DNA of 43,142 nt, from the IMG/VR virus record IMGVR_UViG_3300030329_001430, positions 1 through 43,142 of that record, one strand, 5' to 3'. Source of the DNA: a virus. The position numbers were made by a program, and so were the translations under genes. Below the pieces are notes generated by a model, which saw nothing but the letters and a program-made list of their open reading frames with translations, was not told the origin of the DNA and did no database searches. Positions 1-43,142 of the stretch are shown in pieces (within the stretch, counting starts at the first letter, position 1; the number at the start of each line of letters is the position of its first letter).

Positions 1-213
1 TAAATGCCAGCGGTTGACCCCTCAGTTATGCCTGCAATGGACTGGAATGAGTAGCCGTCACCGCTGGTGTCTGCGTCTATGTCGGTACAATAAACCCAGC
101 ATTCCACGGTAAAATCTCCCGTGCCAAACGTCCACTCGTCTGAGTTTCGGGCAAACTGTAAGTATGAAGAACCATCAAAATAAACCGCACTGCCGCTACC
201 AAACGGGGTTCCT
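1..213 (+). repeat. Left copy of 213-bp end overlap
   Basis: This stretch reappears at 42930-43142 in the same orientation. I find two differences: G99 versus A43028, and A155 versus T43084. The reading frame of the LamG-type gene runs through both copies, so the repeat is best read as the overlap of a circular or circularly permuted genome. The two mismatches point to strain variation in the sampled population or to read error. A true terminal repeat is less likely because the segment sits in the middle of a coding gene. Confidence 0.9.
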
Positions 214-1010
214 ACAGTGTCTTGGTGAGTAACCCCCGACACAGTTTCTACATAATGCCCCGCCCCGCTACTGTCCTCGAAATTTTCGCTACCATCTGGG
301 TGGTCTGATTGGAGGAGAAACTCTGAGTCGTGGCCTCCGGCAAAATCTAAATGCACACCCGCAGTCCCGTACTCGCTACTAGTGAACGAGGTTTCTTTCG
401 GAACCCACTGCCCGTTGCTGTTAGTCTCCGCGAAGTCGGATGCTGATTTTAAGGTGCCATCCAAATAATAGAAGTCGGCCAAGACATAATCGCCGTGATA
501 AGTGGTGGAGTTTCCTCTGCCGATATAGATTATTTCGCCCGATGTCCCCCACCCAAATACGTCTCCATTGGGACTGCCATACCACCCCACATGGTATAAT
601 TCCCATCCCCCATTATACAACGTGCCATTTACCCAAAGTGAAAAGGACGAATCCGTGGAATCCCACTGAAGGACAAAATGGTACCACGAACTGGTATCGC
701 GAAATTTTGCTGTGGTTTTAATCTGTAAATAGTTGTCTGTATTCTCCCCGTACAACGTCACTTGCAAGCGGTCGTTCGCGGTAAATACCATGTAATTTGA
801 CCCACTGTTGTCATTGAAAATACCTGTCCACGATGACCCTAGTTTGACCCGCTTGACCCAAAAGCTCCAAGTGCCTTTGGTGCGGTCGCCGTCCGCCGTT
901 GGCGTGAGCGTCATGTGGGCCGTGTCCCCATCCTCAAACCGCAACCCCCGCTCCACCACTGGGTCTGCGGCTTCTGCCCCTCCCCCGAACCCGTGTGATA
1001 AAAGACCCAT
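1..1010 (-). CDS. LamG-type receptor-binding/tail fibre protein, N-terminal part (continues across the circular join)
   Basis: An open frame runs from ATG 1008-1010 to the left edge without a stop, giving 336 codons. The ATG shares one base with the TAA of the upstream collagen-like gene (TAATG), which supports this start. Residues ~20-190 look like a concanavalin/LamG-type beta-sandwich (KGTWSFWVKR, SSWYHFVLQWD, SLWVNGTLY, IYIGRGNSTTYHGDYVLADF). A second LamG-like unit begins near residue 280 with SYLQFARNSDEWTFGTGDFT. At the edge the frame is the same as that of the gene ending at 41549, so the joined product would be 796 aa. Such domains in phage tail proteins bind host-surface glycans. 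The position at the end of the tail-fibre cluster, just before a fibre-chaperone-like gene, supports a receptor-binding role, which is inference. Confidence 0.85.
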   Translation of the reverse strand, partial: MGLLSHGFGGGAEAADPVVERGLRFEDGDTAHMTLTPTADGDRTKGTWSFWVKRVKLGSSWTGIFNDNSGSNYMVFTANDRLQVTLYGENTDNYLQIKTTAKFRDTSSWYHFVLQWDSTDSSFSLWVNGTLYNGGWELYHVGWYGSPNGDVFGWGTSGEIIYIGRGNSTTYHGDYVLADFYYLDGTLKSASDFAETNSNGQWVPKETSFTSSEYGTAGVHLDFAGGHDSEFLLQSDHPDGSENFEDSSGAGHYVETVSGVTHQDTVGTPFGSGSAVYFDGSSYLQFARNSDEWTFGTGDFTVECWVYCTDIDADTSGDGYSFQSIAGITEGSTAGI

Positions 1011-1438
1011 TACGAGAAATTCAGACCGTAGGTGATATAAACTGTTGTTCCATCCGTAACGTAATTGATTAGGTGCGTGCCTGTCGTGCTCAGGTCAGTC
1101 GCCCCTGTACCGCCTGCGGATTTTACATGACTTGCCAGCGTGATGGTGTCTCCCCCGTTATCAAGCACAATGTACCCACTCTGGCCATTAGTGATGTTAG
1201 TGAACCCTAGCTCGTCTGGAGATGAAGCGGGGTCATACAGAAAGTTGTTAGCTGCTGACATATCAAGCGTGCCATCCGTGACTTCAGTAGGGAACGTCGC
1301 CCGCTGACTGCCTGTCCATGATTGGTCAGCAGTAAGGTCGATGGAGCCTGCTGGGCCTGTCGCGCCCTGTGGGCCTGTCGCGCCCTGTGGGCCTGTTGCT
1401 CCTGTGAGTGCCGTAATCTTGCTGCTATTAAATGCCAT
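1010..1438 (-). CDS. Collagen-like repeat tail fibre protein
   Basis: This is a 142-aa protein. After a short N-terminal segment it has Gly-X-Y triplets at residues ~13-32 (GATGPQGATGPQGATGPAGS), then a beta-rich C-terminal region full of Thr, Gly and Asp. Collagen-like triplets in phage proteins build trimeric rods in tail fibres or head fibres. The C-terminal part could be a small trimerising head. The gene lies 2 nt after the 106-aa gene and its stop overlaps the ATG of the LamG-type receptor-binding gene, so it probably belongs to the same fibre assembly. The DNA of the triplet region is an 18-bp tandem repeat, so its length may vary between strains. Confidence 0.75.
   Translation of the reverse strand: MAFNSSKITALTGATGPQGATGPQGATGPAGSIDLTADQSWTGSQRATFPTEVTDGTLDMSAANNFLYDPASSPDELGFTNITNGQSGYIVLDNGGDTITLASHVKSAGGTGATDLSTTGTHLINYVTDGTTVYITYGLNFS
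1353..1406 (-). repeat. 18-bp tandem repeat encoding collagen triplets
   Basis: Two identical 18-bp units (1353-1370 and 1371-1388) are followed by a degenerate third (1389-1406). Each encodes two Gly-X-Y triplets. Perfect identity between neighbouring units suggests recent duplication or slippage. Confidence 0.85.
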
Positions 1439-1440
1439 AA

Positions 1441-1761
1441 TTATTCCTCCGCACCAAAGATGAAATAGTTCACCTTACTTGCTGTCGTTGACTGCCCCTT
1501 GAGTGTCTCCGAGTCAAGTACCACAACCATGTGCCCCAATGACCATTCAAATGTTTCGCCAGCCTCAAGAGAAACATTTAGCATTCGGGTGCTATCAGCA
1601 GTCCCATTGAAAAATACTTCAGCAACCTCAGTGGAGCTATTTATGTTGTGCAACACCACTGTCTTAACCAGCCCCGTAACGCTGCTCGGGTCGTAGATAT
1701 TTCCGGGCGTCCCTGCGACCCCAAGCTGCCCGCTGCTAAGTAGTTTGTGTGTAGCTGCCAT
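1441..1761 (-). CDS. Small structural-region protein, function unknown
   Basis: This 106-aa protein has no signal peptide or membrane segment. It looks all-beta: VKTVVLHNINSSTEVAEVFF and the later LNVSLEAGETFEWSLG resemble small phage proteins that form beta-sandwich decorations or fibre-associated subunits. It lies between the repeat-rich tail fibre gene (4 nt gap) and the collagen-like gene (2 nt gap), so it is very probably translated as part of the fibre cluster. I do not recognise a named family. A virion role (fibre or capsid decoration) is inferred from position and fold impression only. Confidence 0.65.
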   Translation of the reverse strand: MAATHKLLSSGQLGVAGTPGNIYDPSSVTGLVKTVVLHNINSSTEVAEVFFNGTADSTRMLNVSLEAGETFEWSLGHMVVVLDSETLKGQSTTASKVNYFIFGAEE

Positions 1762-1765
1762 GAGT

Positions 1766-3385
1766 TTATCCGTATAACCAAGCTGTCTTGGCGTCGATTG
1801 TTACATCTGAGGAGTCCGAGCCAGAGTTGTCGGAAGCCTCGACCAGCTCCCCAGTAAAGTTCAGATTGGTTCTAGTGGTTAAAGCGGAACCCCCCTCATC
1901 CTTAATCACATGGCCACTCCCACCTCCGCCCCCGGATTCATTGGCGAACTCAAGAACGCTCCCGCTGGAGGGAACCTTCAGGACTTGTCCCGAGCTTCCC
2001 ATAGTCCTCGGAAGCCCCCAGCCTGCAAGCTTCCACTTCTGGTTGTCACCATCTCCGCTGTCGTTTACGAACGTAAGAATCTGTCCGTTAACATTCGGCG
2101 TCTCATCCTTTATGGTCTTGGTTCTTAGCGCGTTCGCATTAAATACGGCACTTGCCTTGTTCTCAACTGCCGCATCCCCGAGGCCGAGGTTCCCCCGGGC
2201 GGTCAGTGCGCTGTTAAGGTCTGAAAGATTGCTGGCAATCTGAAGGTACGACGAGTCGTGGTTGTGGGATGTTCCAGACTTGGTTGCCAACTGGTCTGTG
2301 ATTTTATCCGCGCTCCACAGTTTAGTGGTGTCTCCATCTCCTGCATTATCATCAATAACCCTATGCTCGCCAGCCGCGTAGTTCAGTAGCTGATTGTGGT
2401 CTATGTTCCCTTGGTTAACATCAACATCAACCTCGTTGTTTGCAGTGTCGTCGGTTAAGGAAATCTTGTTGCTGCCAGCATTCAGGTTCTTAAACTGCAA
2501 GTCGAGAGAGGACTTTTGCTTGAAGAAACCTATGCCAGCAGACCCCACGTTGCTGGCCGTGTTGGCCTCGCCCTCATCGTTGTCGTCAACATACTTCTTG
2601 GTGGCGGGGTGATAATCAGCGGAAGGCGTGAATGCGCTGGTATTTGATTTGTTTATATAAATTGTGTCGTGAACGTGGTCGCCTGTCGCCACATCCCCCG
2701 AGCCAGTTCCGGTATCCTTGGTAGCAGAGTTCCCAAGCTCAAGCGTAGTCCTCTGGGCGGCTGCGTCTGCATCGTCAATCAGGGCGCGGCCTGCTGACGA
2801 CAGGTCGAAGGTCGATGCCGTTGTGCCTGTATTAAAATAGATTCCCTTGTCACTGGCTTGCGTTAAACCGGCCAAGTCAGAAAGTATGTCATTCTGGGCC
2901 TGAACGTCAGTTCCAATGACAAGGCCGAGGTTAGTTCTGGCCCCGGAATCTGTGCTCGCCCCTGTACCTCCATCAGCAATTGCCAAGTCGGTAATGCCCG
3001 TGACCGTCCCTCCAGTAATGTCCACCGCGTCCTTATTCTGGGTGGACATCGTGCCAAGCCCATGCACGGAGCTTCCAGTGGCGGCAATATGGGTGTCTAT
3101 CTGGGCGTGCGTATTTGTCCCGGTGCCAGAGGAAAGCTGGCTGTGGGACATTGTGATAGTATTGCTGGAGGCATCTATTGTCTTGTTGGTGAGCGTCTGC
3201 GTGTCAGACGTCCCGACAATACTGCCAGTTGGCTTGGCGACCGAGGCAACGGTTCCATCCGGACTGTCCAACACCTCCAGCAACCCCGCATTAAGCGCAC
3301 TTAACGCTTGCTCGCTAGTCAAGCTGCCATCGGGCTGCTGAACCAAGTACGATGCTTGCGGAAATTTTCTTGATGATTGGCTCAT
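1766..3385 (-). CDS. Tail fibre protein with repeat motifs
   Basis: This 539-aa protein is rich in Ser, Thr, Asp, Asn and Gly. It contains motifs typical of phage tail fibre shafts: TQTLTNKTIDASSNTI near residue 60, IADGGTGAST followed by ARTNLGL near 135-155, and repeats of the type ARGNLGLGDAAV around 390-400. These match the style of side-tail-fibre repeat families in which trimeric beta-helical shafts are built. The C-terminus (from ~480) is Gly/Ser-rich and then ordered. Its start overlaps the stop of the upstream 115-aa gene by 4 nt. No catalytic site is visible. It is probably the shaft of a tail fibre that works with the collagen-like and LamG-type proteins downstream. Confidence 0.8.
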   Translation of the reverse strand: MSQSSRKFPQASYLVQQPDGSLTSEQALSALNAGLLEVLDSPDGTVASVAKPTGSIVGTSDTQTLTNKTIDASSNTITMSHSQLSSGTGTNTHAQIDTHIAATGSSVHGLGTMSTQNKDAVDITGGTVTGITDLAIADGGTGASTDSGARTNLGLVIGTDVQAQNDILSDLAGLTQASDKGIYFNTGTTASTFDLSSAGRALIDDADAAAQRTTLELGNSATKDTGTGSGDVATGDHVHDTIYINKSNTSAFTPSADYHPATKKYVDDNDEGEANTASNVGSAGIGFFKQKSSLDLQFKNLNAGSNKISLTDDTANNEVDVDVNQGNIDHNQLLNYAAGEHRVIDDNAGDGDTTKLWSADKITDQLATKSGTSHNHDSSYLQIASNLSDLNSALTARGNLGLGDAAVENKASAVFNANALRTKTIKDETPNVNGQILTFVNDSGDGDNQKWKLAGWGLPRTMGSSGQVLKVPSSGSVLEFANESGGGGGSGHVIKDEGGSALTTRTNLNFTGELVEASDNSGSDSSDVTIDAKTAWLYG

Positions 3386-3729
3386 AGCATAACTACTGTA
3401 AACCAGCAGTCAGCACTTCCCAAGGTAAGGGTAGTGTCTGTCGTAGAGTTTGCGATATAGAGGCCGTTACTAAAGGCCATCCCCCTGAATGGAACTTCCA
3501 TGAAAAAGTTGTCTGACCCACTCACAAAGAGCGGGTGAATCGAAGGGGCTGTTCCATTGTTGACAGCGGCTCCGCTGTCAAAGAGCATGATGTACTGGTC
3601 TGAACCCTTGTTAGACCCGTAGAACCCAAGGAGAACCCCGCCGAGTGGCTTGGCCAGCAAGTCATTGTCCCATGTGCTGTTAGAGATTCTCTGGCCAACA
3701 TTCTTGGCCACTCGTGTAGAAAGAGACAT
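3382..3729 (-). CDS. Small structural protein, possible head decoration or fibre subunit
   Basis: This 115-aa protein starts MSLSTRVAKNVGQRIS and then has a run of predicted beta strands (LGGVLLGFYGSNK, QYIMLFDSG, NFFMEVPFRGMAFSNGLYIA). It has no Cys cluster, no signal peptide and no transmembrane helix. It lies two genes after the major capsid gene and overlaps the next tail fibre gene by 4 nt. Small beta-barrel proteins at this place in podovirus genomes often decorate the capsid or form adaptor subunits, but no specific family is recognised. The functional statement is inference from position. Confidence 0.6.
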   Translation of the reverse strand: MSLSTRVAKNVGQRISNSTWDNDLLAKPLGGVLLGFYGSNKGSDQYIMLFDSGAAVNNGTAPSIHPLFVSGSDNFFMEVPFRGMAFSNGLYIANSTTDTTLTLGSADCWFTVVML

Positions 3730-3732
3730 AAG

Positions 3733-3990
3733 TTAATCCTCCCATGCCGCCTTGATTTGCTTTGGTGTGTAGGAAGATTTGAAACGGCTCCCCTCCCTGC
3801 ACTCCTGTTTGTAGTACCCCTTCATTATGTTAGACCTCATGTCTGTTGGGGGAAGTGCCCCCGCAGGAACAAAAATCCTGTCGGGAACCGTGATTCTCTT
3901 GAAGCCGCCCGGGGCGTTGTCTCTCTCGTTAACCGGCTTGACTAACTCAACGCGATTCCCCTTGCCGTCCTGATACACATATACAGGCAT
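3733..3990 (-). CDS. Small conserved-type phage protein downstream of capsid gene
   Basis: This is an 85-aa product if translation starts at the ATG at 3988-3990 (MPVYVYQDGKG). An upstream GTG at 4014 is in frame, but the purine-rich GGCGGGA about nine bases before the ATG fits a ribosome site better. The N-terminus resembles the beginning of FmdB-type small zinc-ribbon proteins, yet only one Cys (in the segment KQECREGS) is present, so a zinc ribbon is not supported. The C-terminus (YTPKQIKAAWED) looks helical. It lies directly after the capsid-gene hairpin terminator, so its level is probably lower than that of the capsid protein. Function unknown. Confidence 0.6.
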   Translation of the reverse strand: MPVYVYQDGKGNRVELVKPVNERDNAPGGFKRITVPDRIFVPAGALPPTDMRSNIMKGYYKQECREGSRFKSSYTPKQIKAAWED

Positions 3991-4027
3991 ATTAAAAGTC
4001 CCGCCCACCAACACCCTGAAGTTTGCA

Positions 4028-4049
4028 GGAGGGGGCCGAAGCCCCCTCC
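4028..4049 (-). terminator. Hairpin after the major capsid gene
   Basis: There is a perfect 9-bp G/C-rich stem (4028-4036 with 4041-4049). On the transcribed minus strand its loop is TTCG, the very stable UUCG tetraloop. No clear T-run follows, so it may only attenuate transcription or protect the 3' end of the capsid mRNA. It lies 15 nt after the capsid stop codon. Confidence 0.7.
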
Positions 4050-4064
4050 AGTTATTAGGTATGC

Positions 4065-5066
4065 TTACGCATATTCCGTGCGACTACGCTGTACGATGAA
4101 CCAGTTGGTGTTCAGGACTTTAGCAGTCCAGAAAACTTTCCAGCCCACGGTAACGAGCTGATTGAGTGGGTCACTCTTATCAGCCGAATCCGTAATCAGG
4201 ACTTGTGGTGACTTCGGGGAGTCGCCGGACAATGCCGGGACGCCGAAGGCGTCTCCACCCAAGAATATGCTAGAGAATACTACGCCGTCAGAGGCATACA
4301 CCCCCTTGGCGTCAGAGTCCTCGCGGTATGGGTTCGTGTCCTCGATAAAACGAGTTCCATGAAGACTGCCCACCTCACCACGATACAGCGGCTGTGCGTC
4401 ACTATATTTGTGAACCTCCAGCCAGTCAGTATTGTTCATCAAGTCGCGCGTAATCTGAGGCGCGGCAATACAAACATATTGCCCGTTAATCAGGGGTGCG
4501 CGGTTAATCTTGAGGTTCGTTGTCCCGTCGAGGGCATCAGTAGCTACGAATCGGCCCTGAGCGGCAGTAAGACTATTCATCTCTGCCATAGTTGTGGCCG
4601 TTCCGGAGTACCGCTTGCTGCGGCTATCGGACTCATCCGTATCGCCGTCGTTTACCAACTCGTTGCGGATAATGGTATCCATATGCAACGCAGCATCCTC
4701 GCCGTTCGTCTTCGACGCCTGAGACATCATGTTCAGGAGTGAAGTGGCGTTCAGGATGTCCGTCATGCCAATGACCTGACCGTACTGGGTCAGCGTGGCG
4801 TCCACATACTCCAGCGTAAGCTGGCGATAGTTGGACGAGCCAATCGCAGTCCCCTCGGTAAGGGTCTTGACGTCCGTGGTTGCTGGTTCCCCAAAACGGA
4901 AGAACCTAATGGATTTCGCTCCTGCATTTTTGGGAAGCGGAGCTTGATTAGCAAACTCTGCTTTCCGCAATGATTGAACCGCATAGTCCAGCAATTTCTT
5001 GCTGAAGTATGTTTGATACTGGTCTTGGATTGATGATGGGGCTGTTGAACTTGTTAAGCCAGCCAT
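4065..5066 (-). CDS. Major capsid protein, N4-gp56 family type
   Basis: This 333-aa protein has the features of the N4-gp56 major capsid family: an N-terminal segment predicted to be helical with YFSKKLLDYAVQSLRKAEFA, then IRFFRFGEPA near residue 55, LTEGTAIG near 70, and a C-terminal beta-rich part ending in WKVFWTAKVLNTNWFIVQRS. The family adopts the HK97 fold and builds icosahedral heads. It follows the scaffold gene by 16 nt, in the classic portal, scaffold, capsid order. A strong UUCG-loop hairpin after the gene suggests the transcript end is shaped for high expression. Identification rests on sequence style and gene order. A profile search would settle the family. Confidence 0.9.
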   Translation of the reverse strand: MAGLTSSTAPSSIQDQYQTYFSKKLLDYAVQSLRKAEFANQAPLPKNAGAKSIRFFRFGEPATTDVKTLTEGTAIGSSNYRQLTLEYVDATLTQYGQVIGMTDILNATSLLNMMSQASKTNGEDAALHMDTIIRNELVNDGDTDESDSRSKRYSGTATTMAEMNSLTAAQGRFVATDALDGTTNLKINRAPLINGQYVCIAAPQITRDLMNNTDWLEVHKYSDAQPLYRGEVGSLHGTRFIEDTNPYREDSDAKGVYASDGVVFSSIFLGGDAFGVPALSGDSPKSPQVLITDSADKSDPLNQLVTVGWKVFWTAKVLNTNWFIVQRSRTEYA

Positions 5067-5082
5067 AATACACTACTCCCTT

Positions 5083-5985
5083 CTAAGGGCTTCTGGCATC
5101 CGCTGCGGCGGCCATTCGCTGGAGTTCAGCAAACTGGTCTTTGTCAGACAGCTCATTAAACCCTTTCTGCGTCGGCCTATCAGCGGGAGCAGAACCCCCT
5201 ATAGATAGTTTAGATTTTAGACTGTCATTCTCACTTTGGAGAGTGGCAATCTGTTCCTGAAGTTCTGAACTCTTCTCGACCCGAGTTCTCATGCCAATAA
5301 TATCGGCAGCATCAGATATTCCGCCAGTGTAAGTTGCCAGAACGGGCTTCTCAATGATTAGCCCCTGAACCTTCTGGTAAAACTCACTATCCTGATTATT
5401 GAGGTCTGGGTACTCCTTCGCGGCTGCGTTGAAGTTATTCTTCCACGCCTCCTTGAAGGAGTTGTCCACATCATCTGAGAACTGCTTTTCGGCATCCATC
5501 CTAACCTCAGAGGCCCGCTTTTTTGCGTCCTCTGCTCCTTCCAGATTGCCTTCCTGCATATAGCTCTCAGCGACTTCCTCATAGTCCTTGGCGGATAGCC
5601 CCCGCTCATCAAGGTATTGCTCTCTAGGGGAAGACTGGTTGAGGCGGCTCCTCATTTCTAACAACTCTTCCCTCTCCCTTGCAATATCCTCCTTCGCGGA
5701 GTTTATTTTCTGCCATGCCCTATTTTGGCGAGCCTCGGCCTTATCGGCTTTGCTCAGTCCTTCACTATTTTTCAAAGAACCCTCGTCCTCAGAAGCTACA
5801 GGCTTCTGAGAGGGCGGAGAGTCCGCCATTGGGGGCGGCTTCTCTGGCTCGGGAGTTGGCTCAGGTGCTTCCTGAACCTCCTCTTTTTGAATTTCCTCAG
5901 CGGGTGGAATTTCCATTACCGCTGAGTCGTGTTCGTCGGCCATTTGCTGAAGCTGCTCCAGCGTCATCTCCTGTTCTTCTGGCAT
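5083..5985 (-). CDS. Capsid scaffolding protein
   Basis: This 300-aa, very acidic, Glu/Gln/Pro-rich protein has a disordered N-terminal third (many PEPE-type stretches at residues ~25-60). A long predicted coiled coil follows (around residues 80-180, AKEDIAREREELLEMRSRL), with another short coil (~245-265, ELQEQIATLQSENDSLKSKL). The C-terminal end is helical (NELSDKDQFAELQRMAAAA), as in scaffolds that contact the coat protein. Its position directly before the capsid gene is the usual one for a scaffold. It probably directs procapsid assembly and leaves the head before DNA packaging. No protease motif is visible in it. Confidence 0.85.
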   Translation of the reverse strand: MPEEQEMTLEQLQQMADEHDSAVMEIPPAEEIQKEEVQEAPEPTPEPEKPPPMADSPPSQKPVASEDEGSLKNSEGLSKADKAEARQNRAWQKINSAKEDIAREREELLEMRSRLNQSSPREQYLDERGLSAKDYEEVAESYMQEGNLEGAEDAKKRASEVRMDAEKQFSDDVDNSFKEAWKNNFNAAAKEYPDLNNQDSEFYQKVQGLIIEKPVLATYTGGISDAADIIGMRTRVEKSSELQEQIATLQSENDSLKSKLSIGGSAPADRPTQKGFNELSDKDQFAELQRMAAAADARSP

Positions 5986-6051
5986 ACTTTAGTGCATTTT
6001 CTCAGCTCACATCGCACAATTCCGTGAACTGTGGCTGTACCTTTAACTCAC

Positions 6052-6405
6052 TCAACGCCGGTACAAATCGTCGAATGTAAGAGGACTTTTGTTTTCAGGG
6101 AGTTCAAGGTCGTCCTCGTCTTCCAGTTCCCTGTGTAGCTGCCCATCGGCCAGTGACTCCACTACCGACACGGCACCTCTAAAACCATTAGCAAACCCAG
6201 CCTCAAACTCAAGATTTTTATTCCTTGAAACACAACTGGCATTTGTCTTTAAGGTCATATTTAGCAGTATTCTGCCAAACTTCCTCCCGGCCCTTGTCGC
6301 CATGAACGACTCAAAAATCTTCGCGTCATCAGCATCCCACTGAGGTTCATCCACCCACTGGATTTGACGCGAGAATGACAGCATGGCCCTTAGCTTTCTA
6401 AACAT
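6052..6405 (-). CDS. Small protein between HNH endonuclease and scaffold, unknown
   Basis: This 117-aa protein has a basic N-terminus (MFRKLRAMLSFSRQ), a central helical region (FESFMATRAGRKFGRILLNM, then NLEFEAGFANGFRGAVSVVE) and an acidic tail (ELEDEDDLELPE). Similar small proteins occur next to portal and scaffold genes of podoviruses, but I cannot name a family. Its first codons overlap the end of the HNH gene by 16 nt. A 66-nt gap without features separates it from the scaffold gene. Confidence 0.6.
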   Translation of the reverse strand: MFRKLRAMLSFSRQIQWVDEPQWDADDAKIFESFMATRAGRKFGRILLNMTLKTNASCVSRNKNLEFEAGFANGFRGAVSVVESLADGQLHRELEDEDDLELPENKSPLTFDDLYRR

Positions 6406-6908
6406 ACCTTACCACCTTTTGACATATTATCACCGGCCCACATAGGTTGCAAATTAGAGAAATGAAAGCAAGTCCTCATTTCTGACGGCTTATTGGCATC
6501 AAATGCCGATATTGGTATCTTATGGTCTATATGCCACGCTTGCCCGTAATTCTCCCAAGACATCCCCTTCTTGAACTGAACCTCAAGATGCCTCATAAGG
6601 TGTTCCCGAGGGCATCCTATTAGTGCCATTGTCGAATCCTCCTTGGGGTTCCCGTTTATTATGTGGCTAATCCTGCCCCTAAGGTTATGGATGGCCCGAA
6701 CGTCCGGGTTTTCTAAACGCCTCTTCCTTCTGTGGCTCTCTATTTTCTCCCTGAAGATTGCGTAATAAACACGCTGCTGCTCCCGAATCTTATCCCTGTT
6801 CTTGAGATAGTATTCCTGCTGCTTCTTGCGTATTCGCTCCCTATTCTTGAGATAGTATTCCCTTTGCTTCTCACGCCGGGATTTGCTGCTGGACTGGTTG
6901 TTGGGCAT
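6390..6908 (-). CDS. HNH endonuclease (free-standing, homing type)
   Basis: This 172-aa protein has an N-terminal strongly basic region with an internal repeat (EYYLKNRERIRKKQQ then EYYLKNRDKIREQQR, residues ~18-47), probably a DNA-binding helix. The C-terminal HNH nuclease fold shows AWHIDHKIPI with H126, D128 and H129, then CFHFSNLQPMWAGDN with N152 and N161. A pair of zinc-binding CxxC motifs is not evident. The gene starts inside the 3' end of the portal gene (38-nt overlap) and runs into the next gene, so it looks inserted into a tightly packed late operon. Free-standing HNH enzymes of this type are common homing genes in phages. Some instead assist terminase, but this one is not next to the terminase genes. 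Confidence 0.9.
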   Translation of the reverse strand: MPNNQSSSKSRREKQREYYLKNRERIRKKQQEYYLKNRDKIREQQRVYYAIFREKIESHRRKRRLENPDVRAIHNLRGRISHIINGNPKEDSTMALIGCPREHLMRHLEVQFKKGMSWENYGQAWHIDHKIPISAFDANKPSEMRTCFHFSNLQPMWAGDNMSKGGKVCLES

Positions 6909-8727
6909 TCTCAGAGACGCCTTCCTGCCCGCCCTGCATCAACCCAGCGGCAGCCTCGGAAATCTGCTTACGCAGAGCGTTGGCTGCACTTGAGTCCACT
7001 TGAGCGTAGGCATTCAGTAGTTCATCCAGTCTCTGAACGATTAAGGCGGATGTGCGTGGTTCTATTGGCACGCCATCCTCCATCTTCTGCCTTATGTATA
7101 GAATTAGGACACCGATTCTAGTTGGGTAATCCTCTCCGCCCCTCACGGGCACAGGGAACCCTGCTTCCATGATTGAAATATTATTAGCCTCCTCAAGCTG
7201 CTCTTGCATCTCCTTGATGCCCGGTTCCAGATACATCCTCTTGACCAAGCTGGGGTCATCCAGCTCCAGAATCGACCTGTCCAACTCGCCTTGATTGATG
7301 AATGGCGAACCAGCAAACAACTGCTTTCTGGCTGTCGCCTGTTGAAGTTTCTGGATTCTATTTTGGCTTTCCGGGCCGCCCTTGGGTTCGATAACGTAAT
7401 CCCCCGAGAACGCCTCCTTGTCCACCTCGTAGGCATCATCCATGTAGCGAAACAACAGGTCTTGGGACTGATACTGCAGCATCAGGCTCCAAGCCTGCCT
7501 GTACAGTCTTCCCAAGGCCATCCGGAATACCTTTGCCCTCAAGTCGTTCGTCTCAGCCATTAGGCCAGTGATTGCCTGAATCTCCGTTGCCGTCCGCCTA
7601 TCGCTGCCCCCACCATATAGCTGATTGGAGCCGAAGTCTGGCATACCAATACGCTGCTCCGCAATCTGGCGGGTGGCGTTAATCTCAGTGTCAAAGCTGA
7701 TAGGTGGCTGCTGCTGCTGAACTGGAGCAATGCCGATGGGGAGAATCTGCCCCGGAGACATCCTAATGTTTGCCGAGTTGGGGATTTCCCGCTCCGCCCG
7801 GAACAGCGGCTTGTTGTACATTGTCATGGCATCCTGCTTGTCATTCCACAACTTGCACAGTGACGCCTCGTGTGGGGCCAGAATCTCACACACCCCCCTT
7901 GGGCTGTACCACCCCTTGTCCTTTACCTCATAGGCAAAGTCAACAAACGGGAATGACTTATGATTATACGGCATACTCATCTGTGGCCGCAAATCCATGT
8001 CGGGCACCTCCGGGCAGAACGTGCTGATGTTTATGTTCTTGCCCTCCTTCTCGTAGACCTCCCAGACAATAATCTTGTCCTCGTCAGAGTGGTAGGTAAT
8101 TCCCTCCCGCCTAAATACCACTTGCTGCTTCTCGTCAGAGTTTGTGGCCTGAGACTTCCTTCCCATCAACTCCGTCAGAAGCCCCTCCTCAAAGAACGGG
8201 CTGTTGCGGAATGAATCCTTCGTGTACTGCATCACATGAACCAGCCTGTCCGCATCCTGAATCTTCTTCGTGGAGTAGGGCACCAAAAGCATAAGCGGGT
8301 CAATGGAGTCAAACTGAACCTGTTTCTTGTTGCTGTCCCAGTAAACCTTAACAACCGCCCTTCCGGCCATTAGGCAGTGGTCAATCCAGCTCAGGGACTC
8401 ATCCATGAAGTTGGTGTTCTCCTTCATGTGGTAATCGAACCATTGCTCGGCCATCAGCGTAAGGCCACCATCCTGCTGGCGCATCGGCACAAAGGAAGAC
8501 AGCACATCCATGCCTGAGATTTGCATGAAGTAGAAGGGCTTTAGTCGCTCAATAACAGAGTCAGCCAGAGGAAAGTGTAGGTCACTAGCGTGTGGCCACG
8601 GCTTATTCTTGCGCCGGAGTCCGTGATGGCGCATCTCGTACCAGAGAGTCTGGCGGTGCTCCCACCTAGTCCTGTCCTTGATGTCCTGATATACCTTGTC
8701 TACCAGATGCAGTCTCTCGTCATTCAT
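6871..8727 (-). CDS. Portal protein
   Basis: This 618-aa protein is predicted to form the dodecameric portal at one head vertex, through which DNA is packaged and ejected. Evidence is the N-terminal segment KNKPWPHASDLHFPLADSVI (residues ~41-60), a typical portal signature of podovirus-like phages. Further support comes from SGMDVLSSFVP and EQWFDYHMKENTNF, a central RAVVKVYWD strand, and a long C-terminal helical region ending in a Gln-rich tail (QPVQQQIPA). Size and position between terminase and scaffold agree. It overlaps the upstream lipoprotein gene by 8 nt, and the downstream HNH gene begins within its last codons. Confidence 0.92.
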   Translation of the reverse strand: MNDERLHLVDKVYQDIKDRTRWEHRQTLWYEMRHHGLRRKNKPWPHASDLHFPLADSVIERLKPFYFMQISGMDVLSSFVPMRQQDGGLTLMAEQWFDYHMKENTNFMDESLSWIDHCLMAGRAVVKVYWDSNKKQVQFDSIDPLMLLVPYSTKKIQDADRLVHVMQYTKDSFRNSPFFEEGLLTELMGRKSQATNSDEKQQVVFRREGITYHSDEDKIIVWEVYEKEGKNINISTFCPEVPDMDLRPQMSMPYNHKSFPFVDFAYEVKDKGWYSPRGVCEILAPHEASLCKLWNDKQDAMTMYNKPLFRAEREIPNSANIRMSPGQILPIGIAPVQQQQPPISFDTEINATRQIAEQRIGMPDFGSNQLYGGGSDRRTATEIQAITGLMAETNDLRAKVFRMALGRLYRQAWSLMLQYQSQDLLFRYMDDAYEVDKEAFSGDYVIEPKGGPESQNRIQKLQQATARKQLFAGSPFINQGELDRSILELDDPSLVKRMYLEPGIKEMQEQLEEANNISIMEAGFPVPVRGGEDYPTRIGVLILYIRQKMEDGVPIEPRTSALIVQRLDELLNAYAQVDSSAANALRKQISEAAAGLMQGGQEGVSENAQQPVQQQIPA

Positions 8728-8959
8728 CCTTGAGCCTTATGGTGTATTCCAAGTCGTTTATAGTTAGAAGGGCTTCTCTGGCCCATCGCTTAACCTCATT
8801 GTCCGCCGCCTTTACCTTGGTGAACTCCGGCATCAGCATCATCCTCTTGACGTTCCCTTCCGGCAGTCTGGTTACTGGTAGAGTCTCCGTTGTCCCACAG
8901 CTAATCACCAAGCTGAGAATCAATAACATCAGCGGTGTCCTTGTGTACCTTTGCAGCAT
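8720..8959 (-). CDS. Small lipoprotein, possible outer-membrane spanin (Rz1-like)
   Basis: This 79-aa protein has a classic lipoprotein signal: a positively charged start (MLQRYTRT), a hydrophobic core (PLMLLILSL) and a lipobox with the modifiable cysteine at C21 (LVIS-C). The mature part is ~59 aa, charged and probably helical near the end (VKRWAREALLTINDLEYTI). Its gene overlaps, in another frame, a tiny membrane-protein gene (8901-9059). Overlapping membrane-protein/lipoprotein pairs are the hallmark of two-component spanins, which disrupt the outer membrane at lysis. The membrane partner here is unusually short, so the spanin call is tentative. The lipoprotein call is firm. Confidence 0.65.
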   Translation of the reverse strand: MLQRYTRTPLMLLILSLVISCGTTETLPVTRLPEGNVKRMMLMPEFTKVKAADNEVKRWAREALLTINDLEYTIRLKDE

Positions 8960-9059
8960 TCTCCCTCCTGACTTCTTCCTTGGTTTTAGCCCGGTTCTTC
9001 ACCCACCATGCAACTATCCCGGCCACGCTTGCCAGCAAACCTATAATCCCTTCCCACAT
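8901..9059 (-). CDS. Tiny membrane protein, possible inner-membrane spanin partner
   Basis: This is a 52-aa product, MWEGIIGLLASVAGIV at the start and DTADVIDSQLGD at the end. One transmembrane segment (residues ~4-20) is followed by a highly charged helix (KNRAKTKEEVRRENAAK). The stop TAG is at 8901-8903, 59 nt inside the lipoprotein gene. The N-in, single-membrane-anchor plus charged helix layout fits an Rz-like inner-membrane spanin, though most are twice this length. A small holin-like protein is the alternative. No strong ribosome site is visible before the ATG. Confidence 0.5.
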   Translation of the reverse strand: MWEGIIGLLASVAGIVAWWVKNRAKTKEEVRRENAAKVHKDTADVIDSQLGD

Positions 9060-9228
9060 AATATCAACATAAAAGCGGTGCAGGGCTTTGTTTCAAGGCC
9101 CCCCAGAGACAAAGGGACGTCCGGGGTTCTCCCCCGACACCATGCACCCCACACCTGTAATTCTCCGTTTTCCTCCGCTGTCCTCACGCTAGAATAGAAT
9201 AGAGTAGAATATATTAGACTAGAATATA
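9060..9228. other. Gene-free gap in the late operon
   Basis: This 169-nt stretch is one of very few non-coding gaps in the minus-strand arm. It contains a small hairpin (9119-9126 with 9131-9138, one mismatch) and the left copy of the 70-bp dispersed repeat (9161-9230). I see no open reading frame with support on either strand and no convincing promoter. Confidence 0.6.
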
Positions 9229-9230
9229 TT
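9161..9230 (+). repeat. 70-bp dispersed repeat with AT-rich pentamer tract, copy 1
   Basis: A 30-nt pyrimidine-rich lead (starting TTCTCCGTTTT and containing CTCACG) is followed by eight consecutive pentamers of the AGAAT/AGAGT/ATATT/AGACT type (9191-9230). The same layout with the same lengths occurs at 14003-14072 in the same orientation. By my count about 57 of 70 positions match. This copy lies between late genes on the opposite strand and its end touches the stop of the 92-aa gene. A binding site or replication element fits better than a promoter. Confidence 0.8.
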
Positions 9231-9507
9231 ACCTAACCTTCCTGTACCCCATTTTCCACAAGAAGGCTGATATGTTGGTTCCAGCGGCCTCAACCCATTC
9301 CTCGCTGGCATCCGGGTCTTCCGCATGGAGTGCCTCGTGAATAATTACATCCATAAGCCTCTTCCCTCTGAGCTTTGTTGAAATGCTGATTGAACGCTCC
9401 GGAGGCTCTGAGCAGTCTGAGTCCAGCATACAGCACAGGCCGTCGATGTCCTCTCGGTAAATCTTGTAAGTTCCGCTGCTGAATTCATGGGTCATCGCAT
9501 AGCCCAT
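9229..9507 (-). CDS. Small zincin-like (HExxH) phage protein
   Basis: This 92-aa protein has the motif VIIHEALHAED (HEALH at residues ~56-60). The helix EEWVEAAGTNISAFLWKMGY follows and holds acidic residues that could supply a third metal ligand. This pattern is seen in small phage proteins related to SprT/ImmA-type metallopeptidases. The N-terminal half has beta-like segments (GTYKIYREDIDGLC, RSISISTKLRG). It is placed 24 nt after the large terminase gene in the late operon. Whether it is an active protease is unknown. ATG 9495 (four codons in) is an alternative start. Confidence 0.65.
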   Translation of the reverse strand: MGYAMTHEFSSGTYKIYREDIDGLCCMLDSDCSEPPERSISISTKLRGKRLMDVIIHEALHAEDPDASEEWVEAAGTNISAFLWKMGYRKVR

Positions 9508-9531
9508 CCAACCGATACAATGTTCCCCCTG

Positions 9532-11010
9532 TTAGCCAGCGTTCATCCCGGGGATTCCCCAGTCTGAACCAGACTGCTCTTCCATAAGAGAAAAGATACT
9601 CTGCTTTGGGCTTATGTAAACAGAATTCGATTGCCCTCCGCACGTTATGCACCCCACCAAGGCATCACCCCTGTCTGGAGAGTCAAGCCCCTTGGACTTC
9701 ATGTCCTGCTTTGACTCCAGCAACAGGCGTCCACGGCTGTTTGTCTTCCCCATGCGGGTTGTTAGTTGCTCAACCATAACGTCGTCCTCCGGCAGGATGA
9801 GTTCACATTTCTCAATCTTCCTAGCCGCCGTGTACCACATCTCGGCCCCACGGTTGGCATAGTGCCTGTCATCATAAGCACGCTCCCCGTTGTTCACCCT
9901 GTTTACTTGCCACCCTGCCTCGGCCAAGGCGTCGCACATAGGAATACCCAACCCCCCGGCGTCTGCGTATATATTCTGCTCGCTAAGTCCGGCCTTCTCA
10001 AACTCCATAATAAATCGGCCCACACTACTCATGGTGTCCCTCTCTTTCCAGCACACCATAGGTTGTACCTTGTTGCCTTCGCGGACACACAGAACATTCT
10101 CGTCCCCTCCGGCAGCGAAGTCGCAGAAAGCTATCTTGTTTCCCTTCCTGTATATTGGGGGATTCTGAAAACAGTTCTGCAGGATGTTGTACGGTATAAC
10201 AAGGTTCTCCGAACCCAAGTCCATGAACTCCCCGAATATCATTGACCTGACCAGAGGATGCTCCCGCCCCCATTTCTCGAACTGTTCCTCTATCCAAGCC
10301 GGGGGGATGTGCGGGCAGTCATAGGACGTAACGCTGTGGGTCTTCCACAGATGCGCCTCCTTGGTAAATGCCTTGTAGAATGCCCCCTGCGGCCCACCGG
10401 GGCTGCTCATAATTAGAAGCCGACTGGGCTGGCAACGCTCAATAGCCTCGTACACCGGGTCGCCCACCGTCTTTGCCTCATCCACAATCATCAACAGATT
10501 CTCTGATGGCCCCTGCCTGTGCCAGCCCTCAAACTTGCCGGGGTCGCTTGTGCTAAACCCAATCGCCCGACTCCCGTTCTGGTACTCCAACTGGCTCGCC
10601 GTAATCCTCCAACCATCACCCAATGCCCCAATGTACCCCCGGAGGCTCGGCCATAGCTGGTCTTCAACCTGACGCCATACCCCAGCAGTCGTAACAACCA
10701 AGCTGTCGGGGAATCTCAGCATATGCCACAGAACGGCACTTGCTGCGACGAGAGACGTCTTTCCTGAGCCGTTTGCAGCCTTCATGGCCACTCGGGACTC
10801 CTTGTAGTTTAAGTCGCTTAGAACGCGAATCTGCCACTCATACGGCTTCATGCCGAGAAACAGCTCAGGGAAGTTTTCAAGGCGCATAGCCTTGTTGAGG
10901 ACTTCCCCCTTAGTCGCCTTCTTGGCAGGGGCTACAGTTCGGCGTATTTCATCCTCTGTTTCCTTGGAGATATTCGCACTTTTCAGGGGTTTCTTTAGCT
11001 TTAGGGGCAT
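9532..11010 (-). CDS. terL: Terminase large subunit
   Basis: This 492-aa ATPase/nuclease is predicted to cut concatemeric phage DNA and pump it into the prohead through the portal. The ATPase half has a Walker A-type loop AANGSGKTS (residues ~79-86) and a Walker B with catalytic glutamate LLMIVDEAK (~172-180). The C-terminal RNase H-like nuclease half has conserved acidic residues in FCDFAAGGD (D297), IYADAGGLG (D350) and DSPDRGDAL (D449). The length is normal for the family. It follows the small terminase gene by 33 nt. The nuclease motifs are intact, so it is probably functional. Confidence 0.95.
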   Translation of the reverse strand: MPLKLKKPLKSANISKETEDEIRRTVAPAKKATKGEVLNKAMRLENFPELFLGMKPYEWQIRVLSDLNYKESRVAMKAANGSGKTSLVAASAVLWHMLRFPDSLVVTTAGVWRQVEDQLWPSLRGYIGALGDGWRITASQLEYQNGSRAIGFSTSDPGKFEGWHRQGPSENLLMIVDEAKTVGDPVYEAIERCQPSRLLIMSSPGGPQGAFYKAFTKEAHLWKTHSVTSYDCPHIPPAWIEEQFEKWGREHPLVRSMIFGEFMDLGSENLVIPYNILQNCFQNPPIYRKGNKIAFCDFAAGGDENVLCVREGNKVQPMVCWKERDTMSSVGRFIMEFEKAGLSEQNIYADAGGLGIPMCDALAEAGWQVNRVNNGERAYDDRHYANRGAEMWYTAARKIEKCELILPEDDVMVEQLTTRMGKTNSRGRLLLESKQDMKSKGLDSPDRGDALVGCITCGGQSNSVYISPKQSIFSLMEEQSGSDWGIPGMNAG

Positions 11011-11043
11011 AAAAAGTAGTGCCGATTTTGCGAGGTGGGATGA

Positions 11044-11448
11044 TTAAGAGGTAGCCCGTCCCCGGGGGGGTGCCCCTTCCTCCCGTCCGCTCGAAAGCGC
11101 GGCCAAAAGCGCGGGGCTGACCGTGGTCTGCCGCACGTCCGCCGTCACCTCCCGCTTGTCCGCCTTATTCCAATGCCCGAAGCGTCGCTCGAGGAGGGCA
11201 ATGGCAATCTTGCCATCGCGTGCGGCGTGGCGCGTGGCGTGGGCCAGCATCTGATGCTCGTGATGGGCCACAGCTTCGTCAACGGCCATGCGGAGCCTCG
11301 GGTATTTACGCAGCCAACCCTCGAGCGTGGGCAATGGAATGCCCATGAATTTCGAGGCCGATGCGATGGTCAGTCCGTCGCGCAAGAGTCCGGTCAAGGC
11401 TTCGAGCCGGTCGCTGTCAATTGGGAGTTTGGTCGATGTCCGTGCCAT
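11044..11448 (-). CDS. terS: Terminase small subunit (probable)
   Basis: This 134-aa protein has an N-terminal helix-turn-helix-like region (GLTIASASKFMGIPLPTLEG, residues ~25-44) followed by a helical core (RMAVDEAVAHHEHQMLAHAT). The tail is basic and disordered. This architecture and its place immediately before terL match small terminases, which bind the pac or cos site and regulate TerL. It is the first gene of the late arm, with a good promoter on the minus strand 31 nt before its ATG. No clear Shine-Dalgarno sequence precedes the ATG. The DNA is visibly richer in G+C and in CGN arginine codons than its neighbours, which suggests separate acquisition. Confidence 0.8.
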   Translation of the reverse strand: MARTSTKLPIDSDRLEALTGLLRDGLTIASASKFMGIPLPTLEGWLRKYPRLRMAVDEAVAHHEHQMLAHATRHAARDGKIAIALLERRFGHWNKADKREVTADVRQTTVSPALLAALSSGREEGAPPRGRATS

Positions 11449-11484
11449 GATTTACGCCAAAAAAGTTGAGGATTTACTTCGTCG

Positions 11485-11490
11485 TATAAT
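11485..11490 (+). promoter_or_regulatory. Consensus -10 box on the plus strand (divergent)
   Basis: A perfect TATAAT lies 8 nt before the ATG of the 115-aa gene and overlaps the -10 box of the opposite late promoter. No good -35 hexamer is found at 15-18 bp. If used, transcription would start at about the ATG, giving a leaderless mRNA, in keeping with the absence of a Shine-Dalgarno sequence. Confidence 0.4.
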
Positions 11491-11514
11491 ATAGTGACAT
11501 GGAAACACAGTCAA
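11486..11514 (-). promoter_or_regulatory. Sigma70-type promoter for the late arm
   Basis: On the minus strand, TTGACT (11514-11509) and TATTAT (11491-11486) are separated by exactly 17 bp. Each hexamer is one base away from consensus. Transcription would begin near 11479, about 31 nt before the small terminase ATG. The -35 box lies inside the first codons of the divergent plus-strand gene. Confidence 0.7.
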
Positions 11515-11846
11515 CGATTCAATCGGAATCATTTGCGCTCGAGTCGCAGATGGTTGAAACCTTTACCGATGTTGACCCGTCCGACGCGCCAGCGCCGAAG
11601 CCGGAGACGGTTCCGGCCCGCGCATGGTACTGGACTCCCAAGGGGCCAGCGGATTATTCCGATGGCCCGCTCAAGCGATTCAAGAAGCTTGAGCATGGGC
11701 GTCCGAAGGAGACTGCCAAGGGCAAGCGCGTGCGCGAGTTCCAGCTACGCGATGAGCGCGTTCGCCTTGGATTCCTCGCGTGGGAAGATGCGAAGGACAG
11801 AGTTATTGGCCACACGGTGTCCAAGCTCGTTCGGGTCAAATGTTAA
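11499..11846 (+). CDS. Hypothetical protein, first gene of the early arm
   Basis: This 115-aa protein has an acidic, Ser/Thr-rich N-terminus (residues 1-40), then an Arg/Lys-rich central region (KRFKKLEHGRPKETAKGKR) and a basic C-terminus. No catalytic motif or membrane segment is visible. A small DNA- or protein-binding factor is possible but unproven. It is divergent from the small terminase gene, shares its higher G+C and CGN-codon style, and lacks a Shine-Dalgarno sequence. A perfect hairpin (11861-11884) lies 15 nt after the stop and may end its transcript. Confidence 0.55.
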   Translation: METQSTIQSESFALESQMVETFTDVDPSDAPAPKPETVPARAWYWTPKGPADYSDGPLKRFKKLEHGRPKETAKGKRVREFQLRDERVRLGFLAWEDAKDRVIGHTVSKLVRVKC

Positions 11847-11860
11847 CCCTGAACCCTCAC

Positions 11861-11884
11861 CCAGTAGCCCCGAGGGGCTACTGG
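11861..11884 (+). terminator. Perfect inverted repeat after the 115-aa gene
   Basis: CCAGTAGCCCC at 11861-11871 is mirrored by 11874-11884, giving a 10-11 bp stem with a CGAG-type loop. No T-run follows, so it may be a weak terminator or an mRNA-stabilising hairpin. Confidence 0.5.
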
Positions 11885-11903
11885 AATGAGAGTTCAAAAA
11901 ATT

Positions 11904-11936
11904 TGCTCCCCCCCACACACATTGTGGAAGGGAGCG
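11904..11936 (+). repeat. Hairpin element, copy 1 (ribosome-site hairpin)
   Basis: The 18-bp sequence at 11918-11935 (CACATTGTGGAAGGGAGC) recurs exactly at 12392-12409. Here it forms a stem (TGCTCCC at 11904-11910 with GGGAGCG at 11930-11936). Its GGAAGGGAG lies just before the ATG at 11950, so folding could hide part of the ribosome site. Confidence 0.65.
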
Positions 11937-11949
11937 GAAAGAAACCAAA

Positions 11950-12162
11950 ATGAACGAAACAGATAGACACGACGGGTCATCAGAAGCTCTGATGATGGAA
12001 TTCACAAGAAGCCTAGACAAGCTTGGCTGTGTGTTATCAAAGCGAACTGTCATTCGCGGAGAAACGCCAGACGGGTCAAAGGTCAGTTTAATCATTGAAC
12101 CAATCCACCCATTGCTGGCTGGTTCCAGTCCCAAGAGGCCAAAGGGAATGGCAAGGTTCTAG
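11950..12162 (+). CDS. Small hypothetical protein
   Basis: This 70-aa protein starts MNETDRHDGSSEALMM and ends in the basic RPKGMARF. The middle (LGCVLSKRTVIRGETPDGSK, then VSLIIEPI) looks like a small alpha/beta unit. No known family is recognised. The ATG is preceded by a purine-rich GGAGCGGAAAGAAAC that can act as ribosome site and is part of a hairpin repeated at 12380-12412. It is the last coding sequence before the long structured, gene-free block. Confidence 0.5.
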   Translation: MNETDRHDGSSEALMMEFTRSLDKLGCVLSKRTVIRGETPDGSKVSLIIEPIHPLLAGSSPKRPKGMARF

Positions 12163-12773
12163 CAAGATGTAGCTACAAATCCTTCGGTGCAAAGCCGTCC
12201 ACCGGAGGCGGGGCAAGTAATCCCGTGCAGCCCTAGAGGCGAGCGGTAGCATAGGCGGCCCAATGCCACGCCAGCATTGATGGGGTAGCGACCGACGCTA
12301 AACCGGAATAGAGGGGCAAGGGCGACCGTGCGGTAGGCGACCGCACGGCGTCCCCCTAATTTACCGGAAAATCAATTTCTTTGTTCCCGCCCACATTGTG
12401 GAAGGGAGCAAATAGTCAAGGGTAGACGATAAAATCCCCTCCAAAGGTGAGAAGCTGGAAGGAGTTCGCGTAGTGCCATCGGCGTCGGGGCTGATGGCTG
12501 TGAAACAGCGACACCGGGTTTGGTTTCCCCGTAGCAATGATGCACGCGACCCGAATAACTAAATGCCCTGAGTGGTGGCTCTTTCAGGGACTATTCCTGA
12601 TTGGAATACACAGGATGCCAGCCTGTTTAACAGGCCCAGATTTATGCAAGCCTTAGGGCTGGCAGTCCTGTGAAACTTTTAGCCTTTCGCTTCCTTTAAA
12701 CTAGGGAGGCGAGAGGCGCATCCACGCGCCAGTCCCCCAGTAGTTAGCTGGGAAATTCCCGAAAGGGAGAAAG
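12163..12773 (+). ncRNA. Candidate large structured non-coding RNA, or long structured leader of the 237-aa gene
   Basis: About 610 nt have no supported reading frame but many strong helices. Examples are 12181-12189 with 12200-12208 (9 bp), 12326-12333 with 12341-12348 (8 bp, enclosed by a G/C outer stem), and 12380-12388 with 12404-12412. Others are 12475-12482 with 12491-12498, 12497-12501 with 12505-12509, and 12610-12623 with 12657-12671 (14 bp with one bulge, enclosing a 6-bp hairpin). Further down there is a 15-bp G-U-containing helix (GCCTTTCGCTTCC paired to GGGAGGCGAGAGGC, ~12680-12716) and a GAAA-loop hairpin just before the ribosome site at 12771. The size and phage context resemble large phage RNAs such as GOLLD or ROOL. 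I cannot assign it to any of them. It is not a recognisable tRNA, tmRNA, RNase P RNA or self-splicing intron. Confidence 0.6.
12380..12412 (+). repeat. Hairpin element, copy 2
   Basis: This repeats the 18 bp of 11918-11935 at 12392-12409. The outer stem is 9 bp (12380-12388 with 12404-12412). Compared with copy 1, one arm differs (GTTCCC versus GCTCCC) but pairing is kept through a G-U pair, which suggests the structure matters. No start codon follows this copy. Confidence 0.65.
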
Positions 12774-12779
12774 GTGCAA

Positions 12780-13493
12780 ATGGCACGCAAAAAGAAGCCA
12801 ATGAAGTCAACCGCAACACCGCTTGCCTTCTCCAAAATCAACAACCCAGACGGTCGGTTTACAATCGACCAGAAGGTTACTGACGATGGAATTACCAAGA
12901 AGGTAGACATTGGGGTTACAGTCCAGATTGAAGATGAACATGAGTCCTTGTTTCCAGAATTCAAGGACATCTTCGCGGACAAGAAGCTAATCGAGACTTT
13001 CAACACGAAGGTCGCGACAAGAACCCCGTCTGTAGCCAATAAGAAATTCGCAGAAATAAACTTGGCTCATCGCAAGAAGAACCCTGCGAAAAGCGGGAAG
13101 CACAAGGGTAAGGTTGCCGAAATCGAGAAATACGAAGTCGATGAGACTTTGCTCGATGGAACCAAGATAAAGGTATCGCGCCAACGCTGGGTTGGAGGCG
13201 AACCACGCTGGTCGCAGAAGACACTGGGCCAGCTAAAGGAACTGGTTCAGCACGTTGCCAAGGGCATTCCCGCGAAGGCGGTAGCGGCCTGCATAGAGGA
13301 GAACGGATTCGACATCTACTCTGTGCAGATGACCACAGGTCAGTTCAGGGCGGAAGGCAACAGGCCGAAGCCCCTTGCCGAGGCGCAAGCCAAGGCCGAC
13401 AAGGACAAGAAGGATGCTAGTAAGGGCGACAACGCCCCATTGCCCGCAATTCTTGAGAATAGCAACAAGAAGGGCGAGCCAGCCCTAGCCTAA
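12780..13493 (+). CDS. Hypothetical 237-aa protein downstream of the structured RNA block
   Basis: The start is placed at ATG 12780 (MARKKKPMKS) because AAGG lies five bases before it. A GTG at 12774 is in frame but is less well placed. The N-terminus is strongly basic. The region around residues 35-75 resembles a beta-rich domain (GITKKVDIGVTVQIEDEHES). A helical segment with TLGQLKELVQHVAKGIPAKA lies around 155-175, and the tail is Lys/Ala/Asp-rich and disordered. No family is recognised. A nucleic-acid-binding role is only suggested by the charge. A strong terminator follows (13513-13547), so RNA block, gene and terminator look like one self-contained transcription unit. Confidence 0.65.
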   Translation: MARKKKPMKSTATPLAFSKINNPDGRFTIDQKVTDDGITKKVDIGVTVQIEDEHESLFPEFKDIFADKKLIETFNTKVATRTPSVANKKFAEINLAHRKKNPAKSGKHKGKVAEIEKYEVDETLLDGTKIKVSRQRWVGGEPRWSQKTLGQLKELVQHVAKGIPAKAVAACIEENGFDIYSVQMTTGQFRAEGNRPKPLAEAQAKADKDKKDASKGDNAPLPAILENSNKKGEPALA

Positions 13494-13512
13494 CAGGCAG
13501 GGACATCTCACA

Positions 13513-13547
13513 GGGGGTCTGGGACGAAAGTCCTAGGCCCCCTATTT
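13513..13547 (+). terminator. Rho-independent terminator
   Basis: A 13-bp stem (13513-13525 with 13530-13542, two G-U pairs) is capped by a GAAA tetraloop and followed by TATTT. It sits 20 nt after the stop of the 237-aa gene. Confidence 0.85.
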
Positions 13548-13605
13548 CATGCCCATATGGGCGACTCCATAAGTTCAAAGGAAACCTTCAAGGAAAGTAG
13601 AAACA

Positions 13606-13902
13606 ATGGAAACACCACTAGGAGACATCATGGAAGGGAGCGAATCCCAAGCACCAGAAATATACATCCCAACAGGGAAGAAGGGAGTCGAAATTGGACT
13701 CCGCTCCACACGAACAACCCTCGAAGTGTGCATCAGAAAGGATGGCATCATTCAGGAGCCATCCTTTGCTTCATTCGGACATACGGACGGCTGGGCGTCA
13801 GCCCCCAAGGCGTGCGTTCTGATGGATGCCATAAGCCAAGCCAACGAGGTAACTCCCGTTGCCTTACCACAAGAACTCGTCAACGACATCCTAGGAATAT
13901 GA
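13606..13902 (+). CDS. Hypothetical 98-aa protein
   Basis: The protein starts METPLGDIMEGSESQ and has a predicted alpha/beta body (KGVEIGLRSTRTTLEVCIRK, then a helix near ACVLMDAISQA). No known motif is visible. The start ATG at 13606 is preceded by the purine-rich AAGGAAAGTAG. Its stop overlaps the ATG of a 28-aa membrane peptide (ATATGAG), so the two are probably translated together. Function unknown. Confidence 0.6.
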   Translation: METPLGDIMEGSESQAPEIYIPTGKKGVEIGLRSTRTTLEVCIRKDGIIQEPSFASFGHTDGWASAPKACVLMDAISQANEVTPVALPQELVNDILGI

Positions 13903-13985
13903 GTGACTACAGGAAGATAGCACTAATCATCATTTCCCTAATCATTCTTCATATAGCAATCTATATCTGGATAGTTTCCAGATAA
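13899..13985 (+). CDS. 28-aa single-pass membrane peptide
   Basis: MSDYRKIALIIISLIILHIA followed by IYIWIVSR. Apart from the first five and last two residues it is one hydrophobic helix. Its ATG overlaps the TGA of the upstream gene, a coupling that supports real translation. Such peptides in phages can be holin modulators, superinfection or membrane-stress factors, but no function can be assigned here. Confidence 0.5.
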   Translation: MSDYRKIALIIISLIILHIAIYIWIVSR

Positions 13986-14002
13986 GAGCTTTCAAGTATG
14001 TT

Positions 14003-14072
14003 TTCTCCGTTTTTCTCCATAAACCTCACGAGAGAATAGAATAGATTAGAATAGAATAGATTAGAATATATA
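14003..14072 (+). repeat. 70-bp dispersed repeat with AT-rich pentamer tract, copy 2
   Basis: The layout matches 9161-9230: 30 nt starting TTCTCCGTTTT and containing CTCACG, then eight pentamers (AGAAT, AGAAT, AGATT, AGAAT, AGAAT, AGATT, AGAAT, ATATA; 14033-14072). Here the tract includes a perfect 15-bp direct duplication. It lies 27 nt before the YkgJ-like gene, so a promoter role is possible for this copy but not obviously for the other. Confidence 0.85.
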
Positions 14073-14098
14073 AACCAAGGCAATAAGAAGGAAAGCTA

Positions 14099-14683
14099 AT
14101 GTTAAAACATTACCAAAGGACAGAGTGCGGGTGCGCTAAATGCGCTACCTGTTGTGAGATAATGCCCGGATACCTTGTCCCAGATGACCTACTACCGTAC
14201 ATCTCAGCAACAACTGGGAAAAGCATATGGGACATCAAGGACTGGAGTCCGGAGAAGTTCAGGGAATGGACAGGGGGGCATCTGCTGGCCAGCGACGGCT
14301 ACCTAGTAATATCGGGAGGCATCCCGGTCAGGGCTGAGACGCTGGTGCCTCGCGGCAAGTCGCGGGGTGGCACTGGTGCGTGCATGAACCTGTCGCCGTC
14401 TGGCGGCTGTGCAGTCCACGAGTCAAGCCCGTGGGGATGCCGAATGTTCAGTGCGTGCAAGCCCCACGACCAAAAGGATGAGCTGGACAAGGAAAGGGAT
14501 AAAGAGCTATCCCTGCAGGGGTTCCATGCATTGAGGGAGGAAAAGGAATCCCATAATAATGGAGGGTTCAGCCTATATTACACCATGTGGGAGTGGCTGA
14601 GTGACAACGGGGGAAAGCACCCCATCTCGGCCAAGGCCAGAAAAGGAAGACTCAGAAGAAAGCTAGAGAAAATAAACCACTAA
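14099..14683 (+). CDS. YkgJ-type cysteine-cluster protein
   Basis: This 194-aa protein has an N-terminal cluster ECGCAKCATCCE (C10, C12, C15, C18, C19) and a second cluster GGCAVHESSPWGCRMFSACK (C104, C114, C120, with C95 upstream). This two-part pattern, with CxVH and WGCRMF, is the signature of the YkgJ-like cysteine-cluster family, thought to bind zinc or an iron-sulfur cluster. Its biochemical role is not established. AAGGAAAG before the ATG is a good ribosome site. It stands right after the pentamer repeat and heads a group of small early genes. The C-terminus is Lys/Arg-rich. Confidence 0.75.
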   Translation: MLKHYQRTECGCAKCATCCEIMPGYLVPDDLLPYISATTGKSIWDIKDWSPEKFREWTGGHLLASDGYLVISGGIPVRAETLVPRGKSRGGTGACMNLSPSGGCAVHESSPWGCRMFSACKPHDQKDELDKERDKELSLQGFHALREEKESHNNGGFSLYYTMWEWLSDNGGKHPISAKARKGRLRRKLEKINH

Positions 14684-14693
14684 ACATAATACA

Positions 14694-14900
14694 ATGAAAA
14701 AACCACAAAGAAGCTACCCGTATGAGGAGCGATGCGACCAAACTGAACAAAGAGAAAAGGAGCATTACGACGAAGCCATGCGCGACCTTGTTTACAGTAT
14801 GTATGTTGGGAAATCGCGAATTCCTCGCAGACCGGAGTATGTTGGGAAATCGCGAATTCCTCGCAGACCGGAAGGAGGGAAGAGTGAGCACGATAAATAG
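14694..14900 (+). CDS. Small hypothetical protein with internal 12-residue duplication
   Basis: This 68-aa, highly charged protein contains the segment YVGKSRIPRRPE twice in a row (from a 36-bp tandem DNA repeat), then ends in GGKSEHDK. Upstream of this is EAMRDLVYS, closely similar to QAAMRDLVHR in the next small gene. No strong Shine-Dalgarno sequence precedes the ATG, so the call is moderate. Removing one repeat unit leaves the frame intact, so the duplication may be recent and neutral. It ends 17 nt after the GTG of the next gene in another frame. Confidence 0.45.
   Translation: MKKPQRSYPYEERCDQTEQREKEHYDEAMRDLVYSMYVGKSRIPRRPEYVGKSRIPRRPEGGKSEHDK
14802..14873 (+). repeat. 36-bp tandem duplication
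   Basis: Units 14802-14837 and 14838-14873 differ only at the last base. Near identity implies a recent duplication. The length is a multiple of three, so both reading frames across it stay open. Confidence 0.9.
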
Positions 14901-15072
14901 AGCAGAAACAAAGAAGACGCTGCTTGCCATGTCGCAGTCATTTCGCAATGGCAAGTTCACACGGGTATCCAAGTCTGCGCTGGATGAGCTGGAAGCCAGA
15001 CATCAAGCTGCCATGCGCGACCTTGTTCACAGGCAGCCAAGCAAGGGGAAGACAATCACAACTCTTTGGTAA
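14884..15072 (+). CDS. Small hypothetical protein (GTG start)
   Basis: The GTG at 14884 is preceded by AAGGAGG five bases upstream, a much better start than ATGs further up inside the tandem repeat. The product is 62 aa and basic. It has a helical segment SALDELEARHQAAMRDLVHR and shares the AMRDLV motif (and ~20 bp of DNA) with the preceding gene, so the two may be related by duplication. It has no recognised family. Confidence 0.5.
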   Translation: MSTINRAETKKTLLAMSQSFRNGKFTRVSKSALDELEARHQAAMRDLVHRQPSKGKTITTLW

Positions 15073-15346
15073 TCCTCGTGGATGGAATGCGGTTTAGGTT
15101 TTCACCACATTCATCATCTTGGCAAGGACTAACGGGGAAGGGGCCGTGCTTTTTCATTATTGGGCACCGCCCCTCCCCGACCATGCTTTTGAGCGACAAA
15201 CCAGCTTGCCAATCATTTTTTAAGGGAGGTGATTCACAAGAGGAGAGTGCCGCTCCTGCCCATCCACAGGGTGGGCGGCCAGCGACATTCACCCGCCGAG
15301 TGGCGGAATGAATAAGCAAGTAAGTAAACCTAACAGATAAGAAACC
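15073..15346 (+). other. Gene-poor stretch with hairpins and an isolated strong ribosome-site sequence
   Basis: These 274 nt show no well-supported gene. There is a good anti-Shine-Dalgarno complement, AAGGGAGGTGATT at 15223-15235, but no ordinary start codon at proper distance. A 22-codon frame from GTG 15247 to 15315 is possible but weak. Hairpins include a CCGCC/GGCGG stem at 15293-15297 with 15302-15306. An open frame from about 15066 to 15311 lacks a ribosome site. It may be a regulatory leader or small RNA. Confidence 0.35.
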
Positions 15347-16342
15347 ATGAAAGAAATAAAACAGATACTAGGCATTGATAGGCTTGAGGCAATCGAGGCC
15401 AAGACAGGCCCGCTCTTGGACAAATGGGGCAATCAAATAGAGATGGCCAGAGGCATATACATGACTGACAGCTATGAATGTGCTGATGAATCAAGGAAGA
15501 CAGGCCTTGAGAAACTGGTCGGAACGTGTGGCCCGAGGTATCAAGTGTATCAGTACCGCGACGTAAAGAAGCGTGCCGACGAAGCCCTGTACTCTGCTGG
15601 CATAGTTCCAAGCAAGGTCGAGGGATTCCTGACAAAGGGAGGTGCGTCAATGCGCTTGCGATACACGATAGACAGGCCAGAAAGGGACATCCCATCCCGT
15701 GAGCACTGGAAGCTCGGAGAAGAATTCAGTGCTGGCATTGACTTCACGACTGGGCATGGAGGACAGCAAAATGCTCAGGCAATCAAGGGTCACGGCTTCG
15801 TCACGAGGCTTGCCTGTAAGAATGGAATGCGCTCAAACCAGAGCGAGTTCTCTCTCTCCGTCAAGCACTTTGCAACGGAGAAGGTTGACGCTCGCCTGAG
15901 TGAAGACATCAGCAACTGCCTGAATGGGCTTGGCCAAGTTGTTACTTGGTTCAACAAGCTGCATGACGTCAAGATTACCCAGCGTCAAGGCGAGAACATC
16001 CTGAAGAACCTCCATATAGATAGGGGAGTGTGTAATGAGATAACATCTGTGTGGAACCATGCAGACGAGTGGATTGAGGTGTCGCGTGCAGGAACGCCTG
16101 AGTCATACCACTTGGGAAACCTGTATAATGTTGCAACTCAGGTACTGACCCACAATGGCGAGAGAAGGAACATTGATAGCTCCACCGAGTTAAGCGGAAG
16201 GATTCTTGATACCCTTGTTGATGCCCAGAGCAGCGAAAATAGGCTCAATGCGTTAATGGCCCCGCCACAGGCAAGGCGTCGGAGGGGCACGCCTCAATAC
16301 GGTGAGCATCACGGTGTGGGTTCATTGATACAGAACAACTAA
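15347..16342 (+). CDS. DUF932-like phage protein (tentative)
   Basis: This 331-aa soluble protein contains VGTCGPRYQVYQYRDVKKRA near residue 60 and LACKNGMRSNQS near 155, in an order like DUF932/phage-plasmid TIGR03299-type proteins. In those proteins a segment ending in an active or current-state pattern is followed by a region of the type VRVVCxNT. The C-terminus is Arg-rich (PPQARRRRGTPQ). The function of that family is unknown, though members are common next to recombination genes on phages and plasmids. The start has only a weak purine stretch before it. A 13-bp perfect hairpin follows the stop by 5 nt. Family membership should be confirmed by profile search. Confidence 0.6.
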   Translation: MKEIKQILGIDRLEAIEAKTGPLLDKWGNQIEMARGIYMTDSYECADESRKTGLEKLVGTCGPRYQVYQYRDVKKRADEALYSAGIVPSKVEGFLTKGGASMRLRYTIDRPERDIPSREHWKLGEEFSAGIDFTTGHGGQQNAQAIKGHGFVTRLACKNGMRSNQSEFSLSVKHFATEKVDARLSEDISNCLNGLGQVVTWFNKLHDVKITQRQGENILKNLHIDRGVCNEITSVWNHADEWIEVSRAGTPESYHLGNLYNVATQVLTHNGERRNIDSSTELSGRILDTLVDAQSSENRLNALMAPPQARRRRGTPQYGEHHGVGSLIQNN

Positions 16343-16347
16343 AGAGC

Positions 16348-16377
16348 TAGGGGAGGGGGATTGCTCCCCCTCCCCTA
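16348..16377 (+). terminator. Strong hairpin after the 331-aa gene
   Basis: A perfect 13-bp stem (16348-16360 with 16365-16377) has a TTGC loop, mostly G/C. No T-run follows, and a Shine-Dalgarno-like AAGGAGG comes directly after it. It probably reduces read-through or stabilises the upstream mRNA. Confidence 0.65.
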
Positions 16378-16429
16378 CAAGGAGGTGCTCGCCGTTGGCG
16401 AAACCAATGAACGAAGCGAGGCAGCAGGG

Positions 16430-16492
16430 ATGCCGCCACAGCAGTTAGCTGACGACAGTCCTGCCATGCCTCGAAGAAAAAGTAAACCATAA
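16430..16492 (+). CDS. Possible 20-aa micro-ORF
   Basis: ATG 16430 opens MPPQQLADDSPAMPRRKSKP and stops at 16492, 5 nt before the next gene. The frame is open further upstream (GTG at 16385 directly on an AAGGAGG). It could be a leader peptide. Support is weak because no comparison is possible here. Confidence 0.2.
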   Translation: MPPQQLADDSPAMPRRKSKP

Positions 16493-16497
16493 AAGAC

Positions 16498-17337
16498 ATG
16501 AACCTACTAACAGAGAGAAACCACAAGCTCCTCAAGAAGGATGCAGAGCTTGGCTACATAGTGGCTGGACTGAGCCTGCTCCCGAATGTGGAGGTAAATA
16601 AATACACGGACTTGATAAGTGCGGACACCTGTCCAATGTCAACCCCGGGATGCCGCGAGTCCTGCTGTAACACAACGGGACGAGGGATATACGAGAAGTC
16701 ACAATTGGCTAGGGCAAGGCGCACAATCATGTTCTATACAGAGCGGGAGGCGTTCCTCTACCTACTCAGGGAGGATTTATGCCGCCTAAAAGAGCGTGCT
16801 AGCCGAAGAAGGCTCCTAGCTGCTTGCCGCCTAAACATATACTCAGACATATTATGGGAACTCTACCCCATCATATACGAATTCACAGAGATTCAATTCT
16901 ATGACTACACCAAGATACTGGACAGGGTGATAGTGGACGGCAGAAAGAGTGAGATGCCACCCAACTACTACCTTACCTTCAGTCGCTCGGAGGATAACAT
17001 CGAGGAGTGCCATAAAGCACTCGACTCAGGAACCAATGTGGCTTGTGTATTCAAGGACACAAAGCCCACATCATGGATGGGGCATGAAGTCATTGACGGT
17101 GATGAGCATGACCAACGGTTCCTCGACCCATCAGTGTCCCGGGATTCACTGGGCATAGATGGTGGCTGGGATGTTAAATACGCCTCCGACGAACCCCATA
17201 TAATAGCACTGTCCGCCAAGGGCAGGGGAAGAAAGGACGACACTGGCTTCGTCATTGACTATGATACTGTGCAATTCATCCGCGCCCGAAACGCCATGGC
17301 ACGCTACGCACGAGAAGAACAAAACCTTTTGGCATGA
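16498..17337 (+). CDS. GP88-like cysteine-containing phage protein
   Basis: This 279-aa protein has the N-terminal cluster TCPMSTPGCRESCCNTTGRG (C45, C52, C56, C57). Regions typical of the phage gene product 88 family follow: LAACRLNIYSDILWELYP, IQFYDYTKI, NYYLTFSRSEDN, GTNVACVF, VIDGDEHDQRFLDP and SAKGRGRKDDTGFVIDY. The family is widespread in phages. It probably binds a metal or Fe-S cluster, but its role is unknown. Its last 4 nt overlap the next gene's ATG (ATGA), so they are translationally coupled. It lies in the early arm, so it acts in takeover or DNA metabolism and not in the virion, which is inference. Confidence 0.75.
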   Translation: MNLLTERNHKLLKKDAELGYIVAGLSLLPNVEVNKYTDLISADTCPMSTPGCRESCCNTTGRGIYEKSQLARARRTIMFYTEREAFLYLLREDLCRLKERASRRRLLAACRLNIYSDILWELYPIIYEFTEIQFYDYTKILDRVIVDGRKSEMPPNYYLTFSRSEDNIEECHKALDSGTNVACVFKDTKPTSWMGHEVIDGDEHDQRFLDPSVSRDSLGIDGGWDVKYASDEPHIIALSAKGRGRKDDTGFVIDYDTVQFIRARNAMARYAREEQNLLA

Positions 17338-17522
17338 AGCATCCAGTTGGCGACTACGATTACTGGGAGGCCAAGGCACGCGAGTGGATGGCCATGCCCG
17401 GTGTAACAAAGTCAGAAATAGAGTGCTGCATAAGCGGCCTGCGGCATAGCAAGCGGCCCATCCTTGAGGAGCTTATTGAGGCAAAGAAGAAAGCCAAGAC
17501 ATTCAAGGACTTGATGGGTTGA
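17334..17522 (+). CDS. Small hypothetical protein coupled to the GP88-like gene
   Basis: This 62-aa product starts MKHPVGDYDYWEAKAREWMA and has a helical, Lys-rich C-terminus (LEELIEAKKKAKTFKDLMG). The middle (VTKSEIECCISGLRHSKRPI) could be a small helix-turn-helix. Its ATG overlaps the preceding stop by 4 nt. Its last codons contain the -35 box of the next promoter. Function unknown. Confidence 0.6.
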   Translation: MKHPVGDYDYWEAKAREWMAMPGVTKSEIECCISGLRHSKRPILEELIEAKKKAKTFKDLMG

Positions 17523-17547
17523 CAGTTATGTATGCCGTATATACAAT
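17519..17547 (+). promoter_or_regulatory. Strong sigma70-type promoter for the recombination/replication cassette
   Basis: A perfect -35 box TTGACA (17519-17524), 17-bp spacer and -10 box TACAAT (17542-17547, one mismatch) are present. Transcription would begin near 17554. The next AGGAGGT is at 17558-17564, giving a leader of only ~14 nt. This decides for GTG 17568 and against ATG 17532 as the start of the following gene. Confidence 0.8.
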
Positions 17548-17567
17548 CGGCACCCACAGGAGGTAGA

Positions 17568-17963
17568 GTGAAACCAGACAAGGAACATCGGAAGGACTTC
17601 GACGAAGACCTGAGGTTTGGGGAGGAGGGGGAGAGGTGGCTTCTCTGGCTCGCTGACGAGGCAAAGGTCGAGGTGAAACGCGAGCGGGACTTCTGGCATA
17701 AGTCAGGCAACCTGTTCTTCGAGGTAAGATACAAGGGGGCTCCATCAGGGCTCGCCAGCACAAAGGCTGACTGGTGGGTTCACATTCTGACACTACACGG
17801 TAAGCAGAAATCAGTCTTGGTGTTCCACGTGGAACATTTAAGAGACAAGCTTAGGGCCGCCCTAAAGAGCGGAGAAGTGCGACTTGCAGACGGCGGAGAT
17901 GACAGCAATAGCAGGGGAATACTTGTCCCGCTTAAAAAGATTCACCTTATACTAAATGGGTGA
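17568..17963 (+). CDS. PD-(D/E)XK-like phage nuclease (putative)
   Basis: This is a 131-aa protein with start GTG 17568, chosen because AGGAGGT lies just before it and the promoter's start point falls after the upstream ATG. The pattern EEGERWLLWLAD (E20), then KRERDFWHKSGNLFFEVRYK (D41, E52, K56), then GAPSGLASTKADWW matches small phage proteins with an endonuclease-like PD-(D/E)XK core. In these, the segment Thr/Ser-Gly-Asn followed by Glu and then Gly-x-x-Ser-Gly is characteristic. It may nick or resolve recombination intermediates or degrade DNA. Its place at the head of the recombination cassette supports a DNA-processing role. The catalytic assignment is inference. Confidence 0.65.
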   Translation: MKPDKEHRKDFDEDLRFGEEGERWLLWLADEAKVEVKRERDFWHKSGNLFFEVRYKGAPSGLASTKADWWVHILTLHGKQKSVLVFHVEHLRDKLRAALKSGEVRLADGGDDSNSRGILVPLKKIHLILNG

Positions 17964-17968
17964 TGTGC

Positions 17969-18157
17969 ATGGAAACAACAAACAGCAAAATACTAAGAAC
18001 GTATCGGTTCAGCCAGACAACTCTGGACAGGCTTGATGAGCTATCAACAGCCACAGGCATCACCAGAACGGCGGTGCTTGAGCAACTGATACACGCAGCA
18101 GAGGTAGACGATGAACAGCAGGGAGAAAGGAAAGAGGGGGGAACGCCTTTGGCGTGA
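17969..18157 (+). CDS. Ribbon-helix-helix (CopG/Arc-type) DNA-binding protein
   Basis: This 62-aa protein (METTNSKILRTYRFSQTTLD...) has a short N-terminal beta strand KILRTYRFS, then the helix LDRLDELSTATGITRT and the helix AVLEQLIHAAEV, the hallmark of ribbon-helix-helix repressors. The C-terminus is charged. ATG 17969 is chosen because GGGTGAT lies ~7 bases upstream. ATG 17963, which overlaps the previous stop, is the alternative. It is a likely transcriptional regulator of the early arm. Its end overlaps the next gene by 47 nt. Confidence 0.75.
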   Translation: METTNSKILRTYRFSQTTLDRLDELSTATGITRTAVLEQLIHAAEVDDEQQGERKEGGTPLA

Positions 18158-18533
18158 CTTCCTAAGAGGATACGGCTTCACAGCAAGGAGAGGGCAGCAG
18201 TTCTCAGGCTCTCCAGACAGCCCGGATGTGGTGTGTTTGGAGATGGAGAAAAGCGTTCACTTTGAAGTGAAGTTCGTAGAGAAACTAAACATTGCCTCAG
18301 CTATGGGGCAAGCGAAACAGGACAGCGGGGGCAAGATTCCCGTGTTGGCCCACAAGAAAAGTCGAGAAGACTGGCTCGTTACAATGAACGCGTCAGATTG
18401 GATTCGACTAATGATGTGGGTGCAGCACAACAAGCTCGCCTCCCTTCCAGAAACAGAAAAGGAAGAGACAAATGAACGAAGCATCAGAGAGCAATTCGAA
18501 GACGGTCAAGAAGTCTTCGAGTTCGCAAAATAG
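18111..18533 (+). CDS. Hjc-like PD-(D/E)XK nuclease (putative Holliday junction resolvase)
   Basis: This 140-aa protein opens with KGKRGERLWRDFLRGYGFTA (E11), then RRGQQFSGSPDSPDVVC (D39) and SVHFEVKFVEKLN (E52, K54). These are the E...PD...ExK core typical of archaeal-type Hjc and related phage resolvases. It is followed by a helix with Ala and Gln (QAKQDSGGKIPVLAHKKSRE) as in VRR-NUC/Hjc folds. It should cleave branched DNA formed during recombination-driven replication. It overlaps its neighbours at both ends (47 and 62 nt), a compact operon arrangement with the ERF annealase following. Confidence 0.75.
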   Translation: MNSREKGKRGERLWRDFLRGYGFTARRGQQFSGSPDSPDVVCLEMEKSVHFEVKFVEKLNIASAMGQAKQDSGGKIPVLAHKKSREDWLVTMNASDWIRLMMWVQHNKLASLPETEKEETNERSIREQFEDGQEVFEFAK

Positions 18534-19023
18534 TGGCATGGACTTCGACATCAGGTCGAAGAGCATAAGCAAAGTAGTGGCAGCCTTCTGCAAGGCTTGG
18601 GTTGAAATACATAACCCCAAGAAAAATGCCAAGAACCCATTCTTCAAGAGTAGCTATGCTACCCTTGAGGAACATCTCAACGTGGCGAGGGAGGCACTGT
18701 CCAAGCATGGGCTGGCCCCAACCCAGCCCGGAACCAAGAGGATTGACGGGGTTACACACCTCGCAACAGTCATTATGCACGGCCCGTCTGGTGAGCTGAT
18801 AGGTGGATACTATCCAGTTACCCCTACCAAGGAAGACCCGCAAGCCGTGGGTAGTTCGGTCACATACTCAAGAAGGTATGCACTGGCCGCTATCCTAGGG
18901 ATTGCAGGGGAAGACGACGACGATGCCGAGAGTGCCATGTCTAGGGGCGAGCAGTCCAATCAGGGCAGGGCTTTAAGAAGACAACTACCGAGTGAGTTCC
19001 TTGGCGAAAACCAAGGTGCCTAA
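18472..19023 (+). CDS. erf: ERF-family single-strand annealing protein
   Basis: This 183-aa protein has a disordered Ser-rich N-terminus (~1-25) followed by the ERF domain. Diagnostic segments are NPFFKSSYATLEEHL (~53-67), REALSKHGLA (~72-81) and QAVGSSVTYSRRYALAAILG (~124-143), then IAGEDDDDAE. ERF proteins anneal complementary single strands and promote phage recombination and circularisation or concatemer formation. The start at ATG 18472 has AAGGAAGAG before it. It lies between the Hjc-like nuclease and a RecB-like nuclease, a common annealase plus nuclease pairing. Length is slightly shorter than P22 Erf but normal for phage homologues. Confidence 0.92.
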   Translation: MNEASESNSKTVKKSSSSQNSGMDFDIRSKSISKVVAAFCKAWVEIHNPKKNAKNPFFKSSYATLEEHLNVAREALSKHGLAPTQPGTKRIDGVTHLATVIMHGPSGELIGGYYPVTPTKEDPQAVGSSVTYSRRYALAAILGIAGEDDDDAESAMSRGEQSNQGRALRRQLPSEFLGENQGA

Positions 19024-19091
19024 CGGTGGAGCGGGGGCGTCCCGGTGTGCTGCAGTTCGCCGGGGCGCACCCCAAACCAAGGAGAAAATCA

Positions 19092-20168
19092 ATGAGTGGA
19101 ATAATGACATCAGACGGGTACATGAAACCCGCAGATAAACCCAAGCCAAAGAAGATGGAGCATCACGACAAGTATCCTCCATCCTCCTTTCCGGCCCTAC
19201 AAGCGTGCCCGTGCTATAAGCCATCGGGCGAAGGCAGTCCAGCCGCCAATCGTGGCACTAAGCTGCATGAGGAACTGGCTGAATACATGAACCGCCTGAG
19301 TAGCCCCACGCCCTTGGACTATAAGGGGCTCGACCCTGAAGTCCAGTGGGCAGCAGATTACATTGGGGACATAATTCAGCCCTATCCAGATGAGGTTATT
19401 ATTGAGTCAAGGGTGACGGTAGCGATGAACGGCAAGGAACTGACGTTCGGCCATGCTGACGCCTATTGCAGGAATAGCCTCTTCGACCTGAAGACTGGGC
19501 AGCAGGAGCGCAACTACGGCCCCCAGATGGCCGTGTATGCCCTCGGGCTGATGCAGAAGAACGGATACAAGGAGATGAACATTCACCTCCTCTACTCGGC
19601 CCTGAAGAAGGTTCACGCCTACACCATAACCCGGGAGGAGGCAGAGAAGGAAGTCTTCGACACCGTGAAGAAGTGCGAGAACCCAACCAAGGCACCCAAG
19701 CCATGCGACTACTGTGGATGGTGTGCCCATAGGCTGCGATGTACCGCGCTAAATGATTCAGCCATGATAATGTCTGGCGGGCTTGAATACCCAGAAGACA
19801 TGAATCTGGCTGAGGTAAAAGACCCTGCCACAATGGGCAAGTTCAAGGCAGTTGCTGACGCACTCAAGACTTGGATTGATGCCGTCAGCGAGAAGGCCAA
19901 GGAGTTCAACGAGATTGACGGGTATCGCAAGTGTACCAGAAAGGGCAGCAAGAAGCTCGACTCTGTTGGCGACATCCTTGAGATGATTGACCTACCCAAG
20001 GAGAAGCTGTCTGAATGCTGCACCATTTCATACAGCAAGCTGCTCAAGCTATATCAAGAAGAGAGAAAGGTTTCCAAGGAGCAGGCGGAGGAAGAGTTGT
20101 CCGTCCTCCTCTCTGCTCAAATAAAACAGGGACACACAACAACATACTGGAGGAAAGCTGATGGCTGA
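19092..20168 (+). CDS. RecB/Cas4-like PD-(D/E)XK exonuclease with cysteine cluster
   Basis: This 358-aa protein starts at ATG 19092 (AAGGAG seven bases upstream, better than the upstream start at 19026). Motifs are N-terminal ACPCYKPS (C39, C41), RGTKLHEELAEY (H59, E60), LTFGHADAYC (D123), LFDLKTGQQ (D132, K134) and NYGPQMAVYALG (Q145). A C-terminal Cys group PCDYCGWCAHRLRC follows (C205, C208, C211, C217). This is the layout of Cas4/AddB-type nucleases, where four cysteines hold an iron-sulfur cluster. It probably resects DNA 5' ends to supply single strands for the ERF protein. The C-terminal third (from ~220) is an extra helical region of unknown role. Confidence 0.88.
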   Translation: MSGIMTSDGYMKPADKPKPKKMEHHDKYPPSSFPALQACPCYKPSGEGSPAANRGTKLHEELAEYMNRLSSPTPLDYKGLDPEVQWAADYIGDIIQPYPDEVIIESRVTVAMNGKELTFGHADAYCRNSLFDLKTGQQERNYGPQMAVYALGLMQKNGYKEMNIHLLYSALKKVHAYTITREEAEKEVFDTVKKCENPTKAPKPCDYCGWCAHRLRCTALNDSAMIMSGGLEYPEDMNLAEVKDPATMGKFKAVADALKTWIDAVSEKAKEFNEIDGYRKCTRKGSKKLDSVGDILEMIDLPKEKLSECCTISYSKLLKLYQEERKVSKEQAEEELSVLLSAQIKQGHTTTYWRKADG

Positions 20169-20433
20169 AGCCAAAGTGAAGTACAAATACGAGGAAGTTG
20201 GGGATGGCGGTGCCTTTCTCAACGACGACAAGACAACCGAAACCCAGCCGCTATACAAGGGCACCCTTACATTCGAGAAGGATATACCATCCGGACAGAA
20301 ATTACAGGTTGCAATGTGGCTGAATGAGGCTCAAAAAGACGGGAAGAAACTGAAGAAGGGCGACAAATATTGGGGACTCAAGGTTTCCATCGCTACTGCT
20401 TTAGAGGAATCCCCAACTGAAGCTCCTTTCTAA
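20161..20433 (+). CDS. Small protein of the recombination cassette, DUF736-like or ssDNA-binding-like
   Basis: This 90-aa protein has the pattern GGAFLNDDKTTETQPLYKGT near residue 14, LTFEKDIPSGQKLQVAMWL near 35, and KKLKKGDKYWGLKVSIA near 60. It looks like a small five-stranded beta barrel. Similar short proteins (DUF736-like or OB-fold single-strand-binding) accompany phage recombination genes. The nuclease gene before it overlaps by 8 nt (its stop lies within the first codons), and a terminator follows. The binding role is inferred and not demonstrated by motifs. Confidence 0.6.
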   Translation: MAEAKVKYKYEEVGDGGAFLNDDKTTETQPLYKGTLTFEKDIPSGQKLQVAMWLNEAQKDGKKLKKGDKYWGLKVSIATALEESPTEAPF

Positions 20434-20452
20434 GGAACCTCAGGGACAACCC

Positions 20453-20486
20453 GGGGCGGGGTGCATATTGTGCCCCGCCCCTATTT
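20453..20486 (+). terminator. Rho-independent terminator
   Basis: A 9-bp G/C stem (20453-20461 with 20473-20481) is followed by TATTT. It separates the recombination genes from the DnaA-like gene. Read-through or a promoter not seen by me must express the two genes after it. Confidence 0.8.
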
Positions 20487-20503
20487 ATCACAAGGAGTAC
20501 ATA

Positions 20504-20944
20504 ATGCTAAAAGCAGCTAACAAAGAAGAACAGGCTCTTATCTGTGCCACGCTTGACATTGTTACACAATGGAGCGGCATAGATGCAGATGTCATAATGA
20601 GTGCTTGCAGACAGGAGCCTGTCGTGAACGCAAGACACTATGTAATAATCCTTCTCATGGATACCGGGCTATTCAGCAATATAGGGCTGGGTAGAATAAT
20701 AAACCGCGACCATTCAACAATCCTGTATGCCAAGGTCAGGCACCACACAAGGATGCAAACAGACAAGAACTATCGCGTTGGATTCGAGAACGTCAGGGAA
20801 GCATTCCAATTGCTTCCCTCTAGCGAGTCTGAGCTTGTCAGAAAGGCAAGGCGATGGAAAACAGCAATGGAGGAATACAGAAATGCCAAGGAGAACGCCG
20901 ACCGTATGGTACAAGAACTGTCTATATATGATGGACGACCTTGA
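20504..20944 (+). CDS. Stand-alone DnaA domain-IV-like DNA-binding protein
   Basis: This is a 146-aa protein from ATG 20504 (AAGGAG six bases upstream). Residues ~15-90 read like the C-terminal DNA-binding domain of DnaA: SACRQEPVVNARHYVIILLM, TGLFSNIGLGRIINRDHSTI and LYAKVRHHTRM. The RDHST signature (R68-T72) is the part that contacts the DnaA box. The AAA+ ATPase domains of DnaA are absent, and a helical, charged C-terminus follows (~100-146). Phage proteins of this kind may bind origins and attract or displace host DnaA. Its stop overlaps the start of the next gene (17 nt), which looks like a replication protein. Confidence 0.8.
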   Translation: MLKAANKEEQALICATLDIVTQWSGIDADVIMSACRQEPVVNARHYVIILLMDTGLFSNIGLGRIINRDHSTILYAKVRHHTRMQTDKNYRVGFENVREAFQLLPSSESELVRKARRWKTAMEEYRNAKENADRMVQELSIYDGRP

Positions 20945-21692
20945 GATGGTCTGGCTCCAGTCCCAAGACGCAGGCAGTTGTGCTGTCTGGGAATGGGTAA
21001 AGGCAGACTGTTGGAAAAGGAACTCACCCCAGCTCAGGCCAATGTCAAAAATAGAGAAGGATGGCGTAGCCAGAAATCTCGGGATTGATGCAATCAGGTT
21101 CGATGCAATCATCGACAGGATGATGACAGAAGTGAACTGGATTGATGCTGACATGAAGGTGCGAAGCTGGGAGAAATGGCAGTCCCTCGCAATAAAGGAG
21201 GCGGACAGCGACAGGCAGTATGTAAAATACTGGAAAGACAAGGCCAAGAACGAAGGCGACCCTGAGTTGCCCCCCGTGCTTCAGGACGACAAGTTCCGCA
21301 TAGCATGGGAGGAGTACACCAAGTACAGGGCACAGAACAAATGGGTTCCGCTGAAGGCCATGTCCGTCGAGCGCAAGTGGCGCGAAATGGCAGACTGGGG
21401 ACTAGAGGGAGCACTGGAGTCTATCGAGCAGTCCATCCGCAACGGATGGCAGGGACTCTTTGTGCCCAAGTCCTTGATTCAAGAGAAAGCACAGTCAAGG
21501 AAGGCCCCAACTGTATGGGAGGCAACGCAAAAGCTAAAGCTGATAGAGGAGGAAATGGCCGCCCTCAAGGGACGGCACTTCTCAGGCCCCCCAGCCAATA
21601 ACTGGGTTGGGGACAAGGGAAAGAAGGCCAAAGCAGAATGGCTTGAGCTAAAGGAAAAACAAAAGAAAATAAAACTAACCCTCATGGGCTAG
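20928..21692 (+). CDS. Replication-protein-like gene (initiator or helicase-loader type, C-terminal signature)
   Basis: This is a 254-aa protein from ATG 20928 (20931 is equally possible). The N-terminal part (~1-100) looks like a winged-helix or small DNA-binding domain with KIEKDGVARNLGIDAIRF. The segment FRIAWEEYTKYRAQNKWVPL, then MSVERKWREMADWGLEGALE and SIEQSIRNGWQGLF (~120-180), is typical of C-terminal regions of phage replication proteins that load helicase or initiate replication. The C-terminus is a helical Lys-rich coil. There is no helicase ATPase motif. It converges on the giant late gene with an 11-nt overlap of stop regions. A terminator hairpin lies 10 nt after the stop. Confidence 0.65.
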   Translation: MMDDLEMVWLQSQDAGSCAVWEWVKADCWKRNSPQLRPMSKIEKDGVARNLGIDAIRFDAIIDRMMTEVNWIDADMKVRSWEKWQSLAIKEADSDRQYVKYWKDKAKNEGDPELPPVLQDDKFRIAWEEYTKYRAQNKWVPLKAMSVERKWREMADWGLEGALESIEQSIRNGWQGLFVPKSLIQEKAQSRKAPTVWEATQKLKLIEEEMAALKGRHFSGPPANNWVGDKGKKAKAEWLELKEKQKKIKLTLMG

Positions 21693-24600
21693 TAGGGAAT
21701 AGGGACTGCGCCCCGCCATAGGGGCGCAGCTCCCTAATCATCTGGGCGGCAACGCCCTGTGTTACAATTCTCTTCCCAACCAATCCCTGCCAGTATTCCG
21801 TTCTCTCATCAACGGGCATGGAACTCAGCTTGTTAATCAACCAAGCCGACCGGGCATTCACTGGCAGTGACTTCAACATCTTCTCTTCACGACTCAAATT
21901 CAAATCCCTAAACCTCTGCACAAGGGCACGCTTAACCAGCAGCGTATCATGTGTTTGCGGCATAGCCCGCAGCATATCCATCGCAGCCCTAGCCCTATCC
22001 CTTGGGGCCAAGTCGTGCGTCTCCCCCCAGAACTTATCCACCAGCCTCTTTCTATGCAGGGCAATACCAGCCTCCTGCTCCGCAAACTGCTCCATTTCCC
22101 TCATGCCCTCAGTTGGGGCAATGAACTTGGAGCGAAACAGACGCTTGGCTGGTGCTGTAAATGGGCTGCTCATCAGTGGCGAGCGTCCCGCTACTGGCTC
22201 CTCTGGGATGAACTGAGTAACCATGCCCCCGGTAAATCCGCGAAGCCCATGCCCCCACATCAGCGGCGAGCCACCCAGAACCTTGGCTAACTTACGATAC
22301 AGTTGTGGTGTATTATTGTAGTATTGCTCTACTGATGGAGCTGCCTTTGCCTCCCTGCTAAGGATAGGCGAGTGGTGGTAAAAGTTCATGTTGGAGGCCA
22401 GCTCCATCGGGGTCTTCAAGACCGGGTTAAGGCTGGAAAGGATGCTCTGGAATCTCCCCGCCGGGTCTAGTTCCAGCCCGCCCTCGGCAGACTGCACGTT
22501 AATCGGCATGAGGTTCTCCATCGTGGCGGCAATCATCTCCTCTACAGCCTTCGGGTCTTTCTTGTAGAAATGGTCGAGGCCCTTCTCAATGAGCATTGAC
22601 ACCATGCCGTAAGTCTCCCGGCGAGGGATGCGGATATACTCGCGAACCTTCTCCCCCGTCCAAGGGTGAGTAAAGAATGAGTCAAGTGGTATATGGAAGT
22701 AGTGCCTCTTGTCCTCTGGGCTAATTTCATCATAGTCCTCATCGTAATCCTTTCTTCTGTTCATTGCCCAAAAGGCAATCGTAGGAACAGCGGCCAAGGA
22801 TGAGAGCCTGAATATAGTCTTGGCCCCCAACTTGGCGGCATCCTTGTCATTGCCAACCCTGAACGCATCAGACAATCGTTTCATGTCCCGCTCCACGCCC
22901 TGCACACGCGCATTAAAGAACATGAACACAAGGTTAAGGCGCATGGCATCAGTAATTGTTCCCCGTCTGGCAAAGTCAGGCGAGCCCACGTAGTTGCGTA
23001 CCTCAATGGCAATCTTACGCATCTTGGCGGCCAGCTCTCTTTGCATGGCATACAGGGCTGGCCCATCCTCCGTATTGTCCATCTTCTCCCTCAACTTGAT
23101 GGCCCCATCTATGTCAAGCCCGCGCCTCATGCCAGCGAGCTTGGCGGTATATTCCATTATCTTGCCAACGGTATTGAGCTTGTCTCTCACAAGCCCGCCA
23201 GCCTCAAACAGTGGGTCAAGGGTTCCACGCCAACCCTTATGCTTCTTAACCGGATTACGTACCTTCTCCCTTTGCAGATAGTCACTGATGGTTGAGCCTG
23301 CGGCACCAGAGTCAATGAACTCCTGAACCAACAGCTCAGGCTGGCCCATCATCCTGCCCAGCAGCTTGTCCTTTTGCAGCAAGCCACGGGACAGAGGAAC
23401 ATTAGCCCACAGGCTGGCAGCAAAACCACGAAGGTACTGCATGGCAAAGTTAACAGGGACACCATACTTGAAATCCTTCAGGCCAAGCCCGTAGCGTGAC
23501 GTAGTAGCGAGACGAAGAGGGTCTACCAACAGGGCATTGAATGTCTGGAAGAATACGTTCAGCCCTGTGGCACCCATCTTGAATGTGTCTGATGCAAACT
23601 CTGCAAACAGGGTTGGGCCGGACTTGGCAACTCCGCCATCATACTTGAGGACACTGGCCACCTCCTCCTTCATAATATAGGTGTGCCTGTACCCTTCCAC
23701 ATATACCTCAATCGTTTCCCAGCCCTCTGGAATAGCCTTCTTTCCGGCCATCCTCATCTTCCTTTGCAAGTCGGCAATCTCTGAGGATATTTTATCACGA
23801 GTCACCTGACTCTTGGCATTTTCCAGCTTCTCTTTGGCCACGGCGATGGCGTCATCTATGCTCTTATTGTATTCTATTACAGCATCGCTCGGCTCCCTCT
23901 CTGCACTGAACTCCTGTATCTCCACGCCCTGCGTGTCTATCTCTGCGAGCTTGGTAAGAAGAAGGCCAAACTTGTTATACTCAGCGGCCATCATTGAGGT
24001 ATAAATCTTGAACCGGGCAGCATCCATCAGCGGGACAAGCCTGAAGTCCGGGCTCTGGATTCCCTTGATATATTCCAGAAGGCTCTTGTCCTTTATGTTG
24101 AAATACTGGGCCACATAGAACGGGGCATAGAAGTCACTTGAATCAAGTATCTTCAGGTAGGCGTTCATGTTAATCCTGCCAGACTCGACAAGGCCAAAGA
24201 GCGACTCAGAGAGGAAGTCGTTATAGACATCCTTGGCCCTCTTAAATTCCTCCATCTTCTCCTCGCCAAGCTTGCTCCTCAGCCCTGACAGGCCCTTCAA
24301 GACTGAGTTATTGTTCCACTCTGCAACCTTCTTACTGGAAACCATCAGTGTCACCAGCTCAATTCTCTCCTCACTGGACAGCCTCTCCAGCATCCTCTCA
24401 GTTTCCTCCGTCTCCTTGATTGTGCCGTCCGCATTTACCTCTATCCCAACGGAGTCAAGTATCTCCCTTCTCCTCATGTCCAGCTCTTCCTGCTTGGCCA
24501 AGCGGGTATGGGTGCGGTGAAGGAACAGGTAAGTATTGAAATCCTTCTCAATTTTAGAGCCCCTTCCAATGATGCTCTTGATGGCTGCATTGAACTGGTC

Positions 24601-27600
24601 GTTCTTATGCTGGGCCTTTTGTGGGGCACCGTTAAGTAGCTCATGGTTCTCCTCTGTGGCAAGAAGCGGGGCACCGCTGTAGTTTCTTGACTCCAGAACC
24701 TTGCGCTCTGCCACGCCAAACACCCGGGACTTGGAGATAACTCCCTTATAGAACCTCTCCCACCAGCTCATCTGGCTTTCCTTCTCCGGGGCTGGCTCCA
24801 TCACCTGTTCAGCGGCAGCGACTGCTGACTCAGGCGTTATGTTCGGGTCACTGACGTTAATGCGGGTATGCCTTCTGGACTCGGAAAGAGAGATTTCCTC
24901 TCGTATCCCGAATGGCCCACTAAGACGCCCCTGAATCTTTCTTACTACCCCGCGTAATGCCTTGACTGTCAGGTCTACCTCCTGACCAAGCGTCTCTGGG
25001 TATTGAGAGTAAACATCCTTCATAACTTGTTTACCCATGCTCGCGAAAAGTAATGCCCATATACTTATTATCGTATCAAAGGCTGCCCGTCTCCCGCCCG
25101 CTTGGCCCCGCATCCAAAGCAGTTGGCGTTTCAAGTCGTCCGGAAGGAGTGGCATAATTACGTTTTGAAATTGTTCATTAAACATCTCTCTATTTATCTG
25201 CACTGACTCCGGGCTGCCTTCCACCGTTAGTGTTAAATAGTGAGGTTGGAGTTGAGGGGGCAGGAACTCCACTTTAGGGCTTGGTGTCCAGACTTTCCGT
25301 TGCAAAAGCATTTCCCATACCCTCCTCATTGCTAGGTGTCCCCAGTGTTCTTCATCTAAGCCTCTCTGGATTTGGCGGCGTGACTTCTCTGGTGTGGATT
25401 TGGCCTCCCAATATTGTGTCTTCTCCTCTAGCTTAACAACGTCCAAACTGGGCGGAGCATCAAACAACTCTTTTGAAGGCGGTGGAAGGTGTGCCAAATG
25501 CTTAGGTCGCTTGGGGTTTTTTATTCTGGGAAGAGCGACATTAAGCATACGCATAAACAAATCCATAGCACTCGTCAGAACTGCATTCTGCCACTGAGTC
25601 ACCATGCCGGAAAGCAGCTTCTTTTCTGCTTCTGGTAGTATATCTATCCTGCTTTTCTCTTGGATTAAATCAGCAGTCCCCGGAGTATCCTCGAATCCAG
25701 CTAACGCATCACTTATGTCATCCTCGGCGATGACGCCCGACTGAAGTTTGGCTTCCAATTCATCAATGGCAGACGCAATAAGCTCATCAATTTCCGCTTC
25801 TTCCTGCGCCTTGGGCTTGGCCTTGTAAAACTCCTCTAGTTCAGGCGACATAGTGCCCGGGTACTCTAATATAGCCTCCAGATTGGATTTCTCATGCTCA
25901 ACTTGAGCCTTCAATTCATGGAACCCCACAACATCAGTCCGCACCCGCCAAGGCACAAGGCTCCAAGGGCCTGCCGTTAACTTATCCCTTAAACTGCCCC
26001 TCGTCCCAAGAACTAAGGCCACCAATCGCTTCATCCATTGAAGCCCTTCCCCGCTCTCTATAATATTTTTTAGCTCGTCCTCAAAGTATGCCATCGGCTC
26101 TACGTCTGGCCCTTCTTCCTCAGCGAGGGAGGTAGCTCTCGCCAAGGCAAGGTCTTCCTTCTCCTTCATTACATCCAATATATAATTGATATGTTTAAGC
26201 TGCTCCTCAGGGCTTGGGTCTGGAACCTTGGTGTAGGATAGCTTGCTAATCCATGACTTAAACGTCATGCCCTTCAGCTTGGCAACTTCCGGGGTTTCAA
26301 CGGTCGAGACGTCCCGATAACCCAAGTCGTACATAGTGCCCATAGGGTTACTCAGTGAGTCATCGTACTGAAACTCCTTCGTCCCATATATGCTATGGGC
26401 TTCCCCGAATAGTCCCTTGTCCAAGAGTCCTTTATCTGCTTCTATTTGAGCGTCCCCGGATTTCGCCTCGGGTGAATGGGTGACGTACTGGAACTCTTTC
26501 CCTCCCCTCGCTTCATCAAACAACACGAATTGATTTGCCCACCCAATCATAGGAATCACCGCATCCGCAAGCGGGGCTGTCTGCATGGTTTCAATGGGCC
26601 TAGTGGAGAGTGCCTTATATGTCTGCTTGACAACTTCATCAAGCAGGGTTGACTCATTACTGACAGAAATACCCAGCCTTGCAAAGGCTCCCTTGATTGC
26701 ATGGACGAACCACTCAAGTGCGGTCTTGGTTGCTGCGCCATCCTCGTACACAACATTAGCCAGCCACTGCTGGAACTCGTTATGCTCAAAAGCATGGGCA
26801 ACGAACTCCTTCATGTTGGAAAGCTGATACTCAAACGCCTCGCTAACCTTCACCTGAGTCCCGTCGGCGTATTTAATATGCTCCTTCCCGGCGACCTCCT
26901 TGGCCTTGTTGAACACCTTCTCCATCTCCACCCACTTCTGCTTGCCGCTTTCATGGTCGCGGGCAAATCCATCAGTGAGCATATGGATGGACTCATGTAT
27001 TAAAACATTATAACTCTGAACCGGGTCTGCATAATCCAGTGGCGTGAGGAATATGTTGTTATTGAAGTAAAGGCCAGCGACATCAGACAGCATTGACTTC
27101 TTGTTCCGCCCCACCATGTGAACCCTAACGTCCTGCCCTGTTGACTCAGCCGCTGGTAAAATAATATCGTGAAAGAGTCGCTTCATCGGGCCAAGCCCAA
27201 GCTCTTTGTTTTCAAATGTCTTATCCAATGCCTCGGATATTGCCTTCTCCGCTTCAAGAAGGGACATGGAGGCTTGGACTTTAACCGAGGGCCGACTAGT
27301 AGGAGACTCCTCAATCCAAGCCTGCCGTCGCTTGGCGAATGCGTCTCTAACCCTCTCCCACTGTGCCTGCCTGCCATTGAGCGGAGCCACAAGCTCCATG
27401 AATGTTGGTGTCCCGTCTTCATGGAACTCATTGGCCATAATCCTCGTCCCTTCCTTTAGGCTGAAGAGGAGCTTCTTGGTGAGCCTTTGCAGTTCCCCCG
27501 GCGGCTTTTTCCCCGTAGGGCCGTATGTCTCTTGGGTAACAGGCCCGGTGGGCATAGTGTCAAGTAAGTGGCCTTGAAACTTAATTGCTTCCGGGGACAT

Positions 27601-30600
27601 CGCCCCCGTGTCGGATAGCATTGGGTGGCGCGGCCCCTCGCGCTCCTTCACCTCTGATATGTCCATCTCGGAGGCATGGCTGAGTAATGACTTCTTCTCG
27701 GCCATCCTCACATCCTGACTGGAGATGTCCATTGAGTCGGCAATCTCCCTCATGTATCTTTCTAGGCTCTTCTTCAGGCTCCCGACAGCCTCCCTGAGGT
27801 GCTCCCTTGGAATTGCATGAAGGTTTCCTTTGGCGTCAACTGTTACAGCCTGTCCCGGATTATACCCTTTAAGGTATCTTGCTATGGCGACAGGAGCAGA
27901 CAGCTCCTCGAATCTTGGTAGCTTCCCAGCAAGAACGGCTTCTGCGCGTTTGCCTTCGATTATCTTAGCCTCTTTCTGTATCCTCTTGAACATCGCCCCG
28001 ACATCATGGGCCTTGCCAGCCTTATCTTTATCCCGCTCCAGCCCCCTTAGGGTGATGTTGTTTTCGTATATTTGCTCGTTAACAACACCCTGTCTCAGGG
28101 TAATTTTTTTAAGCTCCTCATTGGTTACATTTTCAACCTCTTCAATTGGAACCCATACGTCTGGCCTTGCATAGGGCTGAATATGAACATCAATCTGCTC
28201 ATACCTTCCGGGCTGAATTGGCCCCTTGCCGTCAGGGCCACGGTATGGCTTAACCGCGCCCTTCTTCAGCCCCTCCTTTATATTCCTATATCCAAACCGC
28301 TCCTTGGTTTCTACATTTGAAATTGGGGTATTCTCCCTCTCCCATGTGTCAATCTCCTCGTCTGTCATGGGGCGGCGGGTAATCCTTTGTCCCGGGAGCT
28401 TCTTCCAAACAGTCGTGCGCTTGACAACCGTGCGCCCGCCAACAACCTCTCCCCCATATTCCCTTATCCTTCCTAGGTCTATGGCTTGCTCCCTAAGCTC
28501 CCTTTCCTCAGCCTGTAACTTTCTGATTCTGGCCTTGAGGGATTTAATCTTCTTGAAGGAAACCGCGTCCTTGTAGAGCCAATTTGCAGCCTCCTCGAAA
28601 AGGTAATTATTGATGAGCCTATATAGCTGCTCAGACTGAAGCTCCGATGTCTCCGTCGAGTCCGGCCTCTTCATCAGGTCGAACTTACGTTGACCAACAA
28701 CCAGATTCTGAATTTTCTCAAGGAAGATAGACAACGCCTTGGATAGCTTGCCGGATGCTGCCAACTGTGCGCGTTGGTCGGCAGACCGAGAAACCCCAGC
28801 CTCTCCAGATAGAGCCCTGTCCATCTCGACTTGAACCCTATCCATTTGGTCAAAGACTGTCTCATTGTCCCTAATCTCCACCTTCACCTTGGTATCAAAT
28901 CTTTTGTGAGCCTTCAGTCCTTTTAGTAAATCGAAATACCTATGCCTTAAAAACTTGAAGCTCCCAAAGTGGGCGAAATTATGCGCGGCAGCGGGCCCGG
29001 TCATCCCGCCCTTCATGGTGGCCCTGCCATCAAATATGGCTTGCAGCTCTTCTCTGGTTTGCTGCATCAATGTTGCTGCACGGTCATAGGCCACAGAGCT
29101 GCTTCTGCCGCCGATGGGCTTTGCCCTCTCAGTGCTAAATGTAAGGGAAAGGGCATTTCTCCTGAGCACCTCAAGCCAAGTCGGGTATCCCTTTAGCCCC
29201 TCGCTCTCCTTGCCTCTGGCTGGCTTGGCATACTTATCCCTCTCCTTGTTGCCTTGAACCCATTCGTGAACGAATAGTGTGTCAGCCTCGGAGAGGTCAG
29301 GCCCGTCGTTCCATTTCCTCTGCTCCCTGTTAAGCTCAAGGGCTTCCTCCGCAGGGGTTGGCTGCATCCATTGGGCTGTCTCTATGGCAAGAACCTCACC
29401 CGGGTCACGAGTGAGCTTGTCCCTAATCTCGATGCCAAGTTCCTTGCCAAGTATCTCCCTGTTGCGCCTAACTTCTGCCAGCTTATTCTCAAGAAGTTTG
29501 GTTCCCTCCTTCTGGCCCTTCTTATCAAATTTCTTCTTCTCCTCAGCCAGCCTTAACTCAAGACTCCTTATGCTCAAGACCAGCTTTCTATATTGCTGAT
29601 TAAGAGTAGGCTCCACCATTGGGGCTTCCTGTATCTCAAGAACCAGCTCCTCGCCAGCAACCTGAGCCTTCGAGAGCCTCTCATGCCTCTTGTCAATCCT
29701 ATCAATCTCCCACTGGACTTGCTGTGCTATAGATGCCCCCTCCTTTGGGGCCTCCAGTTCTGCAATCTTACCCTGCACCTCCTTCAGTTCCGTGGCAATT
29801 TCCTTCCGGGAGCGAGTTCCCTCGGCGACAGTCTTGACATCGCCCATAGTCTGCTTGGGAATTGTCTTCCACTTTATAGGCCCCCTTGCTGGCACTAGGA
29901 CTGGAATAGTTTCACCAACTCGCTCTGCTGTTGGCACTGGAACAGCCTTGCCCTTCTTGGCTTTAGCCTTGGCAGCCTCAGGCTCGGCCTCTAGCTTTGG
30001 AGCCTTGGAAAGCTCCTCCTCTAGCTCTACCTCTCTCTCCCTAAGCTCCTCGACTGTGGGCGGCTTCTCAAGTGGAGCAATATCCTCTTCAAGCCCCGGA
30101 AGACCGAGCTGCCCCGCAGTGGGCTTTGCCCCGGCCTTTGGTATTGGAGCCCCCTTGCCCCTCTTGCCCCGGGCTCCGCCCATACCGGGAAGTTCCTGTT
30201 GCTTGGCAAATGGTATGTCTATACCAGTGGTGTCTTCCTTTGAGAAGTCTGGGGGCGCAACCTTTCGATGCACCGCCCCAGTAAGATGAGCCTCAGTGGG
30301 GTGCTGCACAGCCTTTTCAGCCACGAACGCCGCGATGTCTACCGCTGGGAAGTTAGAAAGAGCACCTAAAACTATGTGCCACTTACTGGCCTGTGGCTTG
30401 CTCGGGTTCAATGGAATCGCACTCAACTCCGGGTTGTATGCGACAAGCAAATCGTATGCCTTGTCAGTTAACTGATTATTGTCAGAATGCATGAGCGTAT
30501 TGCCAAGCAATTCTTTATTGATTCCCTTGGGGAAGTCATAGACAGTTGCTGCTTCATCTGTAGCAACTTTCCACTCGCGCTGATGGGCATGCGCGATGGC

Positions 30601-32565
30601 GTCTTCATCACTCACCTCTTTGGAGCCTTTTTTGCCGTATCTCCACTCCTTATTTTTAACTACCTCTGATTCCAGCTCCTCTGTCGTTATCTCGGGCAGT
30701 CCTTCCTTTACCGACCCCTCTTGGGATGTTGTCCAGTCAATCCCAGTGGGGGAGTCCTCAAGAACTGCCTCCTCTGCCGTGGGCTGGGGGCCTTGGGCAG
30801 GAGCTGCATCTTCTTTACCCTCAGTCAGGGACTCCTCCCCATACTTGTCAATATGGGCCTTTATCTCTGCGTATTGCTCGGGCTTGAGGGAGCCACCCAG
30901 AATACTGAACCTACGTCCGTCGTCGGTATAATTCCATCTCCCCTTCTTCTTGGGCCTATTTGCGCTCACCCATGCCCGGGCCTTCTTGAATCTGTCAGCC
31001 CCCTTGAACTCAAGTATGTCTGCATCAGGAAACCGCGCACTGCTGTTCTCTTTCCATACGCCAATAGTCAGCCCCTCGTCCCTCTGGACTTCCGCAAGCT
31101 CCTCTTCTGACATCTCCCATTTCTCAGAGAACGTGCCATCATTGGTGTCGCGATAGATAGTCCCGGCAAACTGCTTGTACTCATCCTTGAGCTGTTGCTC
31201 CTCTACTCCTAGCTTCTCCGCCTCAAAGAAGTAGTCCGCCTTATCAACGGACTCTTGAAATTCACCAAGTGAAACACCCTCGTCCGCACGCTTCTTGATT
31301 AACTTGGCCAAGGCAGCCTGTTCAGCCATCTCATTTGGGTCGCCCTCAAGCCTGCCCTTGCGCCCGTGCCGCAGGACTGTTCCTGCTGAATAATAGACAG
31401 CTCCGGGGCCAAGCTCGGCAAAGCCCTCAATCAGCACCGATGGCCAGTGGAGGGGAGTCTCAGGCTTTGACCACTTCTGGCCAATAGTCTCGCCAGCCAT
31501 CCCGAAACCCATTTGCATTCCAAGCTCGGTGGCCCCAACCCCAATACGACTAATTGGTGCGGCTGCCAGCTTTGGTGCTACTGGCCTTATTGCCCCACGG
31601 GCACCCATTAGTATAGCCCTACCGCGCCCTGCCAACCCGGCTGACACAGAGTCAAATACCCCCACGGCCAAGCCGTGCTTTTGGGCTATATCGCGTGCCT
31701 TCTTGTGGAGCTTCTCGTCATTGATAGCATTGAACAGTGCTTGGGGATTGGTTGTATCCACCCCAGCCTCACGAAAAGAATCCAAGTAAGCTCCTGCTGA
31801 CTCCAGCGCATGGGATGAAACTCCAACTCCAGAAATCGCGCCCCAAGCAGCTCCTGCCGCTGCTGTCACCGGAGCTGCCACAGTACCTATCGCTGCTCCA
31901 CCAGCAGCACCAGCGGCCACATTCCTTGTCACCTTGCCGGGAACGTAGTTACCATCTGCATCAAAACCGCCCTCGGCTCCCGCCTTCCACAATCCGCTCA
32001 TGGACTCTACAACGGCTTCAGTCACGATGCCGAGCGGTTCATCCATGAACTCACCGAGCGAATTCCAGAAGCCTTCAGACTCAATAAACTCACGGTACTC
32101 CTTGGACTGTGGAAGAGACTGAAGCTCCCTCTGTACTTCCGAAATGGCCCGGATGTCGTTCATGTCCAACTCGTCATCCATGCGCTGAAGAAGGCCCATG
32201 CCCATGAGCTGGGACTGCTTGCCAAGAAGCCTACCGCGCATCCACGCATTGGAAATGGCCTTGCGAAACCCGATGTCATTGTCCTGATAGGCAACCCTTG
32301 GGGTGGGGTTCTCGGGAGTGGTGACAACGCGCCTTCGCGGCTCCGCCTCTTGCATCAGGGACTCGTGAACTTGATGTGCGTCAAACGGTATCCCCAAGTC
32401 AATGTTCCGCCTCGACTTTGCTGCGTTGAATATGTCCCTAACCTTCTCGTCGTGCAACGAAGTGGACGGGTCAGCATATACAAGGGCAAGGGCAATCTCC
32501 TCATCCGTCCTGTTGCCAAGGCGAGTGGGGTACTTCCTGCGGTAATGGTCAATTAGGGATGGCAT
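21682..32565 (-). CDS. Giant internal virion/ejection protein of polyvalent type with zincin motif
   Basis: This 3627-aa protein is a quarter of the genome. Residues ~213-260 are a Gly/Ala-rich hydrophobic stretch (AAGAAGGAAIGTVAAP), and ~785-900 is low-complexity Lys/Pro/Glu-rich. At ~1857 there is a zinc-metallopeptidase motif VLIHESIHMLTDG (H1857, E1858, H1861), followed by MKEFVAHAF with E1920 as likely third ligand. The C-terminal ~1000 residues are helical and contain FFNARVQGVERDM (~3215). They resemble the large polyvalent-protein-associated domains (LPD38-like) of phage and mobile-element proteins that enter the cell with the DNA. The order 344 aa, 713 aa, giant protein mimics T7 gp14-gp15-gp16, so it is probably the ejectosome component that crosses the envelope. 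T7/N4-type RNA polymerase motifs were looked for and not found. Confidence 0.8.
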   Translation of the reverse strand: MPSLIDHYRRKYPTRLGNRTDEEIALALVYADPSTSLHDEKVRDIFNAAKSRRNIDLGIPFDAHQVHESLMQEAEPRRRVVTTPENPTPRVAYQDNDIGFRKAISNAWMRGRLLGKQSQLMGMGLLQRMDDELDMNDIRAISEVQRELQSLPQSKEYREFIESEGFWNSLGEFMDEPLGIVTEAVVESMSGLWKAGAEGGFDADGNYVPGKVTRNVAAGAAGGAAIGTVAAPVTAAAGAAWGAISGVGVSSHALESAGAYLDSFREAGVDTTNPQALFNAINDEKLHKKARDIAQKHGLAVGVFDSVSAGLAGRGRAILMGARGAIRPVAPKLAAAPISRIGVGATELGMQMGFGMAGETIGQKWSKPETPLHWPSVLIEGFAELGPGAVYYSAGTVLRHGRKGRLEGDPNEMAEQAALAKLIKKRADEGVSLGEFQESVDKADYFFEAEKLGVEEQQLKDEYKQFAGTIYRDTNDGTFSEKWEMSEEELAEVQRDEGLTIGVWKENSSARFPDADILEFKGADRFKKARAWVSANRPKKKGRWNYTDDGRRFSILGGSLKPEQYAEIKAHIDKYGEESLTEGKEDAAPAQGPQPTAEEAVLEDSPTGIDWTTSQEGSVKEGLPEITTEELESEVVKNKEWRYGKKGSKEVSDEDAIAHAHQREWKVATDEAATVYDFPKGINKELLGNTLMHSDNNQLTDKAYDLLVAYNPELSAIPLNPSKPQASKWHIVLGALSNFPAVDIAAFVAEKAVQHPTEAHLTGAVHRKVAPPDFSKEDTTGIDIPFAKQQELPGMGGARGKRGKGAPIPKAGAKPTAGQLGLPGLEEDIAPLEKPPTVEELREREVELEEELSKAPKLEAEPEAAKAKAKKGKAVPVPTAERVGETIPVLVPARGPIKWKTIPKQTMGDVKTVAEGTRSRKEIATELKEVQGKIAELEAPKEGASIAQQVQWEIDRIDKRHERLSKAQVAGEELVLEIQEAPMVEPTLNQQYRKLVLSIRSLELRLAEEKKKFDKKGQKEGTKLLENKLAEVRRNREILGKELGIEIRDKLTRDPGEVLAIETAQWMQPTPAEEALELNREQRKWNDGPDLSEADTLFVHEWVQGNKERDKYAKPARGKESEGLKGYPTWLEVLRRNALSLTFSTERAKPIGGRSSSVAYDRAATLMQQTREELQAIFDGRATMKGGMTGPAAAHNFAHFGSFKFLRHRYFDLLKGLKAHKRFDTKVKVEIRDNETVFDQMDRVQVEMDRALSGEAGVSRSADQRAQLAASGKLSKALSIFLEKIQNLVVGQRKFDLMKRPDSTETSELQSEQLYRLINNYLFEEAANWLYKDAVSFKKIKSLKARIRKLQAEERELREQAIDLGRIREYGGEVVGGRTVVKRTTVWKKLPGQRITRRPMTDEEIDTWERENTPISNVETKERFGYRNIKEGLKKGAVKPYRGPDGKGPIQPGRYEQIDVHIQPYARPDVWVPIEEVENVTNEELKKITLRQGVVNEQIYENNITLRGLERDKDKAGKAHDVGAMFKRIQKEAKIIEGKRAEAVLAGKLPRFEELSAPVAIARYLKGYNPGQAVTVDAKGNLHAIPREHLREAVGSLKKSLERYMREIADSMDISSQDVRMAEKKSLLSHASEMDISEVKEREGPRHPMLSDTGAMSPEAIKFQGHLLDTMPTGPVTQETYGPTGKKPPGELQRLTKKLLFSLKEGTRIMANEFHEDGTPTFMELVAPLNGRQAQWERVRDAFAKRRQAWIEESPTSRPSVKVQASMSLLEAEKAISEALDKTFENKELGLGPMKRLFHDIILPAAESTGQDVRVHMVGRNKKSMLSDVAGLYFNNNIFLTPLDYADPVQSYNVLIHESIHMLTDGFARDHESGKQKWVEMEKVFNKAKEVAGKEHIKYADGTQVKVSEAFEYQLSNMKEFVAHAFEHNEFQQWLANVVYEDGAATKTALEWFVHAIKGAFARLGISVSNESTLLDEVVKQTYKALSTRPIETMQTAPLADAVIPMIGWANQFVLFDEARGGKEFQYVTHSPEAKSGDAQIEADKGLLDKGLFGEAHSIYGTKEFQYDDSLSNPMGTMYDLGYRDVSTVETPEVAKLKGMTFKSWISKLSYTKVPDPSPEEQLKHINYILDVMKEKEDLALARATSLAEEEGPDVEPMAYFEDELKNIIESGEGLQWMKRLVALVLGTRGSLRDKLTAGPWSLVPWRVRTDVVGFHELKAQVEHEKSNLEAILEYPGTMSPELEEFYKAKPKAQEEAEIDELIASAIDELEAKLQSGVIAEDDISDALAGFEDTPGTADLIQEKSRIDILPEAEKKLLSGMVTQWQNAVLTSAMDLFMRMLNVALPRIKNPKRPKHLAHLPPPSKELFDAPPSLDVVKLEEKTQYWEAKSTPEKSRRQIQRGLDEEHWGHLAMRRVWEMLLQRKVWTPSPKVEFLPPQLQPHYLTLTVEGSPESVQINREMFNEQFQNVIMPLLPDDLKRQLLWMRGQAGGRRAAFDTIISIWALLFASMGKQVMKDVYSQYPETLGQEVDLTVKALRGVVRKIQGRLSGPFGIREEISLSESRRHTRINVSDPNITPESAVAAAEQVMEPAPEKESQMSWWERFYKGVISKSRVFGVAERKVLESRNYSGAPLLATEENHELLNGAPQKAQHKNDQFNAAIKSIIGRGSKIEKDFNTYLFLHRTHTRLAKQEELDMRRREILDSVGIEVNADGTIKETEETERMLERLSSEERIELVTLMVSSKKVAEWNNNSVLKGLSGLRSKLGEEKMEEFKRAKDVYNDFLSESLFGLVESGRINMNAYLKILDSSDFYAPFYVAQYFNIKDKSLLEYIKGIQSPDFRLVPLMDAARFKIYTSMMAAEYNKFGLLLTKLAEIDTQGVEIQEFSAEREPSDAVIEYNKSIDDAIAVAKEKLENAKSQVTRDKISSEIADLQRKMRMAGKKAIPEGWETIEVYVEGYRHTYIMKEEVASVLKYDGGVAKSGPTLFAEFASDTFKMGATGLNVFFQTFNALLVDPLRLATTSRYGLGLKDFKYGVPVNFAMQYLRGFAASLWANVPLSRGLLQKDKLLGRMMGQPELLVQEFIDSGAAGSTISDYLQREKVRNPVKKHKGWRGTLDPLFEAGGLVRDKLNTVGKIMEYTAKLAGMRRGLDIDGAIKLREKMDNTEDGPALYAMQRELAAKMRKIAIEVRNYVGSPDFARRGTITDAMRLNLVFMFFNARVQGVERDMKRLSDAFRVGNDKDAAKLGAKTIFRLSSLAAVPTIAFWAMNRRKDYDEDYDEISPEDKRHYFHIPLDSFFTHPWTGEKVREYIRIPRRETYGMVSMLIEKGLDHFYKKDPKAVEEMIAATMENLMPINVQSAEGGLELDPAGRFQSILSSLNPVLKTPMELASNMNFYHHSPILSREAKAAPSVEQYYNNTPQLYRKLAKVLGGSPLMWGHGLRGFTGGMVTQFIPEEPVAGRSPLMSSPFTAPAKRLFRSKFIAPTEGMREMEQFAEQEAGIALHRKRLVDKFWGETHDLAPRDRARAAMDMLRAMPQTHDTLLVKRALVQRFRDLNLSREEKMLKSLPVNARSAWLINKLSSMPVDERTEYWQGLVGKRIVTQGVAAQMIRELRPYGGAQSLFPTSP
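21702..21734 (+). terminator. Early-arm terminator embedded in the 3' end of the giant late gene
   Basis: CTGCGCCCC (21706-21714) pairs with GGGGCGCAG (21721-21729), and GGGA/TCCC extend the stem after one bulged base. The structure begins 10 nt after the plus-strand stop and is at the same time the last codons of the 3627-aa protein on the other strand. It may end transcription from both sides. Confidence 0.65.
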
Positions 32566-34706
32566 CAGTCTACGTCTAGCCCAAGTTGTCTAGCTTTATT
32601 TATGGGAATCTCATGCCGCTTGAGGTCTGACAATTTCAGTGCCCTGTACACATCCATCATTTCGTTCTCAGCAAACTTCTTTTCCTTGAGCATGGCAGCA
32701 AGCTTCACCTTGGCTTTGGCCTTTTTCTTCTGCAAGTCGGACATTTCCGAAGGAGTCCGGTCACGCTTAACATATTTACCACGGCCCTTACTTTCAATGG
32801 AGAAGGATTTAATCTCTTCGTTTGCCATCCTTTCCAAGTTCTTGAGTTCCGTGGTCGTCTTCCTTACTGTCGCTCGCGTCATATTATTTGCGCCAGAACT
32901 AGTTCCCTTAATATACTTCCCTGTGCGGCGAGCGTATTCCCCTTCAATATACTTCTTTATATCTACATTGCTGCCTACACCCATGAAGTCCCGCGCCCAG
33001 TCCTTCACCTTCTTGGGAGTTCCAGCCGGGTCGATGAGAACCGTACCTTTGCCTCGCTGGACAACATAATCCGTCCCCTTAGTCAGGTGCGGATAGGCCC
33101 ACTTTCTTACTCTGGTTTCGTCAAGTTCCTCCCTAGTCGCAGCCCCCCGTAAGACAGCTCGTCCGTCACCATCGACTGGCGTCGGTGCTGGCTCCTCGTC
33201 GCCCCACTCTACCCACTGCCCGGGTTTGGCCCTGTCCCTACGGGAGGCTCTTTCAGAGCTTATGTACGATGCCCGACTTCTATCAGCAAGTGATTCATCG
33301 TCGGGAGTATGACTCGCCGTCGATTTTGCGCGCAACTCTTCCTCCGTCTTCGCTTGACGCTGCGGGGCATCCTCCTCTCTGTACTCACGCTCAAGCTGCC
33401 TGTCTTTCTCACGTGCGCGGTCTTCATCATCCTGAATTCTCTGTGCCAAGGCCGCTTTAACATCGTCACTATCAAGGAAGTCGAAGAACTTCTTGGTGTC
33501 ACCCTTGGCCAGCTCGCGCAGGCCAGTGACTGTCTCAGTTCTGACACTGCCGGGGGCAGTTATTCTTGTTCCCTTTTCGTCTGTTGTGACCGTAGTGGGG
33601 CCAGTAGCGGGTTTAAGTAAATCTGGTGCTGACCCTCCCTCACTTTGTGTCACACTCTTTCTTGCATCTGAGGTGCTGCTTGCCTCTGGCACAACATTGG
33701 TGACTACCTTCTTGCCGTACTGCTTATTATCGGCGATAACCTGAAGCCTTGCCTTGACGTTACGCAATGTCGCCTCCCTATTCATAGAGGTGCGAAGCAT
33801 TATCTCGCCCTCCTTATTAAGAAGAGGAGCACCCTTCTCGTCCGTGTAGGGCTTATGCTTATCCATCACAACGACATTAGGGTCGCCAAGAACAGCGGAG
33901 AGTTCCGTGTTAGGAGCTATGTCATTATTCTCAACCAAATCAGCAACCAAGATTCTCGTCTTTATGTCTTCAAGCTCCATCTCCGCCTCTTCAGCCTGAC
34001 GCCTGTGAAATTCAACTGTTTCCTGCGACACGCCCTCGCCCATTCGCCCCTGCCCGCCCTGCACATCAACAGGCCCTCTCTCAACTATCCTCCTTGATTC
34101 TTCCAGCTTATACCTAAGGTGCTTTACGCTATCCCGAACTCCCTGAGACATACCCTTTAATCTGGCATTAAATTTTGCCTCCTCCTCGGCGGTTTTATTC
34201 GCCTCATTCATCGTCCTTTCGTGCGCCCTCAGTTTTAATTGGAATCTCGAGACAGCATCGGCGTTAGCTGACGCAGCGGATGTTTCTCGGGATACTCTGG
34301 ATGAGCCAGAGCGGCTCTGCCCTATACTCCCCATTAGCCTGTTGATTCTGTTTTCCACTTTTGTCTTCTCATCCACAAGCTCACTAAACCTTGTATCGTT
34401 GGTTTCGTGATTGTGCATTTCTTCGACAATCCTATTAAGCTCGTCATTAGAATCATCAATTTGACGAGTTATATCTAAGTCCCTCTTAGCCTTCTTTACC
34501 TTGAACTTGTCTAGCTTACGTTCACGACGCACCTCAAGGTCGTATCCAGACTTGCCCCTCTTATTCTTCTTCAGCATCGCTTCGTGACGCGCCTTGGCCG
34601 GGGCTTGAGCCTCCTCACGTAACTCCAACTCCTTCGCCCCCTGATTGGCCTGAATGATGTTTGAGCTAATGCTATTCCAGTTTTTAAGTCCTGAAGCGAA
34701 TCCCAT
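32565..34706 (-). CDS. Internal virion protein (gp15-like position), coiled-coil rich
   Basis: This 713-aa, very charged protein has long predicted coiled coils at ~25-130 (EVRRERKLDKFKVKKAKRDL), ~150-210 and ~420-470. A more folded region with beta elements lies at ~530-600 (KGTDYVVQRGKGTVLIDPAG). The C-terminus is Lys-rich and helical. It has no signal peptide. It overlaps the giant gene by 1 nt and follows the 344-aa gene by 24 nt. In T7-like phages the equivalent protein is a tube component of the ejection channel. The sequence here shows no clear homology to T7 gp15, so the assignment is by position and general character. Confidence 0.6.
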   Translation of the reverse strand: MGFASGLKNWNSISSNIIQANQGAKELELREEAQAPAKARHEAMLKKNKRGKSGYDLEVRRERKLDKFKVKKAKRDLDITRQIDDSNDELNRIVEEMHNHETNDTRFSELVDEKTKVENRINRLMGSIGQSRSGSSRVSRETSAASANADAVSRFQLKLRAHERTMNEANKTAEEEAKFNARLKGMSQGVRDSVKHLRYKLEESRRIVERGPVDVQGGQGRMGEGVSQETVEFHRRQAEEAEMELEDIKTRILVADLVENNDIAPNTELSAVLGDPNVVVMDKHKPYTDEKGAPLLNKEGEIMLRTSMNREATLRNVKARLQVIADNKQYGKKVVTNVVPEASSTSDARKSVTQSEGGSAPDLLKPATGPTTVTTDEKGTRITAPGSVRTETVTGLRELAKGDTKKFFDFLDSDDVKAALAQRIQDDEDRAREKDRQLEREYREEDAPQRQAKTEEELRAKSTASHTPDDESLADRSRASYISSERASRRDRAKPGQWVEWGDEEPAPTPVDGDGRAVLRGAATREELDETRVRKWAYPHLTKGTDYVVQRGKGTVLIDPAGTPKKVKDWARDFMGVGSNVDIKKYIEGEYARRTGKYIKGTSSGANNMTRATVRKTTTELKNLERMANEEIKSFSIESKGRGKYVKRDRTPSEMSDLQKKKAKAKVKLAAMLKEKKFAENEMMDVYRALKLSDLKRHEIPINKARQLGLDVD

Positions 34707-34730
34707 AATAATTCTTTCTGTTAATTATCG

Positions 34731-35765
34731 CTACCTACCTAGAAGGCTCGTGCCACCTGCTGAGGCAATGCCGCCGAGGAACTTATAATTTTTGGCTGTC
34801 AGCTTGTCGCCAATTCCCTGAAGCGCACCACCAGCCATGCCGCCAGCGGCCTGAAGCCCCATACCCGTCAGCCCTCCTAGGATGTTGCCCCACGGGTCAT
34901 TCTCCCGCTGGTACTGCCAATTTGCGCTTTGTGTCCCAAAGATGCTTGCCTGAGTGCCGTACACATTTGCGGCAAACTGGGTGCCCAGCGCACCAGCATT
35001 GGGGTTAACCCCTATGCCAGCCCCAAGCCCCGAGGGTGCGAACATTGCAGCACCGCCCTGTGCGCCAGAGGCTTGGCCGAACTGGGCAGTCTGCGGCATC
35101 CCGACATAACGGGCAGCCATGTTCATCCTCTGCCCCAATAGGTTGCGCCCAACCCCAAACTCGGCAAACGCCTCGCTGATGGCCGGGGCGTCTCCCAACA
35201 TCGGCCCGCCGCGCGCAGCGGATGCCCTCCTGAACGCCTGCTGGGCAAACCGTTGCTCCTCGTCGGTGAGCGACATCCCGGCTTCCAATTGCTCAAGAGT
35301 CTTGCTTGCCAGCTTTTTGCGAACCTCTGCCCCAACCGGGTCGGAACGCTCGATTTGCTGCAACGCTTGGTCAACAAACTGGTTGCCATACTTCCGCTGA
35401 ATGTCCAGTGCCATTTCTGCCATCGCATCAGACGACTGTCGGCGGGCCTGTAGCTCTGTAGTCTGCTGGTCTAAGTCCGAGATTCCCCGGAAATCATACC
35501 TCATCGTGCGTCCGCCAAAGGTAACGGAACCCACGCCACCCATCTTGGCCGCCGCCTCGATTTCCTTTCGGGCAGGAAGGCTCTCAATATCAGCAAACAC
35601 CGCTTCCCTGTTGGCAGCGGAATAGTCGGGGACTGGCGGGGGGTCTGGCGGAGGGTCGCCCTTCGCTACTGCGTCTGCTGCCGCGTGGTACTTATCACGA
35701 TACTTGGCGACGATGCCGCTCGCCAACCTTAGGCATTCAAGATACTGCTTTTTCATCTTTCCCAC
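34731..35765 (-). CDS. Internal virion protein (gp14-like position)
   Basis: This 344-aa, Ala/Gly/Gln-rich protein starts MKKQYLECLRLASGIVAKYR (after the initiating MGK), then has a helical region (~60-200, RQSSDAMAEMALDIQRKYGN). The C-terminal half has Gly/Ala/Met-rich segments (GLTGMGLQAAGGMAGGALQG) that could insert into membranes. This profile, and its place as the first of three ejection genes, fits T7 gp14-type proteins that form the outer-membrane part of the ejection channel. Its start overlaps the stop region of the GNAT-like gene by 29 nt. Confidence in ejection function is moderate. Confidence 0.65.
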   Translation of the reverse strand: MGKMKKQYLECLRLASGIVAKYRDKYHAAADAVAKGDPPPDPPPVPDYSAANREAVFADIESLPARKEIEAAAKMGGVGSVTFGGRTMRYDFRGISDLDQQTTELQARRQSSDAMAEMALDIQRKYGNQFVDQALQQIERSDPVGAEVRKKLASKTLEQLEAGMSLTDEEQRFAQQAFRRASAARGGPMLGDAPAISEAFAEFGVGRNLLGQRMNMAARYVGMPQTAQFGQASGAQGGAAMFAPSGLGAGIGVNPNAGALGTQFAANVYGTQASIFGTQSANWQYQRENDPWGNILGGLTGMGLQAAGGMAGGALQGIGDKLTAKNYKFLGGIASAGGTSLLGR

Positions 35766-36186
35766 ATTTCCCTAGTCTGTCCAAGAATCTTGGGCAAAAT
35801 TCTCTAATTTTTCCTCTCCTTTTTGCCAGCAGTCTAAGACTTCTCCAACCGGAGAACCTCTCAGACAGTCCATCGACAAGAGTTCCAATCGCTCTCCTTT
35901 CACTGCATACAACATCTGAAATATAGAAGCAGTCCCCTTCATCGTTCCACGCTGTCCAATGCCTATCCAAGTCATGTTCGCAACACCGCCATGCAATTCC
36001 AACTCCCACCACGCGCTCATCCATTTCGACAACGAATAAACCTCCATTCTGATGGTGCCAGTTGATGTAAATTTCCAGTATGTCTTTCGGCCATCCACCA
36101 AAACAAATCCCTCGGGAATCATTCTCAGCACAGAAATCAGCCACCTCAGAAACTTTAAATCTTTTCCGTCTACCTTCATCCATCAA
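35737..36186 (-). CDS. GNAT-like acetyltransferase-fold protein
   Basis: This 149-aa protein has the strand pattern of a GNAT fold: GGLFVVEMDERVVGVGIAWR (~48-67), then FYISDVVCSERRAIGTLVDG (~87-106), where an acetyl-CoA-binding loop is expected, and SLRLLAKRRGKIREF near the end. The canonical Q/RxxGxG/A loop is replaced by ERRAIGTLV. Similar GNAT-like proteins sit between tail and ejection genes in several podoviruses (the T7 gp13 position). Its substrate is unknown. It overlaps both neighbours (29 nt and 4 nt), so it is translated as part of the tail/ejection block. Confidence 0.6.
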   Translation of the reverse strand: MMDEGRRKRFKVSEVADFCAENDSRGICFGGWPKDILEIYINWHHQNGGLFVVEMDERVVGVGIAWRCCEHDLDRHWTAWNDEGDCFYISDVVCSERRAIGTLVDGLSERFSGWRSLRLLAKRRGKIREFCPRFLDRLGKCGKDEKAVS

Positions 36187-37751
36187 TCTGTTTTCTCCAG
36201 CGTCATGCTATTCATAAATGCGCTGGCCTTGATATTCCTCAAATGAACCTTCCCGCTATTGGCGAATACGCGAAACTGCAGTTCAGAAAATTCGTTTACT
36301 GGAATCATGTTGTAATCCCTTGTGATAATTTCATCCTCAGGCAGGACGAACGTCAGGTTGGCGGGCAGGGTGACGCCGGTAATGCCTGTTATGATGGTGC
36401 TGGGGTGGATAACCTTCTCGTCGGACTCATCGGCAATGGCCCGCAGCTCCACATCAGCTCCCGGTGTGGAGCCGCGCAGCTCAAGCTCAACATGATTACC
36501 CAGCTTCTTGGAGAATACGTCTTGGAAGGTGAGTCCCCGGGTGACTACGTGGCTGGGTATGTCGCTCCCGACATCCTGAAAGGTGGCGTCCACCTCAGAG
36601 CCTGCAGCCACATAGTCCATCCATGTTACAACCTTGCCATCGCTGTGCCCCATAACCAACTTGGGGAACCCGCTGAATGCCGTGGTTGCGAAGGCCCGTG
36701 AAGTCCAGCCTGTCCAGAACCCGCTCCAGCTCTTCGTGACGGTATTGAAGACAAGGATATGGTCGGGCGTAGTAGCCGAGTCCAGCGGAACAGAAAGTAT
36801 GTAGCGGTTGTTCCAGAACTTGGCGCAACAGGTATCCGCATTTCCCCAGTTGATGCGCTCTATGATGTCGCTAATCGACTGTGAAATTGGCTCCGACACC
36901 GAGCTTTGGGCACCAGCCAAAATTGTCTGAACGGTGCGAACCCCGTCCCGGGCAAGAAAGAACACATCAGAGCCAGCCTGAGCAATTGTGCGGTGTGACA
37001 CGCAGCCGACGTTATTGTCCACGCGATGAACTGACCAAGCGGAGGCAGAGGATTGGCTTGGGTCAGTCGCTACGATATGAATGCTGTGCTCCTTAAAGAC
37101 CAGCAGATTGAAGTTGTACCAGCTAATAATTCCCGTAATCGGGTCGCCCTCACCCTTACCAACCCGGAAGCTATAGTTGCTACTCCAGTTCCCGCTGCTG
37201 GCTGACAGGACATCGCTTGCCTGAATTTCATCATCGGCTGACGGCGTGTTGGCCGTGAAGAGTCGGCCAGTATGGCTGGCGAGAAACTTACCACGAGGCG
37301 GGTCGCCACCAGTATCCCCCTCATCAGTGAAGGACGAGCCATCGTAGGAGTGGACGTTCGTTCCGCCAGAGTCGGAGAAATAAACCTTATCAAAAAACTG
37401 AACGGCTTCCACGTTGTTCGACGCGCTGGGAGTGTAGCCACTAACGGAAGACCAGCTACCTCCGGTGGACTTGTAGACTACCCCGTTAGACACAGCCAAA
37501 AGCTGCTCGATACTGGGAGTATCCATGTAGACCAGACCCTGAATCGGGTTGGTTAGCGTAGAGCCGATAATCTCCGTTCCGCGCCTAGTGATGATGGCAC
37601 CGAACTTGTCAATGTCCATATTCCTTGACTCGGAATACTGCCCGTCCTGAAGGAGGTTCGCCCGCACGCTGCTGGCCTGCCCGCCAGCAAAGTTCCCTAC
37701 ATAGTCGTAGGCCAGCGTGTCGTCGAGTCCGTCGTTAAAGAATGTGGGCAT
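36183..37751 (-). CDS. Beta-propeller-like tail tube/hub protein
   Basis: This 522-aa beta-rich protein has repeated blade-like segments: IQGLVYMDTPSIEQLLAVSN, then VVYKSTGGSWSSVSGY, VYFSDSGGTNVHSYDGSSF and FNLLVFKEHSIHIVATDP, then DVFFLARDGVRTVQ and ILVFNTVTKSWSGFWTGW. Proteins of this kind in podoviruses form the tail nozzle or DNA-stabilising tail hub (P22 gp10 / T7 gp12 role). The N-terminal NFAGGQASSVRANLLQDGQY is typical of this group. The gene overlaps its neighbours by 4 nt and 1 nt. It probably attaches below the connector and plugs the tail. The family assignment needs structure-level comparison. Confidence 0.75.
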   Translation of the reverse strand: MPTFFNDGLDDTLAYDYVGNFAGGQASSVRANLLQDGQYSESRNMDIDKFGAIITRRGTEIIGSTLTNPIQGLVYMDTPSIEQLLAVSNGVVYKSTGGSWSSVSGYTPSASNNVEAVQFFDKVYFSDSGGTNVHSYDGSSFTDEGDTGGDPPRGKFLASHTGRLFTANTPSADDEIQASDVLSASSGNWSSNYSFRVGKGEGDPITGIISWYNFNLLVFKEHSIHIVATDPSQSSASAWSVHRVDNNVGCVSHRTIAQAGSDVFFLARDGVRTVQTILAGAQSSVSEPISQSISDIIERINWGNADTCCAKFWNNRYILSVPLDSATTPDHILVFNTVTKSWSGFWTGWTSRAFATTAFSGFPKLVMGHSDGKVVTWMDYVAAGSEVDATFQDVGSDIPSHVVTRGLTFQDVFSKKLGNHVELELRGSTPGADVELRAIADESDEKVIHPSTIITGITGVTLPANLTFVLPEDEIITRDYNMIPVNEFSELQFRVFANSGKVHLRNIKASAFMNSMTLEKTD

Positions 37752-38452
37752 TATTCAAAATCGCCAGCTTCCCAGTGGCCCGAAATATGCGGGACAATAG
37801 AGGAAACACGAGCGGCCTGATGATTGTCCAAGTCCCGGGCGACTGTTAGCTGACCAGAGGCTTCTTGAAACTTAATCTGCGCCTTGCCGTACTGTCTCAT
37901 GTGTTCAAGTGTATCACCCTCCACAAAGGCCAAGAGCGCGTTCTCAATACCGTTGATTACAGGCTCCCCGGTATCGGCCATTTGTGGCAGCACATCGGTG
38001 CTGGTGGAGGATGATGTTGTCCATGTGTTGCCGTCGGCGGTTATCTTCTGCTTGCCTAACACAAGCAATGACTTTTCCTCGTTTGGTTTCCTTAAAAGCT
38101 TGATGCGGGAATTGCCGCTACTGTCCCGTGGCAGCACGAGGAAGTTGGTGACAGAACCGGAGTCGTTGAACAGGGTGGGGTCAACCTGAAACACAGCCTG
38201 ATAATCCATCGGGATAATCTCCAAGTCGTTCCAGCGTGCGGAGACAGGGAAGTCTACTGTAGAATTGAGCGTCAAGTCTTCCGTATCCACGGCGACAGTG
38301 TACGTCGTTGTGGCAAGCGTCTGACGCCAGAGGGCTGTGTCCCAAATCATTTCGTAACGCCTGTCCACGAAATTCTTGATAATGTCCAAGGTGGCAGAAT
38401 CGGACTTCTGCATCTTGTCCGCCACGAATTGAGCTATTGCCGCTTTTTTCAT
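37751..38452 (-). CDS. Head-tail connector / tail tube adaptor protein (probable)
   Basis: This 233-aa protein has an N-terminal helix (MKKAAIAQFVADKMQKSDSA), then helix DIIKNFVDRRYEMIWDTALW, beta strands (TTYTVAVDTEDLTL) and a helical C-terminus (ENALLAFVEGDTLEHMRQYG). This helix-rich N-terminus with beta insertion resembles the adaptor proteins that join portal to tail nozzle in podoviruses (P22 gp4 / T7 gp11 type). It shares 1-nt stop/start overlaps with both neighbours and precedes the propeller-like hub gene, which supports the role. No catalytic motif is visible. Confidence 0.6.
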   Translation of the reverse strand: MKKAAIAQFVADKMQKSDSATLDIIKNFVDRRYEMIWDTALWRQTLATTTYTVAVDTEDLTLNSTVDFPVSARWNDLEIIPMDYQAVFQVDPTLFNDSGSVTNFLVLPRDSSGNSRIKLLRKPNEEKSLLVLGKQKITADGNTWTTSSSTSTDVLPQMADTGEPVINGIENALLAFVEGDTLEHMRQYGKAQIKFQEASGQLTVARDLDNHQAARVSSIVPHISGHWEAGDFE

Positions 38453-39480
38453 TAACCAAGTATCCTAACGATTACCGCGCCTGCGCTTCGGCCCGGTGCG
38501 CCTGTCTGGTTTGGTCCGTTATAGATATGACCACCCATGCCGTATGTCTCTCCGTTGCCGAGGGCCGATACTCCGCCGCCAGTTGTGTTGTTGCTTGTAA
38601 TACCGGCACCATCATAGTTGCTCGTCCCAGCGACTGCGGCCCCGGGAATTCTATAGTAAGTATCGCTGGAGCCAGAGACGGAGCCAATAGCCCCGCCCTC
38701 GCCCGCTGGGGTGCCCGACTCAGACTTTCCGCCTAGGCCACCGCCTCCTGTGAGGTAGCTCCCAAAAGTTGAATCACCCCCCGTGCCGCCGGTGCCATAT
38801 TGGCCTGCCCCGGCCCCGACAGCACCAATCGTAATGCTAACAGTCGAAACCGAGGAAACATCAATCCAGTCCCGAACGGTTCCCCCGGGGCCACCCGCCC
38901 CTGCGTAGTAGCCACCACCACTGCCACCACCGCCGCCTATGCAGATTACCTCCACCCATGAAACCCCTGATGGCTTTGTCCATGTTGCATCTGATGTGTA
39001 GACAGTCTGACTTGCGGCAGAACCGCTGGAGGCAGACGTTACCCGCCCCTGCGCGTCCACTGTGACATCAGCATTGGTGTAGCTCCCAGCAGTGACGGCG
39101 GTATCAGCCAGCTTGTCGCCAGTAATTGCGTCATCGGCAACCATTGTGGTTGTCACCTTGGACGTACCTATGGCTGTAACGCCGCTTGAGTTAATCGAAA
39201 CGTCACCCGTTACGCTCGTGGCCGTCGGAACCCCGGAGTTGCCAACCACTAGCTGCCCGTCCGTGAGGGCGGCTAACTTGGAAAACGGAACGGCATCATC
39301 CAACTTCGCTGACGTTACTGCCAAGTCGTTAATCTTGGCAGTAGTTACCGCACTACCCGCAATCTTGGAGGTGGTAATGGAGCCGTCATTGATGGTAGCG
39401 TTGTCAACAATGTTGTTTAACTTGGTATGCGTTACCTGTTCGCCGCCCTCAAACGTATGCCCCTTGCTGATTTCTGGCAT
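38452..39480 (-). CDS. Glycine-rich tail fibre/adhesin protein
   Basis: This 342-aa protein has an N-terminal half made of degenerate repeats such as DGSITTSKIAGSAVTTAKIN and LAVTSAKLDDAVPFSKLAAL (residues ~32-75), a fibre-shaft type. The C-terminal half is a glycine-rich domain (~170-342: GGGGGSGGGYYAGAGGPGG, GGTGGDSTFGSYLTGGGGLG), ending in GAVIVRILG. Such Gly-rich domains form polyglycine sandwiches at the tips of some receptor-binding proteins and choose host receptors by their loops. Sequence around the Gly-rich repeats is expected to be hypervariable. It lies before the connector-like gene with a 1-nt overlap. Confidence 0.75.
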   Translation of the reverse strand: MPEISKGHTFEGGEQVTHTKLNNIVDNATINDGSITTSKIAGSAVTTAKINDLAVTSAKLDDAVPFSKLAALTDGQLVVGNSGVPTATSVTGDVSINSSGVTAIGTSKVTTTMVADDAITGDKLADTAVTAGSYTNADVTVDAQGRVTSASSGSAASQTVYTSDATWTKPSGVSWVEVICIGGGGGSGGGYYAGAGGPGGTVRDWIDVSSVSTVSITIGAVGAGAGQYGTGGTGGDSTFGSYLTGGGGLGGKSESGTPAGEGGAIGSVSGSSDTYYRIPGAAVAGTSNYDGAGITSNNTTGGGVSALGNGETYGMGGHIYNGPNQTGAPGRSAGAVIVRILG

Positions 39481-39483
39481 TTT

Positions 39484-39672
39484 CTAGTCCTTCTTCTTCT
39501 TGGCCAATGCAGACCATATCACACCCGCGATGGTGATGACTGCGCCTATGGCCATTTCTAGTTCGGTTTCCCCCATTACCCCCTTGGTGACGAGTGCGCC
39601 GCCAACGGCAGTAAGTACGTGCCTCACGACTCCGTTAAGAACCGTGTCCTGAGTCTTTGTGAGTTCAGCCAT
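39484..39672 (-). CDS. Holin (Pam3-gp28-like type)
   Basis: This 62-aa protein reads MAELTKTQDTVLNGVVRHVL, then TAVGGALVTKGV, a helix ETELEMAIGAVITIAGVIWS and a Lys-rich C-terminus (ALAKKKKD). One or two hydrophobic helices with a short Gly-containing turn and a polylysine end match a family of small phage holins (Pam3-gp28 type), which form holes in the inner membrane at lysis. The ATG overlaps the stop of the upstream 43-aa gene (TAATG). The endolysin normally near a holin is not recognised here. Confidence 0.75.
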   Translation of the reverse strand: MAELTKTQDTVLNGVVRHVLTAVGGALVTKGVMGETELEMAIGAVITIAGVIWSALAKKKKD

Positions 39673-39803
39673 TATTCTCTTCCCTTCTTTGCGTATCCTA
39701 CACTTACTCCCTGTTTCTTTAGCTTGCGGGCCTTTGCGTACCCCGCCTTGTTATACTTCAGTTGTTTCTTTTTCCCCGTCTTTGGGTCTTTGTATTCTGG
39801 CAT
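39672..39803 (-). CDS. 43-aa basic phage protein
   Basis: MPEYKDPKTGKKKQLKYNKA, then GYAKARKLKKQGVSVGYAKK and GRE. The product is very basic (about 16 Lys/Arg). Its TAA shares bases with the ATG of the holin gene, and it begins inside the 3' end of the membrane-protein gene at 39751 (53-nt overlap, other frame). Small proteins beginning with similar EYKDPKTGK segments are found near phage lysis genes. No function is established. Confidence 0.6.
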   Translation of the reverse strand: MPEYKDPKTGKKKQLKYNKAGYAKARKLKKQGVSVGYAKKGRE

Positions 39804-39978
39804 TGTTTCCTTCCTCCTTGCGCTCAAGGGCGTCAAGGATTTTTATTACCGTCCAGACGATAGTTACCAATAGCAGCACGATTTTCAAGATAATCTCAAT
39901 ACCTGAAAGGGTCGTGACACCCAAGACTGTCCCGTTTACGCCAAGTATTTTCAGGAGTTCCACCCAGTGCCCGCTCAT
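39751..39978 (-). CDS. Small single-pass membrane protein, lysis region
   Basis: This 75-aa protein has a hydrophobic helix at ~26-46 (IEIILKIVLLLVTIVWTVIK) and a highly charged C-terminus (LERKEEGNNARIQRPKDGEK). The N-terminal MSGHWVELLKILGVNG is amphipathic. It is placed between the protease and the small lysis-region genes, with a 4-nt overlap to the protease gene. A holin-associated or antiholin role is plausible but unproven. It could also be a virion membrane anchor. Confidence 0.6.
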   Translation of the reverse strand: MSGHWVELLKILGVNGTVLGVTTLSGIEIILKIVLLLVTIVWTVIKILDALERKEEGNNARIQRPKDGEKETTEV

Positions 39979-40874
39979 TTTACCTCCTCCTGTCTGCTAA
40001 TTAGGTATGGGTACAACTTATGGTTCCCGTCAGTCTTCCCCCCGGCAGTGGCCTTTGGCCCCTCTATGGGGAGCTTATCAATTTCCTTTTGTGTTACCTT
40101 GATGGACGGGTTCATTGCCCACTCCACTCCATTCTCCTCTGCCCACTTCCACATTCTGCTAACAGGGACTGACAGGTTGAATGATTCCCCTGCGCCCCTA
40201 ACCAGCATCCCAACATATTTCCCCTTGGCATTGGCCATGATTCCTCCAGAGCTACCCGGATAGGCGGGAGCAGTAGTCTGACAGAATGGAACCTTGAAAA
40301 GAATTCGCCCGTGTGCTGAAAGCACTCCATCCGTAATGGAGTTGTGTCCGCTGCCTTCCCCGTTTCTGCCCGAACCTAACAACGAGCCACAATGCCAAAC
40401 TTGGGCACCGATACGGGTAAGTGGGGCACCTTTGGGCAGGAACTCCGCAGATGCGGGCGATGAGAAGTCGTCTGACAGGATAAGCAATAATGCCAAGTCA
40501 TGCTTATCCCCGGGGGAGTAGCGGATAACCTTGGCGTCCACCACTATTTCCCCAGTACGCTTGCCGTCCTTGTTCCGCAGCTCACGCACCAGCTTGGGGT
40601 TATCAAATGTAATGTGTTTCTGCGGCTTCCCCCCAACGATTCGCTCCTCCACCTTACGCAGATGGGAAACGACATGGCCAGCAGTCCATGCAAATGTGGC
40701 ATTTCTGTCGCCTACCTTCCGGACAAACAGAGTGCCGCTCCCCTCTGACTTGGAATACCCCATCTCTGCCCTGACGGTAACAGAGATTTTGTTCAAATAT
40801 TCCGGAATGTAACGCTCTGCCGCGTCAAGAACCCCGGCGCAAATTATGCTCACTATGGCAACCAGCTTCTTCAT
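39975..40874 (-). CDS. Secreted trypsin-like serine protease
   Basis: This 299-aa protein starts with a signal-peptide-like segment (MKKLVAIVSIICAGVLDAAE, cleavage likely after residue ~19). The catalytic triad is complete: H67 in WTAGHVVS, D126 in DKHDLALL and S209 in YPGSSGGIM. The spacing (H-59-D-83-S) is that of the trypsin-like S1/S1C fold. No PDZ domain follows. The C-terminus (~255-299) is Lys/Glu-rich. The product should be exported to the host periplasm or envelope, which is unusual for a phage enzyme encoded in the late operon. Possible roles are envelope weakening at lysis, processing of a virion protein, or attack on host surface proteins. The role is inference. Confidence 0.85.
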   Translation of the reverse strand: MKKLVAIVSIICAGVLDAAERYIPEYLNKISVTVRAEMGYSKSEGSGTLFVRKVGDRNATFAWTAGHVVSHLRKVEERIVGGKPQKHITFDNPKLVRELRNKDGKRTGEIVVDAKVIRYSPGDKHDLALLLILSDDFSSPASAEFLPKGAPLTRIGAQVWHCGSLLGSGRNGEGSGHNSITDGVLSAHGRILFKVPFCQTTAPAYPGSSGGIMANAKGKYVGMLVRGAGESFNLSVPVSRMWKWAEENGVEWAMNPSIKVTQKEIDKLPIEGPKATAGGKTDGNHKLYPYLISRQEEVK

Positions 40875-41067
40875 TTTGCCCTTTCAGTTTGGTTCTCAGG
40901 GCGCACAGGTAGAACCAAAGGTCGATAATCTCGTCCTCTAGGTCATCAAGAACCACTGTTTCTGACAGTATTCCACCATGCTCCCGTTGCCCGCGATTGT
41001 ACTTATCTCGGGCTTTTGTCTCAAACCGCGACATTGCGGCTTCCCTTATGCCCTCAGGCGTTGTCAT
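40825..41067 (-). CDS. MazG-like nucleotide pyrophosphohydrolase family protein
   Basis: This is an 80-aa product from ATG 41067 (MTTPEGIREAAM). An upstream start at 41121 would overlap the previous gene more deeply. The pattern RFETKARDKYNRGQREHGGI followed by VVLDDLEDEIIDLWFYLCAL carries the helix-rich ExxED-type residues of all-alpha NTP pyrophosphohydrolases (MazG/dUTPase-like), in a short form common in phages. It may hydrolyse dNTPs or alarmones. The start overlaps the stop of the tail chaperone gene, and the stop lies inside the start of the protease gene. Confidence 0.65.
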   Translation of the reverse strand: MTTPEGIREAAMSRFETKARDKYNRGQREHGGILSETVVLDDLEDEIIDLWFYLCALRTKLKGQNEEAGCHSEHNLRRGS

Positions 41068-41542
41068 CTGGTTGTTCTTCTGCTTCCTCTTCTGGAGGCT
41101 TTGGCCAGCTCGCTGTATCAACTGACTTCAGCCCATCCAAATCTGTGGCCTCAGTGATGGCCTCTTCAATGTCATTGCATCTAGTGCGGACTAGCTCCCT
41201 GTAATCTAGGTATGCCTCAGGGCAGGGTTCCTCTGTCTCAGCTTCCTTAATAATACGCCAGTCTGAGCGTGACAGCAAATTATATGCAGTCTGCTTCGCA
41301 TCCCTCACCAGCCCTGTCTTAATCCCGTCCAAGTCTTTGGGGCTGGACGACCACTTGCCCGTAGCCCAGTCCAGTGATGATGTGTACCAGCGCGGATTGG
41401 GTTGTGGGTCGGGGATGACCTCGGTAATCTTCAACTCAGCCCATTGCTCTGGGTGCTGGGCAGCATAGCCAGCCGGGTACGCTGTGCCAGCGTCGTCGCG
41501 GAAGCCGTTGTCCTTAAATGGTAGTCCGTTTTTTAGTAGCAT
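41054..41542 (-). CDS. Tail fibre assembly chaperone-like protein
   Basis: This 162-aa protein has a C-terminal half with the DUF4376-type/tail-fibre-chaperone pattern: LVRDAKQTAYNLLSRSDWRI (~78-97) and EPCPEAYLDYRELVRTRCND (~104-123). These are the segments in which many phage tail assembly proteins carry DW, a Pro and a YR motif. The N-terminal half (~1-60) is Pro-rich and would hold the fibre-specific contact. Such chaperones help trimerise the distal part of tail fibres. It directly follows the LamG-type receptor-binding gene, whose stop codon is part of its ribosome site (GAGGTAA), as expected for a fibre-chaperone pair. Confidence 0.7.
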   Translation of the reverse strand: MLLKNGLPFKDNGFRDDAGTAYPAGYAAQHPEQWAELKITEVIPDPQPNPRWYTSSLDWATGKWSSSPKDLDGIKTGLVRDAKQTAYNLLSRSDWRIIKEAETEEPCPEAYLDYRELVRTRCNDIEEAITEATDLDGLKSVDTASWPKPPEEEAEEQPDDNA

Positions 41543-41548
41543 GATGAT

Positions 41549-43142
41549 TTACCTCGCGTTTCCGTACTTGAAATCCTGTTCCTTGGGTGCGGCGGTTATC
41601 GAGTAACTGGTGCCGCTTCCGTTTTTCTGTGATGCATCACGAATCTTGATGCCGTTGGCCAGCCAATCAATATTGTCATTGGGATTGTAGTCCCCGTCGT
41701 AGTAGGTGTCGGTGGTGTCGATGGTGACGCTCGATGGACGGTAGCCCATATAGATGAATGGCCCGTCTGCGCTGCCGTTCCCGGTGTAAGAGAATGTCGT
41801 GGCAGAGGTGGTGCTGAGGTTCCCCGTTTTGAGTGCTTTGTATCCCGTGGGTGGCGCATACGCCCATTCGCCGCCACCGCCAGTAACGAGGGTGCCTGTG
41901 TGGGTGCCGCTAAACGACCCGTCTTGGCCGAAGTTCACCCTCGCAACAATGCTATTTATGGAACCGAGGCACACGAAGTATTCGTCGATGTCGCTGATTT
42001 CTTCAGTCTCGTTGTCCGCATCAAAGCTGGCGAAGTTGCCACTGGTGTCTGACCACGAATTCCCTTTGCCGTAGTAAACCTTCCCATTGTCAGCGTCGAT
42101 TGCGATTTGGAAGATGTTATCTGTCGGATGGTTATAATCACCGGAGCCAATAGCACCATTACTCGAATTGTACAGGTTGACGACAGTTGTGCGATACCAC
42201 CCGCTCAGATTGTTGGAATTCCCCCACTCTGTGGCCCTCGCCTTGTCCTCCTTACTAATGCCGAACGTCCAACCGCTGTCACTGTCGGGCAAGTAAGCCT
42301 CACAATACCATTTCCCGCTGGATGGGATGCGGATGGTTGACAGCGTGCGATAGCGGTCTGTTCCAGAGGTGACGACCTTCAGATTTCCCTCGGATATATC
42401 ACTCGCGACAGGTGAGGCTAACGGGTTAAGCGTGCAGTAATTCTGCCCACTCTCCGGGCAATCCCGCACGACATCGCCATACGCTATGTTTACTACGTCA
42501 TAATGGTTCCGCTTGCCCGACGAGTCACCGCCGGGGTGAATCACGGCGGTGGACTCGAATGGTGCGTCGAGGTAGCCGCTGGCGGTGACATCTCTGGCTT
42601 CGCCTTTCGTGATGCGGAGGTCGAAGATGTAGCCGTTGAGGTAGTCTGTGTTGTTTCCTCCTGTACCATATACAAACCTCCCCATGAACAAGTCCTGCGT
42701 GCCAGTATTCGTGAGCGTGTAATCAATGTTGTCCTCATGTCCGCCAGTGCCAGACTCGTCCACGCCGTCCACGAAGAACTTAAATTCGTCGCCGTCTCGC
42801 GTCACGGCAACATGGTGCCAAGTGTTTTCGGTAATCACACTAGACTGGGATGTGTATACGGTTTCCGTACCGTCATACCTGTACCACTGCAACGCGCCAT
42901 TGTTCATCCGCAGATTCCACGCTGGGTGATAAATGCCAGCGGTTGACCCCTCAGTTATGCCTGCAATGGACTGGAATGAGTAGCCGTCACCGCTGGTGTC
43001 TGCGTCTATGTCGGTACAATAAACCCAACATTCCACGGTAAAATCTCCCGTGCCAAACGTCCACTCGTCTGAGTTTCGGGCAATCTGTAAGTATGAAGAA
43101 CCATCAAAATAAACCGCACTGCCGCTACCAAACGGGGTTCCT
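41549..43142 (-). CDS. LamG/SPRY-type receptor-binding/tail fibre protein, C-terminal part (continues across the circular join)
   Basis: The frame is open from the right edge to TAA at 41549. The GTG at 43036 is only an internal codon, because the preceding frame is open and matches the start region at 1-1010. Joined, the protein is 796 aa, and this part is residues ~337-796 after allowing for the 213-bp overlap. It contains LamG-like strands (TWHHVAVTRDGDEFKFFVDG, then LFMGRFVYGTGGN and GYIFDLRITKGEA) and then a SPRY-like concanavalin domain (GKWYCEAYLPD, FQIAIDADNGKVYYGKGNSW and VNFGQDGSFSG). A Thr/Gly-rich C-terminus includes YMGYRPSSVTID. These domains bind glycans on the host. A fibre-chaperone-like gene follows 6 nt later. 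Confidence 0.85.
   Translation of the reverse strand, partial: GTPFGSGSAVYFDGSSYLQIARNSDEWTFGTGDFTVECWVYCTDIDADTSGDGYSFQSIAGITEGSTAGIYHPAWNLRMNNGALQWYRYDGTETVYTSQSSVITENTWHHVAVTRDGDEFKFFVDGVDESGTGGHEDNIDYTLTNTGTQDLFMGRFVYGTGGNNTDYLNGYIFDLRITKGEARDVTASGYLDAPFESTAVIHPGGDSSGKRNHYDVVNIAYGDVVRDCPESGQNYCTLNPLASPVASDISEGNLKVVTSGTDRYRTLSTIRIPSSGKWYCEAYLPDSDSGWTFGISKEDKARATEWGNSNNLSGWYRTTVVNLYNSSNGAIGSGDYNHPTDNIFQIAIDADNGKVYYGKGNSWSDTSGNFASFDADNETEEISDIDEYFVCLGSINSIVARVNFGQDGSFSGTHTGTLVTGGGGEWAYAPPTGYKALKTGNLSTTSATTFSYTGNGSADGPFIYMGYRPSSVTIDTTDTYYDGDYNPNDNIDWLANGIKIRDASQKNGSGTSYSITAAPKEQDFKYGNAR
42930..43142 (+). repeat. Right copy of 213-bp end overlap
   Basis: This is identical to 1-213 except at 43028 (A for G) and 43084 (T for A). 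On the coding minus strand the first change is silent (TGT/TGC, Cys). The second changes Phe in the left copy to Ile in this copy, in the LamG-domain segment just before ARNSDEW. Confidence 0.9.

Follow-up and report, generated by a model that had tools for sequence, protein, structure and literature searches.

A pseudoknotted structured RNA beside a single protein gene in the early region of four related tailed phages

In this study we describe a structured RNA encoded in the early region of a tailed phage and carried at the same place by three further IMG/VR phages. The starting sequence is a 43,142-base IMG/VR virus record, analysed over its whole length and hereafter called the window. That a real structured RNA is present at this locus is practically certain. 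The order of elements is the same in all four phages: a first small gene, a non-coding RNA region of 400-660 nt, a gene for a protein of 228-237 aa and a terminator-like hairpin. The reading we favour, with a probability of about 0.4, is a cassette made of a stand-alone early RNA and a companion 237-aa protein, in which the core of the RNA would dock on a conserved host component; this function is a candidate one.

The terminase genes of the phage lie on the minus strand (9532-11448), and the plus-strand early region, which begins at 11499, encodes an Erf-like annealing protein, an exonuclease, a RusA-like resolvase and an O-like initiator. The closest terminases are those of Akkermansia phages (33-38% identity), a likeness that only hints at a verrucomicrobial host. 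With 611 nt, the gene-free gap at 12163-12773 exceeds every other forward-strand coding gap in the early region, none of which is longer than 155 nt. ARAGORN found no tRNA gene in the 43 kb. Elsewhere in the window, a single minus-strand ORF of 3627 aa (21682-32565) occupies a quarter of the genome, and a perfect 36-bp tandem duplication (14801-14872) lies within overlapping small ORFs.

Distribution and fold of the conserved core

Relatives were reached by a terminase search, followed by blastn of the early region against the neighbours obtained. Matches at 12376-12551 were found in L013 and in L004 and L005, the last two being identical in sequence here, and L037 was added through a motif pattern, so that the set comprises four distinct contigs (the window, L005, L013 and L037). 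Profile searches, with all loci compared, found the RNA and the protein family together in the four contigs and neither of them alone; further terminase relatives (50-70% identity) carry neither. A distant blastn search of phage records gave no match. The pattern GTSAAGGGTASACG had two chance matches, L043 and L044, and three pattern matches in the bacterial genomes L045-L047 are also due to chance, model R1 scoring none of these. Looser patterns added, beyond the known contigs, only chance matches among the matches listed. The structured RNA is restricted to one phage clade.

Table 1. Positions of the RNA elements and their neighbours in the window.
Feature	Position	Strand	Remarks
HP-A copy 1	11905-11940	+	before a 70-aa ORF; copies 1 and 2 flank this ORF and the variable region
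Variable 5' region	12163-12379	+	stable hairpins; no alignment with relatives outside HP-A
HP-A copy 2	12380-12412	+	lower stem GUUCCC/GGGAGC, internal loop GCC/GAA, upper stem CAC/GUG; directly 5' of core
Core domain	12411-12561	+	most conserved part; P1, P2, P2b, P3, P4, P5, pseudoknot and enclosing helix; R1, R2 and 17 compensated pairs
P1 hairpin	12414-12417 / 12425-12428	+	loop AAGGGUA invariant; C-G to G-C swap in L005
P2	12438-12442 / 12461-12465	+	3/5 pairs compensated
P2b, inside P2	12446-12448 / 12454-12456	+	2/3 pairs compensated
Tentative enclosing helix CGCG	12467-12470 / 12545-12548	+	from RNAalifold; nearly invariant, one mismatch in L037, 0 pairs compensated
P3	12475-12498	+	9-bp stem, intact in 4/4; 6-nt loop GUCGGG (12484-12489)
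Pseudoknot	12484-12489 (P3 loop) / 12550-12555	+	3/6 pairs compensated
P4 hairpin	12500-12514	+	GUGG/CCAC vs GGAG/CUCC; conserved unpaired loop AAACAGCGA (relatives AAAGCAGCGR)
P5 hairpin	12516-12518 / 12527-12529	+	GGG/CCC; loop UUUGGUUU; near-invariant letters in A4
Conserved strand GCAANNANGCACG	12534-12546	+	3' of P5; near-invariant letters in A4
P6 hairpin	12592-12608	+	loop UGAUU; UAUUCC/GGAAUA, CGUUCC/GGAACG, CACUCC/GGAGUG; single-sequence folds
P7 long helix with internal loop	12609-12672	+	outer 7 bp intact in 4/4, 5 compensated (hand alignment); every single-sequence fold
P8 long hairpin	12682-12717	+	49/52 cells paired, 11/13 pairs compensated (hand alignment); single-sequence folds
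P9 hairpin	12716-12730	+	GCGC AUCCAC GCGC; GGCGCAUC nearly invariant; alignment and RNAalifold
P10 hairpin	12736-12752	+	just 5' of the 237-aa gene's ribosome-binding site; sequence differs, same hairpin in 4/4
237-aa basic protein gene	12780-13493	+	pI 9.5; directly 3' of the RNA in every case
Terminator-like hairpin	13513-13547	+	GGGGGUCUGGGAC GAAA GUCCUAGGCCCCC UAUUU; weak U tract

The structure of the core was derived by hand on a MAFFT alignment of the 5' core (A4). In A4, paired cells amount to 88.9% (75.6 in shuffles), and over the eight helices 17 pairs are changed on both sides. Shuffles give 7.1 ± 1.8 such pairs, and controls with the partners slid give 0-7; with four sequences, from which the structure itself was derived, these pair counts are not probabilities. 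The covariation score is 0.496, compared with 0.212 for shuffles. Two safeguards against circularity were used, namely the slid controls and a leave-one-out covariance model. The latter, R2, built without the window, found 12411-12561 at 104 bits (E 1.1e-24) and had 0 matches in 13 other sources, and the best score of R1 on 787 kb of unrelated virus loci was 15.5 bits. The compensatory changes among the four phages show that the fold is real.

RNAalifold, applied unaided to A4, returned P1 to P5, P2b and the CGCG enclosing helix, the pseudoknot excepted. The pseudoknot is written GUCGGG/CCCGAA in the window and GCUUGG/CCAAGC, GCUAGG/CCUAGC and GCUAGG/CCUAGA in its relatives; its covariation score of 0.61 compares with 0.23 for shuffles, reached by 2 of 500, and with 0-0.11 for slid partners, and one of its three concerted pairs shows three pair types. 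For P3, 8/9 pairs are compensated in the hand alignment and 6/9 in the MAFFT alignment. The P5 helix is invariant, so covariation gives no test of it.

The first-pass annotation, made from the letters of the window, had proposed a large structured phage RNA of about 610 nt and had named homologues and covarying pairs among the ways to judge it. Both were found, and together with the leave-one-out model they uphold the structured RNA; the size did not hold, since conservation covers only about 365-400 nt (12380-12779). The most conserved piece, 12411-12561, had not been picked out.

Flanking hairpins, folding energy and neighbouring genes

Conservation starts near 12380 with HP-A and ends with P10 at 12752. 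HP-A precedes the core in L013 and in L037, where its upper stem is altered to UCCG/CGGA, and L005 has none. In the window it is duplicated as a 24-nt direct repeat (11912 and 12386, 92% identical, 474 nt apart), and the 70-aa ORF between the copies has no relatives. We infer that the variable 5' part of about 220 nt and this ORF may have been inserted or duplicated in this phage specifically. The stretch 11905-12411 looks as if a cassette had entered between the RNA and the first early gene. The 3' half of the RNA (P6-P10) aligns poorly in sequence, and the same chain of hairpins is found when each sequence is folded alone; its compensated pairs were counted in the hand alignment, which favours pairing.

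The whole of 12163-12773 had been described as gene-free and strongly structured, and both points hold. The folding energy of the plus strand is -251.4 kcal/mol, whereas 20 dinucleotide shuffles give -215.2 ± 8.2 and none of them is as low (z -4.42); the minus strand has a z of -3.44. The homologous regions of L005 (z -5.3) and L013 (z -4.0) are over-stable as well. The excess is carried by P7 and P8 (z -8.5 and -5.5 for 150-nt segments starting at 12576 and 12651), the two helices that the annotation had placed at 12610-12671 and about 12680-12716. In 150-nt segments it is located in 12576-12725, with 12426-12650 at a z of about 0. The structure noted at 12312-12357 is indeed a strong hairpin, but it belongs to the variable, non-conserved part. 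Comparable z values are found for other hairpins between early genes, and energy alone is therefore insufficient to make the case. Furthermore, the best-conserved 150 nt, 12411-12561, have a z of about 0 and were detected only through comparison with relatives; a screen on folding energy alone would miss the most conserved domain.

The annotation had also joined the block, the 237-aa gene and the terminator of this gene into one unit, which stands as a conserved gene order, the three elements following each other in 4/4 phages. Homologues of the 237-aa protein in L005, L013 and L037 share 28-36% identity, with pI values of 8.6-9.7 across the family. The protein has no match in Pfam, PHROGs, NCBIfam, PADLOC or PDB, found nothing as sole query, and had no tblastn match in phage records. 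Its predicted structure, of low confidence (pLDDT 69), shows no recognisable RNA-binding fold, and Foldseek returned nothing usable. A 265-aa protein at a similar place in L006 was rejected as a homologue (hhalign probability 0.7%).

The hairpins that L005, L013 and L037 have at the place of the window's hairpin at 13513-13547 are strong, and their tails are rich in U or UC. The window's hairpin was not called by the terminator scan, its U tract being weak, and is a putative terminator. Around it (13501-13555), an apparent outer stem encloses the U-rich strand, with GAUACAG/CUGUAUC in L037, GCACA/UGUGC in L013 and ACAGAA/UUCUGU in L005; such a stem would be sensible only if transcription passes the terminator-like hairpin. 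Just before the RNA, L037 has a consensus terminator; the fold of L013 shows a 15-bp hairpin there, together with a UUUU run.

Other conserved non-coding elements lie nearby. A 79-bp block at 13994-14075 is 79-89% identical in L005, L013 and L037, and 58 bp of it are 88% identical in L006, which is more distant; it contains two TTTTCTCC motifs and, after them, 5-bp repeats of AGAAT, and is a candidate replication origin (iterons) or promoter. A 158-aa protein encoded at 20468-20944 resembles the C-terminal, DNA-binding part of DnaA (E 7e-7) and may act at this block. A second conserved leader, at 15225-15360, lies 5' of a DUF932 gene and is 82% identical in L005; a covarying hairpin (CACCCGCCGAGTGGCGG / CACCCATCGAGTGATGG) just precedes the start codon, with an SD-like AAGGGAGGTGATTCA further upstream.

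Candidate functions of the RNA

In our favoured reading, HP-A, the 150-nt pseudoknotted core and the five-hairpin chain would make up a plus-strand RNA of about 400 nt belonging to the early operon, which would form one early-expressed cassette with the 237-aa gene and the terminator-like hairpin and would act as a stand-alone molecule. The core, with its near-invariant loops AAGGGUA, AAAGCAGCGA, UUUGGUUU and GCAANNANGCACG, would dock on a host machine that changes slowly (RNA polymerase, ribosome or RNase), and the basic 237-aa protein would bind or protect the RNA, or be co-delivered with it. The core has a nucleotide identity of 67-76%, against 28-36% amino acid identity for the adjacent protein, a difference that speaks for a conserved partner distinct from the 237-aa protein. 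Taken with the downstream hairpin in 4/4 phages and the lack of an expression platform between core and gene (see below), this better conservation of the RNA points either to an RNA that acts itself or to a leader of the HK022 put type.

The latter, a cis-acting processive antitermination leader (put- or EAR-like) whose nascent RNA would bind the host polymerase and cause read-through of downstream hairpins, is possible, although on the doubtful side. The RNA is encoded close to where the early operon begins, its conserved unpaired bases fit binding to host polymerase, and no conserved expression platform is needed; on the early transcript a terminator-like hairpin follows it in 4/4 phages, the window's own U tract being weak, and more early genes follow on the same strand. 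The put element itself works on early genes as RNA alone (PMC9378689). However, the RNA is far larger than put, stands behind the first gene and about 900 nt past the predicted early promoter (11466-11495), has only one terminator-type hairpin nearby downstream, and resembles put neither in sequence nor in Rfam. The favoured reading can also be sharpened to a ribonucleoprotein of the pseudoknotted early RNA and its private 237-aa protein, which would seize host polymerase, ribosome or RNase and represent a new class separate from GOLLD and ROOL; in this specific form we consider it unlikely.

No promoter was found directly 5' of the RNA, which may therefore be no more than a leader to the 237-aa mRNA, and no 3'-end or processing signal separates it from the gene. 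An autogenous or ligand-responsive leader, riboswitch-like or protein-bound, that tunes 237-aa translation would fit the constant place of the RNA directly 5' of the gene, with 16-40 nt from the end of P10 to the start codon. Between core and start codon, however, the four phages have neither a terminator-like site on the RNA strand nor a conserved antiterminator, SD-masking helix or other expression platform such as a riboswitch would have, and the SD-like sequence, recognisable in the window, L005 and L037, is outside the conserved helices. Since conservation of the core also far exceeds that of the protein, whereas an operator would track its own protein, we hold such control to be quite improbable.

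The compact pseudoknotted core with its many invariant unpaired bases is reminiscent of RNAs that catalyse reactions or bind ligands. Yet the group I, group II and self-cleaving ribozyme models have no match, and the RNA sits at the same site in 4/4 phages with a vertical distribution, no exon junction and no mobility gene, which leaves little room for a ribozyme or a relic of a mobile self-splicing or self-cleaving element. Still less credit is due to a role of the structure as DNA or primer transcript, for instance at a replication start: a possible origin, the conserved (AGAAT)n block, is located 1.2 kb downstream, but the conserved stems contain G-U pairs, the helices are more stable on the plus RNA strand, and the terminator-like hairpin stands between the RNA and the repeats. 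Finally, a conserved protein frame or chance structure can be set aside, since the short open frames present (the longest, on the plus strand of the window core, has 50 codons) include none that runs uninterrupted through the core in each of the four phages, the finding that the annotation had said would count against an RNA being thus absent, and covariation is far above the controls.

Comparison with known RNAs

Rfam cmscan, at the gathering threshold and at E ≤ 10 for the window and E ≤ 5 for its relatives, returned only chance-level matches to unrelated families. GOLLD, ROOL, HEARO and group I/II introns as modelled in Rfam are ruled out by the lack of a covariance-model match, and the first-pass suggestion that the RNA could be GOLLD or ROOL finds no support. 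Both are RNAs of phages and prophages, often found near tRNA islands, and GOLLD has a variable 5' and a conserved 3' part (PMC12286853). The present RNA is similar to GOLLD as a large ornate phage RNA with this same division, extensive helices and pseudoknots (PMC12286853), but GOLLD often exceeds 800 nt and is frequently, not universally, near tRNA islands, whereas this RNA measures about 400 nt and has a companion protein gene, no tRNA in the window and no model match. With ROOL it shares a phage location, pseudoknotting (multiple in ROOL) and, for the block as first annotated, a similar size; ROOL, in contrast, lies near tRNAs without a known protein partner (PMC12286853), and its model does not match. 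HK022 put is, like the RNA described here, a structured RNA early in a phage operon and ahead of terminators (PMC9378689). The present RNA is much larger, pseudoknotted and unrelated in sequence, and antitermination is here a candidate only.

In the ToxIN (type III) toxin-antitoxin system, a pseudoknotted RNA lies directly 5' of one protein gene, an arrangement that the present RNA shares. Unlike type III systems, 12163-12779 contains no tandem repeat, and the protein has no ToxN/AbiQ-like match in Pfam or PADLOC.

Judged from sequence, this is a new family of large structured phage RNAs, found so far in four phages, that has a fold of its own and a private neighbouring protein. Large structured phage RNAs are few, and this one is compact, with a sharply defined core and predicted contact bases. 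Its one dedicated candidate protein partner and the clear borders of the cassette make the role of such RNAs testable.
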